Made by a program: the position numbers and the translations under genes
In this document: positions 1 to 53,689 of the stretch, piece after piece
Position numbering within the stretch: the first letter of the stretch is position 1
Layout: every line of letters starts with the position of its first letter
Notes under the pieces: generated by a model
The model's input: only the letters and a program-made list of their open reading frames with translations
Told to the model about the DNA's origin: nothing
The model's database searches: none
Source: Candidatus Methylacidiphilales bacterium
GTDB taxonomy: Bacteria > Pseudomonadota > Gammaproteobacteria > JASGCS01
Direction: 5' to 3'
Assembly (NCBI GenBank): GCA_030054035.1
Contig: JASGCS010000011.1
Coordinates: forward strand, 1-53,689
DNA length: 53,689 nucleotides

Positions 1-78
1 TTTGGTATGAGTGCTAGTTATCATAAGAATCCTAATGGTTGTGGTTTATTTTTAGCTATATTTTATCATAGAAATTAA
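1..78 (+). CDS. C-terminal end of an unidentified protein (5' end outside window)
   Basis: An open frame runs from the first base to a TAA at 76-78, giving a 25-residue tail that begins FGMSASYHKNPNGCG. The tail resembles the end of CAP/SCP-type secreted proteins only faintly, and I do not assign a family. The 45 bases between this stop and the rubredoxin stop show no clear terminator hairpin. Confidence 0.4.
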   Translation, partial: FGMSASYHKNPNGCGLFLAIFYHRN

Positions 79-123
79 ATATAAGGAATTTAGATTGAAC
101 TGCTATAACGATCCATCGATAGA

Positions 124-300
124 TTATGCTTCAATCATCTGGAAATCATCTTTTACCGCGCCACATTCTGGACAGGTCCAATTTTCTGGAACATCTGCCC
201 ATCTAGTGCCTGGCGCAATCCCTTCATCAGGCGCACCTAAGGCCTCATTATAGGTCCAACCACAGACTGTACACATTAAAATTTTAAACGGCTCATTCAT
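124..300 (-). CDS. Rubredoxin
   Basis: Small soluble electron carrier with one iron bound by four cysteines. Both CxxC knuckles are present: CTVCGW near the N terminus and CPECG near the C terminus. The region between them (DEGIAPGTRWADVPENW) is the classic rubredoxin core. The frame can be read back to a TTG at 321, but the ATG at 300 gives a 58-residue protein of normal length, so I chose it. There is no Shine-Dalgarno, and a TAAAAT hexamer lies seven bases upstream. It is divergent from the monooxygenase at 351. A rubredoxin next to thiD/thiE/hemL is a common gammaproteobacterial arrangement; here the two are separated by three catabolic-type genes. The electron donor and acceptor cannot be read from the sequence. 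Confidence 0.93.
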   Translation of the reverse strand: MNEPFKILMCTVCGWTYNEALGAPDEGIAPGTRWADVPENWTCPECGAVKDDFQMIEA

Positions 301-350
301 ACTGTTTATTTTACACTTCAATCAATGTTTTTTTATATAAAATACCTAGG
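301..350. promoter_or_regulatory. Divergent promoter region between rubredoxin and monooxygenase operon
   Basis: The only gap between two divergent genes, so it should hold both promoters. Forward: TATAAA at 336-341 lies nine bases before the ATG at 351. Reverse: TAAAAT at 313-308 lies seven bases before the ATG at 300. Neither gene has a recognisable Shine-Dalgarno, so both transcripts may be nearly leaderless. The -35 elements are weak. Confidence 0.45.
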
Positions 351-1541
351 ATGAGTAAAAAAAATAAATTTTCAGTAGTAATAGTCGGCGCTGGGCCGGT
401 TGGGCTAGTTGGGGCATTGCGTCTTTCCATGCTCGGTATAGATGTATTAATCGTAGATAAGGCCTCACATGGTAGCAATGATTTACGAGCCAGCACCTTC
501 CATCCTCCGACACTTGAAATGTTAGATCAACTACAGGTTTTTCAGAAATTATCTGATTTGGGTATCAGATGCCCTACCTGGCAAATTCGTCTCCACGAAA
601 CTGGTGAGTCTGCAACCTTTGATTTAAGCATACTTAAAACTGAAACCGAGTATCCCTACCGACTGCAAGCCGAACAATCTAAACTTTGTGAGATTATAAG
701 GCAAGAATTATTAGCAAAGGCTGTTCCATTTTGGCAGTCATGTGAAGTAGTGGCTATTGAGCAAACATCTTCTCAGGTAACTCTTGTTTCCTATTTACAA
801 GGCGAAAAAACTTTAATTGAAGCTGATTTTGTATTAGCTTGTGATGGTGCACATAGCGCCTTACGATCCTGCACAAAACTTTCTTTTGAAGGTATTACCT
901 ATCCAGAAACCACTATTGTCGCTACCACGAATACTCGATTTGAAGATTACCTCCCCTCTTTAGCTTCAATTAATTATACTTGGAGTAATTTTGGTACCTA
1001 CACATTACTTCGCTTACCAGATCGATGGAGAGTAAGTTTACATATTGACCAAGGTGAAACGATAGAAACCGCAATACAACCATCTACCATAGAATCTAAA
1101 TTACAACGAATCTACAATAAAGGGAGCGCCTATGTAGTATTTGAATCTAGAGCCTATACCATTCATAAGAAGCTACTCAACAATTTTCAAGAAGGAAGGG
1201 TTTTATTTGCGGGTGATAGCGCACACTTAACCAGTCCATCGGGCGGAATGGGTATGAATGGAGGTATCCACGATGTATGGTATGCCTGTACATTGCTCAA
1301 TCAAGTATATCAAAAACAATCCTTAACTCCACTGCAATCTTACACAGCACATCGAAGACCAATAGTAGAATATGCAATTCTCGCGCAAGCAGATGAAAAC
1401 CGAAAAAGAATGAACCTATTAGACCCCATTGCTAGAGTACATGAGCTCAAACGATTGCAAGATATTGCACATGACAAGGTTGCCTGCAAGAAATTTCTAA
1501 TGAAAACAAGTATGCTGGAGGCATTTAATCAAAGACTATGA
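351..1541 (+). CDS. FAD-dependent aromatic-type monooxygenase (PHBH/UbiH fold)
   Basis: Single-component flavoprotein hydroxylase of the p-hydroxybenzoate hydroxylase superfamily, 396 residues, expected to hydroxylate a (hetero)aromatic substrate with NAD(P)H and O2. Visible landmarks are the Rossmann GAGPVG at residues 13-18, the DG motif ACDGAHSALR around 165, and the second FAD motif LFAGDSAHLTSPSGGMG with G287-D288. There is no thioredoxin-like C-terminal extension as in phenol hydroxylases. It heads an operon: the next gene overlaps by four bases (ATGA), followed by an aldehyde dehydrogenase, which suggests a degradation route for a ring compound. The substrate is unknown. It is unlikely to be a ubiquinone-pathway enzyme, because two other UbiH-like genes occur at 10.6-12.8 kb beside pepP. 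Confidence 0.8.
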   Translation: MSKKNKFSVVIVGAGPVGLVGALRLSMLGIDVLIVDKASHGSNDLRASTFHPPTLEMLDQLQVFQKLSDLGIRCPTWQIRLHETGESATFDLSILKTETEYPYRLQAEQSKLCEIIRQELLAKAVPFWQSCEVVAIEQTSSQVTLVSYLQGEKTLIEADFVLACDGAHSALRSCTKLSFEGITYPETTIVATTNTRFEDYLPSLASINYTWSNFGTYTLLRLPDRWRVSLHIDQGETIETAIQPSTIESKLQRIYNKGSAYVVFESRAYTIHKKLLNNFQEGRVLFAGDSAHLTSPSGGMGMNGGIHDVWYACTLLNQVYQKQSLTPLQSYTAHRRPIVEYAILAQADENRKRMNLLDPIARVHELKRLQDIAHDKVACKKFLMKTSMLEAFNQRL

Positions 1542-2215
1542 AAAATCTAATAGGCATCGCCACCCCTCAATCAAATTTTTGTGTAGAGCAAGAGATGAGA
1601 AAACTTCTTGGCTTGGAAATTAGGTATGTAGTTATGAGACTGCATAACGAATATGCGGACGCTAAAGTACGAATACGAGAATATCTTTTACAACTACCTA
1701 AACTAATGCGACAACAGTTCGCTACTTTGAATGTTCAATCATTGTGGTTTGCATGTACAGCAAGTAGCTATTTAATCACGGAACAAGAACGAGAAACAAT
1801 ACTTAATCAATTTAGTAAACTATTCCCAAAAACCACTTTACTTCTTGCCAGTGACGCGATAATAAATTATTTACATTCAAACTCATATAAAAAAATAGCT
1901 ATCCTTAGCCCTTATCCTAACTGGCTTACTGAAAAAGCAATTGACTATTATGAATCAAATGGATTTGTTATTACTGCAGTAGAGCAGATTAATCACTTAA
2001 AAGAATTTTCGGACACCACTTCTATTTACACATTATCAAATAATGATACAAGGGACGGTATTGAGTCGCTACTCACTCAACAAGCCGATTGTATTTTAAT
2101 TACCGGCACAGGCTTACCTTCTCTTGAGCTCTTAGCCCAGTACCAAAACACCAAGATACCAATTATTTCATCCAATTTAGTATTAGCTGAGATAGGAATA
2201 CAGCAACGCCGATAA
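1538..2215 (+). CDS. Asp/Glu racemase superfamily protein (maleate isomerase/arylmalonate decarboxylase-like)
   Basis: A 225-residue cytosolic protein with the two-lobe layout of the Asp/Glu racemase superfamily, closest in look to maleate isomerase and arylmalonate decarboxylase. The first catalytic cysteine is in LWFACTASSYL (C73). At the mirror-image position of the second lobe, where two-base enzymes carry another cysteine, the sequence is ILITGTGLPSLE (about 187-198) with threonine and no cysteine. Classical two-cysteine racemisation or isomerisation is therefore doubtful. It overlaps the monooxygenase by four bases and ends one base before the aldehyde dehydrogenase, so the three are co-translated. 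With those neighbours a role in handling a ring-cleavage or side-chain acid is plausible; the exact reaction is unknown. Confidence 0.7.
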   Translation: MKNLIGIATPQSNFCVEQEMRKLLGLEIRYVVMRLHNEYADAKVRIREYLLQLPKLMRQQFATLNVQSLWFACTASSYLITEQERETILNQFSKLFPKTTLLLASDAIINYLHSNSYKKIAILSPYPNWLTEKAIDYYESNGFVITAVEQINHLKEFSDTTSIYTLSNNDTRDGIESLLTQQADCILITGTGLPSLELLAQYQNTKIPIISSNLVLAEIGIQQRR

Positions 2216-2216
2216 T

Positions 2217-3704
2217 ATGTCTATTCTAGTTACTAGCTACATTAATGGGGAGTGGGTTAAAGTTAAAGACGATGGTTTCCGCATTCCTTTTATTAATCCA
2301 GCTACTGAAGAAACACTCGGGCATGTTCAAGAAGCCGATCATAACGAAGTGCATCAAGCAGTCCTAGCGGCGCAGCAAACCTTTGCTCGCGGAGATTGGT
2401 CAAAAAACATTGAGCTCAGAAAAAAGGCATTGTTTCAGCTAGCAACATTAGTTAGAAAAAATCAAGATTTGCTTGCTCAAAAAGAAGTGGCATGCACAGG
2501 TATTCCTATCTCCCAAGTATTATCAAGACATATCCCCCGAGCTGCCCAAAATTTTGAATTTTTTGCTGAGTTTATCTCACAGTCTAGCAGTCCGGTATTT
2601 GAACAAAACCCTCATTACCTAACGTTTGTTAGACATGAGCCTGTTGGCGTAGCAGGATTAATTGCACCTTGGAATGCGCCTTTAGCGTTAGCAAGTATGA
2701 AAATAGCAGGTGCAATTGCCTTTGGCAATAGTTGTGTGTTTAAGCCAAGTGAATTTACGCCATTAAGTTTTACAATCTTATTAGAGCTTACTCGAGAAGC
2801 AGGTATTCCACATGGTGTAATAAATATGGTTAATGGACGAGGCGCTGTAACTGGCAATGCTATTGTTTCTCACCCTCTTATTCGTTCGCTTTGCTTCACC
2901 GGCGGCACAGCCACAGGTAAAGAAATAAGTGCTATTGCTGGACAAACCCTCAAAAAAGCGGTGTATGAATTGGGTGGAAAATCAGCTAATATTATTTGCG
3001 CAGATGCAGACCTTGATAGAGCGCTTGATGGTGCTCTACTTTCAATATTTTCAAATAACGGACAACAATGTCTTGCTGGCTCTCGCATCTTGCTAGAAGA
3101 TTCCATCTACGAAGATTTTACCAATCGCTTCATAAAACGGGTTTCACAACTTCGCATCGGCGACCCTCTCCTGCCTACTACTGAGCTTGGTCCCATCTTT
3201 TCTAAAGAGCAATTTAATAAAGTCTCCAACTATATCTCTATCGCAAAAGAAGCAAAAGATATTACCATCCTCTATGGAGGTGAGAGCGCTAGCGGATTTA
3301 AAAAAGGTTTCTATATTCAACCTACCATTATTTCCACCCACAATACTGCCCATATACTTTGCCAAGAAGAAATATTTGGTCCATTTGTTGCCTTACTACG
3401 CTTTTCAAACATTGATGAAGCCATCTCAATAGCCAACCAAAGTGAATTTGGATTAGTTTGTTACATTTGGTCTAGCCAGATTAAACGAATCATGCAAGTA
3501 CTCTCTCAGGTGCAAGCTGGAGTAATCTGGGTAAACACACCACTAACCAGAGAACTTCGTGCGCCTTTTGGTGGCTATAAGAATTCTGGAGTAGGTCGTG
3601 ATGGAGGGGTATGGAGTAGAGCCCTATTTACTGAAGAAAAAACAATTACTATTCCAACCACTGACTTCCCAATGATAAAGCTAGGTTCAATCACCAATGA
3701 ATAA
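2217..3704 (+). CDS. NAD(P)-dependent aldehyde dehydrogenase
   Basis: Full-length (495 residues) ALDH superfamily enzyme that oxidises an aldehyde or semialdehyde to the acid. Catalytic and cofactor landmarks are intact: PWN at 151-153, K176 in CVFKPSE, FTGG near 227-230, general base E251 in ELGGKSAN, and nucleophile C285 in NNGQQCLAG. The overall look is of the betaine-aldehyde/hydroxymuconic-semialdehyde branch. It is third in the operon behind the monooxygenase and the racemase-family gene and so probably oxidises their product. The last eight bases overlap thiD, which ties thiamin-precursor synthesis to the same message. Its last 400 bases are strongly C-rich on the coding strand, in contrast to thiD. 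Confidence 0.92.
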   Translation: MSILVTSYINGEWVKVKDDGFRIPFINPATEETLGHVQEADHNEVHQAVLAAQQTFARGDWSKNIELRKKALFQLATLVRKNQDLLAQKEVACTGIPISQVLSRHIPRAAQNFEFFAEFISQSSSPVFEQNPHYLTFVRHEPVGVAGLIAPWNAPLALASMKIAGAIAFGNSCVFKPSEFTPLSFTILLELTREAGIPHGVINMVNGRGAVTGNAIVSHPLIRSLCFTGGTATGKEISAIAGQTLKKAVYELGGKSANIICADADLDRALDGALLSIFSNNGQQCLAGSRILLEDSIYEDFTNRFIKRVSQLRIGDPLLPTTELGPIFSKEQFNKVSNYISIAKEAKDITILYGGESASGFKKGFYIQPTIISTHNTAHILCQEEIFGPFVALLRFSNIDEAISIANQSEFGLVCYIWSSQIKRIMQVLSQVQAGVIWVNTPLTRELRAPFGGYKNSGVGRDGGVWSRALFTEEKTITIPTTDFPMIKLGSITNE

Positions 3705-4449
3705 TCCTTATATTTTATTTATAAGTGGTTTTGATGCCAGTGGAGGTGCGGGAATGATTGCTGATTGTGAGGTAGCTGCTCATTACGGCTGTAGGAGTTA
3801 TGGTCTGATTACTTGCTTAACGGTTCAGAACTTTACTCGCTTTATGAAATCTAAATCTGTTGCGGTGGGATTATTACGAGAACAATGGAAAGCATTATCA
3901 ATAGAGCCTATGATTTCTGTTCTGAAAGTTGGTTTGCTGGGCTCTGTGTCTCAGATTGGATTAGTTGCGCAGATAAAAAAAGAAACCTCAGCTCTTTGTG
4001 TGGTAGATCCAGTGGTGTGTAGTGGTTTAGGAGGTAAACGTATTGTTAATAAATCTATTATTGTAGGGTATAAAAAATTATGCGCCCTTGGGGTTATCCT
4101 CTGTCCAAATTGGAATGAAGTAGAATTTTTAACTGGGTTAACTGGGATGCACGGTGTTGATGCATTACTCACGTATGGATGTGCTGGGGTTGTTATTACT
4201 GGTGGAGATGCTGCGAGCAGTGAAGTGAAAACAGTTATTGCTACACCTGAGAAAATAACTACCATTGCACATAATAGAATTGCAGGTAGCTTTCATGGTA
4301 GTGGCTGTACTTTTGCCAGTGCACTGACTTGCAATCTAATTAAGGGGTGCAATCTGCATGACGCCACCATTAACGCTAATAGCTATGTGGTATCATGCAT
4401 AACTAAAAGTGTTGCCATGAGTGGTTCAAGTTTATTACATAGGTTTTAG
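3697..4449 (+). CDS. thiD: Hydroxymethylpyrimidine/phosphomethylpyrimidine kinase
   Basis: Ribokinase-fold enzyme that phosphorylates HMP and HMP-phosphate to HMP-PP, the pyrimidine half of thiamin. The N terminus ISGFDASGGAGM (9-20) binds substrate and the anion hole is HGSGCTFASA (200-209). Length of 250 residues is normal. The start lies inside the last codons of the aldehyde dehydrogenase, and no promoter space or TPP riboswitch precedes it. It is followed at once by thiE and then hemL, a classical order. From this gene on the forward strand is markedly G-rich (23 G against 6 C in 3721-3780), whereas the preceding gene is C-rich, suggesting a composition boundary at the junction. Confidence 0.93.
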   Translation: MNNPYILFISGFDASGGAGMIADCEVAAHYGCRSYGLITCLTVQNFTRFMKSKSVAVGLLREQWKALSIEPMISVLKVGLLGSVSQIGLVAQIKKETSALCVVDPVVCSGLGGKRIVNKSIIVGYKKLCALGVILCPNWNEVEFLTGLTGMHGVDALLTYGCAGVVITGGDAASSEVKTVIATPEKITTIAHNRIAGSFHGSGCTFASALTCNLIKGCNLHDATINANSYVVSCITKSVAMSGSSLLHRF

Positions 4450-4450
4450 C

Positions 4451-5071
4451 ATGCTTACAGGGCTGTATGTGATTACTCCTGATGATTTTGTTCCAGAAAC
4501 TTTAGATGTGTTTGATCAGTCACCTGGTTGGTGTGCGTTGCAATATCGTGATAAAGGAGCAACGCCAGAGCAAGCGAGAGTGCGCGCTAGGGCACTACTG
4601 AAGTTTACAAGAAAATGGGGTATGCCATTAATTATCAATGATCATATTTGGTTATGTTTGGAACTCGGCGCTGAGGGATTGCATGTTGGGGAGCATGATG
4701 GTGATATTGGTTCGGTAAGAAAGCAGTTAGGTAAAAATATCATAGTAGGTAGTTCTTGTTACAATGCACAATCAAGGGCTCTGGCAGCAATGGAGGCGGA
4801 GGTTTCCTATATTTCTTTCGGCGCGTTTTTTCCAACTCCAACCAAGCCTCACGCTCCTCGCGCTACTCACGATTTGCTTAGTTGGGCTAAAGATATCTCA
4901 GGTAATTGCTCTGTCTTTGCTATTGGTGGTATTGAACCTCAACATACTAGAAAATTACTAGGGGCAGGCGCTGATGGTATATGTGTTGTGAGAGGAATAC
5001 TCGGTGCTAGTGATTATGTTGCATCTAGTGAAGCGTATTTAAAAGAATTGGTAGAATATACCAGTAAATAA
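4451..5071 (+). CDS. thiE: Thiamin-phosphate synthase
   Basis: TIM-barrel enzyme joining HMP-PP and thiazole phosphate to thiamin phosphate. Family motifs are present in order: LQYRDKGATP, IINDHIWLCLELGAEGLHVG, VGSSCYN, the phosphate loop region FGAFFPTPTKPHA, AIGGI and GADGICVVRGI. The frame extends back to a GTG at 4421 inside thiD, but the ATG at 4451, one base after the thiD stop, gives a standard N terminus (MLTGLYVIT) and 206 residues, so I chose it. hemL starts two bases after the stop. Transcription is probably from the operon promoter at 301-350. Confidence 0.93.
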   Translation: MLTGLYVITPDDFVPETLDVFDQSPGWCALQYRDKGATPEQARVRARALLKFTRKWGMPLIINDHIWLCLELGAEGLHVGEHDGDIGSVRKQLGKNIIVGSSCYNAQSRALAAMEAEVSYISFGAFFPTPTKPHAPRATHDLLSWAKDISGNCSVFAIGGIEPQHTRKLLGAGADGICVVRGILGASDYVASSEAYLKELVEYTSK

Positions 5072-5073
5072 TT

Positions 5074-6342
5074 ATGAATATTTGGAATGAAGCTTTAAGC
5101 GTGCTCGTGGGTGGGGTGGATTCTCCGGTGCGATCATTTTCATCAGTAGGTGGTGAGCCGGTATTTTTTGACAAAGGAAAAGGTGCAATAGTTGTTGATG
5201 TCAAGGGTAAAAAATACATTGATTATGTTTGCTCTTGGGGAGCGGTTATCTTAGGTCATGCGCATTCATCAATTATAAATGCGGTGCGAAAACAATCTAC
5301 TAAGGGCTTTGGATTTGGAGCGACGAGTGAGCTTGAAGTGCTAATGGCAAAACAAATGAAAATATTTTTACCTCACTTTAATCGGTTTCGTTTTGTTAAT
5401 TCTGGCACTGAAGCCACTATGACAGCTTTAAGACTGGCTCGAGGTTACACTAAACGAAAGAAGTTTGTTAAATTTATAGGATGTTACCACGGTCATGCTG
5501 ATCCATTTTTAGTAAAGGCTGGTTCTGGAATGCTAACCCACGGAGTCGCCACTTCATCATCATTGGGAGTTCCAGAAGGTACCATTGCTGATACGATTAC
5601 AGTTCCTTATAACAATTACGAAGCGCTGCAAGAAGTATTTAGGCAACAAGGTGGGGAGATTGCTGGTATCATTTTTGAACCAATTTGTGGAAATATGAAT
5701 TTTATATTTCCTAAACAAGAATTTTTAGATACGATGCAATCTTTATGTAAAGCTTATGGGTCCTTGCTTATCGCTGATGAAGTCATGACAGGATTTAGAG
5801 TAGCTAAAGGTGGGGCCTGCGAAGTCTATACCATTAATGCAGATTTAGCATGTTATGGAAAAGTTATCGGTGGTGGGTTGCCGATCGGATGTTTATCTGG
5901 AAGAGATGCGATTTTAGATCACCTTGCTCCGATGGGAGGTGTATACCAAGCTGGAACATTATCTGGAAACCCTATCGTTATGTCAGCTGGCATTGCAGTC
6001 TTAAAAGAATTACAGAGATTAAACTATGCTAAACTCTCTTCAATCAACAGTTCCTTAAAGCAAATTATTACAAGCGCACTTACCAAAAAAAGTATTGAAC
6101 ATTGCTACTACGGTTTAGGTGGTATGTTTGGATTTCATCTTGGCATTACTGAAGCCTATGATTTAGAAGATGTAAATAAATCTAATCAAAAACTCTTTAA
6201 TAGACTATTTACTTTATTATTACAAGAAGGCATTTCACTGGCGCCAAGCAGTTTCGAGGCGGGATTTATTTCATTTGCTCACAATAAAGCTGTCTTGGAA
6301 AAAACTGCTGTGGCTTTTGAGCGCGCCTTAAAAATAATTTAG
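5074..6342 (+). CDS. hemL: Glutamate-1-semialdehyde 2,1-aminomutase
   Basis: PLP enzyme that converts glutamate-1-semialdehyde to 5-aminolevulinate, the C5 route to haem. Visible landmarks are the start GGVDSPVRSF, D235 in LIADEVMTGFR and the PLP lysine K263 in YGKVIGGGLPIG. The length (422) matches the family. It is the last gene of the forward operon. Its TAG stop at 6340-6342 overlaps the stop of the convergent gcvPB by four bases, so there is no room for a stand-alone terminator between them. Confidence 0.96.
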   Translation: MNIWNEALSVLVGGVDSPVRSFSSVGGEPVFFDKGKGAIVVDVKGKKYIDYVCSWGAVILGHAHSSIINAVRKQSTKGFGFGATSELEVLMAKQMKIFLPHFNRFRFVNSGTEATMTALRLARGYTKRKKFVKFIGCYHGHADPFLVKAGSGMLTHGVATSSSLGVPEGTIADTITVPYNNYEALQEVFRQQGGEIAGIIFEPICGNMNFIFPKQEFLDTMQSLCKAYGSLLIADEVMTGFRVAKGGACEVYTINADLACYGKVIGGGLPIGCLSGRDAILDHLAPMGGVYQAGTLSGNPIVMSAGIAVLKELQRLNYAKLSSINSSLKQIITSALTKKSIEHCYYGLGGMFGFHLGITEAYDLEDVNKSNQKLFNRLFTLLLQEGISLAPSSFEAGFISFAHNKAVLEKTAVAFERALKII

Positions 6343-7799
6343 TTTTTATTTTGGTGTCTTAAGCAAAGATGTTTTGGATGTGAAGCGCGAGTATCGTCTA
6401 ATCTATTTAATCTTTGTGTATGCGGTGCGGATTTCAATTTCTCGGGCTCACTGGAGATGCGTCTACGAATATCAATTAAAGCAGCAATAACTGAATCTAA
6501 CGCCTGCTTACTTTCAGTTTCAGTAGGTTCAAAAAGCAAACATTCTGGTATCTGGAGTGGAAAATAAGTAGTGGGTGGGTGAATATCGTAGTCTAGTAAA
6601 TTTTTTGCTATATGCAACGCGGTAATGCCATGCTGTTTTAACTCAGGTGCAAGGGTGATAATAAATTCATGGCCAGCGTTGCGATTTGGAAATGCTGGAG
6701 AGTATCCGGCTTTTTCAAGTTGGCGAAGTAAGTAATTTGCATTTAACACAGCAAATTCAGCAACTCGAGATGCTCCTTGTTTTCCCAAAAGTCTAATATA
6801 ACTATAGGCGCGCAAAAGTACACCAACATTACCTATGCCTCCTGAAAGTCTACCAATCGACTGAGAGAACTCTTTCTCATTACTTATTCTGTATTTCTGT
6901 TTATCTTTGTATACCCTAGGAGCAGGCAGGTACGGGAGTAATCGCTTAGAACATAATACCGCTCCTGAACCTGGGCCACCACCTCCATGAGGTGTCGCAA
7001 AGGTTTTATGTAGATTGGTATGCATAACATCAAAACCAATATCTCCTGGTCTGACCTTGCCCAGTAAGGCATTAAGATTTGCCCCATCGTAATACAACAA
7101 ACCCTGCACTTCGTGGATACATGTAGCTATTGTGGATATATGCTCTTCATACAATCCATAGGTTGAGGGATTAGTTAACATTATTGCCGCTGTAGCGTCG
7201 TTAATATTTCGTTTCAAATTATCAAGATCAACATTTCCTCTGCTGTCACTTGCAATTTCTACAATCTCAAAACCACACATTCGTGCAGTGGCAGGATTTG
7301 TGCCATGGGCTGATTGTGGTACTAGGACTATATTTTTATGGTGTAGTTTTTTTTGCTTAAGATATTTTTTAATCATGAGCAAACCTGCTAACTCTCCTTG
7401 TGCACCAGCCATAGGGCTTAAACTACAGCCAGCCATACCAGAAAGCGAAGCAAGCATCTCTTGTAGCTCAAACATAACCTGCAAAGTACCTTGCATATGT
7501 GAATCAGGTGCAAGTGGATGCACTTGCAGAAAATTAGGAAGCATAGCAAGTTGATGGCATGCCCATGGGTTATATTTCATGGTGCATGAACCAAGAGGGT
7601 AAATCTGGGTTGTTATTGAAAAGTTTTTTTGTGATAGCTTGGTATAATGCCGTACCACTTCTAATTCCGAGACTTCAGGAAGCCCTGGAGGGTTCATGCG
7701 TTGCAACGATTGCGGAATATTGGTAGAAAGTTGATCGCACTCGTGAGGATAGAGATGGTGATTCGCTCTGTGCTGAGTTGATTGTTCAAATATTAGCAT
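6339..7799 (-). CDS. gcvPB: Glycine dehydrogenase (decarboxylating) subunit 2
   Basis: C-terminal half of the P-protein of the glycine cleavage system, carrying PLP on K265 in LHKTFATPHGGGGPGSG; it decarboxylates glycine together with subunit 1 and passes the aminomethyl group to lipoyl-GcvH. PLGSCTMKYNP near residue 68 and HGTNPATARM are standard. Length is 486. The last ~25 residues (TQRLNRLDDTRASHPKH...) look like a lineage-specific tail. The start overlaps the end of gcvPA by seven bases, so the subunits are co-translated. E. coli has a single-chain GcvP, so the split form is a lineage character. Confidence 0.95.
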   Translation of the reverse strand: MLIFEQSTQHRANHHLYPHECDQLSTNIPQSLQRMNPPGLPEVSELEVVRHYTKLSQKNFSITTQIYPLGSCTMKYNPWACHQLAMLPNFLQVHPLAPDSHMQGTLQVMFELQEMLASLSGMAGCSLSPMAGAQGELAGLLMIKKYLKQKKLHHKNIVLVPQSAHGTNPATARMCGFEIVEIASDSRGNVDLDNLKRNINDATAAIMLTNPSTYGLYEEHISTIATCIHEVQGLLYYDGANLNALLGKVRPGDIGFDVMHTNLHKTFATPHGGGGPGSGAVLCSKRLLPYLPAPRVYKDKQKYRISNEKEFSQSIGRLSGGIGNVGVLLRAYSYIRLLGKQGASRVAEFAVLNANYLLRQLEKAGYSPAFPNRNAGHEFIITLAPELKQHGITALHIAKNLLDYDIHPPTTYFPLQIPECLLFEPTETESKQALDSVIAALIDIRRRISSEPEKLKSAPHTQRLNRLDDTRASHPKHLCLRHQNKN

Positions 7800-9175
7800 A
7801 ATGTTTGCTTGGCATATTGTATATAGGTAGCTATCTCTTCATCTGTTCTTTTTTCTGTCGCAGCAACTAGCATTGTTTTTAATAGCATGGATTTACCAAC
7901 GATGTTAGATAAAGCAGAAGACACCATTGGATTAGGTAGCGTCCCTGCTAAGATACCTTTTTTTGCCATCGCCTGTAAGAATAGTTTTGCATTAACAGGT
8001 AGTGTGACAATAGTTTCATAGCCATAATTTTTCAGAGGTATTGAAACACCACGAATCGTCTTTAACTTGGTAAATAATTTTTTTGCTTGAAAATTACTTT
8101 TGCAAAAAGTAGCATGCAGGCCTTTTGATCCCATGAGTGCCATATAAATTGTTGATGCAGTTACTGCCAGACCTTGATTAGTACAAATGTTGGAAGTAGC
8201 TTTAGTTCGTCTAATATGTTGCTCTCGAGCTTGTAGGGCTAACACAAATCCCTCTTTCCCAGTAGAGTCTACAGTTTTACCAACAATTCTACCCGGCATT
8301 TGTCTAACTGCAGCCATACGACAACACAAAAAACCATAGCTTGGACCACCGGCGCAAAGTGGTATTCCAAGCGGTTGCCCATCTCCGCAAGCAAAATCAA
8401 CACCTTTAGTTCCCCATAATCCAGGAGGTTTTAAGCTAGCAAGTACCATTGGGTTGACGACCGCGATAACGGAACAATGGTATCGATCGGCAAGATCTAC
8501 AAGCGCATCCACATCATCAAAGACGCCGAAATAATTTGGAAAAGGTATTACGAGTGCGCAGTTGTTATTTTTTTGCAATTTTTTTTCTAATGAAACCTTA
8601 TCAATCATTGCAGAATTAGTGCATGGGATTTTAGTTATTGTAATATTCTGATTATAGGTAAGGGTAAGGCAAGTTTGAGTGTAGTGTGGATGTAATAGTT
8701 CTGGGATAAGTATGGTTCTTTTTTCCGGATTAATTCTAACTGCCATCAGAATTGCCTCACTTAACGCCGACGCCCCATCATAGAGTGACGCATTACTCAC
8801 TTCTAATCCGGTAAGCTCAGTCATCATTGTTTGAAATTCAAAAATTGTCTGCAAAGTGCCTTGACTTACCTCAGGCTGGTATGGTGTATAAGCAGAATAA
8901 AACTCCCCTCGGCTTGCAGTTTGCCAAACTGCGGCAGGGATAAAATGATCATAGTTACCAGAACCAATAAAATTAGTTGCTATATTATTTTTTTCTGCTA
9001 ACTGGTTCATGAGAATATATAGCTCTTGCTCAGAGATGCCTTCTGGAATGCGCACCGTAGATTGCGCTACCCGATGTTCTAATGGTATCTCATTAAAGAG
9101 CTCTTCAATAGAATTTACCCCAATTGCAGAAAGCATCTGAGTGATATCTGTTTTAGTGTGCGGAATAAATGGCAT
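7793..9175 (-). CDS. gcvPA: Glycine dehydrogenase (decarboxylating) subunit 1
   Basis: N-terminal half of the P-protein (460 residues), structural partner of the PLP-carrying subunit 2. It begins FIPHTKTDITQMLSAIGV, typical of GcvPA, and contains NFIGSGNYDHFIPA, YTPYQPEVSQGTLQTIFEFQ and SNICTNQGL, all family signatures. The ATG at 9175 shares one base with the gcvH stop (TAATG), consistent with translational reinitiation. It is part of the pepP-ubiH-ubiI-gcvT-gcvH-gcvPA-gcvPB operon. Confidence 0.95.
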   Translation of the reverse strand: MPFIPHTKTDITQMLSAIGVNSIEELFNEIPLEHRVAQSTVRIPEGISEQELYILMNQLAEKNNIATNFIGSGNYDHFIPAAVWQTASRGEFYSAYTPYQPEVSQGTLQTIFEFQTMMTELTGLEVSNASLYDGASALSEAILMAVRINPEKRTILIPELLHPHYTQTCLTLTYNQNITITKIPCTNSAMIDKVSLEKKLQKNNNCALVIPFPNYFGVFDDVDALVDLADRYHCSVIAVVNPMVLASLKPPGLWGTKGVDFACGDGQPLGIPLCAGGPSYGFLCCRMAAVRQMPGRIVGKTVDSTGKEGFVLALQAREQHIRRTKATSNICTNQGLAVTASTIYMALMGSKGLHATFCKSNFQAKKLFTKLKTIRGVSIPLKNYGYETIVTLPVNAKLFLQAMAKKGILAGTLPNPMVSSALSNIVGKSMLLKTMLVAATEKRTDEEIATYIQYAKQTLC

Positions 9176-9549
9176 TAGTTTTTAATATGATTTTGATAGC
9201 TAGCTTCATCCAGCAATAATTGTAATTCACTTTCTTGATCAAGTTTCATTTCAAAAATCCAACCTTGATCATAAGGAGAGGCATTTATTTTTTCAGGATT
9301 ATCAAGGAGTGATTCGTTGACAGCGACTATTGTCCCACTACATGGGGCGTAGATATCACTGGCGGCTTTAACTGACTCAATGACAACGCAATTTTGCGAG
9401 ATCTTGAAAGCGGAACCAACTGCAGGAATACCTACATAGACAACATCCCCTAAGCTATTCTGTGCAAAATCGCTAATACCAACTCGATAATTCCCATTTT
9501 CATTTTTTACAATCCATTCATGTGTTTTGGTGTACTTTCTTTGGCTCAT
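9175..9549 (-). CDS. gcvH: Glycine cleavage system H protein
   Basis: Lipoyl carrier that shuttles the aminomethyl group between P-, T- and L-proteins. The lipoylated lysine is K61 in VVIESVKAASDIYAP, and the start KYTKTHEWI is canonical. The frame extends to a TTG at 9555, but the ATG at 9549 has a good AGGAG six bases upstream and yields 124 residues, so I chose it. It follows gcvT by 13 bases. No lipoate or L-protein (lpd) gene is in the window. Confidence 0.96.
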   Translation of the reverse strand: MSQRKYTKTHEWIVKNENGNYRVGISDFAQNSLGDVVYVGIPAVGSAFKISQNCVVIESVKAASDIYAPCSGTIVAVNESLLDNPEKINASPYDQGWIFEMKLDQESELQLLLDEASYQNHIKN

Positions 9550-9562
9550 GTGCAACTCCTAG

Positions 9563-10624
9563 TTATTGTATTCTTTTATAAAATCTTGTTGAACAAACCG
9601 ATGCGGGGTATGAAACGCCTCTAACTTCTACCTTAAGTGTTTCTGAATCTGTTAATGCTTGTGGAACAAGAGCAAAAGCTACCGCACAATCTAGACTTGG
9701 GGCGTATCCTCCACTAGTAACAACACCTCCTTCCAGAATCTTTGCTCCATGACGAGCGATGTTTTGTTTTGAAAGCCGAAGACCAACTTGCTTTCGTAGC
9801 GTATCAGGGTTAGCTGCTAAAATAGCTTTTTTTCCTATAAAATTTCTGTCTCGCTTCATATCCACGGTCCAACGTAACCCACATTCAATCGGTAACACTG
9901 TCTCATCCATATCAGCACCATAGAGATTAAGTCCAGCTTCCAAGCGCAGACTATCTCTAGCAACTAGTCCACAAGGCACAACTCCAGCAGTAAAAAGTTT
10001 TTGCCAAATTCTTTGAGCATTCTTAGGCTCACAAACCAACTCAATTCCATCTTCTCCAGTATAGCCGGTACGCGCAATAAAACAATCAGAAAACATTTTT
10101 CCACTGAAGGAATTAAGCGCCTGAACCATTTTATACTCTGGAAATAATGTAACAAAAATAGTGATAGCATTTGGTCCTTGCACTGCTATCATGGCCCGTT
10201 CTGGAAAATCTTGAATATGTAATTGGTTGGTGTGATTTTTTATCCATTGCAAATCTTTTTCTGCACAACCGGCATTTAAAACTAGATAGTATTGGTTGGT
10301 ATTTTCAAAATAAGTAATTAAATCATCTATAACCCCACCATTTTCGGTCAACATGCAGCCATAACAAGCCTTTCCACTTACTTGTAACTTAAATACATCA
10401 TTTGCTAAAAGCAATTCAAGCTGAGAAAGTGCGTCATTTCCAGAAATGCTGACAAAACGCATATGAGAAATATCAAACATCCCGGCATTTTTTCGTACTG
10501 CGTAGTGTTCCTGTAACGCCGAACCATAATGCATTGGCATATCATAATTTGCAAAAGCGCCAAAATGAGCTTTTTGGTCCTTATGCCAACTATGGAGTGG
10601 TGTTTCTTTTAAAATCATTTTCAT
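9563..10624 (-). CDS. gcvT: Aminomethyltransferase (glycine cleavage T protein)
   Basis: Transfers the methylene group from lipoyl-GcvH to tetrahydrofolate and releases ammonia. Recognisable parts are the N terminus TPLHSWHKDQKAHFGAFANY, the folate-binding MFDISHM region, RTGYTGEDGIEL, and ARDSLRLEAGLNLYGADMD near residue 220. 353 residues is normal. It lies five bases after the ubiI-like gene. In many bacteria a glycine riboswitch precedes gcvT, but here there is no room for one. Confidence 0.95.
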   Translation of the reverse strand: MKMILKETPLHSWHKDQKAHFGAFANYDMPMHYGSALQEHYAVRKNAGMFDISHMRFVSISGNDALSQLELLLANDVFKLQVSGKACYGCMLTENGGVIDDLITYFENTNQYYLVLNAGCAEKDLQWIKNHTNQLHIQDFPERAMIAVQGPNAITIFVTLFPEYKMVQALNSFSGKMFSDCFIARTGYTGEDGIELVCEPKNAQRIWQKLFTAGVVPCGLVARDSLRLEAGLNLYGADMDETVLPIECGLRWTVDMKRDRNFIGKKAILAANPDTLRKQVGLRLSKQNIARHGAKILEGGVVTSGGYAPSLDCAVAFALVPQALTDSETLKVEVRGVSYPASVCSTRFYKRIQ

Positions 10625-10629
10625 GGTAT

Positions 10630-11730
10630 CTATTTTACCCTCTCAAATGATTTTAGAAGCTTGACTTCTCTCATACCAAGCGCATTGGTAAGAGAATTTT
10701 GCTCCAAAAGCGGCATCTTTTCTCCTAGTACAAACAGTGATTTTAGAGCAGAAGTAGGTAGTCCCAAAATCTTTGCAAATCCATGCACTGCTAAACTTCT
10801 CGGCCTGACTCTGGCAAAAAATAAATACTGGTAATTTTGAAAGGTTGCCAGATCTAATGTATTGTTAGATTTTGCCACAACATAGTCTAAATAAAATATT
10901 GAGCTAATGGCCTGATTTAACCCTTGTCCGGCAAGTGGGTGAATAGTATCGCAACTATCTCCAAGCACTATAACATTATCATGGACAGTTTTTTTTGCGA
11001 TTCTAAAAGTTACTTCTGGTATAGTTTCAACTTGAGTTACAGATTGTAGAGAAATTCTTTTGTTAAACAATTTTTCACAACTTGCTAGTAAGTCTTGAGA
11101 ACTATCCTTATTGCTGGAATAAATTAATGAGGCTTGGTTTTCACTAAATGGCAAAAGCCCAACGCTCTGATTACTATCAAATGATTGATATAGCCTTTGT
11201 TGTTTATGCTTTAATAAACTGACTTGAGCAGTAGTTATTTTCTGATGGTAAGGAATTTGATAATATGAAAAAAGAGGGCAGCTTTTTGCATTCGCCACTA
11301 GTACCATAGAATATTCTTTCATACAAGAATTTAATAGCTCAACAGAATCTTGTTTTTGCTCAATATCAATAATCTGAATATTACTTTTACTAATGGCCAC
11401 ATCTAACGCCATATCCAACACACCATGCGACACTAATCCACCTAACTGGGGTACACCGAGTGTGGTAGATAAAAATGTAATTGATAGATCAGAACCATCA
11501 ACCCAAGTTTCAATCGAAGAAAATTGCTCAGCATAATCAACCTCAACCTTACTGTGGGATAAAAAACATTGTGAAAAATAATTTAATGCGTAAAGTCGCT
11601 GGCTCTGTCCTACGCGAGAAGAATCTCTATATAGTGTTACTGATGCACCATACCTCGAAGTGATAATCGCACTCAATTTTGCCGTGAGGCCGCTACCAAT
11701 AATACAGATTTTATTTGAACGACTAACCAT
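10630..11730 (-). CDS. UbiI/UbiF-like ubiquinone-pathway FAD hydroxylase, divergent
   Basis: 366-residue flavoprotein in the slot occupied by ubiI (visC) downstream of ubiH in E. coli, so a C5-type hydroxylation of the ubiquinone ring is likely. The N-terminal FAD site reads IIGSGLTAK, with the third glycine of GxGxxG replaced. The second FAD motif VIVLGDSCDTIHPLAGQGLN is strong and UbiH/I/F-like. The middle DG motif is lost (VLVANAKSCPLF). It is shorter than E. coli UbiI (about 400) and overlaps the upstream ubiH gene by eight bases. Which ring position it acts on cannot be told, and family assignment rests on the second FAD motif plus synteny. Confidence 0.75.
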   Translation of the reverse strand: MVSRSNKICIIGSGLTAKLSAIITSRYGASVTLYRDSSRVGQSQRLYALNYFSQCFLSHSKVEVDYAEQFSSIETWVDGSDLSITFLSTTLGVPQLGGLVSHGVLDMALDVAISKSNIQIIDIEQKQDSVELLNSCMKEYSMVLVANAKSCPLFSYYQIPYHQKITTAQVSLLKHKQQRLYQSFDSNQSVGLLPFSENQASLIYSSNKDSSQDLLASCEKLFNKRISLQSVTQVETIPEVTFRIAKKTVHDNVIVLGDSCDTIHPLAGQGLNQAISSIFYLDYVVAKSNNTLDLATFQNYQYLFFARVRPRSLAVHGFAKILGLPTSALKSLFVLGEKMPLLEQNSLTNALGMREVKLLKSFERVK

Positions 11731-12772
11731 AGAGTGACACTAGGTATTTTCTCATTAAAAAAGAATTAGCGAGCATTACTGTTCCTAATTTCTTGACAAT
11801 CTGTCCTACTGTTGAATGGGTAATCAATAGTGAAATTAAAGAAATAAGAGGTTTTCGTTCTTGAAGTCGTTGCTGCATATAGGTATCAATATCGCGTCCA
11901 TGTTCTAATAACCAGTGACAATCTCTGATTGTGGCATTAAGGCCACTTGCACCAACTGGTGGTAAGGTTGCAAGGGCATTGCCAATTAATATCGCTGGAT
12001 ATTTTGGTGGAGAAGTGACCAAAAAACAGTTGATGGGAAAATGGTTTGGCATTGTTACTGGTTTAATCACATAATCAGATATCACCTCAAAAATCAAGTC
12101 ATTATTAATCGGAAAAAAAGAAACTGCTACGAGTTGCACCATGCCATTTCCACAGGGCACCAGTGCGATAGACACTTGCTTGCCCAGTAAAAGCATAGTT
12201 TGATCGCTTACTAAAGAATTGCTGTTATATTTACCAGTTGCGATATACCAATGTCCTAAATCTCTCGATTTCACACCGAGAGATGTTATTAAAGCTAGAT
12301 CCCCACCAGTCATTATTAATGAATCTGTCTGTATTTCACCATGCGGCGATTGTAATTTAAATTGTTTATTTTCATAGGCAATAGCGCTGACAGGACAAGC
12401 ATCAATAATTGATAGATTTTTTTTTCTACATAGTTCATGGAGCTCATGTAAGAATGAAGTGGCTGAAACTGAATATCCAATATCCCCACACACACTATCA
12501 TGGTTGCTAAATCTAATCGTGCGATAAAATCCAGGAATTTTTATGGTGACAAGTGAAAGTTTGATTGCATATTGAAGGGTAAGCCCCCATGATCGGAGCA
12601 ATGAAACACTGGTAGCAGATAACACCAATTGCCGATCAAGTGAATCATAAGAAAGTATTTTTTTAGATTCATAAATAGTTATTTTTTTATTCATTCTCGT
12701 TGAGATCGCATAAATTAAAGATGCAAATCCTGCACCAAGGATTGCCACATCAGTGTTAATGTTACTCGCCAT
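11723..12772 (-). CDS. ubiH: UbiH-like ubiquinone-pathway FAD hydroxylase, divergent
   Basis: 349-residue flavoprotein between pepP and the second hydroxylase, the exact position of ubiH in enterobacteria. The FAD site begins VAILGAGFASLIYA. The C-terminal FAD motif AILIGNALATLPPVGASGLN corresponds to the VGNAAQTLHPIAGQGFN of E. coli UbiH. The usual DG motif is replaced by IMTGGDLALITS. It is clearly shorter and more divergent than E. coli UbiH (about 390), like its neighbour. The one-base overlap with the pepP stop suggests translational coupling. Likely role: C6 hydroxylation of the ubiquinone precursor. Confidence 0.75.
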   Translation of the reverse strand: MASNINTDVAILGAGFASLIYAISTRMNKKITIYESKKILSYDSLDRQLVLSATSVSLLRSWGLTLQYAIKLSLVTIKIPGFYRTIRFSNHDSVCGDIGYSVSATSFLHELHELCRKKNLSIIDACPVSAIAYENKQFKLQSPHGEIQTDSLIMTGGDLALITSLGVKSRDLGHWYIATGKYNSNSLVSDQTMLLLGKQVSIALVPCGNGMVQLVAVSFFPINNDLIFEVISDYVIKPVTMPNHFPINCFLVTSPPKYPAILIGNALATLPPVGASGLNATIRDCHWLLEHGRDIDTYMQQRLQERKPLISLISLLITHSTVGQIVKKLGTVMLANSFLMRKYLVSLYG

Positions 12773-14037
12773 TAATCTCTAACACAGAGCGATTCAATCT
12801 CATCCACAGTGCGATAAGATCCTTTGCTAATTACGCATGGAGCGGTGTTTGTTATCGCAACATCATCTTCAATGCGAATTCCGATATTTTTAAACGCCAA
12901 AGGCACGCTAGGATGGTTTAAATATAAACCCGGCTCAACGGTAATAACCATACCCACTTCGAGCAGTCTTGGTTGATTGTCAATTTGATAATCCCCCGGA
13001 TCATGCACATCCATACCTAGCCAATGGCTTGTGCCATGCATGTAGTAATGCAGGTATAACTTTTTTTCTATTACCTCTTCAAAACTCACTCCAAGAATAC
13101 CTAAATCAATTAATCCATGGCAAAGCACTTCTACTGCTGCATGATGCACATCCGCAATGGTATGGGCAGTGGTGGCTTTTTCAATTGCGCTATTTTGCGC
13201 TGATAGAACTAATTCATATACCTGTCGCTGCGGTGTAGTAAACTTACCACTGACTGGAAAAACTCTAGTAATATCACTACTGTAATAATTGCTTTCGGCA
13301 CCCGCATCAATTAACACTAATTCACCATTTTTAATTTTATGATTATTATCATGATAATGAAGCACACAAGCGCGCTCACCTGATGCAACTATACTAGGAT
13401 ACGCTTCCTCCATCCCATGCGAGTAAAATTCTTGCAAAAGTAAAGCGTGGAGTTGGTACTCCCCCAGGCCATCTCTCGCTTTTTCCATACATGCCCTATG
13501 TCCAGCCAAGGCTACTCGCCCTGCTTGACTCATTGCTCTAAGTTCAGAAGTATGTTTAATTAGTCTCATTTCATTAACGAGAATCTCTAAGGGTGTCACT
13601 TCCACTGCGTTGTAAATCTGTTTGATAGTGCTGTGCAAATCTGCATTGCCTTGAAAATAGCAATATTTACAATCTTTAGTTTTTTCCTGTAGAACTTTTA
13701 CCAAGTCAGGTAATGCAAAGGCATGATCAAACCCATGCTGCTCTGCCTCAGCAATATTTATTTTTTCACCTTCCCAGCGCACTTTTTGCTCATTTCGTTG
13801 ATTAGCAAACAACCAGTAGTTTCTTTTTCCAGATTCATCGCAATAAAACACCGCCACAAAAGGTTCAGTTGATATTCCGGTTAGATAATAGACCGTACTA
13901 TGTGGTCTATAACGATAATTTGATCCGCCATTTCGTTCTACCAAATCTGATGAGCCAACAATAGCTATAGATCGAGGAATCATCTGATTAAATAGATTTT
14001 CCCGTCTTCTTCTAAAATACTTATTGTTCACAGCCAA
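12772..14037 (-). CDS. pepP: Xaa-Pro aminopeptidase
   Basis: Pita-bread metallopeptidase that removes N-terminal residues preceding proline. The creatinase-like N-terminal domain (YRYRPHSTVYYLTG) is followed by the catalytic domain with all five metal ligands in their usual motifs: LIDAGAE, SSDITRVFP, HGTSHWLGMDVHD, ITVEPGLYL and GIRIEDDV. The longest start is a TTG at 14037; a GTG at 14031 is equally plausible and better fits the nearby promoter. A TATAAT at 14047-14042 lies only four to ten bases upstream, so the message is probably leaderless or nearly so. It heads the pepP-ubiH-ubiI-gcv operon, the same order as E. coli. Confidence 0.95.
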   Translation of the reverse strand: MAVNNKYFRRRRENLFNQMIPRSIAIVGSSDLVERNGGSNYRYRPHSTVYYLTGISTEPFVAVFYCDESGKRNYWLFANQRNEQKVRWEGEKINIAEAEQHGFDHAFALPDLVKVLQEKTKDCKYCYFQGNADLHSTIKQIYNAVEVTPLEILVNEMRLIKHTSELRAMSQAGRVALAGHRACMEKARDGLGEYQLHALLLQEFYSHGMEEAYPSIVASGERACVLHYHDNNHKIKNGELVLIDAGAESNYYSSDITRVFPVSGKFTTPQRQVYELVLSAQNSAIEKATTAHTIADVHHAAVEVLCHGLIDLGILGVSFEEVIEKKLYLHYYMHGTSHWLGMDVHDPGDYQIDNQPRLLEVGMVITVEPGLYLNHPSVPLAFKNIGIRIEDDVAITNTAPCVISKGSYRTVDEIESLCVRD

Positions 14038-14058
14038 GTATATTATAATAAAACTACC
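14038..14058. promoter_or_regulatory. Divergent promoter pepP/lipoprotein with shared TATTATAATA
   Basis: The 21-base gap between two divergent genes is centred on TATTATAATA (14041-14050). This reads TATAAT forward at 14044-14049 and TATAAT in reverse at 14047-14042, so the two -10 elements overlap. Forward start codon is nine bases further on. -35 elements would lie inside the opposite gene and are weak (for example TTATTG at 14022-14027). Confidence 0.55.
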
Positions 14059-14568
14059 ATGAAAGCATATATCAACTATAAAACAACCTTAGCTATTTTT
14101 TTCACTTTATGTATTGGCGCAATAACACTATCAGCCTGCTCTCGATCTAATACTCAATCAAATAAATACGAATCAGAATATAAGGAATTGGATTTTGGAG
14201 TCATTAGCGAGACAAAATTTATAGCCATAGGTAAGCCAACAAGAAAATCTTCAGCGCGGGGAGCTGCCGCTACAGGTGCAATTCTTGGTTTCATAATTGG
14301 CTCAAGAAATAATGATGTGCTTGGAGCTGTCGCTGGAGGGCTAGCTGGTGCGTCAATTGGATCACTCATAGACAACAATACCATCGACTACAATTATTCA
14401 ACTAATAATGTTAACGGTCAGGAATTACTCATAACATTAGAAAATGGTAAGAAAATATTAGTGTTACAACGATTTCAACCGGGAAGTTCTCCATTCATTC
14501 CAGGTGACAAGATAAGAATTGAGCAAGATATAAAAAGAGGAACGGTTTTAATAACTAAAGTTAACTGA
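14059..14568 (+). CDS. Outer-membrane lipoprotein with glycine zipper (SlyB/17-kDa antigen type)
   Basis: 169-residue precursor with a signal peptide ending in lipobox LSAC (lipidated C27), so it is a lipoprotein. Residues about 68-101 (RGAAATGAILGFIIGSR..., GAVAGGLAGASIGSLI) form a glycine-zipper segment as in SlyB/Pcp and Rickettsia 17-kDa antigens, likely inserting in the outer membrane. The C-terminal third (ELLITLENGKKILVLQ...) resembles the beta-strand tail of SlyB. Its function is presumably envelope integrity. It stands alone on the forward strand, ends one base before the argJ stop, and is driven from the palindromic promoter shared with pepP. Confidence 0.8.
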   Translation: MKAYINYKTTLAIFFTLCIGAITLSACSRSNTQSNKYESEYKELDFGVISETKFIAIGKPTRKSSARGAAATGAILGFIIGSRNNDVLGAVAGGLAGASIGSLIDNNTIDYNYSTNNVNGQELLITLENGKKILVLQRFQPGSSPFIPGDKIRIEQDIKRGTVLITKVN

Positions 14569-14569
14569 A

Positions 14570-15763
14570 TTAAGTTCTATAATCAGCATTGATTCGAACA
14601 TACTCAGCGCTTAAGTCACAGGTTTGATAAGAGAATGATGCGTTTCCTTGATTAAGGTACACATCAATACAAATATCTCCTTGGGCTATTTTCTCTTTTA
14701 GAATATGTTCTTGATATTTTGTATCTCTTTCACCCCTAGAAAAACAAATGATAGAATTAACCGCAATAGAGACCTTGTCCATTTTAATTGACTGGTCAGC
14801 TTTACCTATGGCAGCCGCAATTCTACCCCAATTAGGATCTCTAGCATGCATTGCTGTTTTAACTAATGGTGAAAGCGCAATACTCTGAGCCACGAGTTCG
14901 GCTTGTCTATAATTTTTTGCTTTGTGTATTTTAATGGTAATGATGAGTGTAGCCCCTTCCCCATCTCTGACAATATCCATGGCAAGTGTGTTTAGATGAG
15001 TGGTAAGAATTGATTCAAGTTCCACTTGCTGTTTTTTAGTTGATATGGTAAGCGTTGGGTGTGGGATGGCCACACAAACAAAACTATCATTTGTTGAAGT
15101 GTCACCGTCAATAGTTATTCTATTAAAAGTATTTTTAATTGCATTTTTGAATATCTTTTTTAAGATTGGTAAACTACAATTTGCTTGCACCGAGATGCAT
15201 CCAAGTAAAGTTGCCATATTCGGATGTATCATTCCTGCGCCTTTCGCAAACGCTTGGATTAAGGTAGGATGACGATCTACAGTTTCATGCACAGAAAGAT
15301 GTTTTGGATAAGTATCAGTTGTCATAATTGCAGTAGCTGCCTGTTCTATTGATGCCTTGCCTAGCTTTGAAACAAGAGATGGAAGTTTGGGAAGAATTCG
15401 CTCAAGTGGCATTGACTCACCGATAACGCCAGTGGAGTACGGTAAAATTAAATGGGGGTGAATGCCAAGTAAAGTAGCCACTTCTGCACATATGGTAAAG
15501 CAATCTTCAATTCCTCGTTTACCAGTTGCAGCATTGGCGTTTCCTGAATTAAAGAGTAAGTACGCTGGGTGTTTATTTTTACTTAAATGCTGTTTTGCCA
15601 CAAGCACGGGCGCTGCCTTTAGGGCATTAGTCGTTAATACTTGACAAACAGTGCTTCCTTTTGGAATTTGAACCAGAAGCAAATCATCCTTAGTGAGATT
15701 AGCGATTTTTATATTTGCGTATTCAGTTGCAAACAATAATGTATCTATACTTTGCCGTGGCAT
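14570..15763 (-). CDS. argJ: Glutamate N-acetyltransferase / amino-acid acetyltransferase
   Basis: Bifunctional ornithine acetyltransferase of the cyclic arginine pathway. It self-cleaves at the ATL motif seen here in GMIHPNMATLLG, with the threonine becoming the nucleophile. Other signatures are GDTSTNDSF, RDPNWGRIAAAIGKA and the conserved C-terminal end YVRINADYRT. The length of 397 is normal. The start codon lies inside secA (19-base overlap), so argJ is co-transcribed with secA, an arrangement found in other gammaproteobacteria. Its stop is one base from that of the convergent lipoprotein gene. Confidence 0.95.
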   Translation of the reverse strand: MPRQSIDTLLFATEYANIKIANLTKDDLLLVQIPKGSTVCQVLTTNALKAAPVLVAKQHLSKNKHPAYLLFNSGNANAATGKRGIEDCFTICAEVATLLGIHPHLILPYSTGVIGESMPLERILPKLPSLVSKLGKASIEQAATAIMTTDTYPKHLSVHETVDRHPTLIQAFAKGAGMIHPNMATLLGCISVQANCSLPILKKIFKNAIKNTFNRITIDGDTSTNDSFVCVAIPHPTLTISTKKQQVELESILTTHLNTLAMDIVRDGEGATLIITIKIHKAKNYRQAELVAQSIALSPLVKTAMHARDPNWGRIAAAIGKADQSIKMDKVSIAVNSIICFSRGERDTKYQEHILKEKIAQGDICIDVYLNQGNASFSYQTCDLSAEYVRINADYRT

Positions 15764-18387
15764 TTTTTATACTTTAGACCCGAACCACAGGGACAAGGAT
15801 CGTTCCTTTGCACTTTATCTCCAGAAACAATAGGAGATATTTTTTTAACTTCTTCGATAGATTTAGGTGATTCAGTTAGTGAGGCCTCTTGATGGGTAGT
15901 TTGTAATTGACTAGTATTAATTTCCTCAAGCTGCTCATGTTTGATGATAGGTTGCATTAAGACCCCTACAATTTCAAATCGCATCTGCTCAAGTAACTTT
16001 ACAAATAATTCAAATGCTTCTCTTTTGTATTCATGTTTAGGATTTTTAGAAGCATAACCTCTAAGGTGAATACCTCTCATAAGCTCTTCTAAATTAATAA
16101 GATGATCTTTCCAATATTTATCAAGAATAATGAGCATAATTTGTCTAAGCAGGTTTTGATATTGCTCCTGGCCAAAAGATTCTCGTTTTTTTTGCATTTC
16201 ATTATTAAATAATTTCGTAACTGTGTCTCGAATGGATACGAATGACTCTTCTTGCATAATGGTAACAAATGATGCTTTAATAAAAAATTGTTGCTCTAAA
16301 ACTTGTTCTAATGATGCCAGATGCCAATCTTCAATTGACAATGTTTCAGGGGCATATGAAGAAATTAATTGATCAATAACACCATTAACTATATCTTCAA
16401 TTAATTGCTCAAGGTTTTGTTTTTCTAATACCGCACTTCGCTGTCCATAAATAACCTTTCTTTGATCATTAGAAATCGTATCATACTCAAGTAAATTTTT
16501 TCTTAATTGAAAATTATGTACTTCAACTTTTCTTTGTGCCGATTCAATTGTCTTGGAAAGTAAAGGGTGTTCGATGGATTGTCCTGGTTGGAAACCAATC
16601 CACTGCATTAATTTACTGACATTTTCTGAAGCAAATATTCTCAGTAAATTATCTTCAAGTGATAAATAAAATCTAGAAGTGCCAGGGTCTCCCTGGCGTC
16701 CGGAACGACCGCGAAGTTGATTATCTACTCTTCTTGACTCATGGCGCTCGCTTCCAATAATATGAAGCCCGCCCAAACCAACCACAGCATTATGTTGTTC
16801 TTGCCAGTTAACTTCGGGCAACTGGTTATCTTGCAGTAGTGATGGGTTTCCACCAAGGATTATGTCAGTCCCTCTCCCTGCCATATTGGTAGCAATAGTT
16901 ACAGCTTTAAGTCTACCTGCCTGTGCAATTATTATTGCCTCACGATCGTGTTTTTTTGCATTAAGCACTTCATGTGGAATTGACTTTTGCTTAAAGAGTA
17001 TTGATAATTCTTCAGAGGTTTCTATGCTTGCAGTTCCAACTAAGACAGGTTGGCCTTTTTGGTACAGCTCAAATACATCGTTTACAATTGCTTGGTATTT
17101 ACTTTTCTTGTCTAAAAAAACTAAATCAGGTAAGTCTTTTCTAATCATCGCTTTATTAGTAGGAATTACCACGACTTCTAAAGAATAAATTTCATATAAT
17201 TCCTGTGCTTCCGTGTCAGCAGTTCCTGTCATACCTGCTAATTTTGGATAATTTTTAAAAAAGTTTTGAAACGTTATTGAGGCTAACGTTTGTGAATTTG
17301 GTAAGATTGGTACCAGCTCTTTTGCTTCAATAGCTTGATGAAGTCCGTGCGACAGTCTTCTGCCATGCATCAACCTTCCAGTAAATTCGTCAACGAGAAT
17401 AACTTTTTGATTCTGCACAACATAATCTGTATCTTTAACATAATGAGCATGGGCGCAAAGTGCAGATTCTAAGTGATGGATTAAATGTAGATTGTGTTGA
17501 AAATATAAATTCTCATTTTCTGCTAATACACCATTTTTTTGATAGAGCAACTCTGCTTTAGCGTGTCCAGCATCACTCAAATGTACTCTTTTTGATTTTT
17601 CATCTGCGAAATAATCACCTTCCACATCTTCTTCATTTTCCTGTCTCACAAAGTGCTTGACCAATTGATTTGCGGTAGTGTATAATTCACTAGGTTCGTT
17701 CGTTTGTCCTGATATAATTAAAGGGGTTCTTGCTTCGTCTATTAACACAGAATCTACTTCATCAATAATTGCATAATTAAATGGTCTTTGCACTTGGTGT
17801 TCTCGAAATAATTTCATATTATCCCTAAGATAATCAAATCCTAACTCATTATTAACTGCATACAAAATATCTGATTGGTAAGCTAACTTTCTTTCTTGGT
17901 CACTTAAAGATGTGGTAAGAGATGACACTGAAAATCCTAAAAAGGTAAATAGTTTTCCCATCCAATTTGCATCACGAGTTGCTAAATAGTCATTAACCGT
18001 GACGATATGTACCCCCTTTCCGGTCAAGGCATTTAATGCTGCTGGAAGTGTGGCGGTTAAAGTTTTACCTTCACCAGTTTTCATTTCTCCAATATTCCCT
18101 TCATGGAGTGCGATACCACCAATAAGTTGGACGATAAAATGCCTCATTCCCAAAACACGAGTACTTGCCTCTCTAACAATAGCAAATACTTCCACCATTT
18201 GAGATTCTAAAGTAGCCCCTTGTTGAATATTGGCACGCGTATCTTGGAACAGTTGTTTTAAAGCATCATCTGAGATCTGTAGTAGCGATTTACCCCGTTC
18301 ATCTATTTTTTCCGCAATAGCCTGATAGCGTTTGATTTGACGTTGGTTTCTATTTAATAAGAATAAAGAGAGAATTGTACGAAACAT
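15745..18387 (-). CDS. secA: Preprotein translocase ATPase SecA
   Basis: Motor ATPase that drives proteins through SecYEG. Walker A GEMKTGEGKTLTATL, Walker B VIDEVDSVLIDEARTPL, helicase motifs (MTGTADTEAQE, TNMAGRGTDIILGG, QLRGRSGRQGDPG) and the C-terminal zinc/SecB-binding tail CPCGSGLKYKKCHG are all present. 880 residues is typical. It begins seven bases after the M23 peptidase gene and overlaps argJ. The lpxC...M23-secA neighbourhood matches pseudomonads. Confidence 0.98.
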   Translation of the reverse strand: MFRTILSLFLLNRNQRQIKRYQAIAEKIDERGKSLLQISDDALKQLFQDTRANIQQGATLESQMVEVFAIVREASTRVLGMRHFIVQLIGGIALHEGNIGEMKTGEGKTLTATLPAALNALTGKGVHIVTVNDYLATRDANWMGKLFTFLGFSVSSLTTSLSDQERKLAYQSDILYAVNNELGFDYLRDNMKLFREHQVQRPFNYAIIDEVDSVLIDEARTPLIISGQTNEPSELYTTANQLVKHFVRQENEEDVEGDYFADEKSKRVHLSDAGHAKAELLYQKNGVLAENENLYFQHNLHLIHHLESALCAHAHYVKDTDYVVQNQKVILVDEFTGRLMHGRRLSHGLHQAIEAKELVPILPNSQTLASITFQNFFKNYPKLAGMTGTADTEAQELYEIYSLEVVVIPTNKAMIRKDLPDLVFLDKKSKYQAIVNDVFELYQKGQPVLVGTASIETSEELSILFKQKSIPHEVLNAKKHDREAIIIAQAGRLKAVTIATNMAGRGTDIILGGNPSLLQDNQLPEVNWQEQHNAVVGLGGLHIIGSERHESRRVDNQLRGRSGRQGDPGTSRFYLSLEDNLLRIFASENVSKLMQWIGFQPGQSIEHPLLSKTIESAQRKVEVHNFQLRKNLLEYDTISNDQRKVIYGQRSAVLEKQNLEQLIEDIVNGVIDQLISSYAPETLSIEDWHLASLEQVLEQQFFIKASFVTIMQEESFVSIRDTVTKLFNNEMQKKRESFGQEQYQNLLRQIMLIILDKYWKDHLINLEELMRGIHLRGYASKNPKHEYKREAFELFVKLLEQMRFEIVGVLMQPIIKHEQLEEINTSQLQTTHQEASLTESPKSIEEVKKISPIVSGDKVQRNDPCPCGSGLKYKKCHGKV

Positions 18388-18393
18388 TTAATT

Positions 18394-19326
18394 TTAGCGA
18401 AGTATATAGTTTAACGGATTTATAGATTGATTATCTTTAACTATTTCATAATGTACATGTGGTCCAGTAGAATCTCCAGTGCTTCCTAATTTAGCAATTG
18501 GTTGACCGCGGTACACTACTGTTCCATTAGGAACATATATTTTTTGGTTATGTGCATACCTAGTTCGCAATCCATTTCCATGATCAATCTCAATCAAGTT
18601 TCCATACCCTCCCTGATAACCGACACTAGTTACAATTCCTGATGCTGTCGCAAATACTTCTCCGTCTATTTCTGTAGATCCAATATCCACACCACTATGA
18701 AATTCAAACTGTCCTGAAAGTGGATGAAGTCTCATGCCATAGTATGAGGTAATATAACCATTTTTTATTGGGTAACCGGTTGGTATTGTTGCGTTAGTAA
18801 CTTTTCGTTGTTGCAACAAACTATATAAAAAATACAATTCCTGAGATTTAGCATCAATTCTCTTTTCTACTGTTTGGTAAAGCTGGTCTAGATCAATGAT
18901 TTGATATTTTATTTTTGAATTATTAGCTAGAGAGAAACGCATTATATCTTTTGGGTAATTTAATTCTTTTTCTTTTATAAATGCTTTTACATCAAGTAAG
19001 GCAGCAGTTGAAAGTTTAACCGTAATTGAATCAAGCTTAGAAACTTCGTAATGAAGCCTACCTAATTCGGTGGCAAGACTTTCCACCCTCGTATCTGTTT
19101 CCCATGTAAGTTGTTGTAGGATTTCTTTTTGTTGGTTTAATTCATTTGTCCATAATTCAATTAAATGCGAATATGGTGAAAAATATTGGCTTACTGAATA
19201 GCCAATCCCCCCTCCAAGTACAAGTAACAGTAATGACGCTATTAAAGCTACAACATGAAATCTACGACCACCAATCGCTATCGCTCTAGGTCGTCCAAAT
19301 AAAGAAAAAGAAATTACAATATTCAT
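18394..19326 (-). CDS. Inner-membrane-anchored M23 (LytM) peptidase
   Basis: 310-residue protein with a short cytosolic N terminus, one transmembrane helix at about 26-48 (FHVVALIASLLLLVLGGGIG), a helical periplasmic stem and a C-terminal M23 domain. Zinc motifs are complete: HSGVDIGS (HxxxD), the central RYAHN region, and the final HVHYE (HxH). It probably trims peptidoglycan cross-links or activates amidases. It lies between lpxC and secA as in Pseudomonas, and the forward DUF721 gene is divergent from it, with 43 bases between starts. Confidence 0.9.
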   Translation of the reverse strand: MNIVISFSLFGRPRAIAIGGRRFHVVALIASLLLLVLGGGIGYSVSQYFSPYSHLIELWTNELNQQKEILQQLTWETDTRVESLATELGRLHYEVSKLDSITVKLSTAALLDVKAFIKEKELNYPKDIMRFSLANNSKIKYQIIDLDQLYQTVEKRIDAKSQELYFLYSLLQQRKVTNATIPTGYPIKNGYITSYYGMRLHPLSGQFEFHSGVDIGSTEIDGEVFATASGIVTSVGYQGGYGNLIEIDHGNGLRTRYAHNQKIYVPNGTVVYRGQPIAKLGSTGDSTGPHVHYEIVKDNQSINPLNYILR

Positions 19327-19369
19327 TGATCTTATCCAAATACCAAAACCAATAGGTTAAAATAATAGC

Positions 19370-19603
19370 ATGGTAAGAGTATTTGGTACCATTTTACAAA
19401 AAGAATTCTTTACTGTGGAAAGCAACACTTCTACATACTCCATTCAACTTCCCACAGAACTTTCCAGTCTAACATCTTTCCAATTAAATGGCAACATTCT
19501 AGAAATTACTTGCCCAAATCAAATTCGCAGACTGGTTGAATTTCACCTAGCCGCTCAACATTGTATTCCAAAACATATTTCGATACAATGGAAGTCAAGA
19601 TAA
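19370..19603 (+). CDS. Short DUF721 (DciA-like) protein
   Basis: A 77-residue protein whose only recognisable block is LEITCPNQIRRLVEFHLA, which fits the core of DUF721: a strand followed by a helix, as in DciA, the ancestral replicative-helicase loader. Position supports this, since in Pseudomonas the DUF721 gene also sits between lpxC and the M23 gene in the opposite direction. It is shorter than usual (100-170). A TAAAAT at 19358-19363 sits six bases before the ATG with no Shine-Dalgarno. The end overlaps the lpxC stop by nine bases. Family assignment is tentative and rests mainly on context. Confidence 0.55.
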   Translation: MVRVFGTILQKEFFTVESNTSTYSIQLPTELSSLTSFQLNGNILEITCPNQIRRLVEFHLAAQHCIPKHISIQWKSR

Positions 19604-20455
19604 GGTTACAGTTTCCCATGCGTTTTCAGTGTGTATTTTTCGTAGTAATTCGTTAGTAAGTTTATGTCCGGACTTATAGCCACTAAATTTTCCAACCAGG
19701 GTGCCTCCAATTAAAAACAAATCTCCAATAGCATCTAGAACTTTGTGACGAACCATTTCATCATCAAAACGTAAACCTTCTTTATTTATTACTTTGCTAT
19801 CATCAAGAACCACTGCATTTGCTAATCCACCGCCCTGTGCTAGATTTTTTGCTCTTAATTTTTCTAAATCACTCATAAACCCGAAAGTTCTTGCACTTGA
19901 AATTTCTTTTGCGTAGGCAATAGTATTAACATGAAACTCTATCCATTGTGGTCCATTTTTAAAAACTGGGTGATTAAACTCAATGGTAAATTTTACACAA
20001 AATCCATCAAATGGCTCTAAACTAGCCCAAGAATCTTCAGTTCCTACCTTACAGGTCTTGGTAATTTTGATAAAATTTTTTGCTTTTGATTGCTCCTCTA
20101 TTCCAGCAGCTTGAAGTAATTGTATAAACAACAAAGAGCTTCCATCTAAGATTGGCACCTCTTCAGATGTTAACTCAACTAATACATTATCCAATGACAG
20201 CCCAACAAAAGCAGACAAAAGATGCTCTACGGTTGCCACAGAAGAGTTACCAAATGTTAACTTTGTCGCTAAATCAGTAGTGCTAACTTGATCAAACTTA
20301 GCGGGAATTTCATTAGGTTGAGGCATATCTACCCGCCTAAAGACAATTCCATAATCACAAGGAGCTGGATGAAAAGTAACCTCTACAGGTTTACCACTAT
20401 GCAAGCCAACACCTCTGATTGAAACACTGTGCTTAATGGTTTTCTGTTTTATCAT
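19595..20455 (-). CDS. lpxC: UDP-3-O-acyl-N-acetylglucosamine deacetylase
   Basis: Zinc amidase for the committed step of lipid A synthesis, so the cell makes lipopolysaccharide. Signatures are VSIRGVGLHSGKPVEVTFHP, zinc histidine in VATVEHLLSAF, LAQGGGLANAVVLDD and the second zinc site/catalytic base HKVLDAIGDLFLIGG. At 286 residues it is slightly short of the usual ~303 because the C terminus is trimmed. It follows ftsZ by six bases, the standard dcw end. Confidence 0.97.
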   Translation of the reverse strand: MIKQKTIKHSVSIRGVGLHSGKPVEVTFHPAPCDYGIVFRRVDMPQPNEIPAKFDQVSTTDLATKLTFGNSSVATVEHLLSAFVGLSLDNVLVELTSEEVPILDGSSLLFIQLLQAAGIEEQSKAKNFIKITKTCKVGTEDSWASLEPFDGFCVKFTIEFNHPVFKNGPQWIEFHVNTIAYAKEISSARTFGFMSDLEKLRAKNLAQGGGLANAVVLDDSKVINKEGLRFDDEMVRHKVLDAIGDLFLIGGTLVGKFSGYKSGHKLTNELLRKIHTENAWETVTLS

Positions 20456-20461
20456 ATCAAT

Positions 20462-21739
20462 CTAGTTAGCCTGATTTCTCAAAAAAGTTGGCATATTTAG
20501 GTCTACTTTATCATGCTTTGATGTAACGCTACGCTCTTTTGTCTCAGAATCTGTGGAAACACCAAGTAATCGAGAAGTAGGTTTCTTATTCTGAGGTTTA
20601 GATATTGGGTCAGGAGATTTTAAATTAAATGTCTCAACTGGATTATTTAAAACTGGAATTGCATCTTGAGTTTTACTATCATCCATTAGATCCTCCTCAG
20701 GGGGCTGTTGATTTTGCACCACTTCTACAACAGTTTTTTGTACTGGTATCGCCTCTGGTTGCTGCTTGATTGATGATTTGTAGTATTTTAATCCTGTAGC
20801 TACAACGCTTACCCTAATTTCACCTTGTAACGATTGGTCTTCGACATGGCCTATTACTATCACTGTTTGATCATCTTCTTGTGCAATACTTTTTGTCATT
20901 GTGCCAATTTCCGTCATTTCATCCATAGTAATTGAATCATCTGAAGTTATATTGACTAAAAGACCTTTTGCTTCCTGCAGTGAAGAATGGTCTAGGAGCG
21001 GACAAGTGATTGCTTGTTCAGTTGCTTTTCTTGCTCTACCTTGACCTGACGCACTTCCAGTTCCCATTATTGCCCTTCCTTTTGCACTCATTACAGAACG
21101 TAAATCAGCAAAATCAATATTTATCATTCCAACGCATGTCACTAAATCTGCTATTCCACGAACTGCGCCATACAGCACTTCGTTAGACGATTCTCTAGCT
21201 TCTTTCCAGGTGTGATTTCCTCCAAACACAAGTAACAATTTATCATTAGGGATAATAATAATTGAGTCAACTACTTTTTCAAGCTCGTGGATTCCTTGTT
21301 CCGCTATAGCAGATCGTTTTGCTCCTTCATAACTAAAGGGTGTAGTTACAACAGCCACAGTGAGTATTCCTATTTCTCGTGCAACTGAAGCAACAATGGG
21401 TGACGCACCTGTACCAGTACCTCCACCCATACCAGCTGATATAAATAACATATCTACATCAGCTAACTCTTTTCGTATAGCTTCAACATCCTCTTCTGCT
21501 GCATTCTTACCCACCTCTGGATTTGCACCTGCACCAAATCCCTTAGTTAATTTAGCACCAATTTGTAGCGTTGGATGGCTGCAATTCATTAACACTTGTT
21601 TATCAGTATTAATTGACAGGAAGCGCACTCCTTGCAATTTTCTCTTGATCATATGCAGTATTGCATTACCACCCGCACCACCAATACCTGCAATTTTGAT
21701 CCGTGCGACTATTTTTTCATCTTGTACATATTCAAACAT
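20462..21739 (-). CDS. ftsZ: Cell division GTPase FtsZ
   Basis: Tubulin homologue forming the Z-ring. The GTP-binding signature appears as GMGGGTGTGASP. T7 loop residues are in MINIDFADLRSVM. A ~90-residue variable linker follows, and the C-terminal peptide LNMPTFLRNQ, which binds FtsA and ZipA, is intact. 425 residues. A good GGAG lies upstream of the ATG at 21739. ftsA ends 21 bases earlier. Confidence 0.99.
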   Translation of the reverse strand: MFEYVQDEKIVARIKIAGIGGAGGNAILHMIKRKLQGVRFLSINTDKQVLMNCSHPTLQIGAKLTKGFGAGANPEVGKNAAEEDVEAIRKELADVDMLFISAGMGGGTGTGASPIVASVAREIGILTVAVVTTPFSYEGAKRSAIAEQGIHELEKVVDSIIIIPNDKLLLVFGGNHTWKEARESSNEVLYGAVRGIADLVTCVGMINIDFADLRSVMSAKGRAIMGTGSASGQGRARKATEQAITCPLLDHSSLQEAKGLLVNITSDDSITMDEMTEIGTMTKSIAQEDDQTVIVIGHVEDQSLQGEIRVSVVATGLKYYKSSIKQQPEAIPVQKTVVEVVQNQQPPEEDLMDDSKTQDAIPVLNNPVETFNLKSPDPISKPQNKKPTSRLLGVSTDSETKERSVTSKHDKVDLNMPTFLRNQAN

Positions 21740-21760
21740 AGTTTTCTCCTATTGTTAATG

Positions 21761-22984
21761 TTAATTGAACCATGAATTTAATTGAGCGAATATGCCTTTA
21801 TTTTCTTCGGCATTTTTTATAGAGGAATTATTTTTATCCATTTGATAATAGGCTAATAACCCAAGGGTCTGCATATAAAATTGATTATTAATGGAACTTG
21901 GATTTAAAATAGTAGATGTCACTGGTAAAACATTTTTAGCTGGCATTTGGAAAACATCCTCAACTATATTTGGTAGTTGATAATATACAGATGATCCACC
22001 AATCAAAAATACTCCGCTACCAATCGTATCAATATAACCACTTTGTTTGATATCACTATACGCTAATTCTAATATTTCTCTAAATCTAGAATTTACAATA
22101 TCATATATAAATTGTATAGATACTTTCTTATTAGTAGATAATTCAATACATGGTTCTGAATCATCAAGGGTGTCTAAGGGTGGCATACCATTATTTGATA
22201 ATTTAATTTTAATTTGCTCAGCTTCAACGCTTGAGATGTGCAGTGCAATTGCTAAATCACGAGTAACAGATTTTCCCGCATATTCCACTGTTGATAAATG
22301 TCGTAATGTGCCTTGTGAATAAAGTGACACGGTAGTTATACTTGCTCCAATATCCAACACACATACTCCCAAATCTTTATCATCAGAATTCATTATTGCT
22401 AATGCACTTGTGATAGGTAAAGCACAAATAGAATAGTTTTTAGCTCCGATTGAATTAAGACAGCGAGAAAAGGTTTGGTAAACTTGCGCAGAAGTAGAAA
22501 CTATTAACGTTGACACATCCATACGTTTACCAGTTAATCCGAAAGGGGTTTTGGTAGCATATTGCTCCTGATTGTCAAGAACAAAACGCTCTGGAACATT
22601 ATGTAACACGACTCGTTCATGGGCATTAAAGTATGAGAGTGTGGATTGCATAATTGATTGGATATCATTGTGGCTAACAATTTCATTGGTAATTTTTATG
22701 GACCCGTTTGATAACATAGTAGAAATATGTGAACCTTGCAAACCAATTATTAAGTGATCAATACTTCTCCCACTCATATTTTCTGCTTCTCGAAGTGCTG
22801 TTCGAGTTGCAATACCTGCGCTAACATAGTCAACGATAACCCCTTTTTCAATGCCCATAGAACGGGTATTTGAATAACCAACAATATCTAGCATTGTATC
22901 GTCGTTTTCTTTGGCAATAAGACATTTGAGATTATATGAACCAAGATCAATAACTCCAATATAGCGTTCATATTTTTTTACCAT
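21761..22984 (-). CDS. ftsA: Cell division actin-like protein FtsA
   Basis: Actin-fold protein tethering FtsZ to the membrane and recruiting late divisome proteins. The phosphate 1 loop IGVIDLGSYNLKCLIA is at the N terminus, VCVLDIGASITTVSLY is phosphate 2, and SGVFLIGGSS the adenosine motif. The C-terminal tail (NKGIFAQLNSWFN) is the expected amphipathic membrane-targeting helix. 407 residues. It overlaps ftsQ by seven bases. Confidence 0.97.
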   Translation of the reverse strand: MVKKYERYIGVIDLGSYNLKCLIAKENDDTMLDIVGYSNTRSMGIEKGVIVDYVSAGIATRTALREAENMSGRSIDHLIIGLQGSHISTMLSNGSIKITNEIVSHNDIQSIMQSTLSYFNAHERVVLHNVPERFVLDNQEQYATKTPFGLTGKRMDVSTLIVSTSAQVYQTFSRCLNSIGAKNYSICALPITSALAIMNSDDKDLGVCVLDIGASITTVSLYSQGTLRHLSTVEYAGKSVTRDLAIALHISSVEAEQIKIKLSNNGMPPLDTLDDSEPCIELSTNKKVSIQFIYDIVNSRFREILELAYSDIKQSGYIDTIGSGVFLIGGSSVYYQLPNIVEDVFQMPAKNVLPVTSTILNPSSINNQFYMQTLGLLAYYQMDKNNSSIKNAEENKGIFAQLNSWFN

Positions 22985-23661
22985 ATCTGATTTCCCTTGC
23001 TTGGTGCAACTGCAATTCCATAGTCATACCTAGTATCAAATAATAAAATCTTATTTGATGAAAATATTTGCTGATGTTTCGAGTATACATATATAAAACG
23101 AGATATACTTTTTTGAAAATAATCATCATGTATGATTACCGAGGCACCATTAGTGAAAGTGATTTCTCTAACAGAATCAATTATAGTTTTATACTTTTCT
23201 ACCTGTAGACCAATAGGTTGAAGTTCACTTTTCAAACGAACTAAATGTTCCGATATTACCGTTGCATCTGCCAACGAAGAATGGATAATTGGCAAAATAG
23301 TAAACCTAGTTAATTCAGATACCTTGCTAATAACTCCATTGCTCATCAAAACCATACCGTTTTCAAATCGCCCAAGGAGCTGTCTAGTGGTAAGTCGTAT
23401 CGATATTCTAGAATGAGCTAATTGCTCTATTTGCACTGTCTCAATCCATGGAATTGTATGAAGTGATATTAGAAGCTGATCTTTAGTTTTCGCTTGTGCG
23501 ATATGTTGTTTTATTAAGCGTACTTGGTCTTCTGTAATAGTAGCATGCAAAGTTGCTTGTGAATAGGGGGCGTTTGAAGTTAGCCAATAAAAGTAACCAG
23601 CGACACTTACCAGTAAGCTAAATCCTATTATAATCACAATATAGGATGTTCGAATTTTCAT
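22978..23661 (-). CDS. ftsQ: Cell division protein FtsQ
   Basis: Bitopic divisome protein of 227 residues with one transmembrane helix at about 7-27 (YIVIIIGFSLLVSVAGYFYW), followed by a periplasmic POTRA-type domain and the FtsQ beta domain. Sequence conservation is low, as usual for FtsQ, so the assignment leans on topology and on its place between murB and ftsA. The ATG overlaps the murB stop by four bases (ATGA). The usual ddl gene between murB and ftsQ is absent. Confidence 0.9.
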   Translation of the reverse strand: MKIRTSYIVIIIGFSLLVSVAGYFYWLTSNAPYSQATLHATITEDQVRLIKQHIAQAKTKDQLLISLHTIPWIETVQIEQLAHSRISIRLTTRQLLGRFENGMVLMSNGVISKVSELTRFTILPIIHSSLADATVISEHLVRLKSELQPIGLQVEKYKTIIDSVREITFTNGASVIIHDDYFQKSISRFIYVYSKHQQIFSSNKILLFDTRYDYGIAVAPSKGNQIW

Positions 23662-24566
23662 ACTGAGTCCCCAATGATTCTAATTTCAAGTTCAAGTGTA
23701 ACTCCAGTTTTATCTTTCACATAGTCTTGAATTTTTAAAATTAATTGTTCAATATCAGATGCGGTTGCCTTACCTGTATTAATAATAAAATTAGCATGTT
23801 GGTTAGATACAGTTGCATCGCCTACACGCATATTTTTTAATCCAAGCTGATCAATTATTTTTCCTGCGTAACTACCTTCAGGATTCTTGAACACACAACC
23901 ACTATTTGCAGTTCCAATTGGCTGAGTAGTATTGCGTTTCTGAAAATGTGACTTGATTATACTCATGGTTTTTTCCGGCACTTGATATGGTAAAAGTAAT
24001 GTTGCAGATAAAAACCACAGAGGAGCTTTTATATTTTTATGCAAAACAGAACGGTAGCCAATGGTGAAATCGTCAGGAGTAAAGCGGTGAATTGAAAATG
24101 GTGGAACTGATTGCATACAAGAAACCTCCACAACATAATCCCAAATCGCAGATCCCTGTGCTCCTGCATTCATAGCTAGCGCGCCACCTATAGTACCTGG
24201 TATCCCACATAAAAACTCAATCCCACCCAATTCAACTGATGATATCCACTTACTAGCTTTCGCGCAAGTTACTCCAGCATAAAATGTTACCGTACTTTGT
24301 TTTTCATAGCGTATTTCTTGCAAACCAGGAAAAGTTCTAATAACTAAACCTCTGTAACCACCATCACGAATGAGCACATTACTACCCAATCCAATCCAAC
24401 AAATTGAATTAGTGTTAAAGCTCAGTAACACCTCTTGCAAGTCTTCAACAGAATAAGGTTCGTAAAAATAATCCGCAATACCGCCCACATTCCACCAAGT
24501 ATAATCAGACAATTTCACACCTTGTTTGACTCGCTGCGCTATGTTCAATGGTGAATTAGTGTGCAT
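23658..24566 (-). CDS. murB: UDP-N-acetylenolpyruvoylglucosamine reductase
   Basis: FAD enzyme reducing UDP-GlcNAc-enolpyruvate to UDP-MurNAc. GLGSNVLIRDGGYRG binds FAD, GIPGTIGGALAMNAGA is the pyrophosphate loop, and IGYRSVLHK carries a catalytic arginine. The proton donor site reads NSGCVFKNPEG, that is cysteine where E. coli MurB has serine. At 302 residues it has the short (type II) architecture, unlike the ~340-residue E. coli type I enzyme. It overlaps murC by 11 bases and ftsQ by four. Confidence 0.96.
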   Translation of the reverse strand: MHTNSPLNIAQRVKQGVKLSDYTWWNVGGIADYFYEPYSVEDLQEVLLSFNTNSICWIGLGSNVLIRDGGYRGLVIRTFPGLQEIRYEKQSTVTFYAGVTCAKASKWISSVELGGIEFLCGIPGTIGGALAMNAGAQGSAIWDYVVEVSCMQSVPPFSIHRFTPDDFTIGYRSVLHKNIKAPLWFLSATLLLPYQVPEKTMSIIKSHFQKRNTTQPIGTANSGCVFKNPEGSYAGKIIDQLGLKNMRVGDATVSNQHANFIINTGKATASDIEQLILKIQDYVKDKTGVTLELEIRIIGDSV

Positions 24567-25986
24567 GTTTAGCCTGCAGTGTTGGAATTATTTTATTAAT
24601 ATCACCTGCTCCAAATATAAGAATATAATCTCCAGATTTGGACTGGGTATAAATGAAATCACATATATCATCAGCGGTAGGACACCAATGGACTTTATCT
24701 TGCATAGATTGTTGGATGACATGGAACAAAGCTTTTCCACTTCCTGCCTCATCATAAGGCTCACTGGCACTATAGGTTTCAGTAATGACAAGCACGTCAG
24801 CATTTCTTAATGCTATAGAAAAATCATTGAATAATTGTTTTGTTCTTGAAAACCGATGCGGTTGAAACACTAACACTAATCTTCGGTTCTTGAATGCTGA
24901 TTTTGCCGCATCTAATGTTGCGATAATTTCTTTAGGGTGATGGGCATAATCTTCTAAAATATCAACCATTCCATTTAAAACTTTGCAAGGTGGATGAGTT
25001 TGAAATCTCCTTCGTAATCCAGGAAATGTTGCAAGGCTATTTGAAATACTTTCTAACGGTATCCCTACCATGGTAGCAACTGCAATAGTTGCGAGGGCGT
25101 TACTTATATTATGCTTGCCAGGTAGTTGTAGATTAAACGTATGTTCTTGCCCAAAGACCGAAACAGTAAATTTTGATTGCATGTCCAGAGAATTAATAGT
25201 AAGTAATCGTACATGAGCAAGCTCATGAGTTCCATATGAAACTACTCTGCGTTGAAAACGTTTTTGCAAATCTAATAGATGTATATCATCCGCACAAATC
25301 ACAGCGACACCATAAAAAGGTAGTTTATGAACAAAAGCAACAAAAGCATCTTTTAATTTTTCCATGCTAAAGTCATAATGAGAGAGGTGGTCGTTATCAA
25401 TATTTGTAATGACTGCAATGAATGGTAATAAATGCAAAAAAGAGCAGTCACTTTCATCAGCCTCGGCAATTAAATAATCGCCACTTCCAATTTTTGCATT
25501 AGCATGAGAGTTCATAAAACGCCCTCCGATTACATACGATGGCTCTAATCCTGCTTGTGTAAATACATGCGCAATTAAACTAGTAGTTGTGGTTTTACCA
25601 TGAGAACCGGCAACTGCAATACTATTCGTATTTCGCATGAGCTCTCCTAAAATGTGCGCTCGGGGAACTATAGGTATTGAATGATTTTGTGCAAACCTAA
25701 GCTCCTCATTATCTTGGCTGATTGCTGATGAAACAACTACAACCTGAGTGTCTATTACATGTTCAAAATTATGGCCAATATGCACCACTATACCCAATTC
25801 GCGTAATCGTTTTGCATCAGCAGAATCTTTAATATCAGAACCAGTTACTTGATATCCATTATTGCTCATGACCTCTGCAAGCCCGCTCATACCAGCCCCA
25901 AGAATCCCAATGAAATGAATTTTTTTTACCATGGGTAAAGTCGTTAAAATGGTTTGACGCGTAATAGATGTATTATTTTTTACCAT
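24556..25986 (-). CDS. murC: UDP-N-acetylmuramate-L-alanine ligase
   Basis: Adds L-alanine to UDP-MurNAc. N-terminal Rossmann motif IHFIGILGAGMSGLAE, ATP loop VAGSHGKTTTTSLIAHV, and YAHHPKEI in the C-terminal domain are all characteristic. Two ATG starts are possible. 25986, inside murG, gives an 18-residue extension. 25932 gives the usual MurC start. Both are preceded and followed by almost the same bases (CCCATGGTAAAAAA), so the start may have been duplicated. Length is 476 or 458. Confidence 0.96.
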   Translation of the reverse strand: MVKNNTSITRQTILTTLPMVKKIHFIGILGAGMSGLAEVMSNNGYQVTGSDIKDSADAKRLRELGIVVHIGHNFEHVIDTQVVVVSSAISQDNEELRFAQNHSIPIVPRAHILGELMRNTNSIAVAGSHGKTTTTSLIAHVFTQAGLEPSYVIGGRFMNSHANAKIGSGDYLIAEADESDCSFLHLLPFIAVITNIDNDHLSHYDFSMEKLKDAFVAFVHKLPFYGVAVICADDIHLLDLQKRFQRRVVSYGTHELAHVRLLTINSLDMQSKFTVSVFGQEHTFNLQLPGKHNISNALATIAVATMVGIPLESISNSLATFPGLRRRFQTHPPCKVLNGMVDILEDYAHHPKEIIATLDAAKSAFKNRRLVLVFQPHRFSRTKQLFNDFSIALRNADVLVITETYSASEPYDEAGSGKALFHVIQQSMQDKVHWCPTADDICDFIYTQSKSGDYILIFGAGDINKIIPTLQAKHAH

Positions 25987-27079
25987 GGGATGAAATAATT
26001 AATTGAAGTAAATGTGAGGTTGCTTCTGGAATCGACAACGTTTTACAAGATTCGCTCATCTTGTTTAGAAGTACCCGTTTTTCAGTTGCGAACTGAAGTA
26101 ATTGATCAGATAACCAATCCGAACTACATTCATGTTCAGCCTTAATAAGAGCAGCACCACGCGATGAATAGTAACACCCATTGTGCCACTGATGATTATC
26201 TGCAGAAGTTGGTAGTGGTATTAATATTGAAGGAATGCCAAAAAGTGCCAGTTCGGCTAAAGTCATCGCGCCAGCACGAGCAATAACAAGGTCACACCAC
26301 TGATACCAGTGAGCGATAGGTCGTAGGAATCCATATACTTTAAATTGGCTATTATCGGAAGTGACTCCAATCGAATTGTACATACTACGAATTGAAAGTT
26401 CATGAGCTTCTCCACATTGATGAACACAGGTAATTAATGTACTGGTTTTTATTTTGGGCACTGCTTCAAGAAATATCTTATTTATTGCATGAGCTCCTTG
26501 GCTACCCCCAAGTATCAATACTCGTAATTGCTCACTCGGTAATTTAGAATTTTTTCTTGCGTATTCTATAGTTTCATTAACAATTGGATTACCTGTCAAG
26601 TAAAGTTTTTTTAATATTGATTTTTTAGTTAGGTGGAACGTGGGTTGGTATGAAATAGCGATAGCAGTTGCAAAAGGTGCTAGCAATCGATTCACTTTTC
26701 CAGCTACACTATTTTGTTCATGAATAAATAAAGGAATTCTCAATAACCAAGCAGCAATACCGACTGGAGCAGTGGTGTATCCGCCAAAGGTTACAATACT
26801 TGAAGCGCGAATTTTAAGAAGTATGCCTAAACATCGGATAATTCTCATAAACAACAAAATCACAACAACAAAATAAGTAATTATAGAACGATCGGTCAAT
26901 CCTTTCATTTTTACATCACAAAAATCAATCTGATAGTCTTTAGTTAATTTTTGAGCAAATGTTCCGTTTCCAATCCAATAAATTTTATACCCTGCTTCAC
27001 GAAGTGCAAGGGCACAAGCAAGCGCAGGAAAACAATGCCCACCTGTTCCTCCAGCAGAAAGTACTATTAACTGTTTCAT
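25973..27079 (-). CDS. murG: UDP-GlcNAc:lipid I N-acetylglucosaminyltransferase
   Basis: GT28 enzyme converting lipid I to lipid II on the inner face of the membrane. Donor and acceptor motifs are SAGGTGGHCFPALA at the N terminus, TFGGYTTAPVG, HEQNSVAG, LGGSQGAHAIN and the UDP-binding RAGAMTLAELALFG. A longer ATG start at 27118 exists, but 27079 gives the typical N terminus (MKQLIVLSAGG) and an ATGA overlap with ftsW. 368 residues. Confidence 0.97.
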   Translation of the reverse strand: MKQLIVLSAGGTGGHCFPALACALALREAGYKIYWIGNGTFAQKLTKDYQIDFCDVKMKGLTDRSIITYFVVVILLFMRIIRCLGILLKIRASSIVTFGGYTTAPVGIAAWLLRIPLFIHEQNSVAGKVNRLLAPFATAIAISYQPTFHLTKKSILKKLYLTGNPIVNETIEYARKNSKLPSEQLRVLILGGSQGAHAINKIFLEAVPKIKTSTLITCVHQCGEAHELSIRSMYNSIGVTSDNSQFKVYGFLRPIAHWYQWCDLVIARAGAMTLAELALFGIPSILIPLPTSADNHQWHNGCYYSSRGAALIKAEHECSSDWLSDQLLQFATEKRVLLNKMSESCKTLSIPEATSHLLQLIISSHGKK

Positions 27080-28272
27080 ATTGCTTTCGCCATTTCTTTG
27101 TTTGAGTGTTTTCTGCATGAGCTTAATAATGCAACAAATAATAGTAAACTTACTAAATTACTTCCACCATAACTAATAAAAGGCAATGTTATTCCTTTTG
27201 TTGGTAAAAAACCAATTCCTGATCCAATGTGTAGTAAGACTAAACAAAATATCCAAAGCGCAAAGGCTGTATGTAAACTTGCACTGCATGTTGCGCTATT
27301 TTGAGAAAAACGACTTGCGTCTCTAAGTAATGTTATGATTAGGCTAGTAAAAACTAAAAGTAAAAACACCGCACCAATCACTCCATACTCCTCTACAATT
27401 GTAGAAAATATAAAATCATTATGCGCTTTAGGTAAATGAAGTAATTTTTGCACACCTTCACCAACTCCTACTCCAAATAAACCACCCTGAACTAGCGCTA
27501 TTTTAGACTGGAGAATTTGATAACCAGTATCTTTCGCGCTTGAGATAAGCAACTCTCGATTATAGGTAAATGGTTTTTGAAAATTAATTACGCGTTCTAC
27601 TCGATAAGGTTCCATAATAATCAATACTGCAAATAACACTAAACAAATTGGAATGATCAATAACAAGACGCGTAATGAAAATCTATAAAGATACAGCAGC
27701 ACAAACCACACCACAAACATAGCTACTATAGATCCAAAATCTTTTTGTAATGCAAATAAAATAGTAGGTAACAGCAACCATAAAGAATAGAAACCAAGTT
27801 GTTTAACTTCATTCCAATATAAACGGTGTACATGTATTACCGATTTTCTTGAAACGCACTGTAAATAGCTAGACATTGACATAATTAAAGTTATTTTTGC
27901 AATTTCAGAAGTTTGAAATTCAAAACCAAATGGTAATCGTATCCATCTTCGCGCTCCATAATGCTCTACACCTAATATCGGTATTATTGGTGTTAGGAGC
28001 AATATTATTGAAATCAAGTACAAAATAACCCAAATAGACTTACTCTGTTGATATTTATCAAATGAAAAATAGTTATAAATAAAAAAGCCACTCACGATAC
28101 CTATCGTCAAAAATATAATATGTTTTTGAGTATAGTACCAAGGATTAAATGAATTTAAATGAATTGTAGCAGATGTCATAACTAACAATCCAACAATTAC
28201 AAGAATTAGAACTGGTAACAAAATGTTAACATGTGGGAACGGCGTTGAGAAATTATTTTTTAGCGCAGTCAT
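27076..28272 (-). CDS. ftsW: Lipid II polymerase FtsW (SEDS family)
   Basis: Polytopic SEDS glycosyltransferase that polymerises septal peptidoglycan together with FtsI. About ten hydrophobic segments can be seen. Family motifs are FEFQTSEIAKI, LQKDFGSIVAM, the VQGGLFGVGVGEGVQK loop, KAHNDFIFSTIVEEYG and the end LPFISYGGSNL. The start at 28272 (MTALKNNF) forms an ATGA overlap with murD, so I prefer it to the in-frame ATG at 28296. 398 residues. Confidence 0.97.
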   Translation of the reverse strand: MTALKNNFSTPFPHVNILLPVLILVIVGLLVMTSATIHLNSFNPWYYTQKHIIFLTIGIVSGFFIYNYFSFDKYQQSKSIWVILYLISIILLLTPIIPILGVEHYGARRWIRLPFGFEFQTSEIAKITLIMSMSSYLQCVSRKSVIHVHRLYWNEVKQLGFYSLWLLLPTILFALQKDFGSIVAMFVVWFVLLYLYRFSLRVLLLIIPICLVLFAVLIIMEPYRVERVINFQKPFTYNRELLISSAKDTGYQILQSKIALVQGGLFGVGVGEGVQKLLHLPKAHNDFIFSTIVEEYGVIGAVFLLLVFTSLIITLLRDASRFSQNSATCSASLHTAFALWIFCLVLLHIGSGIGFLPTKGITLPFISYGGSNLVSLLLFVALLSSCRKHSNKEMAKAI

Positions 28273-29552
28273 ATCAAATTGTATACGGTTGAGCAAAAAT
28301 CATTTCCACGCATGGAATAACCGCCCGAATATTGGTCAAAACTTGCACCAGCGGGAGAAAACAGAATAGAATCACCATTAATTGCACGTGCGTATGCGCA
28401 TCGAGTTGCTTCGGAAACTGTTGGCTTACTATAACAATAAACATTGTATTCTTGCATAACCTGTTGAATACGCGACGCATCTTGACCAAAACACACGGTA
28501 AACATTACTTTCTCGCTACAAACCTTAGCTAAAGGTCTAAGATCAGTATTTTTAGTCTGACCTCCAAGCAAAAGAATAATTGGTTGGTTTACATATCGTA
28601 CCGCCTCGATTACACACCCTGGATTAGTTCCTTTTGAATCATTTATAAAAGTCACCCCATTAATGGTAATTATATTTTCAAATCTATGGGGTAGTCCTTC
28701 AAAATTATTTAACATAACTTTTGAGAAGTCCAATTTAATACCTAATCCATTGATAATCTCGCATACTGCTAATAAATTCTTTTTATTATGAAATGGTTGT
28801 TTATCAAATCCTATATCTATGTAAAATGTCTTCGGATGATTTTTTTCATAAAAAGGGTATATATGTGGATTTCTTTTTTTAGTTTCATTCATTAGTATCT
28901 CATCATCACCAGAAACAATTACTCGCTTTGCATGTAAAGCAAGTTGCATTTTGCACAATAAATATTCATGATAACTACCATGTCTATCAAGATGATCATC
29001 CGTAACATTAAGTATTGCCCCAATGGCAATTGTATAAGAATGTGCAATTTCTAATTGGAAACTAGATAGTTCTAAAATATAAAAATCTGGCAATGGTTGA
29101 TCGAGTAGGGTAAGTGCTGGAGTTCCAAAATTTCCACCGATCAAACTTGAATATCCACCTTGCCTCAATACTTCTTGTAGCAAAAGACATGTAGTGCTTT
29201 TGCCATTGGAACCAGTTATTCCAATACAAGGTTTTTTTGCATTTGCTAAAAATAGTGCAATGTCATTTGTAATAGGTATTTGATTTATTCTATTTTTAAC
29301 TATTTCTCGTTGTGGCGAGACTCCTGGGCTTAATATTACTTGTGAAAACGGCTCAGAAAATGACTGATCAAAAGATACCGGTGAACGAACACAATCACCA
29401 AACTTATTTTTTAATTGAAGCAATCTTTCCGTACTAAGAAATTCGTCAATAATAATAAAAGGAATATTAGATTTTTGAAAATATTCCGCAACCGACTCAC
29501 CAGTACTTCCTGCTCCAACAATTAATTTAGGATATTCTTTGTTACTTTTCAT
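28269..29552 (-). CDS. murD: UDP-N-acetylmuramoylalanine-D-glutamate ligase
   Basis: Adds D-glutamate to UDP-MurNAc-L-Ala. VGAGSTGESVAEYF is the N-terminal site, GITGSNGKSTTCLLL the ATP loop, LELSSFQLE the Mg/carbamylated-lysine region, NDSKGTNP and LLLGGQTKN complete the set. The start at 29552 (MKSNKEYPKL) overlaps the mraY stop as ATGA and gives 427 residues; an earlier in-frame start at 29606 lies inside mraY and is unlikely. Confidence 0.97.
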   Translation of the reverse strand: MKSNKEYPKLIVGAGSTGESVAEYFQKSNIPFIIIDEFLSTERLLQLKNKFGDCVRSPVSFDQSFSEPFSQVILSPGVSPQREIVKNRINQIPITNDIALFLANAKKPCIGITGSNGKSTTCLLLQEVLRQGGYSSLIGGNFGTPALTLLDQPLPDFYILELSSFQLEIAHSYTIAIGAILNVTDDHLDRHGSYHEYLLCKMQLALHAKRVIVSGDDEILMNETKKRNPHIYPFYEKNHPKTFYIDIGFDKQPFHNKKNLLAVCEIINGLGIKLDFSKVMLNNFEGLPHRFENIITINGVTFINDSKGTNPGCVIEAVRYVNQPIILLLGGQTKNTDLRPLAKVCSEKVMFTVCFGQDASRIQQVMQEYNVYCYSKPTVSEATRCAYARAINGDSILFSPAGASFDQYSGGYSMRGNDFCSTVYNLI

Positions 29553-30619
29553 CGTATTTTCAAAGTTGCCAAACCAATTAGAACAAAAATAAATGTAAAT
29601 ACCCAAAAACGAACAATGATTTTTGGCTCACTCCAACCTAATAATTCAAAATGATGGTGAAGAGGCGCCATTTTAAAAACTCTTTTTTTTCTTAATTTAA
29701 ATGAAGCTACTTGAATGATTACAGATAACGCTTCTGCTACAAAAATAATTCCCATGATTAAAAGTACCAGTTCTTGTTTGATCATGAGTGCTAAAACTGC
29801 CAATACTGCACCAAGAGATAGTGAACCAACATCCCCCATAAATATTTGCGCAGGGTAGGTGTTGTACCATAAAAAACCCAGGCCAGCGCCTATCAGACTT
29901 CCACAAATAATTGTCAGTTCTCCAGCACCAGGAACAAAAGGAAGTAATAAGTAGCTTGAAAAATAATAATGCCCAGTTGCATAAGCGAATACACCTAAAC
30001 CCCCGCCAACTAACACTACAGGCAAAATTGCCAATCCATCTAGTCCGTCAGTTAAATTTACTGCATTGCTTGATCCTACTATTACTATAATTCCCCATAA
30101 AATGTATAAGACACCAACAGAAATTGAAACTTGTTTAAGCATAGGGATATAAATCTTTTGATCAACACTATTTGTATACATGTACATAAGTGAGATAATA
30201 ATTATGCTACTTATTACTTGTAGGATTAGTTTTGTTTTCGCACTCATACCTCTACTGTGTTTAAAAAATATTTTCAACCCATCATCCCAAAAACCTATCC
30301 CCGCAAATAATAATAAAGTGAGTAAACTGATTAGCACAAAACTATTTTCCAATGCCCCCCAAATACTTGTAGAAAGTAATACTGAAAGTATTATCGGAAC
30401 ACCTCCCATAGTAGGGATTTGTTGTTTAGTTTGGGTATGATGTTTTGGACCGTCTTCTCTGATTATTTGTATTGCCTGTTTTTTCTTGAATACTTGTATA
30501 AAGTAAGGCATACTTACTATCATAAAAAGTAACGCAGTTATTGCGGCAAAAGCGGCGCGAGTAGTTATATAACTAAAGACATGCAGACTGTCATACAATA
30601 ATGATAATTTATAAACCAT
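29549..30619 (-). CDS. mraY: Phospho-MurNAc-pentapeptide translocase
   Basis: Integral membrane transferase making lipid I from UDP-MurNAc-pentapeptide and undecaprenyl phosphate. Ten membrane segments are expected. Aspartate-rich and histidine motifs are visible: GDDGLKI-type loop (FWDDGLKIF), NLTDGLDGLA, FMGDVGSLSLGAVL and APLHHHFELLGW. It normally needs MurF product, yet murF is not at its usual place just upstream: murE overlaps this start by 11 bases. A strong GAGGAG precedes the ATG. 356 residues. Confidence 0.98.
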   Translation of the reverse strand: MVYKLSLLYDSLHVFSYITTRAAFAAITALLFMIVSMPYFIQVFKKKQAIQIIREDGPKHHTQTKQQIPTMGGVPIILSVLLSTSIWGALENSFVLISLLTLLLFAGIGFWDDGLKIFFKHSRGMSAKTKLILQVISSIIIISLMYMYTNSVDQKIYIPMLKQVSISVGVLYILWGIIVIVGSSNAVNLTDGLDGLAILPVVLVGGGLGVFAYATGHYYFSSYLLLPFVPGAGELTIICGSLIGAGLGFLWYNTYPAQIFMGDVGSLSLGAVLAVLALMIKQELVLLIMGIIFVAEALSVIIQVASFKLRKKRVFKMAPLHHHFELLGWSEPKIIVRFWVFTFIFVLIGLATLKIR

Positions 30620-32096
30620 TGCAAGACTCCTCAGTTAATAGTGAAGAAACAAAAGCAATATCATCCCAATAAGCTTTCTTATTATTAGATTCTTGAACTT
30701 GCTCATGGCCTTTTCCTGCAATCAATAACACCCCACCAGGAGTAAGCATTTTAATTCCATACAAAATTGCTTCCCCTCTGTCAAAGATAATTTTGGCTGC
30801 TTCAGGATTTTTCATACCTTTTTGAATATTTTTGATTATGGTTAAAGGATCCTCTTCTCGAGGATTATCATTAGTTAAAATAACTAGACTTGATTTTTCT
30901 TCAGCAATCTTCCCCATTCTAGGGCGTTTTTCAACATCCCTATTTCCACCGCAACCAAATAAACAAATAATCTGACTTGCACCATGCAGAGTAAGTGCTT
31001 GTAGTGTTTGAGTCATTGCATCAGGTGTATGTGCGTAATCTACAAACACATGACGCACATTAGGGAATAAAAAAAGTTGCATTCTTCCTGGTACTGGTAA
31101 AACTGAATTAATCAAAGTAAGTATTTCATCATGTCCTATATTTCTAAACTGTAACTCTGAAATGACCGAGCCAAGATTTCTTAATGAATGCACACCATAA
31201 AACGGAATTATAGTCGTGGTATATCGTTTACTAATTTGCTTATCTCTGTCTAAAAACTCAAACCAAAAACTTAATCCTTTTAAAGTCGCTTGAAATAAAC
31301 CAACTCTAATTCCCTGAGCATAATCAGGTAAATCAAATACGCTGTCAGAATCAAAAACACATGTTATTTTTCGTGCGTTAGTTGTACACACAAGCGATTT
31401 AGATATTTCATCAGTAATACATATTGTTGCGTGATGTAAATTGTACTCAATAAATAAACTAAATTTGGAGTCCCTATAATTTTCAAAAGTTTTATGGTAG
31501 TCAAGATGATCATGGGTAATATTTGTGAAATGCGCACTGGTAATTCTTAACGCATCGACTCTTCGTTGAGTTAATGCGTGTGAACTTACCTCAAGAGCAA
31601 TATATGCAACACCACTCAAATGGTACTGCGCACTCCACTGTTGTAAAGTCCCGACATCAGGTGTGGTCAGGCCACTCCCTGACAATGTTCCAATTGATTT
31701 ACATTTAGGAAGTAATTGCTCCAGTAATGTAACGATAGTACTTTTCCCATTTGTGCCAGTGACGGCAATTACTTCTGCTTGGCTTTGTAGTGAAAGTTTT
31801 TTAATCCAAAATTTATTGATTATAAATGGATGTAATACAGTTAACTGAGGGTGATAGAAATAATTAATATTTTTTGAAAGAACTGCATGGTCAATGTTGA
31901 GAGATTGGAGCTCATCGGTAACCAACATCGTACTTCCACGATTGATAGCTTCATTAATGAACATATTGCCATGTTGCCTGTCTCCTCTTACTGCAAAAAA
32001 CGCCCCTCCTTCTACCACTTTAGAACTAACCGTACTTATTGCAGCGCACTGTTGTAATGCACAATAATCAATATCAGCAATTGAATTTGATCTCAT
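30609..32096 (-). CDS. murE: UDP-MurNAc-tripeptide synthetase (meso-diaminopimelate-adding)
   Basis: Third Mur ligase. The ATP loop is VTGTNGKSTIVTLL and substrate motifs are EVSSHALTQRRV and YAHTPDAM. The specificity loop reads NDNPREEDP; DNPR is the hallmark of enzymes that add meso-diaminopimelate rather than lysine, as in other Gram-negatives. 495 residues is normal. The ATG overlaps the ftsI stop (ATGA). Confidence 0.97.
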   Translation of the reverse strand: MRSNSIADIDYCALQQCAAISTVSSKVVEGGAFFAVRGDRQHGNMFINEAINRGSTMLVTDELQSLNIDHAVLSKNINYFYHPQLTVLHPFIINKFWIKKLSLQSQAEVIAVTGTNGKSTIVTLLEQLLPKCKSIGTLSGSGLTTPDVGTLQQWSAQYHLSGVAYIALEVSSHALTQRRVDALRITSAHFTNITHDHLDYHKTFENYRDSKFSLFIEYNLHHATICITDEISKSLVCTTNARKITCVFDSDSVFDLPDYAQGIRVGLFQATLKGLSFWFEFLDRDKQISKRYTTTIIPFYGVHSLRNLGSVISELQFRNIGHDEILTLINSVLPVPGRMQLFLFPNVRHVFVDYAHTPDAMTQTLQALTLHGASQIICLFGCGGNRDVEKRPRMGKIAEEKSSLVILTNDNPREEDPLTIIKNIQKGMKNPEAAKIIFDRGEAILYGIKMLTPGGVLLIAGKGHEQVQESNNKKAYWDDIAFVSSLLTEESCNGL

Positions 32097-33826
32097 AAAG
32101 ATAACTCGTCAGGTTTTACACCAAAAAGTCTTAATCCGTATTTTGTAACTTCTCTAAATAGCGGGGCAGCCACATCGGAAGCATAGTAGCCACCTGCTCG
32201 TGGCTGATAGATAACCACCACACATAGCAACTTAGGACGATATAGAGGAGCATACCCAACAAATGAAGATAAATGCATTTCACTTGAATATTCACTTTGA
32301 CCTAGTGGTATCATTCTTGCTGTGCCAGTTTTTCCTGCTACACTGTAAGGTGAAAGTTGCGCTTTTTTACCTGTTCCTTCAGAAACAACTACCGATAACA
32401 TTTTGTCAACTTTTTCAAAAACTGCTTGAGGAATTTCAATTTTTTTAATTGGATTGCTATTTTCAGAATTAAGCAGAAACCTAAACGGGCGAATAGTTCC
32501 CTTTTCGGGAAATACAGTATATAGTTGAGCGAGTTTAAGTGTATTAAGACTATAACTATAGCCATGCGATATAGAAGATTTACCAACACTGTCTTCTCTC
32601 AGTAAAGACTCTAAATTTCGAGGCACACCTCGAGCAATTGATATATCTGATACTACTGGAGTATTAAATGAAAGTTTCAAAAACGAGTGATATAATTCGT
32701 TTGAACTCATACGAGAAACTAGTTTAATTATTCCAACATTACTTGAGTAACTTAATATTTCTGAAAGCGTTAGAATTTTTTTCTTTTCTGTATCAGTAAA
32801 AATGCGATCTTTGACTTGAATAGATCCCTTTGAAACATCAATCAGTTCATTATCGGCTATGTGGTTGGTATCAAACAACGCAACCATGGTGAAAGGTTTT
32901 ATCACCGATCCAAATTCTAATAAATCACGAGTGGCATAGTTATAATTTTTAGTTACTTCTTCAACTGTCCATTGATTTGGATTAAAACTTGGATAGTTTA
33001 CTAACGAGAGAACCTCACCAGTGCTAGGATCAATTATGACAACACTCCCTCGCAACGCACGATTAGTTTCAACAGTTCGTTGCAGCGCTTGATATGCAAA
33101 TATTTGAAGACGATAATCAAGAGTTAATCGGACATCCGTTCCATGAATAACCTGTTCCTCAAGATTAGTTGCATCAATTACATTACCTCTACCATCTAAC
33201 AACATCCAGCTTTTTCCTTGTTGACCTTGTAAGGTATTATTGAGCACCAACTCCAAGCCATCTTGAGGACTTGTTGAATTCATATATCCAAGTATTTGTG
33301 CAAATGATTCTTTAAATGGGTAATATCTACGATATACTGGATTTAATTTAACTCCAGATAGTTTAAGATTTTCAATCACTGTCGCTTGTTCTACAGAAAT
33401 ATTGCCTTGTGGTATTTTTTCGCAAGAGAGCGTGCTGCTGGTTGATAAATGAGACATAACTTTAATAAACCTTTTCCCTTTTTTTTCTTCTCGGGAAAAA
33501 TAAGAATACAATGAGTCGCAACGGTTAAGTGAAGATGCTAATAAATTTAATGTGCTTATCTGATTTTTAAGTACAATTTTTGGATCAACCCATAATTCAT
33601 ACTCTAGTATGCTCGCCGCGAGAAGTTCTCCATTTCTATCTAATAATGAACCTCGCTTTGGATTTAAGTCAATTGTTTTTTCTATCTTCTTTCTTGACAA
33701 TGATAATAGATCAGCCCGCTGAACGATTAACACATAGAATAATTGAAGTATGAGTAACGAACAAAAAGTACACACAATTACAATTAAAATTGTATGCTTA
33801 ATTTTAATTTTATAATTATCACTCAT
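32093..33826 (-). CDS. ftsI: Septal peptidoglycan transpeptidase FtsI (PBP3)
   Basis: Class B penicillin-binding protein of the divisome. One N-terminal membrane helix (HTILIVIVCTFCSLLILQLF), a pedestal domain, and a transpeptidase domain with active-site SxxK in LEFGSVIKPF, SxN in LSYSSNVGII and KTGTA in SVAGKTGTARM. The start at 33826 (MSDNYKIK) overlaps the ftsL stop as ATGA, and the eight extra residues read from 33850 are not needed. 577 residues. Confidence 0.97.
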   Translation of the reverse strand: MSDNYKIKIKHTILIVIVCTFCSLLILQLFYVLIVQRADLLSLSRKKIEKTIDLNPKRGSLLDRNGELLAASILEYELWVDPKIVLKNQISTLNLLASSLNRCDSLYSYFSREEKKGKRFIKVMSHLSTSSTLSCEKIPQGNISVEQATVIENLKLSGVKLNPVYRRYYPFKESFAQILGYMNSTSPQDGLELVLNNTLQGQQGKSWMLLDGRGNVIDATNLEEQVIHGTDVRLTLDYRLQIFAYQALQRTVETNRALRGSVVIIDPSTGEVLSLVNYPSFNPNQWTVEEVTKNYNYATRDLLEFGSVIKPFTMVALFDTNHIADNELIDVSKGSIQVKDRIFTDTEKKKILTLSEILSYSSNVGIIKLVSRMSSNELYHSFLKLSFNTPVVSDISIARGVPRNLESLLREDSVGKSSISHGYSYSLNTLKLAQLYTVFPEKGTIRPFRFLLNSENSNPIKKIEIPQAVFEKVDKMLSVVVSEGTGKKAQLSPYSVAGKTGTARMIPLGQSEYSSEMHLSSFVGYAPLYRPKLLCVVVIYQPRAGGYYASDVAAPLFREVTKYGLRLFGVKPDELSL

Positions 33827-34095
33827 CGCAACCCCCCCTCCTCTAGCCATATAATTTGATCATCACGAGGGACATGCATATCTTTCTTAGCCACATAGGA
33901 AGATACACGAGTAGGGGATAAATCATATTTAATTTGCAATTGTAATTCATCTCTATAAGAAGTCAATCTATCCGCTTGAATCTTTTTAGATTCAAATGTA
34001 GAGAATGCTCTTCGATTTTGCTCAATTAACGATATAGAATACATTGCAATTAAGAAATTCACTGCAGCAAATATAAGAATTAATTTTTTAGACAT
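33823..34095 (-). CDS. ftsL: Cell division protein FtsL
   Basis: Small bitopic protein (90 residues): short cytosolic start, one membrane helix (LILIFAAVNFLIAMYSISLI), then a periplasmic coiled coil. It partners FtsB and FtsQ. Sequence alone would be weak evidence, but size, topology and its slot between rsmH and ftsI are exactly those of FtsL. It overlaps rsmH by 16 bases and ftsI by four. Confidence 0.9.
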   Translation of the reverse strand: MSKKLILIFAAVNFLIAMYSISLIEQNRRAFSTFESKKIQADRLTSYRDELQLQIKYDLSPTRVSSYVAKKDMHVPRDDQIIWLEEGGLR

Positions 34096-34997
34096 TTTTC
34101 AAAAACTCGTAATTGAGCGCTCCGAGAAGATGGGTTATTTATAACTTCAGAAGCTTTAGGTGAAATAATAGTTTTTATTAATTTAAGCTTATTATCAGGT
34201 AATCGACAAGCAAATCGGATAGCTCTAACTTCTAGTGAGTGAAAAGTAACAGCAACAAACTTTCCCTGTGGTTTCAACCAATCACTAGCATACTTAATCA
34301 TTGAAATGATTTCCTCTAATTCATTATTAACAACAATTCTAATTGCTTGGAATGTTCTTGTAGCGCAATGTTTCCAATCATGTGACCCATTGACTGACTT
34401 TATCACCTCTACTAGCTCAAGCGTTGTTTTAATTGGTTTTTTTTTCCTCGCACTCACAATTGCTCTGGCTATTTTTCTATAATTTTTCTCCTGACCATAC
34501 TCCAATAAAACTACACATAAATCCTCTTCTGAAACTGTAGAAATAAATTGTGCAGCGTGCAGTGCCTGTGATATATCCATACGCATATCCAACGGGCCAT
34601 CCCGCATAAAACTAAATCCCCGTGTTGCATCCATTAATTGATTTGTAGAAACACCGCAGTCAATTACAATTCCATCAAATAATTCTTTCAAAGACTTTGA
34701 CACTTCATTCTGTAAGTCACTAACACCTCGCCAATTACTTTTCTCAAGATCAGAAAAACTACTTATAGCAACATACACACGATCTTGCCCGGCAAAGCGA
34801 AGTTCGGCATTACGAATAGCCTCCGCATCTTTATCAGCACAATACAAATTACCCAGCAGTGACAATTTACTAATAATTTTTTGACTATATCCCCCTCTCC
34901 CATACGTAGCATCTAAATAGCAACCATCACAATTGCTAACAAGATTATCAATTGCCTCATCTACCATTACAGGGATGTGAACACTTGCTACAGACAC
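34080..34997 (-). CDS. rsmH: 16S rRNA (cytosine1402-N4)-methyltransferase
   Basis: SAM-dependent methyltransferase for C1402 of 16S rRNA. It starts HIPVMVDEAIDNL, the SAM loop is DATYGRGGYSQ, IVIDCGVSTNQLMDATRGFS is the family signature, and FVAVTFHSLEVR is motif IV-like. 305 residues. It is the second gene of the dcw cluster and overlaps mraZ by ten bases. Confidence 0.97.
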   Translation of the reverse strand: MSVASVHIPVMVDEAIDNLVSNCDGCYLDATYGRGGYSQKIISKLSLLGNLYCADKDAEAIRNAELRFAGQDRVYVAISSFSDLEKSNWRGVSDLQNEVSKSLKELFDGIVIDCGVSTNQLMDATRGFSFMRDGPLDMRMDISQALHAAQFISTVSEEDLCVVLLEYGQEKNYRKIARAIVSARKKKPIKTTLELVEVIKSVNGSHDWKHCATRTFQAIRIVVNNELEEIISMIKYASDWLKPQGKFVAVTFHSLEVRAIRFACRLPDNKLKLIKTIISPKASEVINNPSSRSAQLRVFEKCLKN

Positions 34998-35425
34998 AAC
35001 GACTCCAGTGAGTTATTTAACAAACGACGATCTTGATTATCAATGTCCTGTAGCAAATTCCATTTCTTAGCAGACCACATTTCTATTTTTTTCATCTGAC
35101 CAACACATACTGCATCCTTTTCCATTTGAGCATGTGCCCGTAAATGGCTAGGTAATAATAATCGACCGCTCTTGTCAAGATGCAGTTCCTCTGCACCTCC
35201 CACCAACATGCGCAATACCTTTCTGTGCTCAATTTCTAAATTAGGCAACAGAGAAAGTTTTTCCTCAATAATCTTCCATTCACTTTGCGGATATAACAAA
35301 ATACAATGGTCATAAGGATCCTTTGTAGCAATGATCCCATTAGACAAAATTATATTTCTAAATTTTGAAGGCAAAAGAAAACGACCTTTGTCGTCCAAGC
35401 TAACTTCAGAAGTTCCACGAAACAT
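34988..35425 (-). CDS. mraZ: Transcriptional regulator MraZ
   Basis: AbrB-like DNA-binding protein that represses its own dcw cluster in E. coli. Both swapped-hairpin halves are visible: SLDDKGRFLLPSKFR at about 8-22 and LDKSGRLLLPSHLR at about 82-95. 145 residues is normal. Three TGG repeats at 10-base spacing, the form of the known MraZ operator, lie 29-54 bases upstream of the ATG, so autoregulation is likely conserved. Confidence 0.97.
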   Translation of the reverse strand: MFRGTSEVSLDDKGRFLLPSKFRNIILSNGIIATKDPYDHCILLYPQSEWKIIEEKLSLLPNLEIEHRKVLRMLVGGAEELHLDKSGRLLLPSHLRAHAQMEKDAVCVGQMKKIEMWSAKKWNLLQDIDNQDRRLLNNSLESLCL

Positions 35426-35453
35426 ATAAAATACCCTAGGTTAACGCTAATTT

Positions 35454-35479
35454 TACCACTAATTACCATTTTTACCCAC
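35454..35479 (-). promoter_or_regulatory. MraZ operator (three direct repeats)
   Basis: Read on the reverse strand, TGGGT, TGGTA and TGGTA start at 35478, 35468 and 35458, a perfect 10-base period (five-base boxes with five-base spacers). E. coli MraZ is known to bind three TGGGN repeats with five-base spacers upstream of mraZ. The match in position, number and spacing supports the call; only the first box keeps the third G. Confidence 0.7.
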
Positions 35480-35491
35480 TTATTTACATGA

Positions 35492-35519
35492 TTTATACAA
35501 ATGTATCTACCAACAACAA
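35492..35519 (-). promoter_or_regulatory. Candidate sigma70 promoter of the dcw cluster
   Basis: On the reverse strand TTGTTG (35519-35514) and TATAAA (35497-35492) are separated by 16 bases. The predicted start near 35485 places the MraZ repeats just downstream, where bound MraZ could block clearance. It is the only good promoter before mraZ; the genes below it overlap almost throughout. Confidence 0.5.
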
Positions 35520-35522
35520 GCT

Positions 35523-35551
35523 TCAAACTTAAAGTAATACTTTAAGTTTGA
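35523..35551. repeat. Perfect 13-bp inverted repeat with 3-base loop
   Basis: TCAAACTTAAAGT, AAT, ACTTTAAGTTTGA: both arms match perfectly. It lies between the stop of the di-haem oxidoreductase (35567) and the -35 of the mraZ promoter. It could end the upstream transcript, but the stem is AT-rich and has no following T-run on either strand, so an operator is equally possible. Confidence 0.7.
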
Positions 35552-35566
35552 TATATATATGCATGT

Positions 35567-36889
35567 TTATAGTGATTCTAAAAAATAAATAATACGATCT
35601 CTTTGTTCTTTGCTTAGCTTTGAAAATATTTCAGTAACTTGCTTAGCTTCACCTTGATGCCATAAAATTGCTTCTAATAAATTTCTAGCTCTTCCATCAT
35701 GGAGATAATTGGTATGATTATTAATAAACTTTATTTTGCCTATTCCCCATAGCGGAGCAGTTCTCCATTGGTTACCATTAGCAAAACCATCAGACCTACC
35801 ATCGGCTAAACCATCACCTAAATCATGCACTAGTAAATCAGTAAATGGAAATATCTTTAAACCATCTAAATACGATTTATCACTTTTAGTTTGATATGAA
35901 GGTCTGTGACATCCTGCACATCCAATTTTTACAAATAATTGATAGCCATCTTTTGCCTGCCTAGAAGTAACTAAAGGAGCACTGGGTACAGTTATACCCT
36001 CCATATAATCTACTAATTGATTAAGTTGTTTATCTTGTAATTCATTAGGTTGATTGATATCAGAATGAATTTTATTGGTAAGACCAATATCAAAGAAGCT
36101 TGCGGCGGCAACTTGTTCTATAAGCGTTGAAGTGTTTGCCTTCCATCCAAACCTTCCAATTACTCCATGCGATATATAATTTATTTTACCTTTAACAGGT
36201 CCTTTGGTTGTTTCTTGCGATTTCATATTATCAATTATTTCTTTATCTGGAATTGCGGCTAATAATCCCAGACCGATTACTGCCGGAGCAACTCGTAATG
36301 AATACTGCGAGGAAGATGGAGGAATGCCTTTAGACCAATTTGAAAAATGTAAAATAAATTGTTGCAATTGGATTTTTTTCCCATCAATATCTTGAAAGCT
36401 GCTTAGATACTTAGGAACTATAGTAATCGATACATCGGGCTGGACGGGGTCAATTGCAAATGTTCTTAATTGTGATCCATACCTAGCGTCAGATGTTGTT
36501 ATTCTAACTAGAGAGGAAATTAATTGATTATTTCCATCAAGTAAAATAGCCCCTCTTCCATTATTACTATGACACCCTGAACAACTAGATCTATTAAACA
36601 ATGGACCTAAGCCACTTAACGATTTTGGTATTGAACCAGAGGGTAGCCATTGAACATTAAACAATCTATGACCTCCATAAAATGAATTGAGTAATGCGCT
36701 TGGTAGGGTAGCAAGAGGCATGGCAAAACTATCGCGGCCCTGCAACTGCGTTGTAGCATTGTCAGCTAAGGATTGTGGTATATCATCACTTGATGCCAAA
36801 CTACTTTCTATTGACAACACTTTGATAAATACAAATAAAACTACCGTAACTACATTTAAATTAGTATTTAGGAACATTAGTACTAACAT
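35567..36889 (-). CDS. Di-haem cytochrome c peroxidase-like thiol oxidoreductase (DUF1111)
   Basis: 440-residue exported protein. A hydrophobic N terminus acts as signal peptide (starts at 36889 or the ATG at 36877). Two c-type haem sites are CSGCH (C103, C106, H107) and CAGCH (C324, C327, H328). LPSGSIPKSLSGLGPLFNRSS and the C-terminal RTAPLWGIG and YLHDGRARNLLEAILWH are typical of the DUF1111 family. It overlaps the upstream imelysin gene by 29 bases. Imelysin plus DUF1111 genes are often found together in iron-regulated loci, so a periplasmic redox role in iron handling is likely; the substrate is unknown. Confidence 0.85.
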   Translation of the reverse strand: MLVLMFLNTNLNVVTVVLFVFIKVLSIESSLASSDDIPQSLADNATTQLQGRDSFAMPLATLPSALLNSFYGGHRLFNVQWLPSGSIPKSLSGLGPLFNRSSCSGCHSNNGRGAILLDGNNQLISSLVRITTSDARYGSQLRTFAIDPVQPDVSITIVPKYLSSFQDIDGKKIQLQQFILHFSNWSKGIPPSSSQYSLRVAPAVIGLGLLAAIPDKEIIDNMKSQETTKGPVKGKINYISHGVIGRFGWKANTSTLIEQVAAASFFDIGLTNKIHSDINQPNELQDKQLNQLVDYMEGITVPSAPLVTSRQAKDGYQLFVKIGCAGCHRPSYQTKSDKSYLDGLKIFPFTDLLVHDLGDGLADGRSDGFANGNQWRTAPLWGIGKIKFINNHTNYLHDGRARNLLEAILWHQGEAKQVTEIFSKLSKEQRDRIIYFLESL

Positions 36890-37988
36890 TATAGTATTTT
36901 GCTAATTCATATAAAGAGTTTGATAATTGCTTCAATGAATCCTCATATTCATGTGCGCTCTTAAAATCATTTGAATGCTCTTTTGCAAGTATCACATCTT
37001 TAAAATAATAAGGAAGCGCTCTAGCTTTAGTTTCTGAACGTACAATAGCATTAGAAATGTGGGAAGCCAATACTTTATTTTTATCTACAATTTCTTTATA
37101 CAACACCTCTTCCCATAATTTTTTTACACCAATAATATTATTAATATGATCATTTGTAGTCGTTCCCGAAAAACAAGACTGCTGCTCATTGGGATCACCA
37201 GAATCAATTGGCGCTAAAAATCTTTCTTGTAATATTTCCAAACCTACTAATGAGTGTGCACCAGTAATTATCTTTGTGAGTGACTCTTGTTTAGATAACT
37301 TTATAAACGAATTAGCAAAACGATTAGAACCTTGCCGAGTGTCTAATACCCATTGCAAATGTACGCTTTCCAAATCGTTCCGCAACTGTTCAATCAATAT
37401 TTTTAAATACAGTCGTTTTCGAATTTGCTCAGAATTTTCTATAAAATATGATGCCGACCTATTTCCAGCGTTTTCATTTTCAGAACGGACACCCCATACC
37501 ATGTACTCTATAGCATGCCATCCTAGGCTTACATATTTAGTGTCCTCTAATTGATTAATAATAATAATTTTTTCATTAGTCAAATCAAATGAGTTATTAC
37601 TAAGAAAACCTTTAATAATCTGGGAACCAGTTACTGCGTTATAAGAATCCGATTCAATAAATTGGTATCTAATTGGCCAAGAATTAATTCTAGTTTCATA
37701 TTGTTCAATAGGACCATCATAAAATCTAAATACTTCAGTCTGTGCATATAGAGCCCTCACTTCAATCCAATTCTTTCTAGCTTCATGTAGTGTCAATTCT
37801 GAAGGTTTATTTAATAGTGCTTGTAAGGAACTTTCAAGCTTTCCCAATGCTGTCAACACAGTACTGTATTGTTTCTCAACAAAAAAGACATAGTTTTTTG
37901 ACACCGTGTCAGCTTTTGCCATAAAAGCACAAATGCAAGTGGTTATGGAAACTATAATCATTGATAATAAAATTTTTCTTTTATTCAT
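36861..37988 (-). CDS. Imelysin-family (M75/IrpA-like) periplasmic protein
   Basis: 375-residue protein with signal peptide (cleavage likely after AKA, residue ~26). It contains the GxHxxE signature as GWHAIEYMVWG (G156, H158, E161), a putative metal site of imelysin-like proteins. No lipobox cysteine is at the cleavage point, so it is soluble in the periplasm. Family members are iron-regulated and thought to act in iron uptake. It heads a two-gene unit with the di-haem protein. A TATAAT at 38007-38002 lies 13 bases upstream; no convincing Fur box could be seen in the AT-rich gap. Confidence 0.87.
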   Translation of the reverse strand: MNKRKILLSMIIVSITTCICAFMAKADTVSKNYVFFVEKQYSTVLTALGKLESSLQALLNKPSELTLHEARKNWIEVRALYAQTEVFRFYDGPIEQYETRINSWPIRYQFIESDSYNAVTGSQIIKGFLSNNSFDLTNEKIIIINQLEDTKYVSLGWHAIEYMVWGVRSENENAGNRSASYFIENSEQIRKRLYLKILIEQLRNDLESVHLQWVLDTRQGSNRFANSFIKLSKQESLTKIITGAHSLVGLEILQERFLAPIDSGDPNEQQSCFSGTTTNDHINNIIGVKKLWEEVLYKEIVDKNKVLASHISNAIVRSETKARALPYYFKDVILAKEHSNDFKSAHEYEDSLKQLSNSLYELAKYYNVSTNVPKY

Positions 37989-38037
37989 AATGCACGCTAT
38001 AATTATAATTTCTATAAGTATACACTATAATAAGAAT
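37989..38037. promoter_or_regulatory. Divergent promoter region imelysin / rnpB
   Basis: AATTATAATT at 38001-38010 gives TATAAT on both strands; the reverse copy (38007-38002) suits the imelysin gene. A second forward TATAAT at 38026-38031 ends seven bases before the predicted 5' end of RNase P RNA, the right distance for its -10. -35 boxes are poor. Confidence 0.5.
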
Positions 38038-38363
38038 GAGTTGACTAAACAGTCGCTAGTGTATGCTAGAGGAAAGTCCGGACACAATGAGGAAGGTGCC
38101 AGATAACATCTGGACAGTGTGAACTAATGGAAAGTGCCACAGAAAATATACCGCCTTTACAGGTAAGGGTGAAATGGTGCGGTAAAAGCGCACCGCATTG
38201 TTGGTAACAACAATGGCAGGGCAAACCCCACCTTGTGCAAGATCGAATAGGAGGGCTATAACCACCTCTGGTTGCCCTTGGGTAGATCGCTTGAGCGTAA
38301 GGGCGACTTTACGCCTAGATGAATGACTGTTCTAGACAGAATCCGGCTTATCGGTCAACTCGC
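38038..38363 (+). ncRNA. rnpB: RNase P RNA (class A, compact)
   Basis: Catalytic RNA that matures tRNA 5' ends. Universal segments are present in order: ACAGTCGC, GAGGAAAGTCCGG at 38070-38082, GGTGCCAG, GGTAAGGGTGAAA, GGTGCGGTAA, CCTAGATGAATGACTG and ACAGAATCCGGCTTATCGG. Helix P1 closes the molecule: GAGTTGAC (38038-38045) pairs with GTCAACTC (38354-38361). At about 326 bases it is shorter than the 377 of E. coli. The P3 region is reduced to roughly CTAG-TGTATG-CTAG and P12 is very short. The last 32 bases overlap the 3' end of the convergent dusA. Confidence 0.96.
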
Positions 38364-39309
38364 TAATTATTGCATTCATTATGATGCGTAGATCATCTAG
38401 CGTTGGAAATGTGTTAAGAATTTGATGTCTGATTTGTCTAGCGTTAGAAAGGTGTGAGCAAATTAATGAGAGAGGCTGATAATATTTTCTTTCTAGGCGA
38501 CCATATTTACTTGCCAATGCTTCGCCATAATCAAGATATCTATTTATGCCGTCTTGTAATGGTAGTGTAGGTTCATTATAAAAGTGCTCTTGAAGAGTTC
38601 TGAGAAACAGTGGATTGGTAATCATGGCTCTACCAATCATGACACCATCTAGCCCTTTAGTTTTTTGCTGCCTGGCAAGTTGTAGTGACTTAATGCCACC
38701 ATTGATGATAATCGGTAATGTGGGGAAATGCTGTTTCATTTCAGAGACTATTTCATATTGCAGTGGAGGAACTGTTCTATTTTGACTAGGGTTTAATTTA
38801 CCCAGTATAGCTGATCTTGCATGCAACACAACTTCATCACAACTATTTAGCTGTAGTTTATTTAGTAAAGAATATAAATGATCTTTATCAATTGGATTTG
38901 TTAATCCGATTCTAGTTTTTACCGAAATAGGTATATTGGTTAATTGTTTAAGTAATAAAACTATTTCTATAAGTAAGTTTGGGTTTTCTATAAAGCTTGC
39001 ACCAAACCCACCTTTACAAACTGCATCACTTGGACAGCCAGCATTTATATTTATTTTATTTATTCGTGAAAAATCAAGGTGCGCTGCTATTCGTTTATAT
39101 TCGTTAATATTAGCACCTCCTATTTGAAGTACAATTTTACCTACTTCCTGAGACAGATCTAATTTTGAAATACATTTATCACGAACCAGAGCTGATAGAG
39201 AAATCATTTCAGTAGTAACTTGCACCTTGGGAGCAAGATACCTCATAAAAGTGATGAAATGTTTGTCAGTATACCCCATCATAGGGGCGCAATGAACAGC
39301 AAAATTCAC
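38332..39309 (-). CDS. dusA: tRNA-dihydrouridine(20/20a) synthase
   Basis: FMN enzyme reducing uridines in the tRNA D-loop. The catalytic cysteine is in NINAGCPSDAVCKGGFGA. VKTRIGL, HARSAILGKLNPSQNR (the DusA hallmark), NGGIKSLQLA and GVMIGRAM follow in order. 325 residues. The final residues DKPDSV are encoded antisense to the universally conserved 3' segment of RNase P RNA. The start overlaps the next upstream gene by four bases (ATGA), tying dusA to the signalling operon. Confidence 0.95.
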   Translation of the reverse strand: MNFAVHCAPMMGYTDKHFITFMRYLAPKVQVTTEMISLSALVRDKCISKLDLSQEVGKIVLQIGGANINEYKRIAAHLDFSRINKININAGCPSDAVCKGGFGASFIENPNLLIEIVLLLKQLTNIPISVKTRIGLTNPIDKDHLYSLLNKLQLNSCDEVVLHARSAILGKLNPSQNRTVPPLQYEIVSEMKQHFPTLPIIINGGIKSLQLARQQKTKGLDGVMIGRAMITNPLFLRTLQEHFYNEPTLPLQDGINRYLDYGEALASKYGRLERKYYQPLSLICSHLSNARQIRHQILNTFPTLDDLRIIMNAIISELTDKPDSV

Positions 39310-40130
39310 TGATTAGAAAAAGCTTCTAATTTAATTTGTGATAATTCATTTGAAATATTATCAACACTTAAAAACACTTCATCGGTACTGAACTCTTTAT
39401 TTTTTTTATACATTTCTCTCTTTTGTTCAATCATGACTTGCAAATCAACAAATTCTGTTGTTTGTGAAAATATAATTCTAGTTTCCAGATCTAACAAATT
39501 AAGAATAAAAGATAATTCATCTAAATATTCTTTATTAATTAACCTATCATTGTTTAATAATGGTTTTACTGCTTGCATTAATAGTATAAATCGTTGTTCA
39601 CTATCTTCAGAACTATTTATTGCCGATTTAATATTTATTATTTGTTTAAATGGTTGGGAAACATATTTATTGATAGTGTAGTTTGAATAAAATATATATC
39701 CAAATACTACACCAGATAGTGCAATAATGGTAATAATAAAATATTTTACTTTAGAGACTTGTGATTTACGTTTTTCCTCTAACGCTAGTTTTTTTTCTAC
39801 GTCTTGTTGATAACTGTTGTCCCAAGCTCCGTAGTCAACATTTATATTACTTTGATGTCTTTGAATAGTAATGTCTAATTGATTATTTTTATTAGACATT
39901 ACAGTAGTAATTTCACTATTAGTATTTTCTGGTTGCTCATAATTTTGTGAAAGTGCTATTGAAAGTCTTTCAATAATTTCAGGAGGTACTGAAGGTGTCG
40001 GGTGATTAAACTCTATCGCTTGTAGTTGCAATCTTCTAAGTTTTACATATTCAACTCTTGATATTTGGCCGTAAGCCACCGCCAAGGCTAACAGTCTGAG
40101 TTTACTACATTGTGATAATTTAAATGTCAT
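39306..40130 (-). CDS. Unknown bitopic membrane protein next to the kinase
   Basis: 274 residues from the ATG at 40130, four bases after the kinase stop; a longer start at 40190 lies inside the kinase. The N-terminal stretch LALAVAYGQISRVEYVKLRR (14-33) resembles the short SHOCT-like modules that begin 'G-I-S-x-x-E-Y' and often mediate oligomerisation. Residues about 45-125 are polar and probably disordered, 130-149 form one transmembrane helix (YFIITIIALSGVVFGYIFYS), and the C-terminal 125 residues are helical and presumably periplasmic. I do not recognise a family. The context (kinase upstream, tight spacing) suggests a partner or substrate of the kinase. Confidence 0.75.
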   Translation of the reverse strand: MTFKLSQCSKLRLLALAVAYGQISRVEYVKLRRLQLQAIEFNHPTPSVPPEIIERLSIALSQNYEQPENTNSEITTVMSNKNNQLDITIQRHQSNINVDYGAWDNSYQQDVEKKLALEEKRKSQVSKVKYFIITIIALSGVVFGYIFYSNYTINKYVSQPFKQIINIKSAINSSEDSEQRFILLMQAVKPLLNNDRLINKEYLDELSFILNLLDLETRIIFSQTTEFVDLQVMIEQKREMYKKNKEFSTDEVFLSVDNISNELSQIKLEAFSNQ

Positions 40131-40134
40131 GGCA

Positions 40135-43100
40135 CTAAAACAGAGAACGCAACACTCTAAAACTTGTATAGTTATTAATTGTATTTTCATCGTAAGGTTT
40201 TGTTAACATGCTATTGCAAATCTCGTAGCGATCTTTAAAGTTCCCTCCAACTAAACTGAATGTTTGATTATTGGTTACTAATTCATCAGCGTTACCTACA
40301 TAGTTAATTAAACCCCATCCATTAGATTTTCCGATAGAGATCGCTTCCATTCTGTAACCACGGATCGTAGCACCATAACTTTTAATATTACAATTATAGT
40401 CAATATTACCTTCCTTACCATTGACATTTGAAGCATACTGCCACTCAGTTATAGTGGGAAGTCTATATTGGTAACCAGTAATATTAGATAGCCATTGTAA
40501 ATATGATTGAATTTCAGAAATTGATTTATTTGTAACAGGTAAATTAATACTAGTAGGATCATTATTCGCTGTACAACTATTACTTGAAATACAATAGTTA
40601 TTAAAATCCCCAACAGAAACCTCGTATTTGCCAATCGCAAATGGTTGTTCGTTATTTTTACTTGGTATTATAACTAACAGTGGTCCTAAGTTATTTTTAT
40701 CGAGAGTATCCTGACAGGTGGCTCTAGAATCTTTTCCTAAACCGGCGTAACTTTCAAAACACACTCTCCGTTCGATAGTTTTATTATTATTTAGAGAATT
40801 TTTACCAAGATCACTTATCATTTTATTAAGTCTCTTAGATGCTAATTGATACTCCTCTCGATCGCTCCATATTTTTATTGCTTTATCCAACTCTATTTTT
40901 GCATCATTTGGTTTAGGCTTACTTGAGGATAATTTAGATTCGTATGCTTTATAGTAAGCTATTGATTCGGTTATCGCTTTTTTAATCAATCTACCTAACT
41001 TGATTGTGTCTTCGTGGTAAGGTTCATGTGTAGTTGCATTTGTATAATATTCTTGTGCTTTAGATAATTTCCCTTCACTAACAAGATTAATTCCTACAGA
41101 AGCGTATTTTGAAGGGATTGGCTTTTGACTTAATGATATCTTATCCAACCTTGGCCGAGAAGAGGGAAATTTACTATAAAGCTTATCTCTGAGATCCCAT
41201 GCCAGTACAATATTTTTATTAGTATTATTTTCAGTGATACTTATTATTGTTCGAGCTACAACATAGTTCTCAAAACTATTTCTTAATGACACATTATCTG
41301 ATTTCATAATCTTATCAGCCAGTGCTATTTTAAATTCTACTTGAAGAGATTTTATAAATTCAAGTATTTCTAATCTCAACATAACATTATTATGAATTTC
41401 CATTAATCTAGTGTTATTTAAATTAAGTAATAAACCATTTTCAACTATAGAATTAACCTCTGTCAAAAGTTTACTATTTTTTATTAGCTCATCAACATTA
41501 TTAGGATCGGGCAACTGTTTATATGTTAATTCAGCAATTTTAATATAACTTAATGCAATTGAGTTTTTAAACATAAGCTTATCTGGCGTTTCAGGATATT
41601 TAGAATATTCCTTATAAAGTTTTTCAATTACTTTAATATTATCTGTATTAATGGCATTAATAAGCTCTCTTTTAATGTTAAGTATTTTTTTCTCAGTAAT
41701 CCTATTATTTTGATCTTTTATAAGTAAATTATTCAATTGCACTAGTTCACTTTGCATTTTGGAAAGCATATCACTATTTTCAGTTAAATCTTTTACTATT
41801 ATGAAGTACAAAAGTGCACTATCATAATCAACCTCCATTACAGCGTTGTTAAATTGATTCAATAGTAACTGATCAACCTGATCGGTTAAAGATTGCAACT
41901 GGTTTTTTGAATTACTGAGTATTATTAACTGTTTATAATTCCTTATAAATTCATTATACCTATTTGGTAAGGTCAAATCGTTATTTTTCTCTAAAATACT
42001 ATAATATTCTTTTGTGTTAGCTGAAATTGTATTAACATTTTCATTAAGAGAATTATTTTCTAGCAATTTCTCCATTTCTTTAATTAACGTTTTAGCAGAT
42101 ATAAAATATTGAGTAGATTTTAAAGAATGAAATTTATTTTTATTTTCCAATGTTTTATAGTATCCAATTACTGATTGTTCTAATTTAGTCGCCTTGGATT
42201 GTATTACTTTGCTGGATAAATTATTTTTTGTATTGATACTACCTAACACTTGTTCCGATATAAAAAAGGGGGAAAATAATAAATCATAATCTTGGTTATT
42301 ATATGTAGTTGTAATTTCATATGACTTATTACCTTGATAAATCTTGAATTGATTAAGAATTGCATCAAGTTGTAATGCACTCACAATTTTATATTGTTCA
42401 TCAAACTGATTAATCCGTTCAATTTTTTTTTCAACTCTATCAAATTGTTTTTGAATAGCGCCATTAATTGCATTTAATTTGATCAATTCTTCTTTTGTTT
42501 GTTTGATGTAATCTTCTATTTTCAGTATTGAATTGTTATAGGTTTTATTTTTCACAACTTCAATAGCGCGATCTAAAATCTCAGGCACAAAAATACTGGA
42601 ATTACTAAGCTGACCAATTATTATAAGTAATTTTTTTAATTTATCTATATCATTTTCTTTTATAAATTCATCAATGATTTTAAGACTTAATGTATTCTTC
42701 GCTTTACATAACGAAGTTCTATAATCTCTTACTTCCTTTGAATCAGGATAAATATAGTAAAGCGAGTCAATTAACGCAGCTGCTTCATTATATCTAAGCG
42801 TGTTTGATTCGTAATCTATTTTTGACGATTTTGATTCTGGTGGTATAAATAATTTTTGCGACTCATTTTTAGCAAAAGTTATTAAAGATTTCTGTGCGTT
42901 GGTATAAATTAAATATTTATCATATCCAACCCCAAGCAATTTATCGATTAGTGTTAAAGATCCATCAGATTTTTCTTTCACTTTTTCTGAACTTAACTTG
43001 AGCGTATCTTTATTCTCAGTAGAATACTCACAAACCTCATCATTAAAATTTATTGACTGAGTTTCAGTAGATAAATTTTTAATTGACCTTAGTGCTTTGT

Positions 43101-44721
43101 ACTTTAAATCTATATCATCTGAGTATAATTCAGCAAGTACTGTATTAGTATTTTTTTTAGTTAGCCGCTCCGCATAAAAAGTGCGAGTGACCATTGCCAA
43201 AATTACTATTGATAAAAAAGATACACTAATGATACTTAAAGAGTGATTCGGCCTTGGGCGAATGCCTTCCATAAATTCGTGAATTGACTTTATTCTATTT
43301 TTTCTACGCAATGCAATTGATTTTTCCAAAGTGTATTTCTGAAGATCAGTTAGAGAGGTTCGATCTAGAGAGGGAGGCTGTAAATTATTTTCTACCGCAT
43401 AAACAGCAGTTTTTTTCCTGTATGGATGAGCTCCCAATAACAACTCATAACACACACAACCCAGCGCATAAATATCATCTGCAGGATCTGGATTTTGTTG
43501 AAAGTGCATCTCATAACTTGCATAGGCAGGAGTGAGTGCATTCATTGAAGACGGATCAAACAAAGTTTTGTCAACTGATTTTTCCTCAATACTTGTACTA
43601 GTATTTTGATTATTTTCATCCAATTTAGTAATACTAGTATTTTCTGAAAGAGAGTCGATTTGGATTTCATCCAATTCGGTCACTTCTCTCTCACTTGCAC
43701 TTCCAGCTCGAGCAATACCAAAATCAATCACTTTAACTGTTTGTTGTTTAGTTTGTTGATTTTCAACAAGGTATGCATTACCAGGTTTAAAATCTGAATG
43801 TATTAGTTGATTTTTATGGGCATAGCCAAGTGCATTTGCTAGTCCTTCAATAATTGGCCACGCTTCTGCAAAACTTAACCCTTTTTTTGGGACAACTTGG
43901 GTGCTTATAAATTCCTTTAATTCAATTCCACTAAGTAATTCCATTGTCATATAGATAGTACCAGTTGATTCTTCTCTATCAAAATCATACACAGTGGCAA
44001 TATTTGGATGGGCAAGTCTCTGTGATTTACTTGCTTCACGCTCTAAAATTATGAATGAGTTAGCGTGCTTTTTAAAATCATCAGTTAATAACTTGATCGC
44101 AACATAGGGCTGCTTATTTTTAGCTTCATATTTGATTAAGTCAAGTGCTTTATACACTTTTCCCATACCCCCGACACCTAAAAGACTTTCTAACCTAAAT
44201 CTTCCTTTTAGAACGGTGCCCACATCTAACTTATTGGAAACATTTGAACCTTTTAAATTAAAATTATCCGAATAACCAGTTCCTGTCAGGAAAGCGCCAG
44301 TTGATTGTAAAGTTTTATCTGTAATTGAATGTCTGTCAGCGACAACATCAATTTCAGTCCTATCTTGAGACAAATCTTTACTATTTGTATTATCTAAATC
44401 GTGGTTAGTCGTATCAATTACTACAGTTTTTTCAGCATCAATTACTGTAGTTTTTGCAATGGTTTTTTCGTTATCAATATTGCTATCTGATGCTAGGAGT
44501 GTTTCAGTGAGTGATTTATCGTATCGCTCTAAAAAGTAATCAATGAACTCTTGTGGAACAGAAGTATTGGTATGTTTCTGATTATACTCAACAATGGTTT
44601 GTTTAAAATTCGTTACTCCATTAGGGATTTCTTTTATTGCAGCGTCAATTCTATTTTTAATACTTCTTTTATCATAATCGCCTCTTGCGATTTCATCAAG
44701 AATTTTAAGTATCTGATTCAT
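40135..44721 (-). CDS. Giant transmembrane Ser/Thr kinase with C-terminal FGE/SUMF1-like domain
   Basis: 1528 residues from the ATG at 44721. Order: a helical N-terminal segment (1-70), a T/D-rich linker (75-165), a kinase domain (about 170-485), one transmembrane helix (about 494-514), a ~800-residue helical periplasmic region, and a C-terminal SUMF1-like domain in the last ~180 residues. Kinase motifs: P-loop GVGGMGKV, VAIK lysine (residue 210), HSDFKPGN in the catalytic loop and IDFGIAR. The activation segment carries an unusual ~55-residue S/T/D-rich insertion before TPAYASYEM. The end domain has GKYEVSVGDFNNYC, YRLPTITEWQYA and FRVLR, typical of SUMF1 folds that bind rather than generate formylglycine. 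TxxD motifs, favoured by FHA domains when phosphorylated, occur at T92, T122, T348, T365 and T386. It is probably an envelope sensor; the phosphatase gene lies 19 bases upstream. Confidence 0.9.
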   Translation of the reverse strand: MNQILKILDEIARGDYDKRSIKNRIDAAIKEIPNGVTNFKQTIVEYNQKHTNTSVPQEFIDYFLERYDKSLTETLLASDSNIDNEKTIAKTTVIDAEKTVVIDTTNHDLDNTNSKDLSQDRTEIDVVADRHSITDKTLQSTGAFLTGTGYSDNFNLKGSNVSNKLDVGTVLKGRFRLESLLGVGGMGKVYKALDLIKYEAKNKQPYVAIKLLTDDFKKHANSFIILEREASKSQRLAHPNIATVYDFDREESTGTIYMTMELLSGIELKEFISTQVVPKKGLSFAEAWPIIEGLANALGYAHKNQLIHSDFKPGNAYLVENQQTKQQTVKVIDFGIARAGSASEREVTELDEIQIDSLSENTSITKLDENNQNTSTSIEEKSVDKTLFDPSSMNALTPAYASYEMHFQQNPDPADDIYALGCVCYELLLGAHPYRKKTAVYAVENNLQPPSLDRTSLTDLQKYTLEKSIALRRKNRIKSIHEFMEGIRPRPNHSLSIISVSFLSIVILAMVTRTFYAERLTKKNTNTVLAELYSDDIDLKYKALRSIKNLSTETQSINFNDEVCEYSTENKDTLKLSSEKVKEKSDGSLTLIDKLLGVGYDKYLIYTNAQKSLITFAKNESQKLFIPPESKSSKIDYESNTLRYNEAAALIDSLYYIYPDSKEVRDYRTSLCKAKNTLSLKIIDEFIKENDIDKLKKLLIIIGQLSNSSIFVPEILDRAIEVVKNKTYNNSILKIEDYIKQTKEELIKLNAINGAIQKQFDRVEKKIERINQFDEQYKIVSALQLDAILNQFKIYQGNKSYEITTTYNNQDYDLLFSPFFISEQVLGSINTKNNLSSKVIQSKATKLEQSVIGYYKTLENKNKFHSLKSTQYFISAKTLIKEMEKLLENNSLNENVNTISANTKEYYSILEKNNDLTLPNRYNEFIRNYKQLIILSNSKNQLQSLTDQVDQLLLNQFNNAVMEVDYDSALLYFIIVKDLTENSDMLSKMQSELVQLNNLLIKDQNNRITEKKILNIKRELINAINTDNIKVIEKLYKEYSKYPETPDKLMFKNSIALSYIKIAELTYKQLPDPNNVDELIKNSKLLTEVNSIVENGLLLNLNNTRLMEIHNNVMLRLEILEFIKSLQVEFKIALADKIMKSDNVSLRNSFENYVVARTIISITENNTNKNIVLAWDLRDKLYSKFPSSRPRLDKISLSQKPIPSKYASVGINLVSEGKLSKAQEYYTNATTHEPYHEDTIKLGRLIKKAITESIAYYKAYESKLSSSKPKPNDAKIELDKAIKIWSDREEYQLASKRLNKMISDLGKNSLNNNKTIERRVCFESYAGLGKDSRATCQDTLDKNNLGPLLVIIPSKNNEQPFAIGKYEVSVGDFNNYCISSNSCTANNDPTSINLPVTNKSISEIQSYLQWLSNITGYQYRLPTITEWQYASNVNGKEGNIDYNCNIKSYGATIRGYRMEAISIGKSNGWGLINYVGNADELVTNNQTFSLVGGNFKDRYEICNSMLTKPYDENTINNYTSFRVLRSLF

Positions 44722-44740
44722 CAATTTAACTTATAAAAAA

Positions 44741-45469
44741 CTACGTATCTGATACTTCGACCACAATGACCGTTACATTATCATCTGCATGATTCTCTAA
44801 AGCTTTTGCAATTAAATTTTCAGCCGCGCGCATTGGTATATCAAATAATTGAACTCTAATTTCTTCATTAGACAAAGCTTTATAGAGCCCATCACTACAT
44901 AACAAAAATTTATCGCCGGGTTTTACTGGCAGACAATCAATATCTACATAAAGTTCCTCGACCGCTCCAACAGCTCTAGTGATTATATTTGCCGATGGGT
45001 GTTTTTCAGCCTCCTCAAGAGTGATTTGACCACGATCTACTATTTCTTGAACATAGGAATGATCATGAGTAACCATGGAAAGTAGGTTATCTCTGTAGAT
45101 ATAAATTCTACTGTCTCCTGACCATAAGAAATAGGCATTTGAACCATAACCAAGCAACATTGCAACCGTGCTACCCATTATTTGGTTACCATTTGTTGCA
45201 AGATTCATCCGAAGCTCCTTATTAAGAGAAATCAATGTGTCTTCTATATTTTCAATAGTGCTACTTAGGGATTTTTTTAAAGAAAAATTTTCAAATGCTT
45301 GTTTGATTTTAGAACTCGCCACATCCCCCCTTGCATGACCTCCCATACCATCGGCAACAACCCATAACATTTGATCCGGCAATGTTAGAAAAGAGTCTTC
45401 ATTAATTTTTCTATGGCCTGCACCTACATTGGAAAAACCACATGAACGCCAAACTAACTGTTTATTCAT
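44741..45469 (-). CDS. PP2C-family (PPM) Ser/Thr protein phosphatase
   Basis: 242-residue soluble phosphatase. Metal-binding motifs are intact: RKINEDSF, VVADGMGGHARGDVAS, LWSGDSRIYIYR, LLCSDGLYKAL and HADDNVTVIVV. No transmembrane segment or extra domain. It is the first gene of the reverse unit phosphatase-kinase-membrane protein-dusA, and bacterial PPM enzymes next to Hanks kinases normally remove the kinase's phosphates. The kinase start is 19 bases downstream. The shared 109-base gap with gltX should hold its promoter. Confidence 0.95.
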   Translation of the reverse strand: MNKQLVWRSCGFSNVGAGHRKINEDSFLTLPDQMLWVVADGMGGHARGDVASSKIKQAFENFSLKKSLSSTIENIEDTLISLNKELRMNLATNGNQIMGSTVAMLLGYGSNAYFLWSGDSRIYIYRDNLLSMVTHDHSYVQEIVDRGQITLEEAEKHPSANIITRAVGAVEELYVDIDCLPVKPGDKFLLCSDGLYKALSNEEIRVQLFDIPMRAAENLIAKALENHADDNVTVIVVEVSDT

Positions 45470-45578
45470 GGGGCTTTAGACTGTAAATGGTATATAATTT
45501 ATCTACTATTATTTTCATACAAAATGTTAAAACCTTAATCTCTATGGGTTATTATATACAATTATTCTATCAAACTCC
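45470..45578. promoter_or_regulatory. Divergent promoter region phosphatase / gltX
   Basis: 109 AT-rich bases between divergent starts. Forward: TATTCT at 45563-45568 ends ten bases before the gltX ATG and no Shine-Dalgarno is seen. Reverse: TATATACC-type sequences near 45490-45500 could serve the phosphatase. No longer inverted repeat was found. Confidence 0.35.
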
Positions 45579-46943
45579 ATGAAGGTTACAACTAGATTTG
45601 CCCCAAGTCCTACTGGAAGCTTGCATCTAGGAGGTGCGAGAACAGCACTATTTAATTGGTTATTTGCTAAAAATAAAGGTGGGGAGTTTTTACTACGTTT
45701 CGAAGATACTGATATTGAGCGATCCAACATCAGTTACTGCGAACAAATTGAGGAAGCCCTACAGTGGCTAGGTATCGATTATCCAAAGCCAACCTTTCAA
45801 ACACAAAAGATTTCTAGATATAAAGATATTGCTGAAAATCTGCTTAAAAATGGTTATGCATACTACTGTAACTGTAGCCAAGAAAGGCTGCAAAGCATAA
45901 GAACCCAACAAATCGCCCAAGGTACATTACCAAAATATGATGGACAATGTAGAAATAAGTCGATACTTGATGAAGGGTCAGTAATAAGAATCAAATTACC
46001 AAGCGAGCAACATTCACTTTCATTTAATGATACTATTAGAGGTGAGCTTACAATTTTACAAGAACAACTTGATGACTTTATTATTCTCCGCTCAAACGGT
46101 ATTCCTACCTTTAATTTTGCTGTAATTATTGATGACAATGATCAAGAAATATCACATGTTATAAGAGGTGATGATCATATTACCAACACCTTTAAGCAGA
46201 AAGCTATCTCACAATTAGCAAAATTAAATTGGCCTTCGTTCACTCATGTACCGTTACTATTGGATCAACAGGGTAAAGTATTATCTAAACGAGATGCCGC
46301 GTCTAATGTATTACAATATCGTGAAAATGGCTTTACCAGCGAGGCTCTTAACAATTATTTGTTAAGACTTGGTTGGTCTAAAAATAATTTGGAATACATT
46401 ACCATGAAAGAAGCGATTAGGCATTTTTCTTTATCAGGACTAAATCGTTCAGCTTGTAAAATTGATATAGATAAATTATCGTGGTTGAACAAACAACATA
46501 TAAAAAATATTCCTCCAAAAGAAATAGCAATGCGTTTAATTCATCATAAAGAAGAAACAATTGAATGGTTGGCTAGTGTCATTACTCTATATCAAGGAAG
46601 AGTTGAGACTCTCAAAGAACTAGAAGAGATAATACAATCATTTCTTTATCCTCAGCTTCTATTTAATGAAGATGAATTATTATTCTGTAAAGATAATAAT
46701 ACTCTCCTAATAAATTTAATAAAACAAATTAATAATTTAGTAGACTGGAATAAACAATGTTTAAAAGATATTTTAACTACCTATTTTGAGCAATTTGATA
46801 CAAATTTATCAAGTAAATTTTTTCCAATACTGCGTATATTTTTAATCGGAAGAAGTCATGGGCCGTCTCTAGAATCAATAATGGAGATCCTTGGTAAAGT
46901 GAAAACTATAAAACGCTTAGAACTTATGGGTGAATATTCTTAA
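45579..46943 (+). CDS. gltX: Glutamyl-tRNA synthetase
   Basis: Class I synthetase charging tRNA-Glu. The HIGH motif is in FAPSPTGSLHLGGARTA and the KMSKS motif appears as GKVLSKRDAASN. The zinc-knuckle region YYCNCSQERL...YDGQC is kept. 454 residues, slightly short of the ~470 in E. coli. The gene is followed by tRNA-Ala and tRNA-Glu, so the enzyme's own substrate tRNA is encoded next to it. It interrupts the signalling locus but lies on the other strand from the kinase operon. Confidence 0.96.
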   Translation: MKVTTRFAPSPTGSLHLGGARTALFNWLFAKNKGGEFLLRFEDTDIERSNISYCEQIEEALQWLGIDYPKPTFQTQKISRYKDIAENLLKNGYAYYCNCSQERLQSIRTQQIAQGTLPKYDGQCRNKSILDEGSVIRIKLPSEQHSLSFNDTIRGELTILQEQLDDFIILRSNGIPTFNFAVIIDDNDQEISHVIRGDDHITNTFKQKAISQLAKLNWPSFTHVPLLLDQQGKVLSKRDAASNVLQYRENGFTSEALNNYLLRLGWSKNNLEYITMKEAIRHFSLSGLNRSACKIDIDKLSWLNKQHIKNIPPKEIAMRLIHHKEETIEWLASVITLYQGRVETLKELEEIIQSFLYPQLLFNEDELLFCKDNNTLLINLIKQINNLVDWNKQCLKDILTTYFEQFDTNLSSKFFPILRIFLIGRSHGPSLESIMEILGKVKTIKRLELMGEYS

Positions 46944-46973
46944 TTATTAAGTAGGATAATGTTATTTTAATAG

Positions 46974-46979
46974 TATAAT
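46974..46979 (+). promoter_or_regulatory. Candidate -10 of the tRNA pair
   Basis: A perfect TATAAT lies 23 bases before the 5' end of tRNA-Ala, in the 59-base gap after gltX. The -35 is not obvious, and read-through from gltX is also possible. Confidence 0.4.
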
Positions 46980-47002
46980 ATTTCAAAACAAGTGGATAAT
47001 AA

Positions 47003-47075
47003 GGGGTCATAGCTCAGTTGGTAGAGCGCTACAATGGCATTGTAGAGGTCGGCGGTTCGATCCCGCCTGGCTCCA
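47003..47075 (+). tRNA. tRNA-Ala (anticodon GGC)
   Basis: Full cloverleaf: acceptor GGGGTCA/TGGCTCC with two G-T pairs, D-arm AGCTCAGTTGGTAGAGC, anticodon stem CTACA/TGTAG around loop ATGGCAT, T-arm GGCGGTTCGATCCCGCC, discriminator A at 47075. The next bases are AAA, so CCA is not encoded here and must be added enzymatically. It is seven bases upstream of tRNA-Glu. Confidence 0.96.
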
Positions 47076-47082
47076 AAAACAA

Positions 47083-47158
47083 GTCCCCATCGTCTAGAGG
47101 CCTAGGACACTGCCCTTTCACGGCGGTAACAGGGGTTCGAATCCCCTTGGGGACGCCA
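47083..47158 (+). tRNA. tRNA-Glu (anticodon TTC)
   Basis: Full cloverleaf: acceptor GTCCCCA/TGGGGAC, anticodon loop CTTTCAC with TTC, T-arm AGGGGTTCGAATCCCCT, discriminator G, and an encoded CCA ending at 47158 (76 bases). Unlike its neighbour it carries CCA in the DNA. It is probably co-transcribed with tRNA-Ala. Confidence 0.97.
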
Positions 47159-47161
47159 ATT

Positions 47162-47183
47162 ATTAAGTTATACATAACTTAAT
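47162..47183. repeat. 10-bp inverted repeat between tRNA-Glu and cyclase
   Basis: ATTAAGTTAT, AC, ATAACTTAAT: perfect arms with a two-base centre, three bases after tRNA-Glu and two bases before the -10 of the cyclase gene. Lack of GC pairs and of a T-run argues against a simple terminator; its overlap with the promoter suggests an operator. Confidence 0.6.
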
Positions 47184-47185
47184 GG

Positions 47186-47191
47186 TATACT
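47186..47191 (+). promoter_or_regulatory. Candidate -10 of the cyclase-FHA gene
   Basis: TATACT eleven bases before the ATG at 47203, with no Shine-Dalgarno in between, implying a leader of only a few bases. The palindrome at 47162-47183 occupies the -35/spacer region. Confidence 0.4.
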
Positions 47192-47202
47192 AATAGCAAG
47201 TT

Positions 47203-48132
47203 ATGACCACACAAACCAATAAAGTTATACTTTTTGCAGATATCACAGGAAGTACTAAACTATATGATACTTACGGCAATCAAATTGCAGAAAGTATCAT
47301 ATCCATCTCACTTTCAAAAGTTAAAGATATAATCAAAAAATATAACGGCACTGTAATCAAAACAATAGGGGATGAAGTTATGTGCTCTTTTGAGAGTGGA
47401 AATGAGGCATTAGATTCTGCAGCTGCAATACATTTAACCTTTAATGATCACAAGGTTTTAGATAAATATACAATTTCATTTAAAATTGGTGCAGATTACG
47501 GTGAAGTTATAATGTCAGATAACGATTTATTTGGTAATGCAGTAAATATCGCTTCACGCATGACATCAATTGCGCGTTCATCTCAAACCATTTATTCAGA
47601 ATCACTTTATAACTATTGCGACGAAGATCATAAAAACAATTCAAGAAAATACGACATAACTAATGTAAGGGGTAAAGAAGCTAAACTTACTATTTATGAA
47701 CATATGTGGGAGACTGAGGAAAATACAGAATTAACACGAATAGCAAGTCACAATTCTTCAACATTTTCAACTGAAGAACATCAATATCTTAGTGAAGAAA
47801 TAGCATTAACATATATGGGTGAAAAATTCATCTATCAAAGTACTCTAACCGAAGCAATAATGCTTGGAAGAGCAATTGACAACACTCTCGCAGTATCATC
47901 AACTTTTGCTTCTAGGTATCACGCTAAAATTGAGTACAGAAGAAATAAATTCATAATAAATGATCAAAGTACTAACGGCACTACAATAATTATAGAGAAA
48001 AATAACCCCCTGTATATCAAAAGAGAAGGTTTACCATTAATTAATAACGGCAAAATAATCTTTGGTCTATACAAAGATGGGGAATTTATTAGTGAAAATA
48101 TGATAGAATTCACAATAAATAAGAAAGTCTAA
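47203..48132 (+). CDS. Class III nucleotide cyclase fused to an FHA domain
   Basis: 309-residue soluble protein. The N-terminal half is an adenylate/guanylate cyclase catalytic domain with both metal aspartates (D13 in LFADITGST, D57 in TIGDEVMCSF) and the transition-state N/R pair in FGNAVNIASRM, so it should be active; ATP rather than GTP is likely but not certain. The C-terminal part, from about residue 210, is an FHA domain with the full signature LGRAIDNT, SRYHAKI and NDQSTNGTT, which binds phosphothreonine. There is no membrane segment. The nearby kinase has several TxxD sites that such a domain would prefer, so kinase activity may recruit or control the cyclase. It is convergent with the TpsB-like gene, seven bases apart. 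Confidence 0.93.
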   Translation: MTTQTNKVILFADITGSTKLYDTYGNQIAESIISISLSKVKDIIKKYNGTVIKTIGDEVMCSFESGNEALDSAAAIHLTFNDHKVLDKYTISFKIGADYGEVIMSDNDLFGNAVNIASRMTSIARSSQTIYSESLYNYCDEDHKNNSRKYDITNVRGKEAKLTIYEHMWETEENTELTRIASHNSSTFSTEEHQYLSEEIALTYMGEKFIYQSTLTEAIMLGRAIDNTLAVSSTFASRYHAKIEYRRNKFIINDQSTNGTTIIIEKNNPLYIKREGLPLINNGKIIFGLYKDGEFISENMIEFTINKKV

Positions 48133-48139
48133 AATATTA

Positions 48140-50143
48140 TTAGAAACTATATCTTATTTCTGCAAATATCATTGGTCTGTCTAAAGATACTTGAGCATTA
48201 AGTTCTTTCTTAGAAATATCATTAAATCCAATAGTTAATCTTGCGAAGATATAATCTGGATGATTGAATTGAAATCCAAAACCATAACCTGAAATATGTA
48301 CTTTATTTGGAGTAGTCTTAGAATGGAAGGCAAAATTATCGTAACCTGATGAGTAATCATAAAAAAGTGAAAACTGCATCACTTGACCCCATGTATAACC
48401 TTCATCATAGGGTAAATCTGATATACCTGGTGAATTCATGATAAATTCAATAGTACCAGACTCTGTATTGTCTCTAATATAGTAAGAATTAGTTACAGAA
48501 CGAACATCACCAGGACCGCCTAATGTGCTTTGAAATAGTGAAAATAGAGGGTCATTAGTAAATTGTGCTGAATATTTAAAAAGCATTGAAAACTCATCAT
48601 CAATTGACTGAAGGCGAGATAGCGAAATACTTAATTTTGAAAAATCTGTAGGTAATTCTTGACCACTTTGATTTGTTCCATCTTTTGAAATTGTTCGGTC
48701 AGAATCATGAAATTTTTTAGTAGTACCACCGAATCCAATACCAGGAGTGCCAAAAGTGTACTCAATACTACCTGAATTTAGAGCAGAAGTTGAACGACTT
48801 AAGTGTGAAAATACATACGATAAAGAAGCAGAGTCAAGATTAGGCTTCTGACTATTAGTAATTGGAGAACCTTCACGCTGATAAGTAGAGGAATCATTTC
48901 TTATTGTAAAATTGCTGTACATTTGCAACTCTCTAGTTTTAACCCAATATTGTCTGAAACTTAAATATAAATAAGAAGTATCACCTTCAATATCTAAAGG
49001 CTGACCATTATATTTAAAAGTATTTTTACCATAATTTAAGTCAAAAAAGGTACCAGGGTTCGAAATAGGGACAGAGTAACTTATAGAGCCATAAAAAGTT
49101 CCTCTTTTTGCGGATTGGGCGATTTGAGAGGTTTGAAAAAGTAGAGTTAAACTATCAGAAGATGAAGTTGGATTATTAGCAGTATAACTAAACCGCAATC
49201 TAGTACTACCTGTTTGTAAAACACCTTGATTATCAATATATAATTCAAACTGATTTGCTTTTTCTTTTTCTACATTAATCACGAGATCACTTTCACCAGC
49301 TGAAACACCCCTTGCAAGAGATGCAGACAAAGTTAAACCTGGTAAATCTTGTAAAAACATCATTCTACTTTCAAGACCAGATTTAGTAATTGGCTGATTA
49401 AGTAAATCTTCAAATTGATTCGTTATTTGTTGGGAAGAGTAGCTAATGCCACCAAAAACTTTAATCTGACCTAAGGTTCCTTCAAGAACTTTAAAAGTGA
49501 CAACACCATCAATAACACTTTGCTCAGGTAACCTAGCTTCGGAAAGTAAAAAGCCTCGATCTCGATAATATTCAGTTATTTTATTAGCTAACAATTGTAA
49601 TTGTCCAACTGAAAGGCCTGTTCTAAAAGACTTATTATAACGAAGATATTTTATTAGATCTTTAAATTCATCAGTTATATTATCTAATTCTTCAGTTAAA
49701 GTTGTTCCTTTTTCAACAAAATCTCTTAGTAAATTCCATTCATCATTAGTCAAACCAGCATCAACAATTTTATCAAGACCAAGAGCAATAAAACGTTGCT
49801 CTTCAATAAACCTCTGTAATTCAGCTATAAACAAAGAATTTTCTGGTCTATCTATTACGCCAGTGATAGTTATTTTATTGACTGGTATTTTTTCACCTTC
49901 ATCAATTCCTAAAGGTCTATCATAGACAGGTGGAATATCAAATATTTTCAATTTATCAGTAATTGTAGGAATTTGTTTATTAAAAATATTATTTTGAATA
50001 TCTTTAATATCTCCTTGAGTTCTTCCTAAAGATTCGACTGCTTCAGGGACTGGGACTGGTTTATCTACAGGTTCTGCAATTACAAATTCAAGATTAAGCA
50101 ATTGTAATAATACTGTAATAAAAATAATATTTTTATATTTCAT
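48140..50143 (-). CDS. TpsB/ShlB-type outer-membrane transporter (Omp85 superfamily), atypical
   Basis: 667-residue precursor with signal peptide (about 1-23), a proline-rich linker, POTRA modules (about 88-295) and a C-terminal beta barrel ending in phenylalanine (EIRYSF). The first POTRA contains a clear ShlB-type core (LQLLANKITEYYRDRGFL, LPEQSVIDGVVTFKVLEG), but an extra ~75-residue helical acidic block (about 100-175) is inserted after its first strand. The barrel's conserved VRGF/Y signature appears as VRSV in GGPGDVRSVTNSYY near residue 546. TpsB proteins export a large TpsA adhesin or haemolysin, but none is in the window. Instead it is the last gene of an ExbB-ExbD-ExbD-AgmX operon, so it may be energised or used by that complex. 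Confidence 0.85.
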   Translation of the reverse strand: MKYKNIIFITVLLQLLNLEFVIAEPVDKPVPVPEAVESLGRTQGDIKDIQNNIFNKQIPTITDKLKIFDIPPVYDRPLGIDEGEKIPVNKITITGVIDRPENSLFIAELQRFIEEQRFIALGLDKIVDAGLTNDEWNLLRDFVEKGTTLTEELDNITDEFKDLIKYLRYNKSFRTGLSVGQLQLLANKITEYYRDRGFLLSEARLPEQSVIDGVVTFKVLEGTLGQIKVFGGISYSSQQITNQFEDLLNQPITKSGLESRMMFLQDLPGLTLSASLARGVSAGESDLVINVEKEKANQFELYIDNQGVLQTGSTRLRFSYTANNPTSSSDSLTLLFQTSQIAQSAKRGTFYGSISYSVPISNPGTFFDLNYGKNTFKYNGQPLDIEGDTSYLYLSFRQYWVKTRELQMYSNFTIRNDSSTYQREGSPITNSQKPNLDSASLSYVFSHLSRSTSALNSGSIEYTFGTPGIGFGGTTKKFHDSDRTISKDGTNQSGQELPTDFSKLSISLSRLQSIDDEFSMLFKYSAQFTNDPLFSLFQSTLGGPGDVRSVTNSYYIRDNTESGTIEFIMNSPGISDLPYDEGYTWGQVMQFSLFYDYSSGYDNFAFHSKTTPNKVHISGYGFGFQFNHPDYIFARLTIGFNDISKKELNAQVSLDRPMIFAEIRYSF

Positions 50144-50149
50144 AAATTA

Positions 50150-51241
50150 TTAACCAGATGGTAAGAAATTTATTGGGAACCTTATTACAGCATTTCCTGC
50201 TGACGCTGGCTTAGCTTGAAAAATAAATAATTTGATTCTATCAACCATCTTTGATTCCAGCTCTGGAGATTTAAGCTGCGAAGAAAGTATTTTTACAGAT
50301 ACTACTGAGCCTGATGGAGAAATGGTAATTTCAAAAAGAATCTCTCCTTTGATAGTTGGGTTAACTCTTAATTCTTTTTGGTAAAGCCTATCCAATAAAC
50401 CTTTGTTAGTATCAAAAACAATTTGTACTTCTTCAGCGGTTCTTCCGCCACCAATTTGCTTACCTGCTCCAGACCCACCTTTTCCAGCTAGCCCTCCTGA
50501 GCCACCAGGACCGCTACCAGGACCAAAAGCCCCACCTAAAGCACCTTCCCGAACTGCTATTCCTGAGCCTGCTGATCCACCATCACCTTTCCTTAATTGA
50601 CCTGCATTTCCACTTCCTATAGCGCCTCGATTTGTGACCAATTGACTGCCACTTCCTGCAGTATTACCTTCTAAAGCTAAAACTCCACCACTAGTACCAG
50701 AAACCGAACCTGTTCTAACACCAGGAGCAACAGTTTTAATATCATTTGAGACTCCAAGGTTTCCAAAAGATTCACCAGGTAACCCAGATCCACCACCACC
50801 AATGCCTAAATCTGATAATTCACTTGATAAAGCTGCTAAACCTTCTTGAGATGCTTTTTTTCGTGCTTGTGATTTGTCATCAATTGAAGGTTTTTTAGTG
50901 ACTTTTTGATCAACTTTAGCAGATTGAGAATCTTCCTCTGAAGACTTTTCACTTTCAGCCTGAGCAGCTGCTCTTGCTGCTTCTTCAGCTAATCTTCGTT
51001 GTTCTTCTAAGTCCTTTTCCTTATTTTCTCTTTCTGTAATAATTGTATTAATAAGAGATTGTGGTACAGGTTGCGGAGGAGGAGGTGAGTACTCAATGTT
51101 ATATGCAAGATAAATTATTACAAATCCAAAAGCAAGAAAAGATCCTGCAAATAGATTTAGATGTTTTTTGTCCTGCGGAGTTTGTACCCATGGAAGGATT
51201 AAATCTCTTAATTGTGGAAATAAAATTGTAGGATTATTCAT
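50150..51241 (-). CDS. AgmX/TonB-like energy-coupling protein
   Basis: 363 residues: cytosolic N terminus, one membrane helix (about 30-47, FAGSFLAFGFVIIYLAYN), PPPPQPVP, an acidic/Ala-rich coiled coil (65-100), a long glycine-rich low-complexity linker (about 147-266) and a C-terminal domain (267-363, RTAEEVQIVFDTNKGLLDRLYQ, GEILFEITISPSGSVVSVKI). The end domain fits the AgmX/PglI C-terminal family, related to TonB, known from myxobacterial gliding and found with ExbB/ExbD-type motors. It lies 15 bases after the second ExbD and seven before the TpsB-like gene, so it probably links the proton-driven motor to the outer membrane. Confidence 0.85.
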   Translation of the reverse strand: MNNPTILFPQLRDLILPWVQTPQDKKHLNLFAGSFLAFGFVIIYLAYNIEYSPPPPQPVPQSLINTIITERENKEKDLEEQRRLAEEAARAAAQAESEKSSEEDSQSAKVDQKVTKKPSIDDKSQARKKASQEGLAALSSELSDLGIGGGGSGLPGESFGNLGVSNDIKTVAPGVRTGSVSGTSGGVLALEGNTAGSGSQLVTNRGAIGSGNAGQLRKGDGGSAGSGIAVREGALGGAFGPGSGPGGSGGLAGKGGSGAGKQIGGGRTAEEVQIVFDTNKGLLDRLYQKELRVNPTIKGEILFEITISPSGSVVSVKILSSQLKSPELESKMVDRIKLFIFQAKPASAGNAVIRFPINFLPSG

Positions 51242-51256
51242 AAGCTTAATATATTT

Positions 51257-51754
51257 TTATTTTCCGAGAGCGGCAAATGTAAGTCTTGTAAAACCAGCTT
51301 TTCTACCACTAATCATTATTTTTCTAATAAACTCATAGCTATGTTTTTTATCAGCTAATATAATAAGTTCATTCCTAGGATCTTCCTCGCCAGGTTTAAC
51401 CGATAGCCCACCTACATCTTGTGAGCGTACTGATATAAGTGCTTGTACTAACTCGTTTATCTCAACATCTGAACGACTTAAAACCTCAGCAACAGAAATA
51501 ACTTTTTTATTTTGTATAAGTATCTCAACTGGTGTGGCAACAACAACCATTGCCTCTTCTTTTGGTGCTTGTTCAGAAATTGAAAGCGGAGCAACTAGAC
51601 CAGCTGGAGATTGTAGTGGGTTACTTCCAGAAGTATTAACCAATAGAAAAAATAAAAGTAAAGTAAAAACATCCATCAATGAAGTTAACATTAACCCTGG
51701 TTGTTTTTTGCTTTTTGATCTTCTTCTCAGTCTTCCTGCAGTTCTTTTACTCAT
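51257..51754 (-). CDS. ExbD/TolR-family motor protein (second copy)
   Basis: 165 residues from the ATG at 51754; in-frame starts at 51784 and 51811 lie in or against the previous gene. It has a basic cytosolic N terminus (RLRRRSKSKKQ), one membrane helix with the proton-path aspartate (LMLTSLMDVFTLLLFFLLVN) and a periplasmic domain. With ExbB it forms a proton channel that energises the TonB-like protein. The sequence differs strongly from the first ExbD, so the two are probably distinct subunits rather than a recent duplication. Confidence 0.88.
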   Translation of the reverse strand: MSKRTAGRLRRRSKSKKQPGLMLTSLMDVFTLLLFFLLVNTSGSNPLQSPAGLVAPLSISEQAPKEEAMVVVATPVEILIQNKKVISVAEVLSRSDVEINELVQALISVRSQDVGGLSVKPGEEDPRNELIILADKKHSYEFIRKIMISGRKAGFTRLTFAALGK

Positions 51755-51773
51755 ACTAGTATCTCTATATTTA

Positions 51774-52286
51774 TCATGGGGCATCTCCGATTGCAAGATC
51801 AGGGAAAACATTTTTGGTAATTAGGTCACTAGGCTTGTCTTTATGTAAGCGAATTGCATCAATAACGCTTACAACAAAATCATACTTTACCTGAGGTTCT
51901 ATCAGGATAGTAGCGTCATTTTTATCAGGAAAACTACCTTTTAAAGTAAGTAGATAATCATTAAGGTCCTTATATCTATAACCAGGGTCATCTTCTGACG
52001 CATCAGGTGTTGAACCTTTCACATTAGCAAATGCTCTCACCACTTTTTTACCATCTGTAACTTCTATTCCCGAGCCTCGTACTATTACTTCTACCGTTAG
52101 AGTTGGTCCTTTTGCAGCAGCAGCAGCAGCGCCAGCTCCAGCAACTGTAGGTAAATTTAATTGAGTAACTGCCATTCTTGAAAAAACAGCAGTGGACAGC
52201 AAGACTGGAATAACTGTAACCAATATATTAAGAAACGCTGTTAAATCTACGTCTGTTTCTTTTTCTGCATGACCCTTTTTTGCCAC
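51774..52286 (-). CDS. ExbD/TolR-family motor protein (first copy)
   Basis: 170 residues starting at GTG, preceded five bases upstream by GGGAG, which decides the start. The membrane helix has the conserved aspartate and is followed by a run of small residues (VDLTAFLNILVTVIPVLL; GAGAAAAAAKGP). The periplasmic part contains DDPGYRYKDLNDYLLTLKG. Paired ExbD genes with an ExbB and AgmX are a recognised layout of gliding/TonB-like motors. It is 19 bases after exbB. Confidence 0.87.
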   Translation of the reverse strand: MAKKGHAEKETDVDLTAFLNILVTVIPVLLSTAVFSRMAVTQLNLPTVAGAGAAAAAAKGPTLTVEVIVRGSGIEVTDGKKVVRAFANVKGSTPDASEDDPGYRYKDLNDYLLTLKGSFPDKNDATILIEPQVKYDFVVSVIDAIRLHKDKPSDLITKNVFPDLAIGDAP

Positions 52287-52305
52287 AATAGCTCCCTAAT
52301 TAGAT

Positions 52306-52956
52306 TTAAACTTGTCCTGGAGCTTTTTTAACTTCAGTAATCAAGTTAAGAGTTTTTACTGTAGCCATCTCCATACTTGTCATAATTTCTGCAGCTTTAG
52401 AAGAATTTACAGTAAACATAATAAGCATCGGTACTGCTCCAAACAAACCCAAAGCGGTTGCGTTCATAGCCAAACCAATACTAGCTGACAATAATTCAGA
52501 CTTTAAAGCTGGCGGTGCGTCAGCGACTGCCTTAAACGCTTTAATCAAACCTATAACAGTACCTAATAGTCCTAACAGTGTTGAAATATTTGCATATAAA
52601 CCAATGTATGGAATTCTTTTTTCCAGTTGTGGAGTTAATTCGAGAATACCTTCCTCCATCGCAACTTCAATATCGTCTCTACGTCTAACTGCTGAAGATC
52701 TTTCCATACCTAGTATTAACAATCTTCCAATTTCACTTGGTTTTTTCTGAGCCATTAGCTTAACATCATCAAATTTACCTTTTTCAAGTAAAGGAAGAAA
52801 TTCTTTCCATGCTTTAAGATTTCTAGATCTGATACTAGATAGCGCAAAAAACCTTTCTGCAGAGATAGCAAATCCCAAAACTATAACCAACAGAATCGGA
52901 ATAGCAACATATGCTTCTGCTTTAAAAAAATGTAGTAGTTCATTTAAAAAATCCAT
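52306..52956 (-). CDS. ExbB/TolQ/MotA-family proton channel
   Basis: 216-residue inner-membrane protein with three hydrophobic segments, the first at about 15-35 (AYVAIPILLVIVLGFAISAE), the others around LLGLLGTVIGLIKAFKAVA and IGLAMNATALGLFGAVPMLI, which are the ExbB/TolQ signature helices. It supplies the stator of the motor with the two ExbD proteins. A GAGG precedes the ATG by about eight bases and a -10 (TATAAT) sits further up, so an internal promoter may start here. Confidence 0.92.
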   Translation of the reverse strand: MDFLNELLHFFKAEAYVAIPILLVIVLGFAISAERFFALSSIRSRNLKAWKEFLPLLEKGKFDDVKLMAQKKPSEIGRLLILGMERSSAVRRRDDIEVAMEEGILELTPQLEKRIPYIGLYANISTLLGLLGTVIGLIKAFKAVADAPPALKSELLSASIGLAMNATALGLFGAVPMLIMFTVNSSKAAEIMTSMEMATVKTLNLITEVKKAPGQV

Positions 52957-52992
52957 TTTATTTACCTCAATATTTTAATTTGTATAAACCAT

Positions 52993-52998
52993 ATTATA
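52993..52998 (-). promoter_or_regulatory. Candidate internal promoter -10 upstream of exbB
   Basis: TATAAT on the reverse strand, 36 bases before the exbB ATG at 52956, in an 88-base gap in an otherwise tight operon. No clear -35. It would allow exbB-exbD-exbD-agmX-tpsB to be made without the upstream coiled-coil protein. Confidence 0.4.
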
Positions 52999-53044
52999 AC
53001 ATATTTTAAATCATTTAATATTTTAAATCGAAAAAGTGGTTAGT

Positions 53045-53338
53045 TTAGTTTGATTCTTCATGTTTCAATAGCTCTTCATTAACTGGAATTATTGGAAATC
53101 GTTTGATATTACTACGAAGTTTGCCATCTTCCCAATCAACACCAGATTTCCAAGGAACAAGTACCAAACTTTTGGCTGCTTCTTGAACTCCAATAATATT
53201 AGTCCCACCAAAAGTATAGATCTTAGACTTATTTTGAGGGGGATTATTTTTAGCGACTTCTTTATTTTCTAGCTCAGCAGATATCGCACTAAAAGTTAAA
53301 AAAACAATTGATATAATTAAAGTTAATTTATTTATCAT
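53045..53338 (-). CDS. Small exported protein of unknown function
   Basis: 97 residues with a clear signal peptide (LTLIISIVFLTFSAISA) and a charged mature part containing YTFGGTNIIGVQEAAKSLVLVPW. No known family is recognised. It overlaps the preceding coiled-coil gene by 11 bases and is followed by ExbB, so it is likely a periplasmic accessory subunit of the same machine. Confidence 0.75.
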   Translation of the reverse strand: MINKLTLIISIVFLTFSAISAELENKEVAKNNPPQNKSKIYTFGGTNIIGVQEAAKSLVLVPWKSGVDWEDGKLRSNIKRFPIIPVNEELLKHEESN

Positions 53339-53689
53339 CTTCTAGCTCCTTTTTAGCCTTTTCAATAATTTTAGCTTTTTGCTCATCGCTTAGATTTTTA
53401 TTTTCAGATTTAGTCTTTTCACGATCTAGTTCACGTTTTATTCTTCGTTCCTCTTCTTCTGCTTCTTTTTTCTTAGCACGATTCGCTTCCTGGGCTTTCT
53501 CTGCTTCTATTTTAGCTTTCTCATCTTGAAGTTTCTTTTGTTTTTTGGCTTCTTCTTCTTTAAGACGATTCGCTTCCTGGGCTTTCTCTGCTTCTATTTT
53601 AGCTTTCTCATCTTGAAGTTTCTTTTGTTTCTTAGCTTCTTCTTCTTTAAGACGATTCGCTTCCTGAACTTTCTCTGCTTCTATCTTAG
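53328..53689 (-). CDS. E/K-rich coiled-coil protein with tandem repeats (N-terminal part outside window)
   Basis: The reverse frame is open from the window edge to TAA at 53330-53328 (120 residues visible). The sequence consists of 29-residue repeats of the type KIEAEKAQEANRLKEEE, KKQKKLQDEK, followed by a non-repeat tail ending LSDEQKAKIIEKAKKELEDDK. The extreme alternation of E and K/R blocks predicts a long single alpha-helix or coiled coil, as in TolA stems. It is co-transcribed with the small exported protein and the ExbB/ExbD/AgmX genes, so a periplasm-spanning role is plausible. Whether it starts with a signal or membrane segment cannot be seen. Confidence 0.7.
   Translation of the reverse strand, partial: KIEAEKVQEANRLKEEEAKKQKKLQDEKAKIEAEKAQEANRLKEEEAKKQKKLQDEKAKIEAEKAQEANRAKKKEAEEEERRIKRELDREKTKSENKNLSDEQKAKIIEKAKKELEDDK
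53479..53689 (-). repeat. 87-bp in-frame tandem repeat (at least two full units plus part)
   Basis: CGATTCGCTTCCTG occurs at 53479, 53566 and 53653, exactly 87 bases apart, and the bases between are almost identical. One unit encodes 29 residues. The array runs off the window end, so copy number is unknown. Near identity at silent sites points to recent expansion or ongoing copy-number change. Confidence 0.93.

Follow-up and report, generated by a model that had tools for sequence, protein, structure and literature searches.

A membrane Ser/Thr kinase, a PP2C phosphatase and a class III nucleotidyl cyclase fused to an FHA domain probably form a single phosphothreonine-to-cyclic-nucleotide relay with a cis switch in the fashion of GarA and OdhI, a reading to which we give a probability of about 0.6. 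Very probably, protein phosphorylation acts on a cAMP-like signal, through a threonine motif other than the TxxD motif on which the initial annotation had built its circuit. If this is true, a widespread operon of gammaproteobacteria couples eukaryote-like threonine phosphorylation directly to the synthesis of cyclic nucleotides, and exact candidate residues can be supplied for this coupling: T175 and T178 of the cyclase, T386 and the N-terminal linker sites of the kinase, and R223 and S237 of the FHA domain.

Gene layout and conservation of the module

The window, i.e., the whole stretch of DNA analysed, is the complete contig C11 (53,689 bases) of a 1.72-Mb genome that is 96% complete; the rank that it shares with the sampled relatives is the class only, and those that are named are mostly gammaproteobacteria. 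The kinase (40135..44721, minus strand) has 1528 residues from its ATG, to which an alternative TTG start in the list of open reading frames adds one, and the gene for the Stp1-like PP2C phosphatase (44741..45469, minus strand; 242 residues, with metal-binding and catalytic residues intact) lies directly upstream on the same strand. On the opposite strand follow gltX, encoding glutamyl-tRNA synthetase (45579..46943, plus strand), which is probably not a member of the circuit, and the FHA-cyclase (47203..48132, plus strand; 309 residues), which begins 1734 bp beyond the end of the PP2C gene. A fourth gene of the module (39306..40130, minus strand) encodes a small protein, likely to start at Met21 of the listed open reading frame, with an N-terminal LAxxYAxGxID-type motif and one transmembrane segment; a TpsB-like POTRA/ShlB outer-membrane transporter (48140..50143, minus strand) is a conserved neighbour.

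Conservation of the kinase/PP2C/FHA-cyclase neighbourhood in relatives had been proposed as a check on the circuit, and its outcome is clearly favourable. Among 369 genomes of the class, the FHA-cyclase was found in 79 and the kinase type in 63; both occur together in 42 genomes against 13.5 expected (Fisher 2e-18), within 5 kb of each other in about 20 of the 42, and in 28 of the loci examined all three genes of the module, PP2C included, lie within 3 kb. The association of these genes is not due to chance. The usual order, usually within one operon and often with a two-partner-secretion transporter nearby, is cyclase, PP2C, kinase and small membrane protein; in most linked loci the gene that immediately follows the kinase is a homologue of the fourth gene, sometimes with an FGE domain. 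The window shows a rearranged version of this module, with gltX in the middle. Its PP2C-gltX junction is also found in a distant relative (L074:1250-4744), and in another gltX adjoins the FHA-cyclase (L061:9626-12013).

The linked set contains near-identical loci (L127/L135/L139, L173/L174 and L185/L189). On the cyclase tree the linked state needs 10 changes, compared with 30.1 when labels are shuffled; linked cases fall mostly in one clade with others scattered, so that independent events are much fewer than 28, and the long branch of the window's cyclase makes its placement uncertain. In a scan of 80 loci, some of which end at contig ends, 70 FHA-cyclases had no linked kinase or PP2C, which indicates that the cyclase has other partners as well; TpsB was found near the cyclase in five of the ten loci linked to kinase or PP2C and in none of the other 70.

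Candidate phosphorylation sites in the kinase and the cyclase

The kinase consists of a threonine-rich N-terminal linker, a catalytic domain (PF00069, 1.3e-28), a transmembrane segment near residues 494-513 and followed by ~800 residues, and, at the end of this long periplasmic part, an FGE-sulfatase-type domain (residues ~1317-1528; 40138..40773, minus strand; PF03781, 2.1e-9). The catalytic residues K210, D310, N315 and D333 are invariant in 14 relatives. The kinase carries HSD in place of HRD and is therefore non-RD; given the distinction between RD and non-RD kinases, it cannot be taken for granted that phosphorylation of the activation loop controls its activity. Catalytic formylglycine-generating enzymes carry two catalytic cysteines close to the C-terminus; the C-terminal domain of the kinase has a single conserved cysteine instead of these two and is accordingly read as a binding module.

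The three genes named in the initial annotation are real and intact, and its five TxxD threonines (T92, T122, T348, T365 and T386) are located as claimed, but the kinase protein contains nine TxxD motifs. The additional ones are at T105, at T243, which belongs to the folded kinase domain, and at T590 and T1335, beyond the transmembrane segment. TxxD does not exceed shuffled sequence over the whole protein (p 0.12) or in its first 170 residues (3 against 2.2, p 0.39); it does so in residues ~330-410 (3 against 0.5, p 0.004), a region picked post hoc. The activation segment (residues 333-405; 43507..43725, minus strand) does contain the long insertion that had been described, with T348, T362 and T365, ahead of T386 in DKTLFDP. 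Since the distance from DFG to ALTPAYAS is 57 residues in the window, as against 20-29 in most relatives (mostly 22) and 40-41 in two, most of the insertion is specific to the window, and T348 and T365 have no counterparts in relatives. Conservation of the TxxD sites failed more generally: in 14 aligned relatives only T386 (codon 43564..43566, minus strand) is kept, T92 and T122 not being conserved as TxxD. T386, which 32 of the 33 kinases with a downstream LTPxYAS-type motif share, is both a TxxD and a [DE]xTx[hydrophobic] site.

The latter motif distinguishes the N-terminal linkers. In 26 non-redundant relatives, TxxD is at chance in these linkers (28 against 32.5 expected) and the serine version of [DE]xTx[FILMV] likewise (7 against 6.9), whereas [DE]xTx[FILMV] itself occurs 50 times against 8.8 by shuffle, which is a lenient null, the periplasmic parts of the same kinases also lying above it (47 against 28.1, 1.7-fold) and other kinases likewise. 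Counted per threonine, [DE]xTx[FILMV] is 3-fold more frequent in the linkers than in the periplasmic parts of these kinases (p 2e-6), compared with 1.35-fold for TxxD (p 0.23). TxxD was rejected as the docking motif because it is not enriched and mostly not conserved, and the better-supported candidate sites are those of [DE]xTx[FILMV], which in the window's kinase linker (residues 75-165; 44227..44499, minus strand) are T99 and T122 and which include a near-invariant threonine in the linker of the cyclase. The protein of the fourth gene, promising by eye as a further carrier of the motif, was dropped for want of enrichment (3 against 2.6).

The cyclase had been called catalytically intact, and all the residues expected of class III enzymes are indeed present: the two metal-binding aspartates D13 and D57, the adenine-type pair K53/D108 and the transition-state pair N115/R119, the position of N115 holding N or H in the family. 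D13 is conserved in 93 of 93 family members, D57 in 92 and K53 in 90. The best structural match is the adenylyl cyclase Ma1120; this match and K53/D108 predict a product made from ATP, i.e., probably cAMP. In the FHA domain (47791..48126, plus strand), which comprises G222-R223, S237-R238-x-H240 and N258-G259, the phosphothreonine-binding residues R223, S237 and N258 are intact, and G222, R223, S237, R238, H240, S256, N258 and G259 are invariant in 93 aligned FHA-cyclases; the nearest solved FHA chains by profile are those of OdhI and Rv1747.

Between the two domains lies a linker (residues 170-196; 47710..47790, plus strand) that is variable in the 93 aligned FHA-cyclases except for an acidic-x-Thr, nearly invariant, that directly follows the cyclase domain. 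Its threonine stands at the strict column in 79 of the 93 sequences, and most of the rest carry it shifted by a gap. Conservation of the T175 column is at least 90%. The window's cyclase has the site in tandem, as E173-N-T175-E-L and E176-L-T178-R-I. A strict [DE]xTx[FILMV] immediately after the cyclase domain was found in 43 of 52 FHA-cyclases and in none of 29 class III cyclases without FHA. AlphaFold2 predicts both domains to be well folded (mean pLDDT 89.7) and residues 174-193 to be disordered (pLDDT below 50). A purely structural role of the motif segment is therefore unlikely, and a structural reason for the linker threonine was rejected.

The proposed relay and its rivals

In the proposed relay, the kinase would use its periplasmic part and FGE-type domain to sense the envelope, and would autophosphorylate the threonines of its [DE]xTx[hydrophobic] sites, namely the array in the N-terminal linker and T386 of the activation segment; the FHA domain would dock the cyclase onto these phosphorylated sites; the kinase would phosphorylate T175/T178 in the cyclase linker; the cyclase's own FHA domain would bind the linker phosphothreonine in cis, with release from the kinase and altered cyclase output; and PP2C would strip the phosphates as a reset. 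The cyclic nucleotide is probably cAMP, and its likely receiver is another kinase, which has a cNMP-binding domain at its C-terminus. The conserved linker threonine is what points to a GarA-like switch in the cyclase. We infer the phosphorylation, binding and regulatory steps from sequence, which cannot tell whether the cyclase would be activated or inhibited. The earlier circuit of kinase, FHA-cyclase and PP2C reset is strongly supported by co-occurrence and linkage but not in its molecular basis, TxxD.

A simpler scheme, in which TxxD sites are autophosphorylated and the FHA domain merely docks the cyclase on the kinase for local synthesis, with no cyclase switch, would likewise require intact FHA residues and could draw on T386, a conserved TxxD; we consider it unlikely, given the chance-level frequency of TxxD in the linkers (also per threonine), the lack of conservation of T348 and T365, and the near-invariant threonine of the cyclase linker, which it leaves unexplained. 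Equally unlikely is a reading in which the FHA-cyclase serves a membrane assembly chiefly as its phospho-scaffold, like Fha in type VI secretion, the assembly here perhaps being the two-partner-secretion neighbours, with the cyclic nucleotide secondary. The preference of TpsB for the kinase/PP2C-linked loci agrees with this, as does the occurrence of the same kinase/PP2C pair after tssM- and tagF-like genes, named from sequence appearance, in another genome (G051, L054:305-4575); the family-wide retention of D13, D57 and K53, needless for a pure scaffold, and the co-occurrence of a cNMP-binding kinase argue against it. The least probable of the three would have the genes linked but functionally separate, the kinase acting on other FHA proteins or on the fourth gene's product, the cyclase answering another kinase, and the neighbourhood reflecting operon inheritance. 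The genome does encode about nine kinases and three FHA proteins (two besides the FHA-cyclase), and most FHA-cyclases have no linked kinase, but co-occurrence holds in unlinked cases too, and kinase and cyclase have a motif in common.

As to the output of the proposed phosphothreonine relay with its cis switch, no class III cyclase other than the FHA-cyclase was found in the genome, and cNMP-binding domains occur in two of its proteins, one of them a Ser/Thr kinase with the domain at its C-terminus (C1:430544-431854; L193:5544-6857). This candidate cAMP-responsive kinase, a possible output, keeps the FGE...RTA phosphate-binding cassette, as do nearly all of its correctly read relatives in a comparison that leaves out L243, L247 and L248, which look like translations of the wrong strand. 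Among the matches listed, the architecture is present in at least 71 of the 369 genomes; at least 41 of these also have the cyclase, where 15.2 would be expected, and of the 20 genomes with a linked module 18 have the architecture. Measured against genomes with similar kinases that lack the cNMP-binding domain, it accompanies the linked module in 18 of 71 genomes versus 1 of 58 (p 9e-5, again among the matches listed), a link partly confounded by kinase-rich genomes, and its association with the cyclase in general is weak (p 0.013). A closed relay, in which an envelope-sensing Ser/Thr kinase acts on the FHA-cyclase and the cyclic nucleotide activates the cNMP-binding Ser/Thr kinase in a PKA-like manner, beside two-partner secretion, is conceivable but doubtful. 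Elsewhere in the genome (L192:4195-7716), the genes for three proteins, identified in part by the look of their sequences, are neighbours: an FHA protein, one that resembles GAF/HD-GYP proteins, and a double cNMP-binding protein whose end is rhodanese-like.

The transporter next to the cyclase has the POTRA_2 and ShlB beta-barrel domains of TpsB; no TpsA was found in the window, which ends at the contig end. In line with it (48140-53338, minus strand) are encoded ExbB, two ExbD and an AgmX/PglI-type TonB-like protein, a run that suggests a proton-driven system coupled to the two-partner-secretion transporter. The genome has 13 TPS-domain (PF05860) matches on contigs C2, C4, C5, C6, C7, C15 and C16, in frames of up to 4966 codons, which is a large exoprotein load for 1.7 Mb. 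A defence role was discarded, PADLOC returning nothing beyond generic kinase models and weak matches to Pycsar cyclases.

Comparison with known systems

The module resembles the PpkA/PppA/Fha pathway of threonine phosphorylation in type VI secretion systems (T6SS) in its membrane Ser/Thr kinase with a periplasmic sensor part, its adjoining PP2C and its FHA effector. In T6SS, TagR is an FGE-type periplasmic protein that acts on PpkA, whereas here a domain of this type is part of the kinase polypeptide itself. The core gene VipB/TssC has no match in the genome (96% complete), the TagH model for an Fha/TagH-type partner scores 19 bits against a cut-off of 120, and membership of the module in a T6SS was rejected; unlike in that pathway, the FHA domain is fused to a nucleotidyl cyclase and the neighbours belong to two-partner secretion. 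The 63 genomes with the kinase type divide into 28 that have the FHA-cyclase but no T6SS, 15 with a T6SS but no FHA-cyclase, 14 with both and 6 with neither. One or both are present in 57 of the 63, as would be expected if the kinase chassis requires an FHA partner and two kinds are available; this suggests that one chassis has been reused for two kinds of FHA output. A T6SS Fha protein binds DLPpTVVEI, a PpkA-dependent site (PMC3953482).

GarA and OdhI proteins carry a phosphorylated ETTS motif N-terminal of the FHA domain (PMC12321487). The FHA-cyclase is like them in its conserved acidic-x-Thr in a flexible segment before the FHA domain and in its intact phosphothreonine-binding residues (93 of 93), and differs in that the FHA domains of these actinobacterial proteins act on metabolic enzymes in trans, whereas here the domain is covalently joined to the cyclase and phosphorylation is predicted. 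The catalytic fold and key residues are those of the mycobacterial class III adenylyl cyclases Ma1120 and Rv1900c/LipJ, whose solved chains lack an FHA domain and for which we know of no linked kinase. In Myxococcus Pkn2, kinase and cyclase are combined in one domain architecture (PMC1262709); the joining of a Ser/Thr kinase to a cyclase is covalent there, whereas here two proteins would be coupled through phosphothreonine. Our literature search, conducted mostly outside subscription journals, yielded no description of an FHA-cyclase with a kinase or with two-partner secretion. The module is a variation on the known wiring of Ser/Thr kinase, PP2C and FHA protein, in which the FHA output would be a cyclase.

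Follow-up and report, generated by a model that had tools for sequence, protein, structure and literature searches.

A long-armed membrane kinase with an FGE/PvdO-fold end domain, predicted to serve a threonine-phosphorylation module for two-partner secretion

A 1528-residue membrane kinase encoded in a stretch of 53,689 nucleotides from Candidatus Methylacidiphilales bacterium (the window) is predicted, at what we consider an even chance, to act as the receptor kinase in a dedicated threonine-phosphorylation module for two-partner secretion (TPS). Its family is widespread among bacteria, and its genes usually lie near one for an outer-membrane protein that exports giant surface proteins, a gene order suggesting that this type of export has a little-known switch. 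Most of the meaning is carried by the neighbouring genes, namely a PP2C phosphatase, an FHA domain fused to a nucleotide cyclase and the TPS genes, all of which were absent from the initial annotation of the kinase.

The kinase gene occupies 40135..44721 on the reverse strand, with its ATG at 44721, one codon after a TTG, and its stop codon at 40137-40135. Its span had been given as 40270-44721, which was right at the 5' end but fell 45 codons short of the 3' end at 40135. The product matches the Pfam families Pkinase (1.3e-28, residues 176-344) and FGE-sulfatase (2.1e-9, residues 1355-1484), both above the curated cut-offs. At the N-terminus, residues 1-83 (44473..44721) are modelled by AlphaFold2 as a domain of four helices, with ten-residue pLDDT means of 82-94 over residues 1-80. 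This is followed by a disordered linker (residues 82-162, 44236..44478; pLDDT below 50) bearing [DE][KR]T motifs at positions 85, 97, 120, and 135; the same motif occurs 70 times in the N-terminal regions of the 53 full-length family members, against 16.0 +/- 3.8 in shuffles. The kinase domain covers residues 176-487 (43261..44196), defined by Pfam up to residue 344 and by the alignment and the model for the remainder. A transmembrane helix at residues 494-512 (43186..43242; hydropathy 2.31) is the single hydropathy helix of the whole protein. The helical arm (about residues 513-1290, 40852..43185) and the FGE/PvdO-fold domain (residues 1321-1528, 40138..40761) complete the layout.

The identification as a Ser/Thr kinase is upheld by the Pkinase match together with the catalytic residues K210, E229, D310, N315, and D333, which are all present in the window kinase and in 53/53 full-length members of the alignment. 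The HSD tripeptide in place of HRD, previously singled out as non-canonical, does stand at residues 308-310 but is no oddity of one protein, being found in 52 of the 53 full-length relatives that bear the C-terminal domain, as against HRD in all 24 ordinary kinases. Since none of the 85 kinases of the clade has R at the middle position of HxD (82 HSD, 2 HAD, and 1 HCD) and the remaining catalytic residues are conserved, the notion of a dead or odd kinase was rejected. The S/T/D-rich insertion noted earlier in the activation segment is real, because the segment runs to 73 residues (D333 to M405) against a median of 38 among the 53 full-length members, the next highest values being 62 and 62. 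By this comparison the insertion is largely peculiar to the window kinase; residues 350-355 and 357-393 were modelled with pLDDT below 50. The closest solved kinases by sequence are PknB and PknA, which head the 60 matches listed; a solved PpkA (5hnv) is absent from those 60 and appears at Foldseek rank 23 only.

The arm and the end domain would be periplasmic, because the single helix comes after the kinase, which has to lie in the cytosol, and because the end domain has six conserved cysteines. An arm of some 800 helical residues had been described as unusual and as open to refutation by predicted disorder. It measures 781 residues (between 520 and 1300), is helical wherever the AlphaFold2 model is confident, with weak TPR-type Foldseek matches, and is mostly predicted to be folded, the longest stretches with pLDDT below 50 being residues 553-600 and about 779-891. 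The length is not unique, however, as arms of 679-950 residues occur in 48 of the 53 full-length members that carry the end domain. The arm may reach across the periplasm, but the model of arm plus domain is weak overall (mean pLDDT 73.1, pTM 0.44). The predicted fold of the arm itself is tentative, as the VIA-align run covered mainly model residues 833-1041.

Directly upstream of the kinase and in the same direction lies the PP2C phosphatase gene (44741..45469, reverse strand; PP2C_2 4e-12), with the conserved aspartates D40, D193, and D230. On the other side, a small membrane protein (39306..40130, reverse strand; likely ATG at 40130, a longer frame starting at 40190) resembles the next gene of the relatives in its hydrophobic segment and layout; it has no Pfam match, and BLAST did not join it to the cluster of those genes. 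The FHA domain fused to a class III nucleotide cyclase is encoded at 47203..48132 on the forward strand (Guanylate_cyc 2e-15, FHA 8e-9), with conserved residues kept across 43 sequences; it is oriented opposite to the PP2C and kinase genes. Two tRNA genes and a glutamyl-tRNA-synthetase-like frame, the latter recognised by eye, lie between the PP2C and FHA-cyclase genes. Beyond the cyclase and on the reverse strand follow a TPS translocator of the ShlB/FhaC type with a POTRA domain (48140..50143; ShlB 6e-17, POTRA_2 4e-11), a TonB/AgmX-like protein (50150..51241; NF033768 3.6e-16, above the NCBIfam cut-off), two ExbD-like proteins (51257..51811, ExbD 4e-12; 51774..52286, ExbD 1e-6), and an ExbB-like protein (52306..52956; MotA_ExbB 2e-23). 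The TPS-domain search found no exoprotein gene in the window; the genome (96 percent complete) holds 13 TPS-domain matches, all of them off the window contig, and two translocators, so that exoproteins are encoded elsewhere.

A single-sequence search of genome contigs with the kinase protein returned nothing, and an alignment-based search found at least 550 relatives in reference genomes; the plasmid collection contained kinase-only relatives among the matches listed, none of these reaching 80 percent query coverage. Across 85 loci (L080, L106, and L056 were left out of the counts as they share contigs with L037, L038, and L041), PP2C immediately precedes the kinase in 62 (56 of them with at most 44 bp between the two genes), the FHA-cyclase cluster is present in 44, the TPS translocator cluster in 37, and a parvulin-type isomerase in 35 (by Pfam for L079 and by clustering for the others). 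At the 35 long-kinase loci, defined by a kinase length of 1300 aa or more and by 6 kb or more of sequence upstream, PP2C was found in 30, FHA-cyclase in 27, the translocator in 26, and either a translocator or a TPS-exoprotein cluster in 28; DotU, IcmF, and TagF clusters were found in 0/35. As an internal control, TPS genes accompany only 1 of 20 kinases shorter than 850 aa without the FGE domain, a set with no upstream minimum and with some members clipped by contig ends. No TPS cluster member was in reach at the remaining seven long-kinase loci (L038, L054, L058, L060, L061, L117, and L119); large frames at all of these except L061 gave no TPS or ShlB match, and those of L058, L060, L117, and L119 leave the available sequence. 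A domain shared between the accessory protein and the kinase, both of which fell into cluster 0, was discarded as a candidate: direct BLAST of the L048 accessory protein gave nothing below E 0.5, so the merger looks like a single-linkage artefact. In the accessory protein, [DE][KR]T motifs exceed shuffles only weakly (9, with 3.9 +/- 2.0 in shuffles).

In a survey of 369 genomes, the kinase family was present in 30, which span 22 families (G164 was dropped at E 3e-22 and 29 percent identity, and G051, G178, G234, and G289 fall in neither length class). With kinship ignored, a TPS domain was found in 18/19 long-kinase genomes against 102/350 others (p 9e-9), and the type VI secretion system (T6SS), scored by TssC, in 4/19 against 66/350 (p 0.50). 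Genome G166 has the kinase and no TPS match at E 1e-10. The genome-level link to TPS is not exclusive to long kinases, as all seven short-arm T6SS genomes carry TPS too. Members of the short-arm branch are encoded within T6SS clusters that include TagF and IcmF, and the kinase is joined to an FGE domain inside T6SS clusters at five loci (L039 and L108 by Pfam; L112, L114, and L123 by clustering). In a quick tree, in which the window branch is long, the window kinase shares a non-RD clade (98) with the T6SS-cluster kinases and belongs to a separate clade within it (SH-aLRT 96) of 37 TPS-linked and unlabelled rows. Two marks of T6SS used in the tree proved unreliable: cluster 32 is PAS-SpoIIE, and in L042 the member of cluster 35 is ClpB rather than ClpV. 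The T6 labels given to L042, L098, and L118 are therefore not borne out. True ClpV is found in L043 and L087, and the labels of L039, L108, L112, L114, L123, L140, and L141 rest on T6SS genes. No T6-labelled row, whether rightly or wrongly labelled, falls in the window's clade.

These relationships invite the suggestion that the protein is a leftover T6SS kinase (PpkA), retained after the T6SS itself was lost, and that the locus is a remnant. The short-arm relatives within T6SS clusters and the grouping of the kinase domains against the HRD kinases are in its favour, but it is very improbable in view of the lack of a TssC match in the window genome, on which ground a T6SS kinase identity was rejected for that genome, the failure of long kinases to track T6SS, the catalytic residues kept in kinase, PP2C, and cyclase, and the clade without a T6SS row. 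A general envelope-stress kinase, which would sense the state of the cell wall or outer membrane and act on many genes via FHA-cyclase and a cyclic nucleotide, with the TPS genes as mere frequent neighbours, deserves more consideration. PP2C and kinase do occur together at loci without a TPS cluster member (for example L038, L058, L060, and L117), and a cyclase output is global by nature; set against the 28/35 long-kinase loci and 18/19 genomes with TPS, this explanation is nonetheless judged rather unlikely.

The end domain and the arm raise two further possibilities. Its best structural match is PvdO (5hha; Z 21.3, rmsd 2.3 over 186 residues by VIA-align), which, with the Pfam score, confirms the C-terminal SUMF1/FGE-like domain proposed at the outset and could indicate an active formylglycine-generating or other oxidising enzyme that the kinase merely anchors or regulates. 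The same fold, however, is common to PvdO and variable ligand-binding proteins. The catalytic cysteines, whose absence had been put forward as a check, are half lost: at what we take to be the copper-cysteine positions, assigned by their spacing from the GG motif, the first is Asp in 47/53 members and only the second is retained (Cys in 50/53). An active enzyme is thus hardly credible; the six conserved cysteines are likely in disulfides and the domain is probably a binding module. We call it TagR-like on the assumption that TagR is FGE-like, a statement for which no source was found in the literature searched. Alternatively, the arm could be a TPR-like periplasmic scaffold that carries unfolded TPS exoprotein or senses it, while the kinase reports the load. 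The predicted long, repeat-like helical structure and the isomerase near 35/85 loci are consistent with this, but arm plus domain is poorly conserved, relatives sharing 17-24 percent identity with the window protein, and we regard the proposal as improbable.

The best reading is a PpkA-like threonine-phosphorylation module with a fused TagR-like sensor, adapted to TPS, in which the order of the circuit and its signal are inferred. The arm would extend through the periplasm and bring the end domain towards the outer membrane. There the domain may bind the translocator, the exoprotein in transit, or some other ligand of the envelope, thereby pairing or rearranging the kinase. The kinase would then phosphorylate itself, at T386 of the activation loop and the linker [DE][KR]T sites, as well as its partners; the FHA domain would dock on phosphothreonine and tune the cyclase, and PP2C would reset the system. 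In effect, this would be the TagR-PpkA-PppA-Fha pathway, except that kinase and TagR-like sensor form one protein and TPS takes the place of the T6SS machine. More tentatively, and with clearly less than an even chance, many Gammaproteobacteria may possess a dedicated phosphothreonine checkpoint for type Vb secretion, with a kinase that spans the periplasm, makes contact with the translocator or its giant substrate, and signals through the FHA-cyclase. To our knowledge, secretion through FhaC-type translocators is pictured without such post-translational control; were the checkpoint real, a relative of the T6SS trigger would monitor that secretion in real time. Should the TPS module be borne out, T6SS threonine-phosphorylation logic would be a more general envelope-secretion switch, serving TPS too, and a role would be assigned to a family present in 30/369 surveyed genomes. 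The portions of the literature searched gave no threonine-phosphorylation pathway for TPS.

Several known systems resemble the module in part. The PASTA-type kinases (PknB/Stk1) share the kinase fold and supply the nearest solved sequences, whereas the window kinase has HSD rather than HRD, no PASTA match, and an NCBIfam score of 164.7 bits against a cut-off of 450. The FGE/SUMF1 family, with PvdO as its nearest solved member, shares the fold and a Pfam score above cut-off, but the family here has Asp for the first catalytic cysteine in most members, six conserved cysteines, and not the copper-binding pair of a formylglycine-generating enzyme. Two systems are likened by description only: chlamydial Pkn1, said in the initial annotation to join a kinase to an FGE-like domain, and SiaABC of Pseudomonas aeruginosa, a threonine-phosphorylation pathway that includes a PP2C and belongs to a biofilm context in which CdrAB, a TPS system, is important for aggregation (PMC7647112), the available part of that source mentioning no FGE domain or long-arm receptor kinase. 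The T6SS pathway PpkA-PppA-Fha-TagQRST likewise has a membrane kinase with a periplasmic part, a PP2C partner, and an FHA partner. The window kinase has the catalytic residues of PpkA and an adjacent PP2C corresponding to PppA, but is encoded without T6SS, is linked to TPS, and has its FHA partner fused to a cyclase rather than of the Fha/TagH type (TagH model 19 bits against 120). In the T6SS pathway, as described in the available parts of three papers (PMC6657622, PMC6082577, and PMC10482370), TagQ recruits the envelope protein TagR, which acts upstream of the kinase, probably on the periplasmic part of PpkA; in the module described here, a TagR-like sensor appears instead to be fused to the kinase itself on a long arm.

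The kinase-arm-FGE-like gene runs on the minus strand from an ATG at 44721 to a stop at 40135 as a single frame of 1528 residues. Pfam places a protein kinase domain (1.3e-28) and an FGE-sulfatase domain (2.1e-9) in it, both above cut-offs, which confirms the initial annotation's observation of a kinase joined to a SUMF1-like domain; the fusion itself is not new, since kinase-FGE proteins are already named in general annotation. In an AlphaFold2 model of residues 1-490 (built with 48 sequences), a four-helix N-terminal domain is followed by a disordered linker (82-162) and a confidently predicted kinase domain with a disordered activation loop. The model of residues 488-1528 (42 sequences) agrees with the long helical arm and terminal fold first proposed, the arm being predicted helical all along and the end domain mixed alpha/beta; a mean pLDDT of 73.1 and a pTM of 0.44 make their local structure credible, not the overall shape. 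Structural matches to the arm were of TPR type only, and weak; on a very rough estimate, a 700-residue TPR superhelix would extend over 15-20 nm, comparable to the width of the periplasm.

First pictured as one odd protein, the window kinase proves to belong to a large family whose gene neighbourhood is consistent. Relatives of the window kinase were found by whole-genome search in other families of the class, and scanning reference genomes with an alignment of these confirmed at least 550 relatives, the best 80 being taken on; adding seven further genome loci and the window gave 88 kinases, or 85 once three duplicates had been removed. The FGE-like domain was detected by BLAST in 56 of the 85, and the 53 of these uncut at the start constitute the full-length set (end domain gapped in two). 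The HSD loop is indeed present but not peculiar to one protein, as 52 of the 53 share it (HAD in the other); all 85 kinases divide into HSD 82, HAD 2 and HCD 1. K210, E229, D310, N315 and D333 are conserved throughout the full-length set, in which A-S/T-x-E-M stands where kinases usually carry APE. Ordinary kinases from the window's genome and other genomes of the class, retrieved in the same screen, have HRD in 24/24 cases (25 loci tried, one yielding no kinase). Since HSD is kept across the relatives and HRD across the ordinary kinases, HSD is, judged by sequence, the mark of a non-RD clade (HxD without Arg). Three plasmid relatives, two of them within annotated T6SS clusters, have HCD, HWD and HTD loops. 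The activation-loop insertion proved long and largely the window's own, the segment reaching 73 residues against a median of 38 and next-highest values of 62 and 62 (n=53).

In a quickly built tree of 62 kinase domains, 52 non-RD rows part from ten HRD rows (support 98), and the window, on a long branch and with its exact position provisional, falls inside a 37-row clade (support 96) with TPS genes near 17 rows, neither label on 20 and no T6SS rows. The T6 labels of loci L042, L098 and L118 in this tree were not borne out, and the window's clade is unaffected.

The end domain matched PvdO (Z 21.3), Treponema denticola variable protein 1 (20.0), PorK of P. gingivalis (18.5) and an FGE (18.4). 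Cysteines 1321, 1336, 1377 and 1383 are present in 53/53 members, 1444 in 51 and 1502 in 50, a pattern such as a disulfide-stabilised extracytoplasmic domain should show. Of the FGE catalytic cysteines, whose absence the initial annotation proposed to check, the first is replaced by Asp in 47/53 at the alignment place that we take to be that of the first copper cysteine, and the second is retained as Cys 1502. With only the second kept as Cys, the end domain is probably no FGE; the FGE/PvdO fold is known to serve in binding modules too.

A PP2C gene lies directly upstream of the kinase in 62/85 loci (gap of at most 44 bp in 56 of the 62). The 85 loci also hold an FHA-cyclase (44 loci), a ShlB/FhaC translocator (37), a parvulin-type isomerase (35) and a TPS-exoprotein cluster (29). 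Pfam identified one or two members of each group (for the exoprotein, L049), and BLAST clustering assigned the others. Cyclase D13, D57, N115 and R119 and FHA R223, S237, H240 and N258 are conserved in 92 percent or more of the 43 sequences compared, and PP2C D40, D193 and D230 to the same degree in 61; we take these to be functional residues. A class I adenylate cyclase, identified by Pfam in L111 and by clustering in L115 and L126, occurs near the kinase together with an FHA-cyclase in these three loci. The gene 3' of the kinase often encodes 180-250 aa, but 533-753 aa in L072, L074, L076, L078, L086, L099, L100 and L102. L079, recorded as a Klebsiella pneumoniae MAG, has the gene order of other Gammaproteobacteria MAGs and is possibly a mislabelled bin.

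Kinases of at least 1300 aa occur in 51 loci, 35 with at least 6 kb upstream; among these 35, PP2C is found in 30, FHA-cyclase in 27, a translocator in 26, the TPS-exoprotein cluster in 22, a translocator or exoprotein in 28, and a T6SS cluster in none. Seven lack TPS genes, and the large frames of six of them, when searched, gave no TPS or ShlB match. In L058, a locus without TPS genes, a frame of more than 3000 aa (14699-23731, minus strand, start cut) with ten DUF5649 repeats lies beside the FHA-cyclase and kinase. Among 20 kinases below 850 aa, all lacking the FGE domain, one has TPS genes. Arm length varies too: the span of residues 520-1300 counts 781 in the window and, in the other full-length members, 243-247 in four (L108, L112, L114, L123), 525 in one (L039), 679-723 in 41 and 841-950 in six. 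L039 and the four shortest are the five kinase-FGE loci lying within T6SS clusters.

Window genes for ExbB, ExbD, ExbD, a TonB/AgmX-like protein and a ShlB-type translocator (48140-52956, minus strand) have short gaps or overlaps, and the ExbBD-TonB-like module is apparently co-transcribed with the TPS translocator. In the T6SS loci L108, L112, L114 and L123, the short-arm kinase is followed by members of these four Exb/AgmX gene clusters. Elsewhere in the window (35567-37988, minus strand), an imelysin-like (Peptidase_M75) gene adjoins a di-haem oxidoreductase gene.

Among 369 surveyed genomes of the class, the C-terminal region was found at E 1e-20 or better in 31, or 30 without G164 (low identity). 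With relatedness ignored, the TPS domain occurs in 27/30 of these versus 93/339 others (p 1e-11); frames of at least 1350 aa go with TPS (18/19 versus 102/350, p 9e-9) and not with T6SS (4/19 versus 66/350, p 0.50), and short frames (837-910) with T6SS (7/7 versus 63/362, p 7e-6) and also TPS (7/7 versus 113/362, p 3e-4). The 30 genomes represent 22 families, 20 of which include at least one genome with both kinase region and TPS. The window's genome (1.7 Mb, 16 contigs, 96 percent complete) gave no match to the T6SS marker TssC and has 13 TPS-domain matches, the most among 56 genomes searched, with only two ShlB-type translocators. The matches lie on contigs C2, C4-C7, C15 and C16, in open frames of up to 4966 aa. 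C7 (L142, 6403-17999) carries a second, HRD-type kinase (568 aa); after it, in the same orientation, come genes of 206, 359 and 326 aa and one for a TPS exoprotein bearing FG-GAP repeats.

In the N-terminal regions of the 53 kinases, [DE][KR]T occurs 70 times versus 16.0 +/- 3.8 in 300 shuffles, and in 28/53 kinases, the sequences being related and the counts not independent; the serine version (6 versus 13.8) and the reversed version (5 versus 15.7) are depleted. Four copies lie in the window's linker and a fifth at T386 of the activation loop, a position that is Thr in 51/53 members. These sites would be autophosphorylated by the kinase and serve for FHA docking. The window kinase is read, from sequence comparisons, as most likely the receptor kinase in a threonine-phosphorylation module that serves TPS specifically; a search of part of the literature gave no description of such a module, and papers beyond that part may exist.

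Of the T6SS kinase pathway, Hsu et al. reportedly noted in 2009 that TagR itself is FGE-like. According to PMC6657622, PMC6082577 and PMC10482370, periplasmic TagR is recruited by outer-membrane TagQ, leading to PpkA activation, and probably contacts the periplasmic part of PpkA, pairing PpkA; Fha is phosphorylated by PpkA, and PppA undoes the phosphorylation. The kinase family has a similar parts list, with sensor and kinase joined in one protein.
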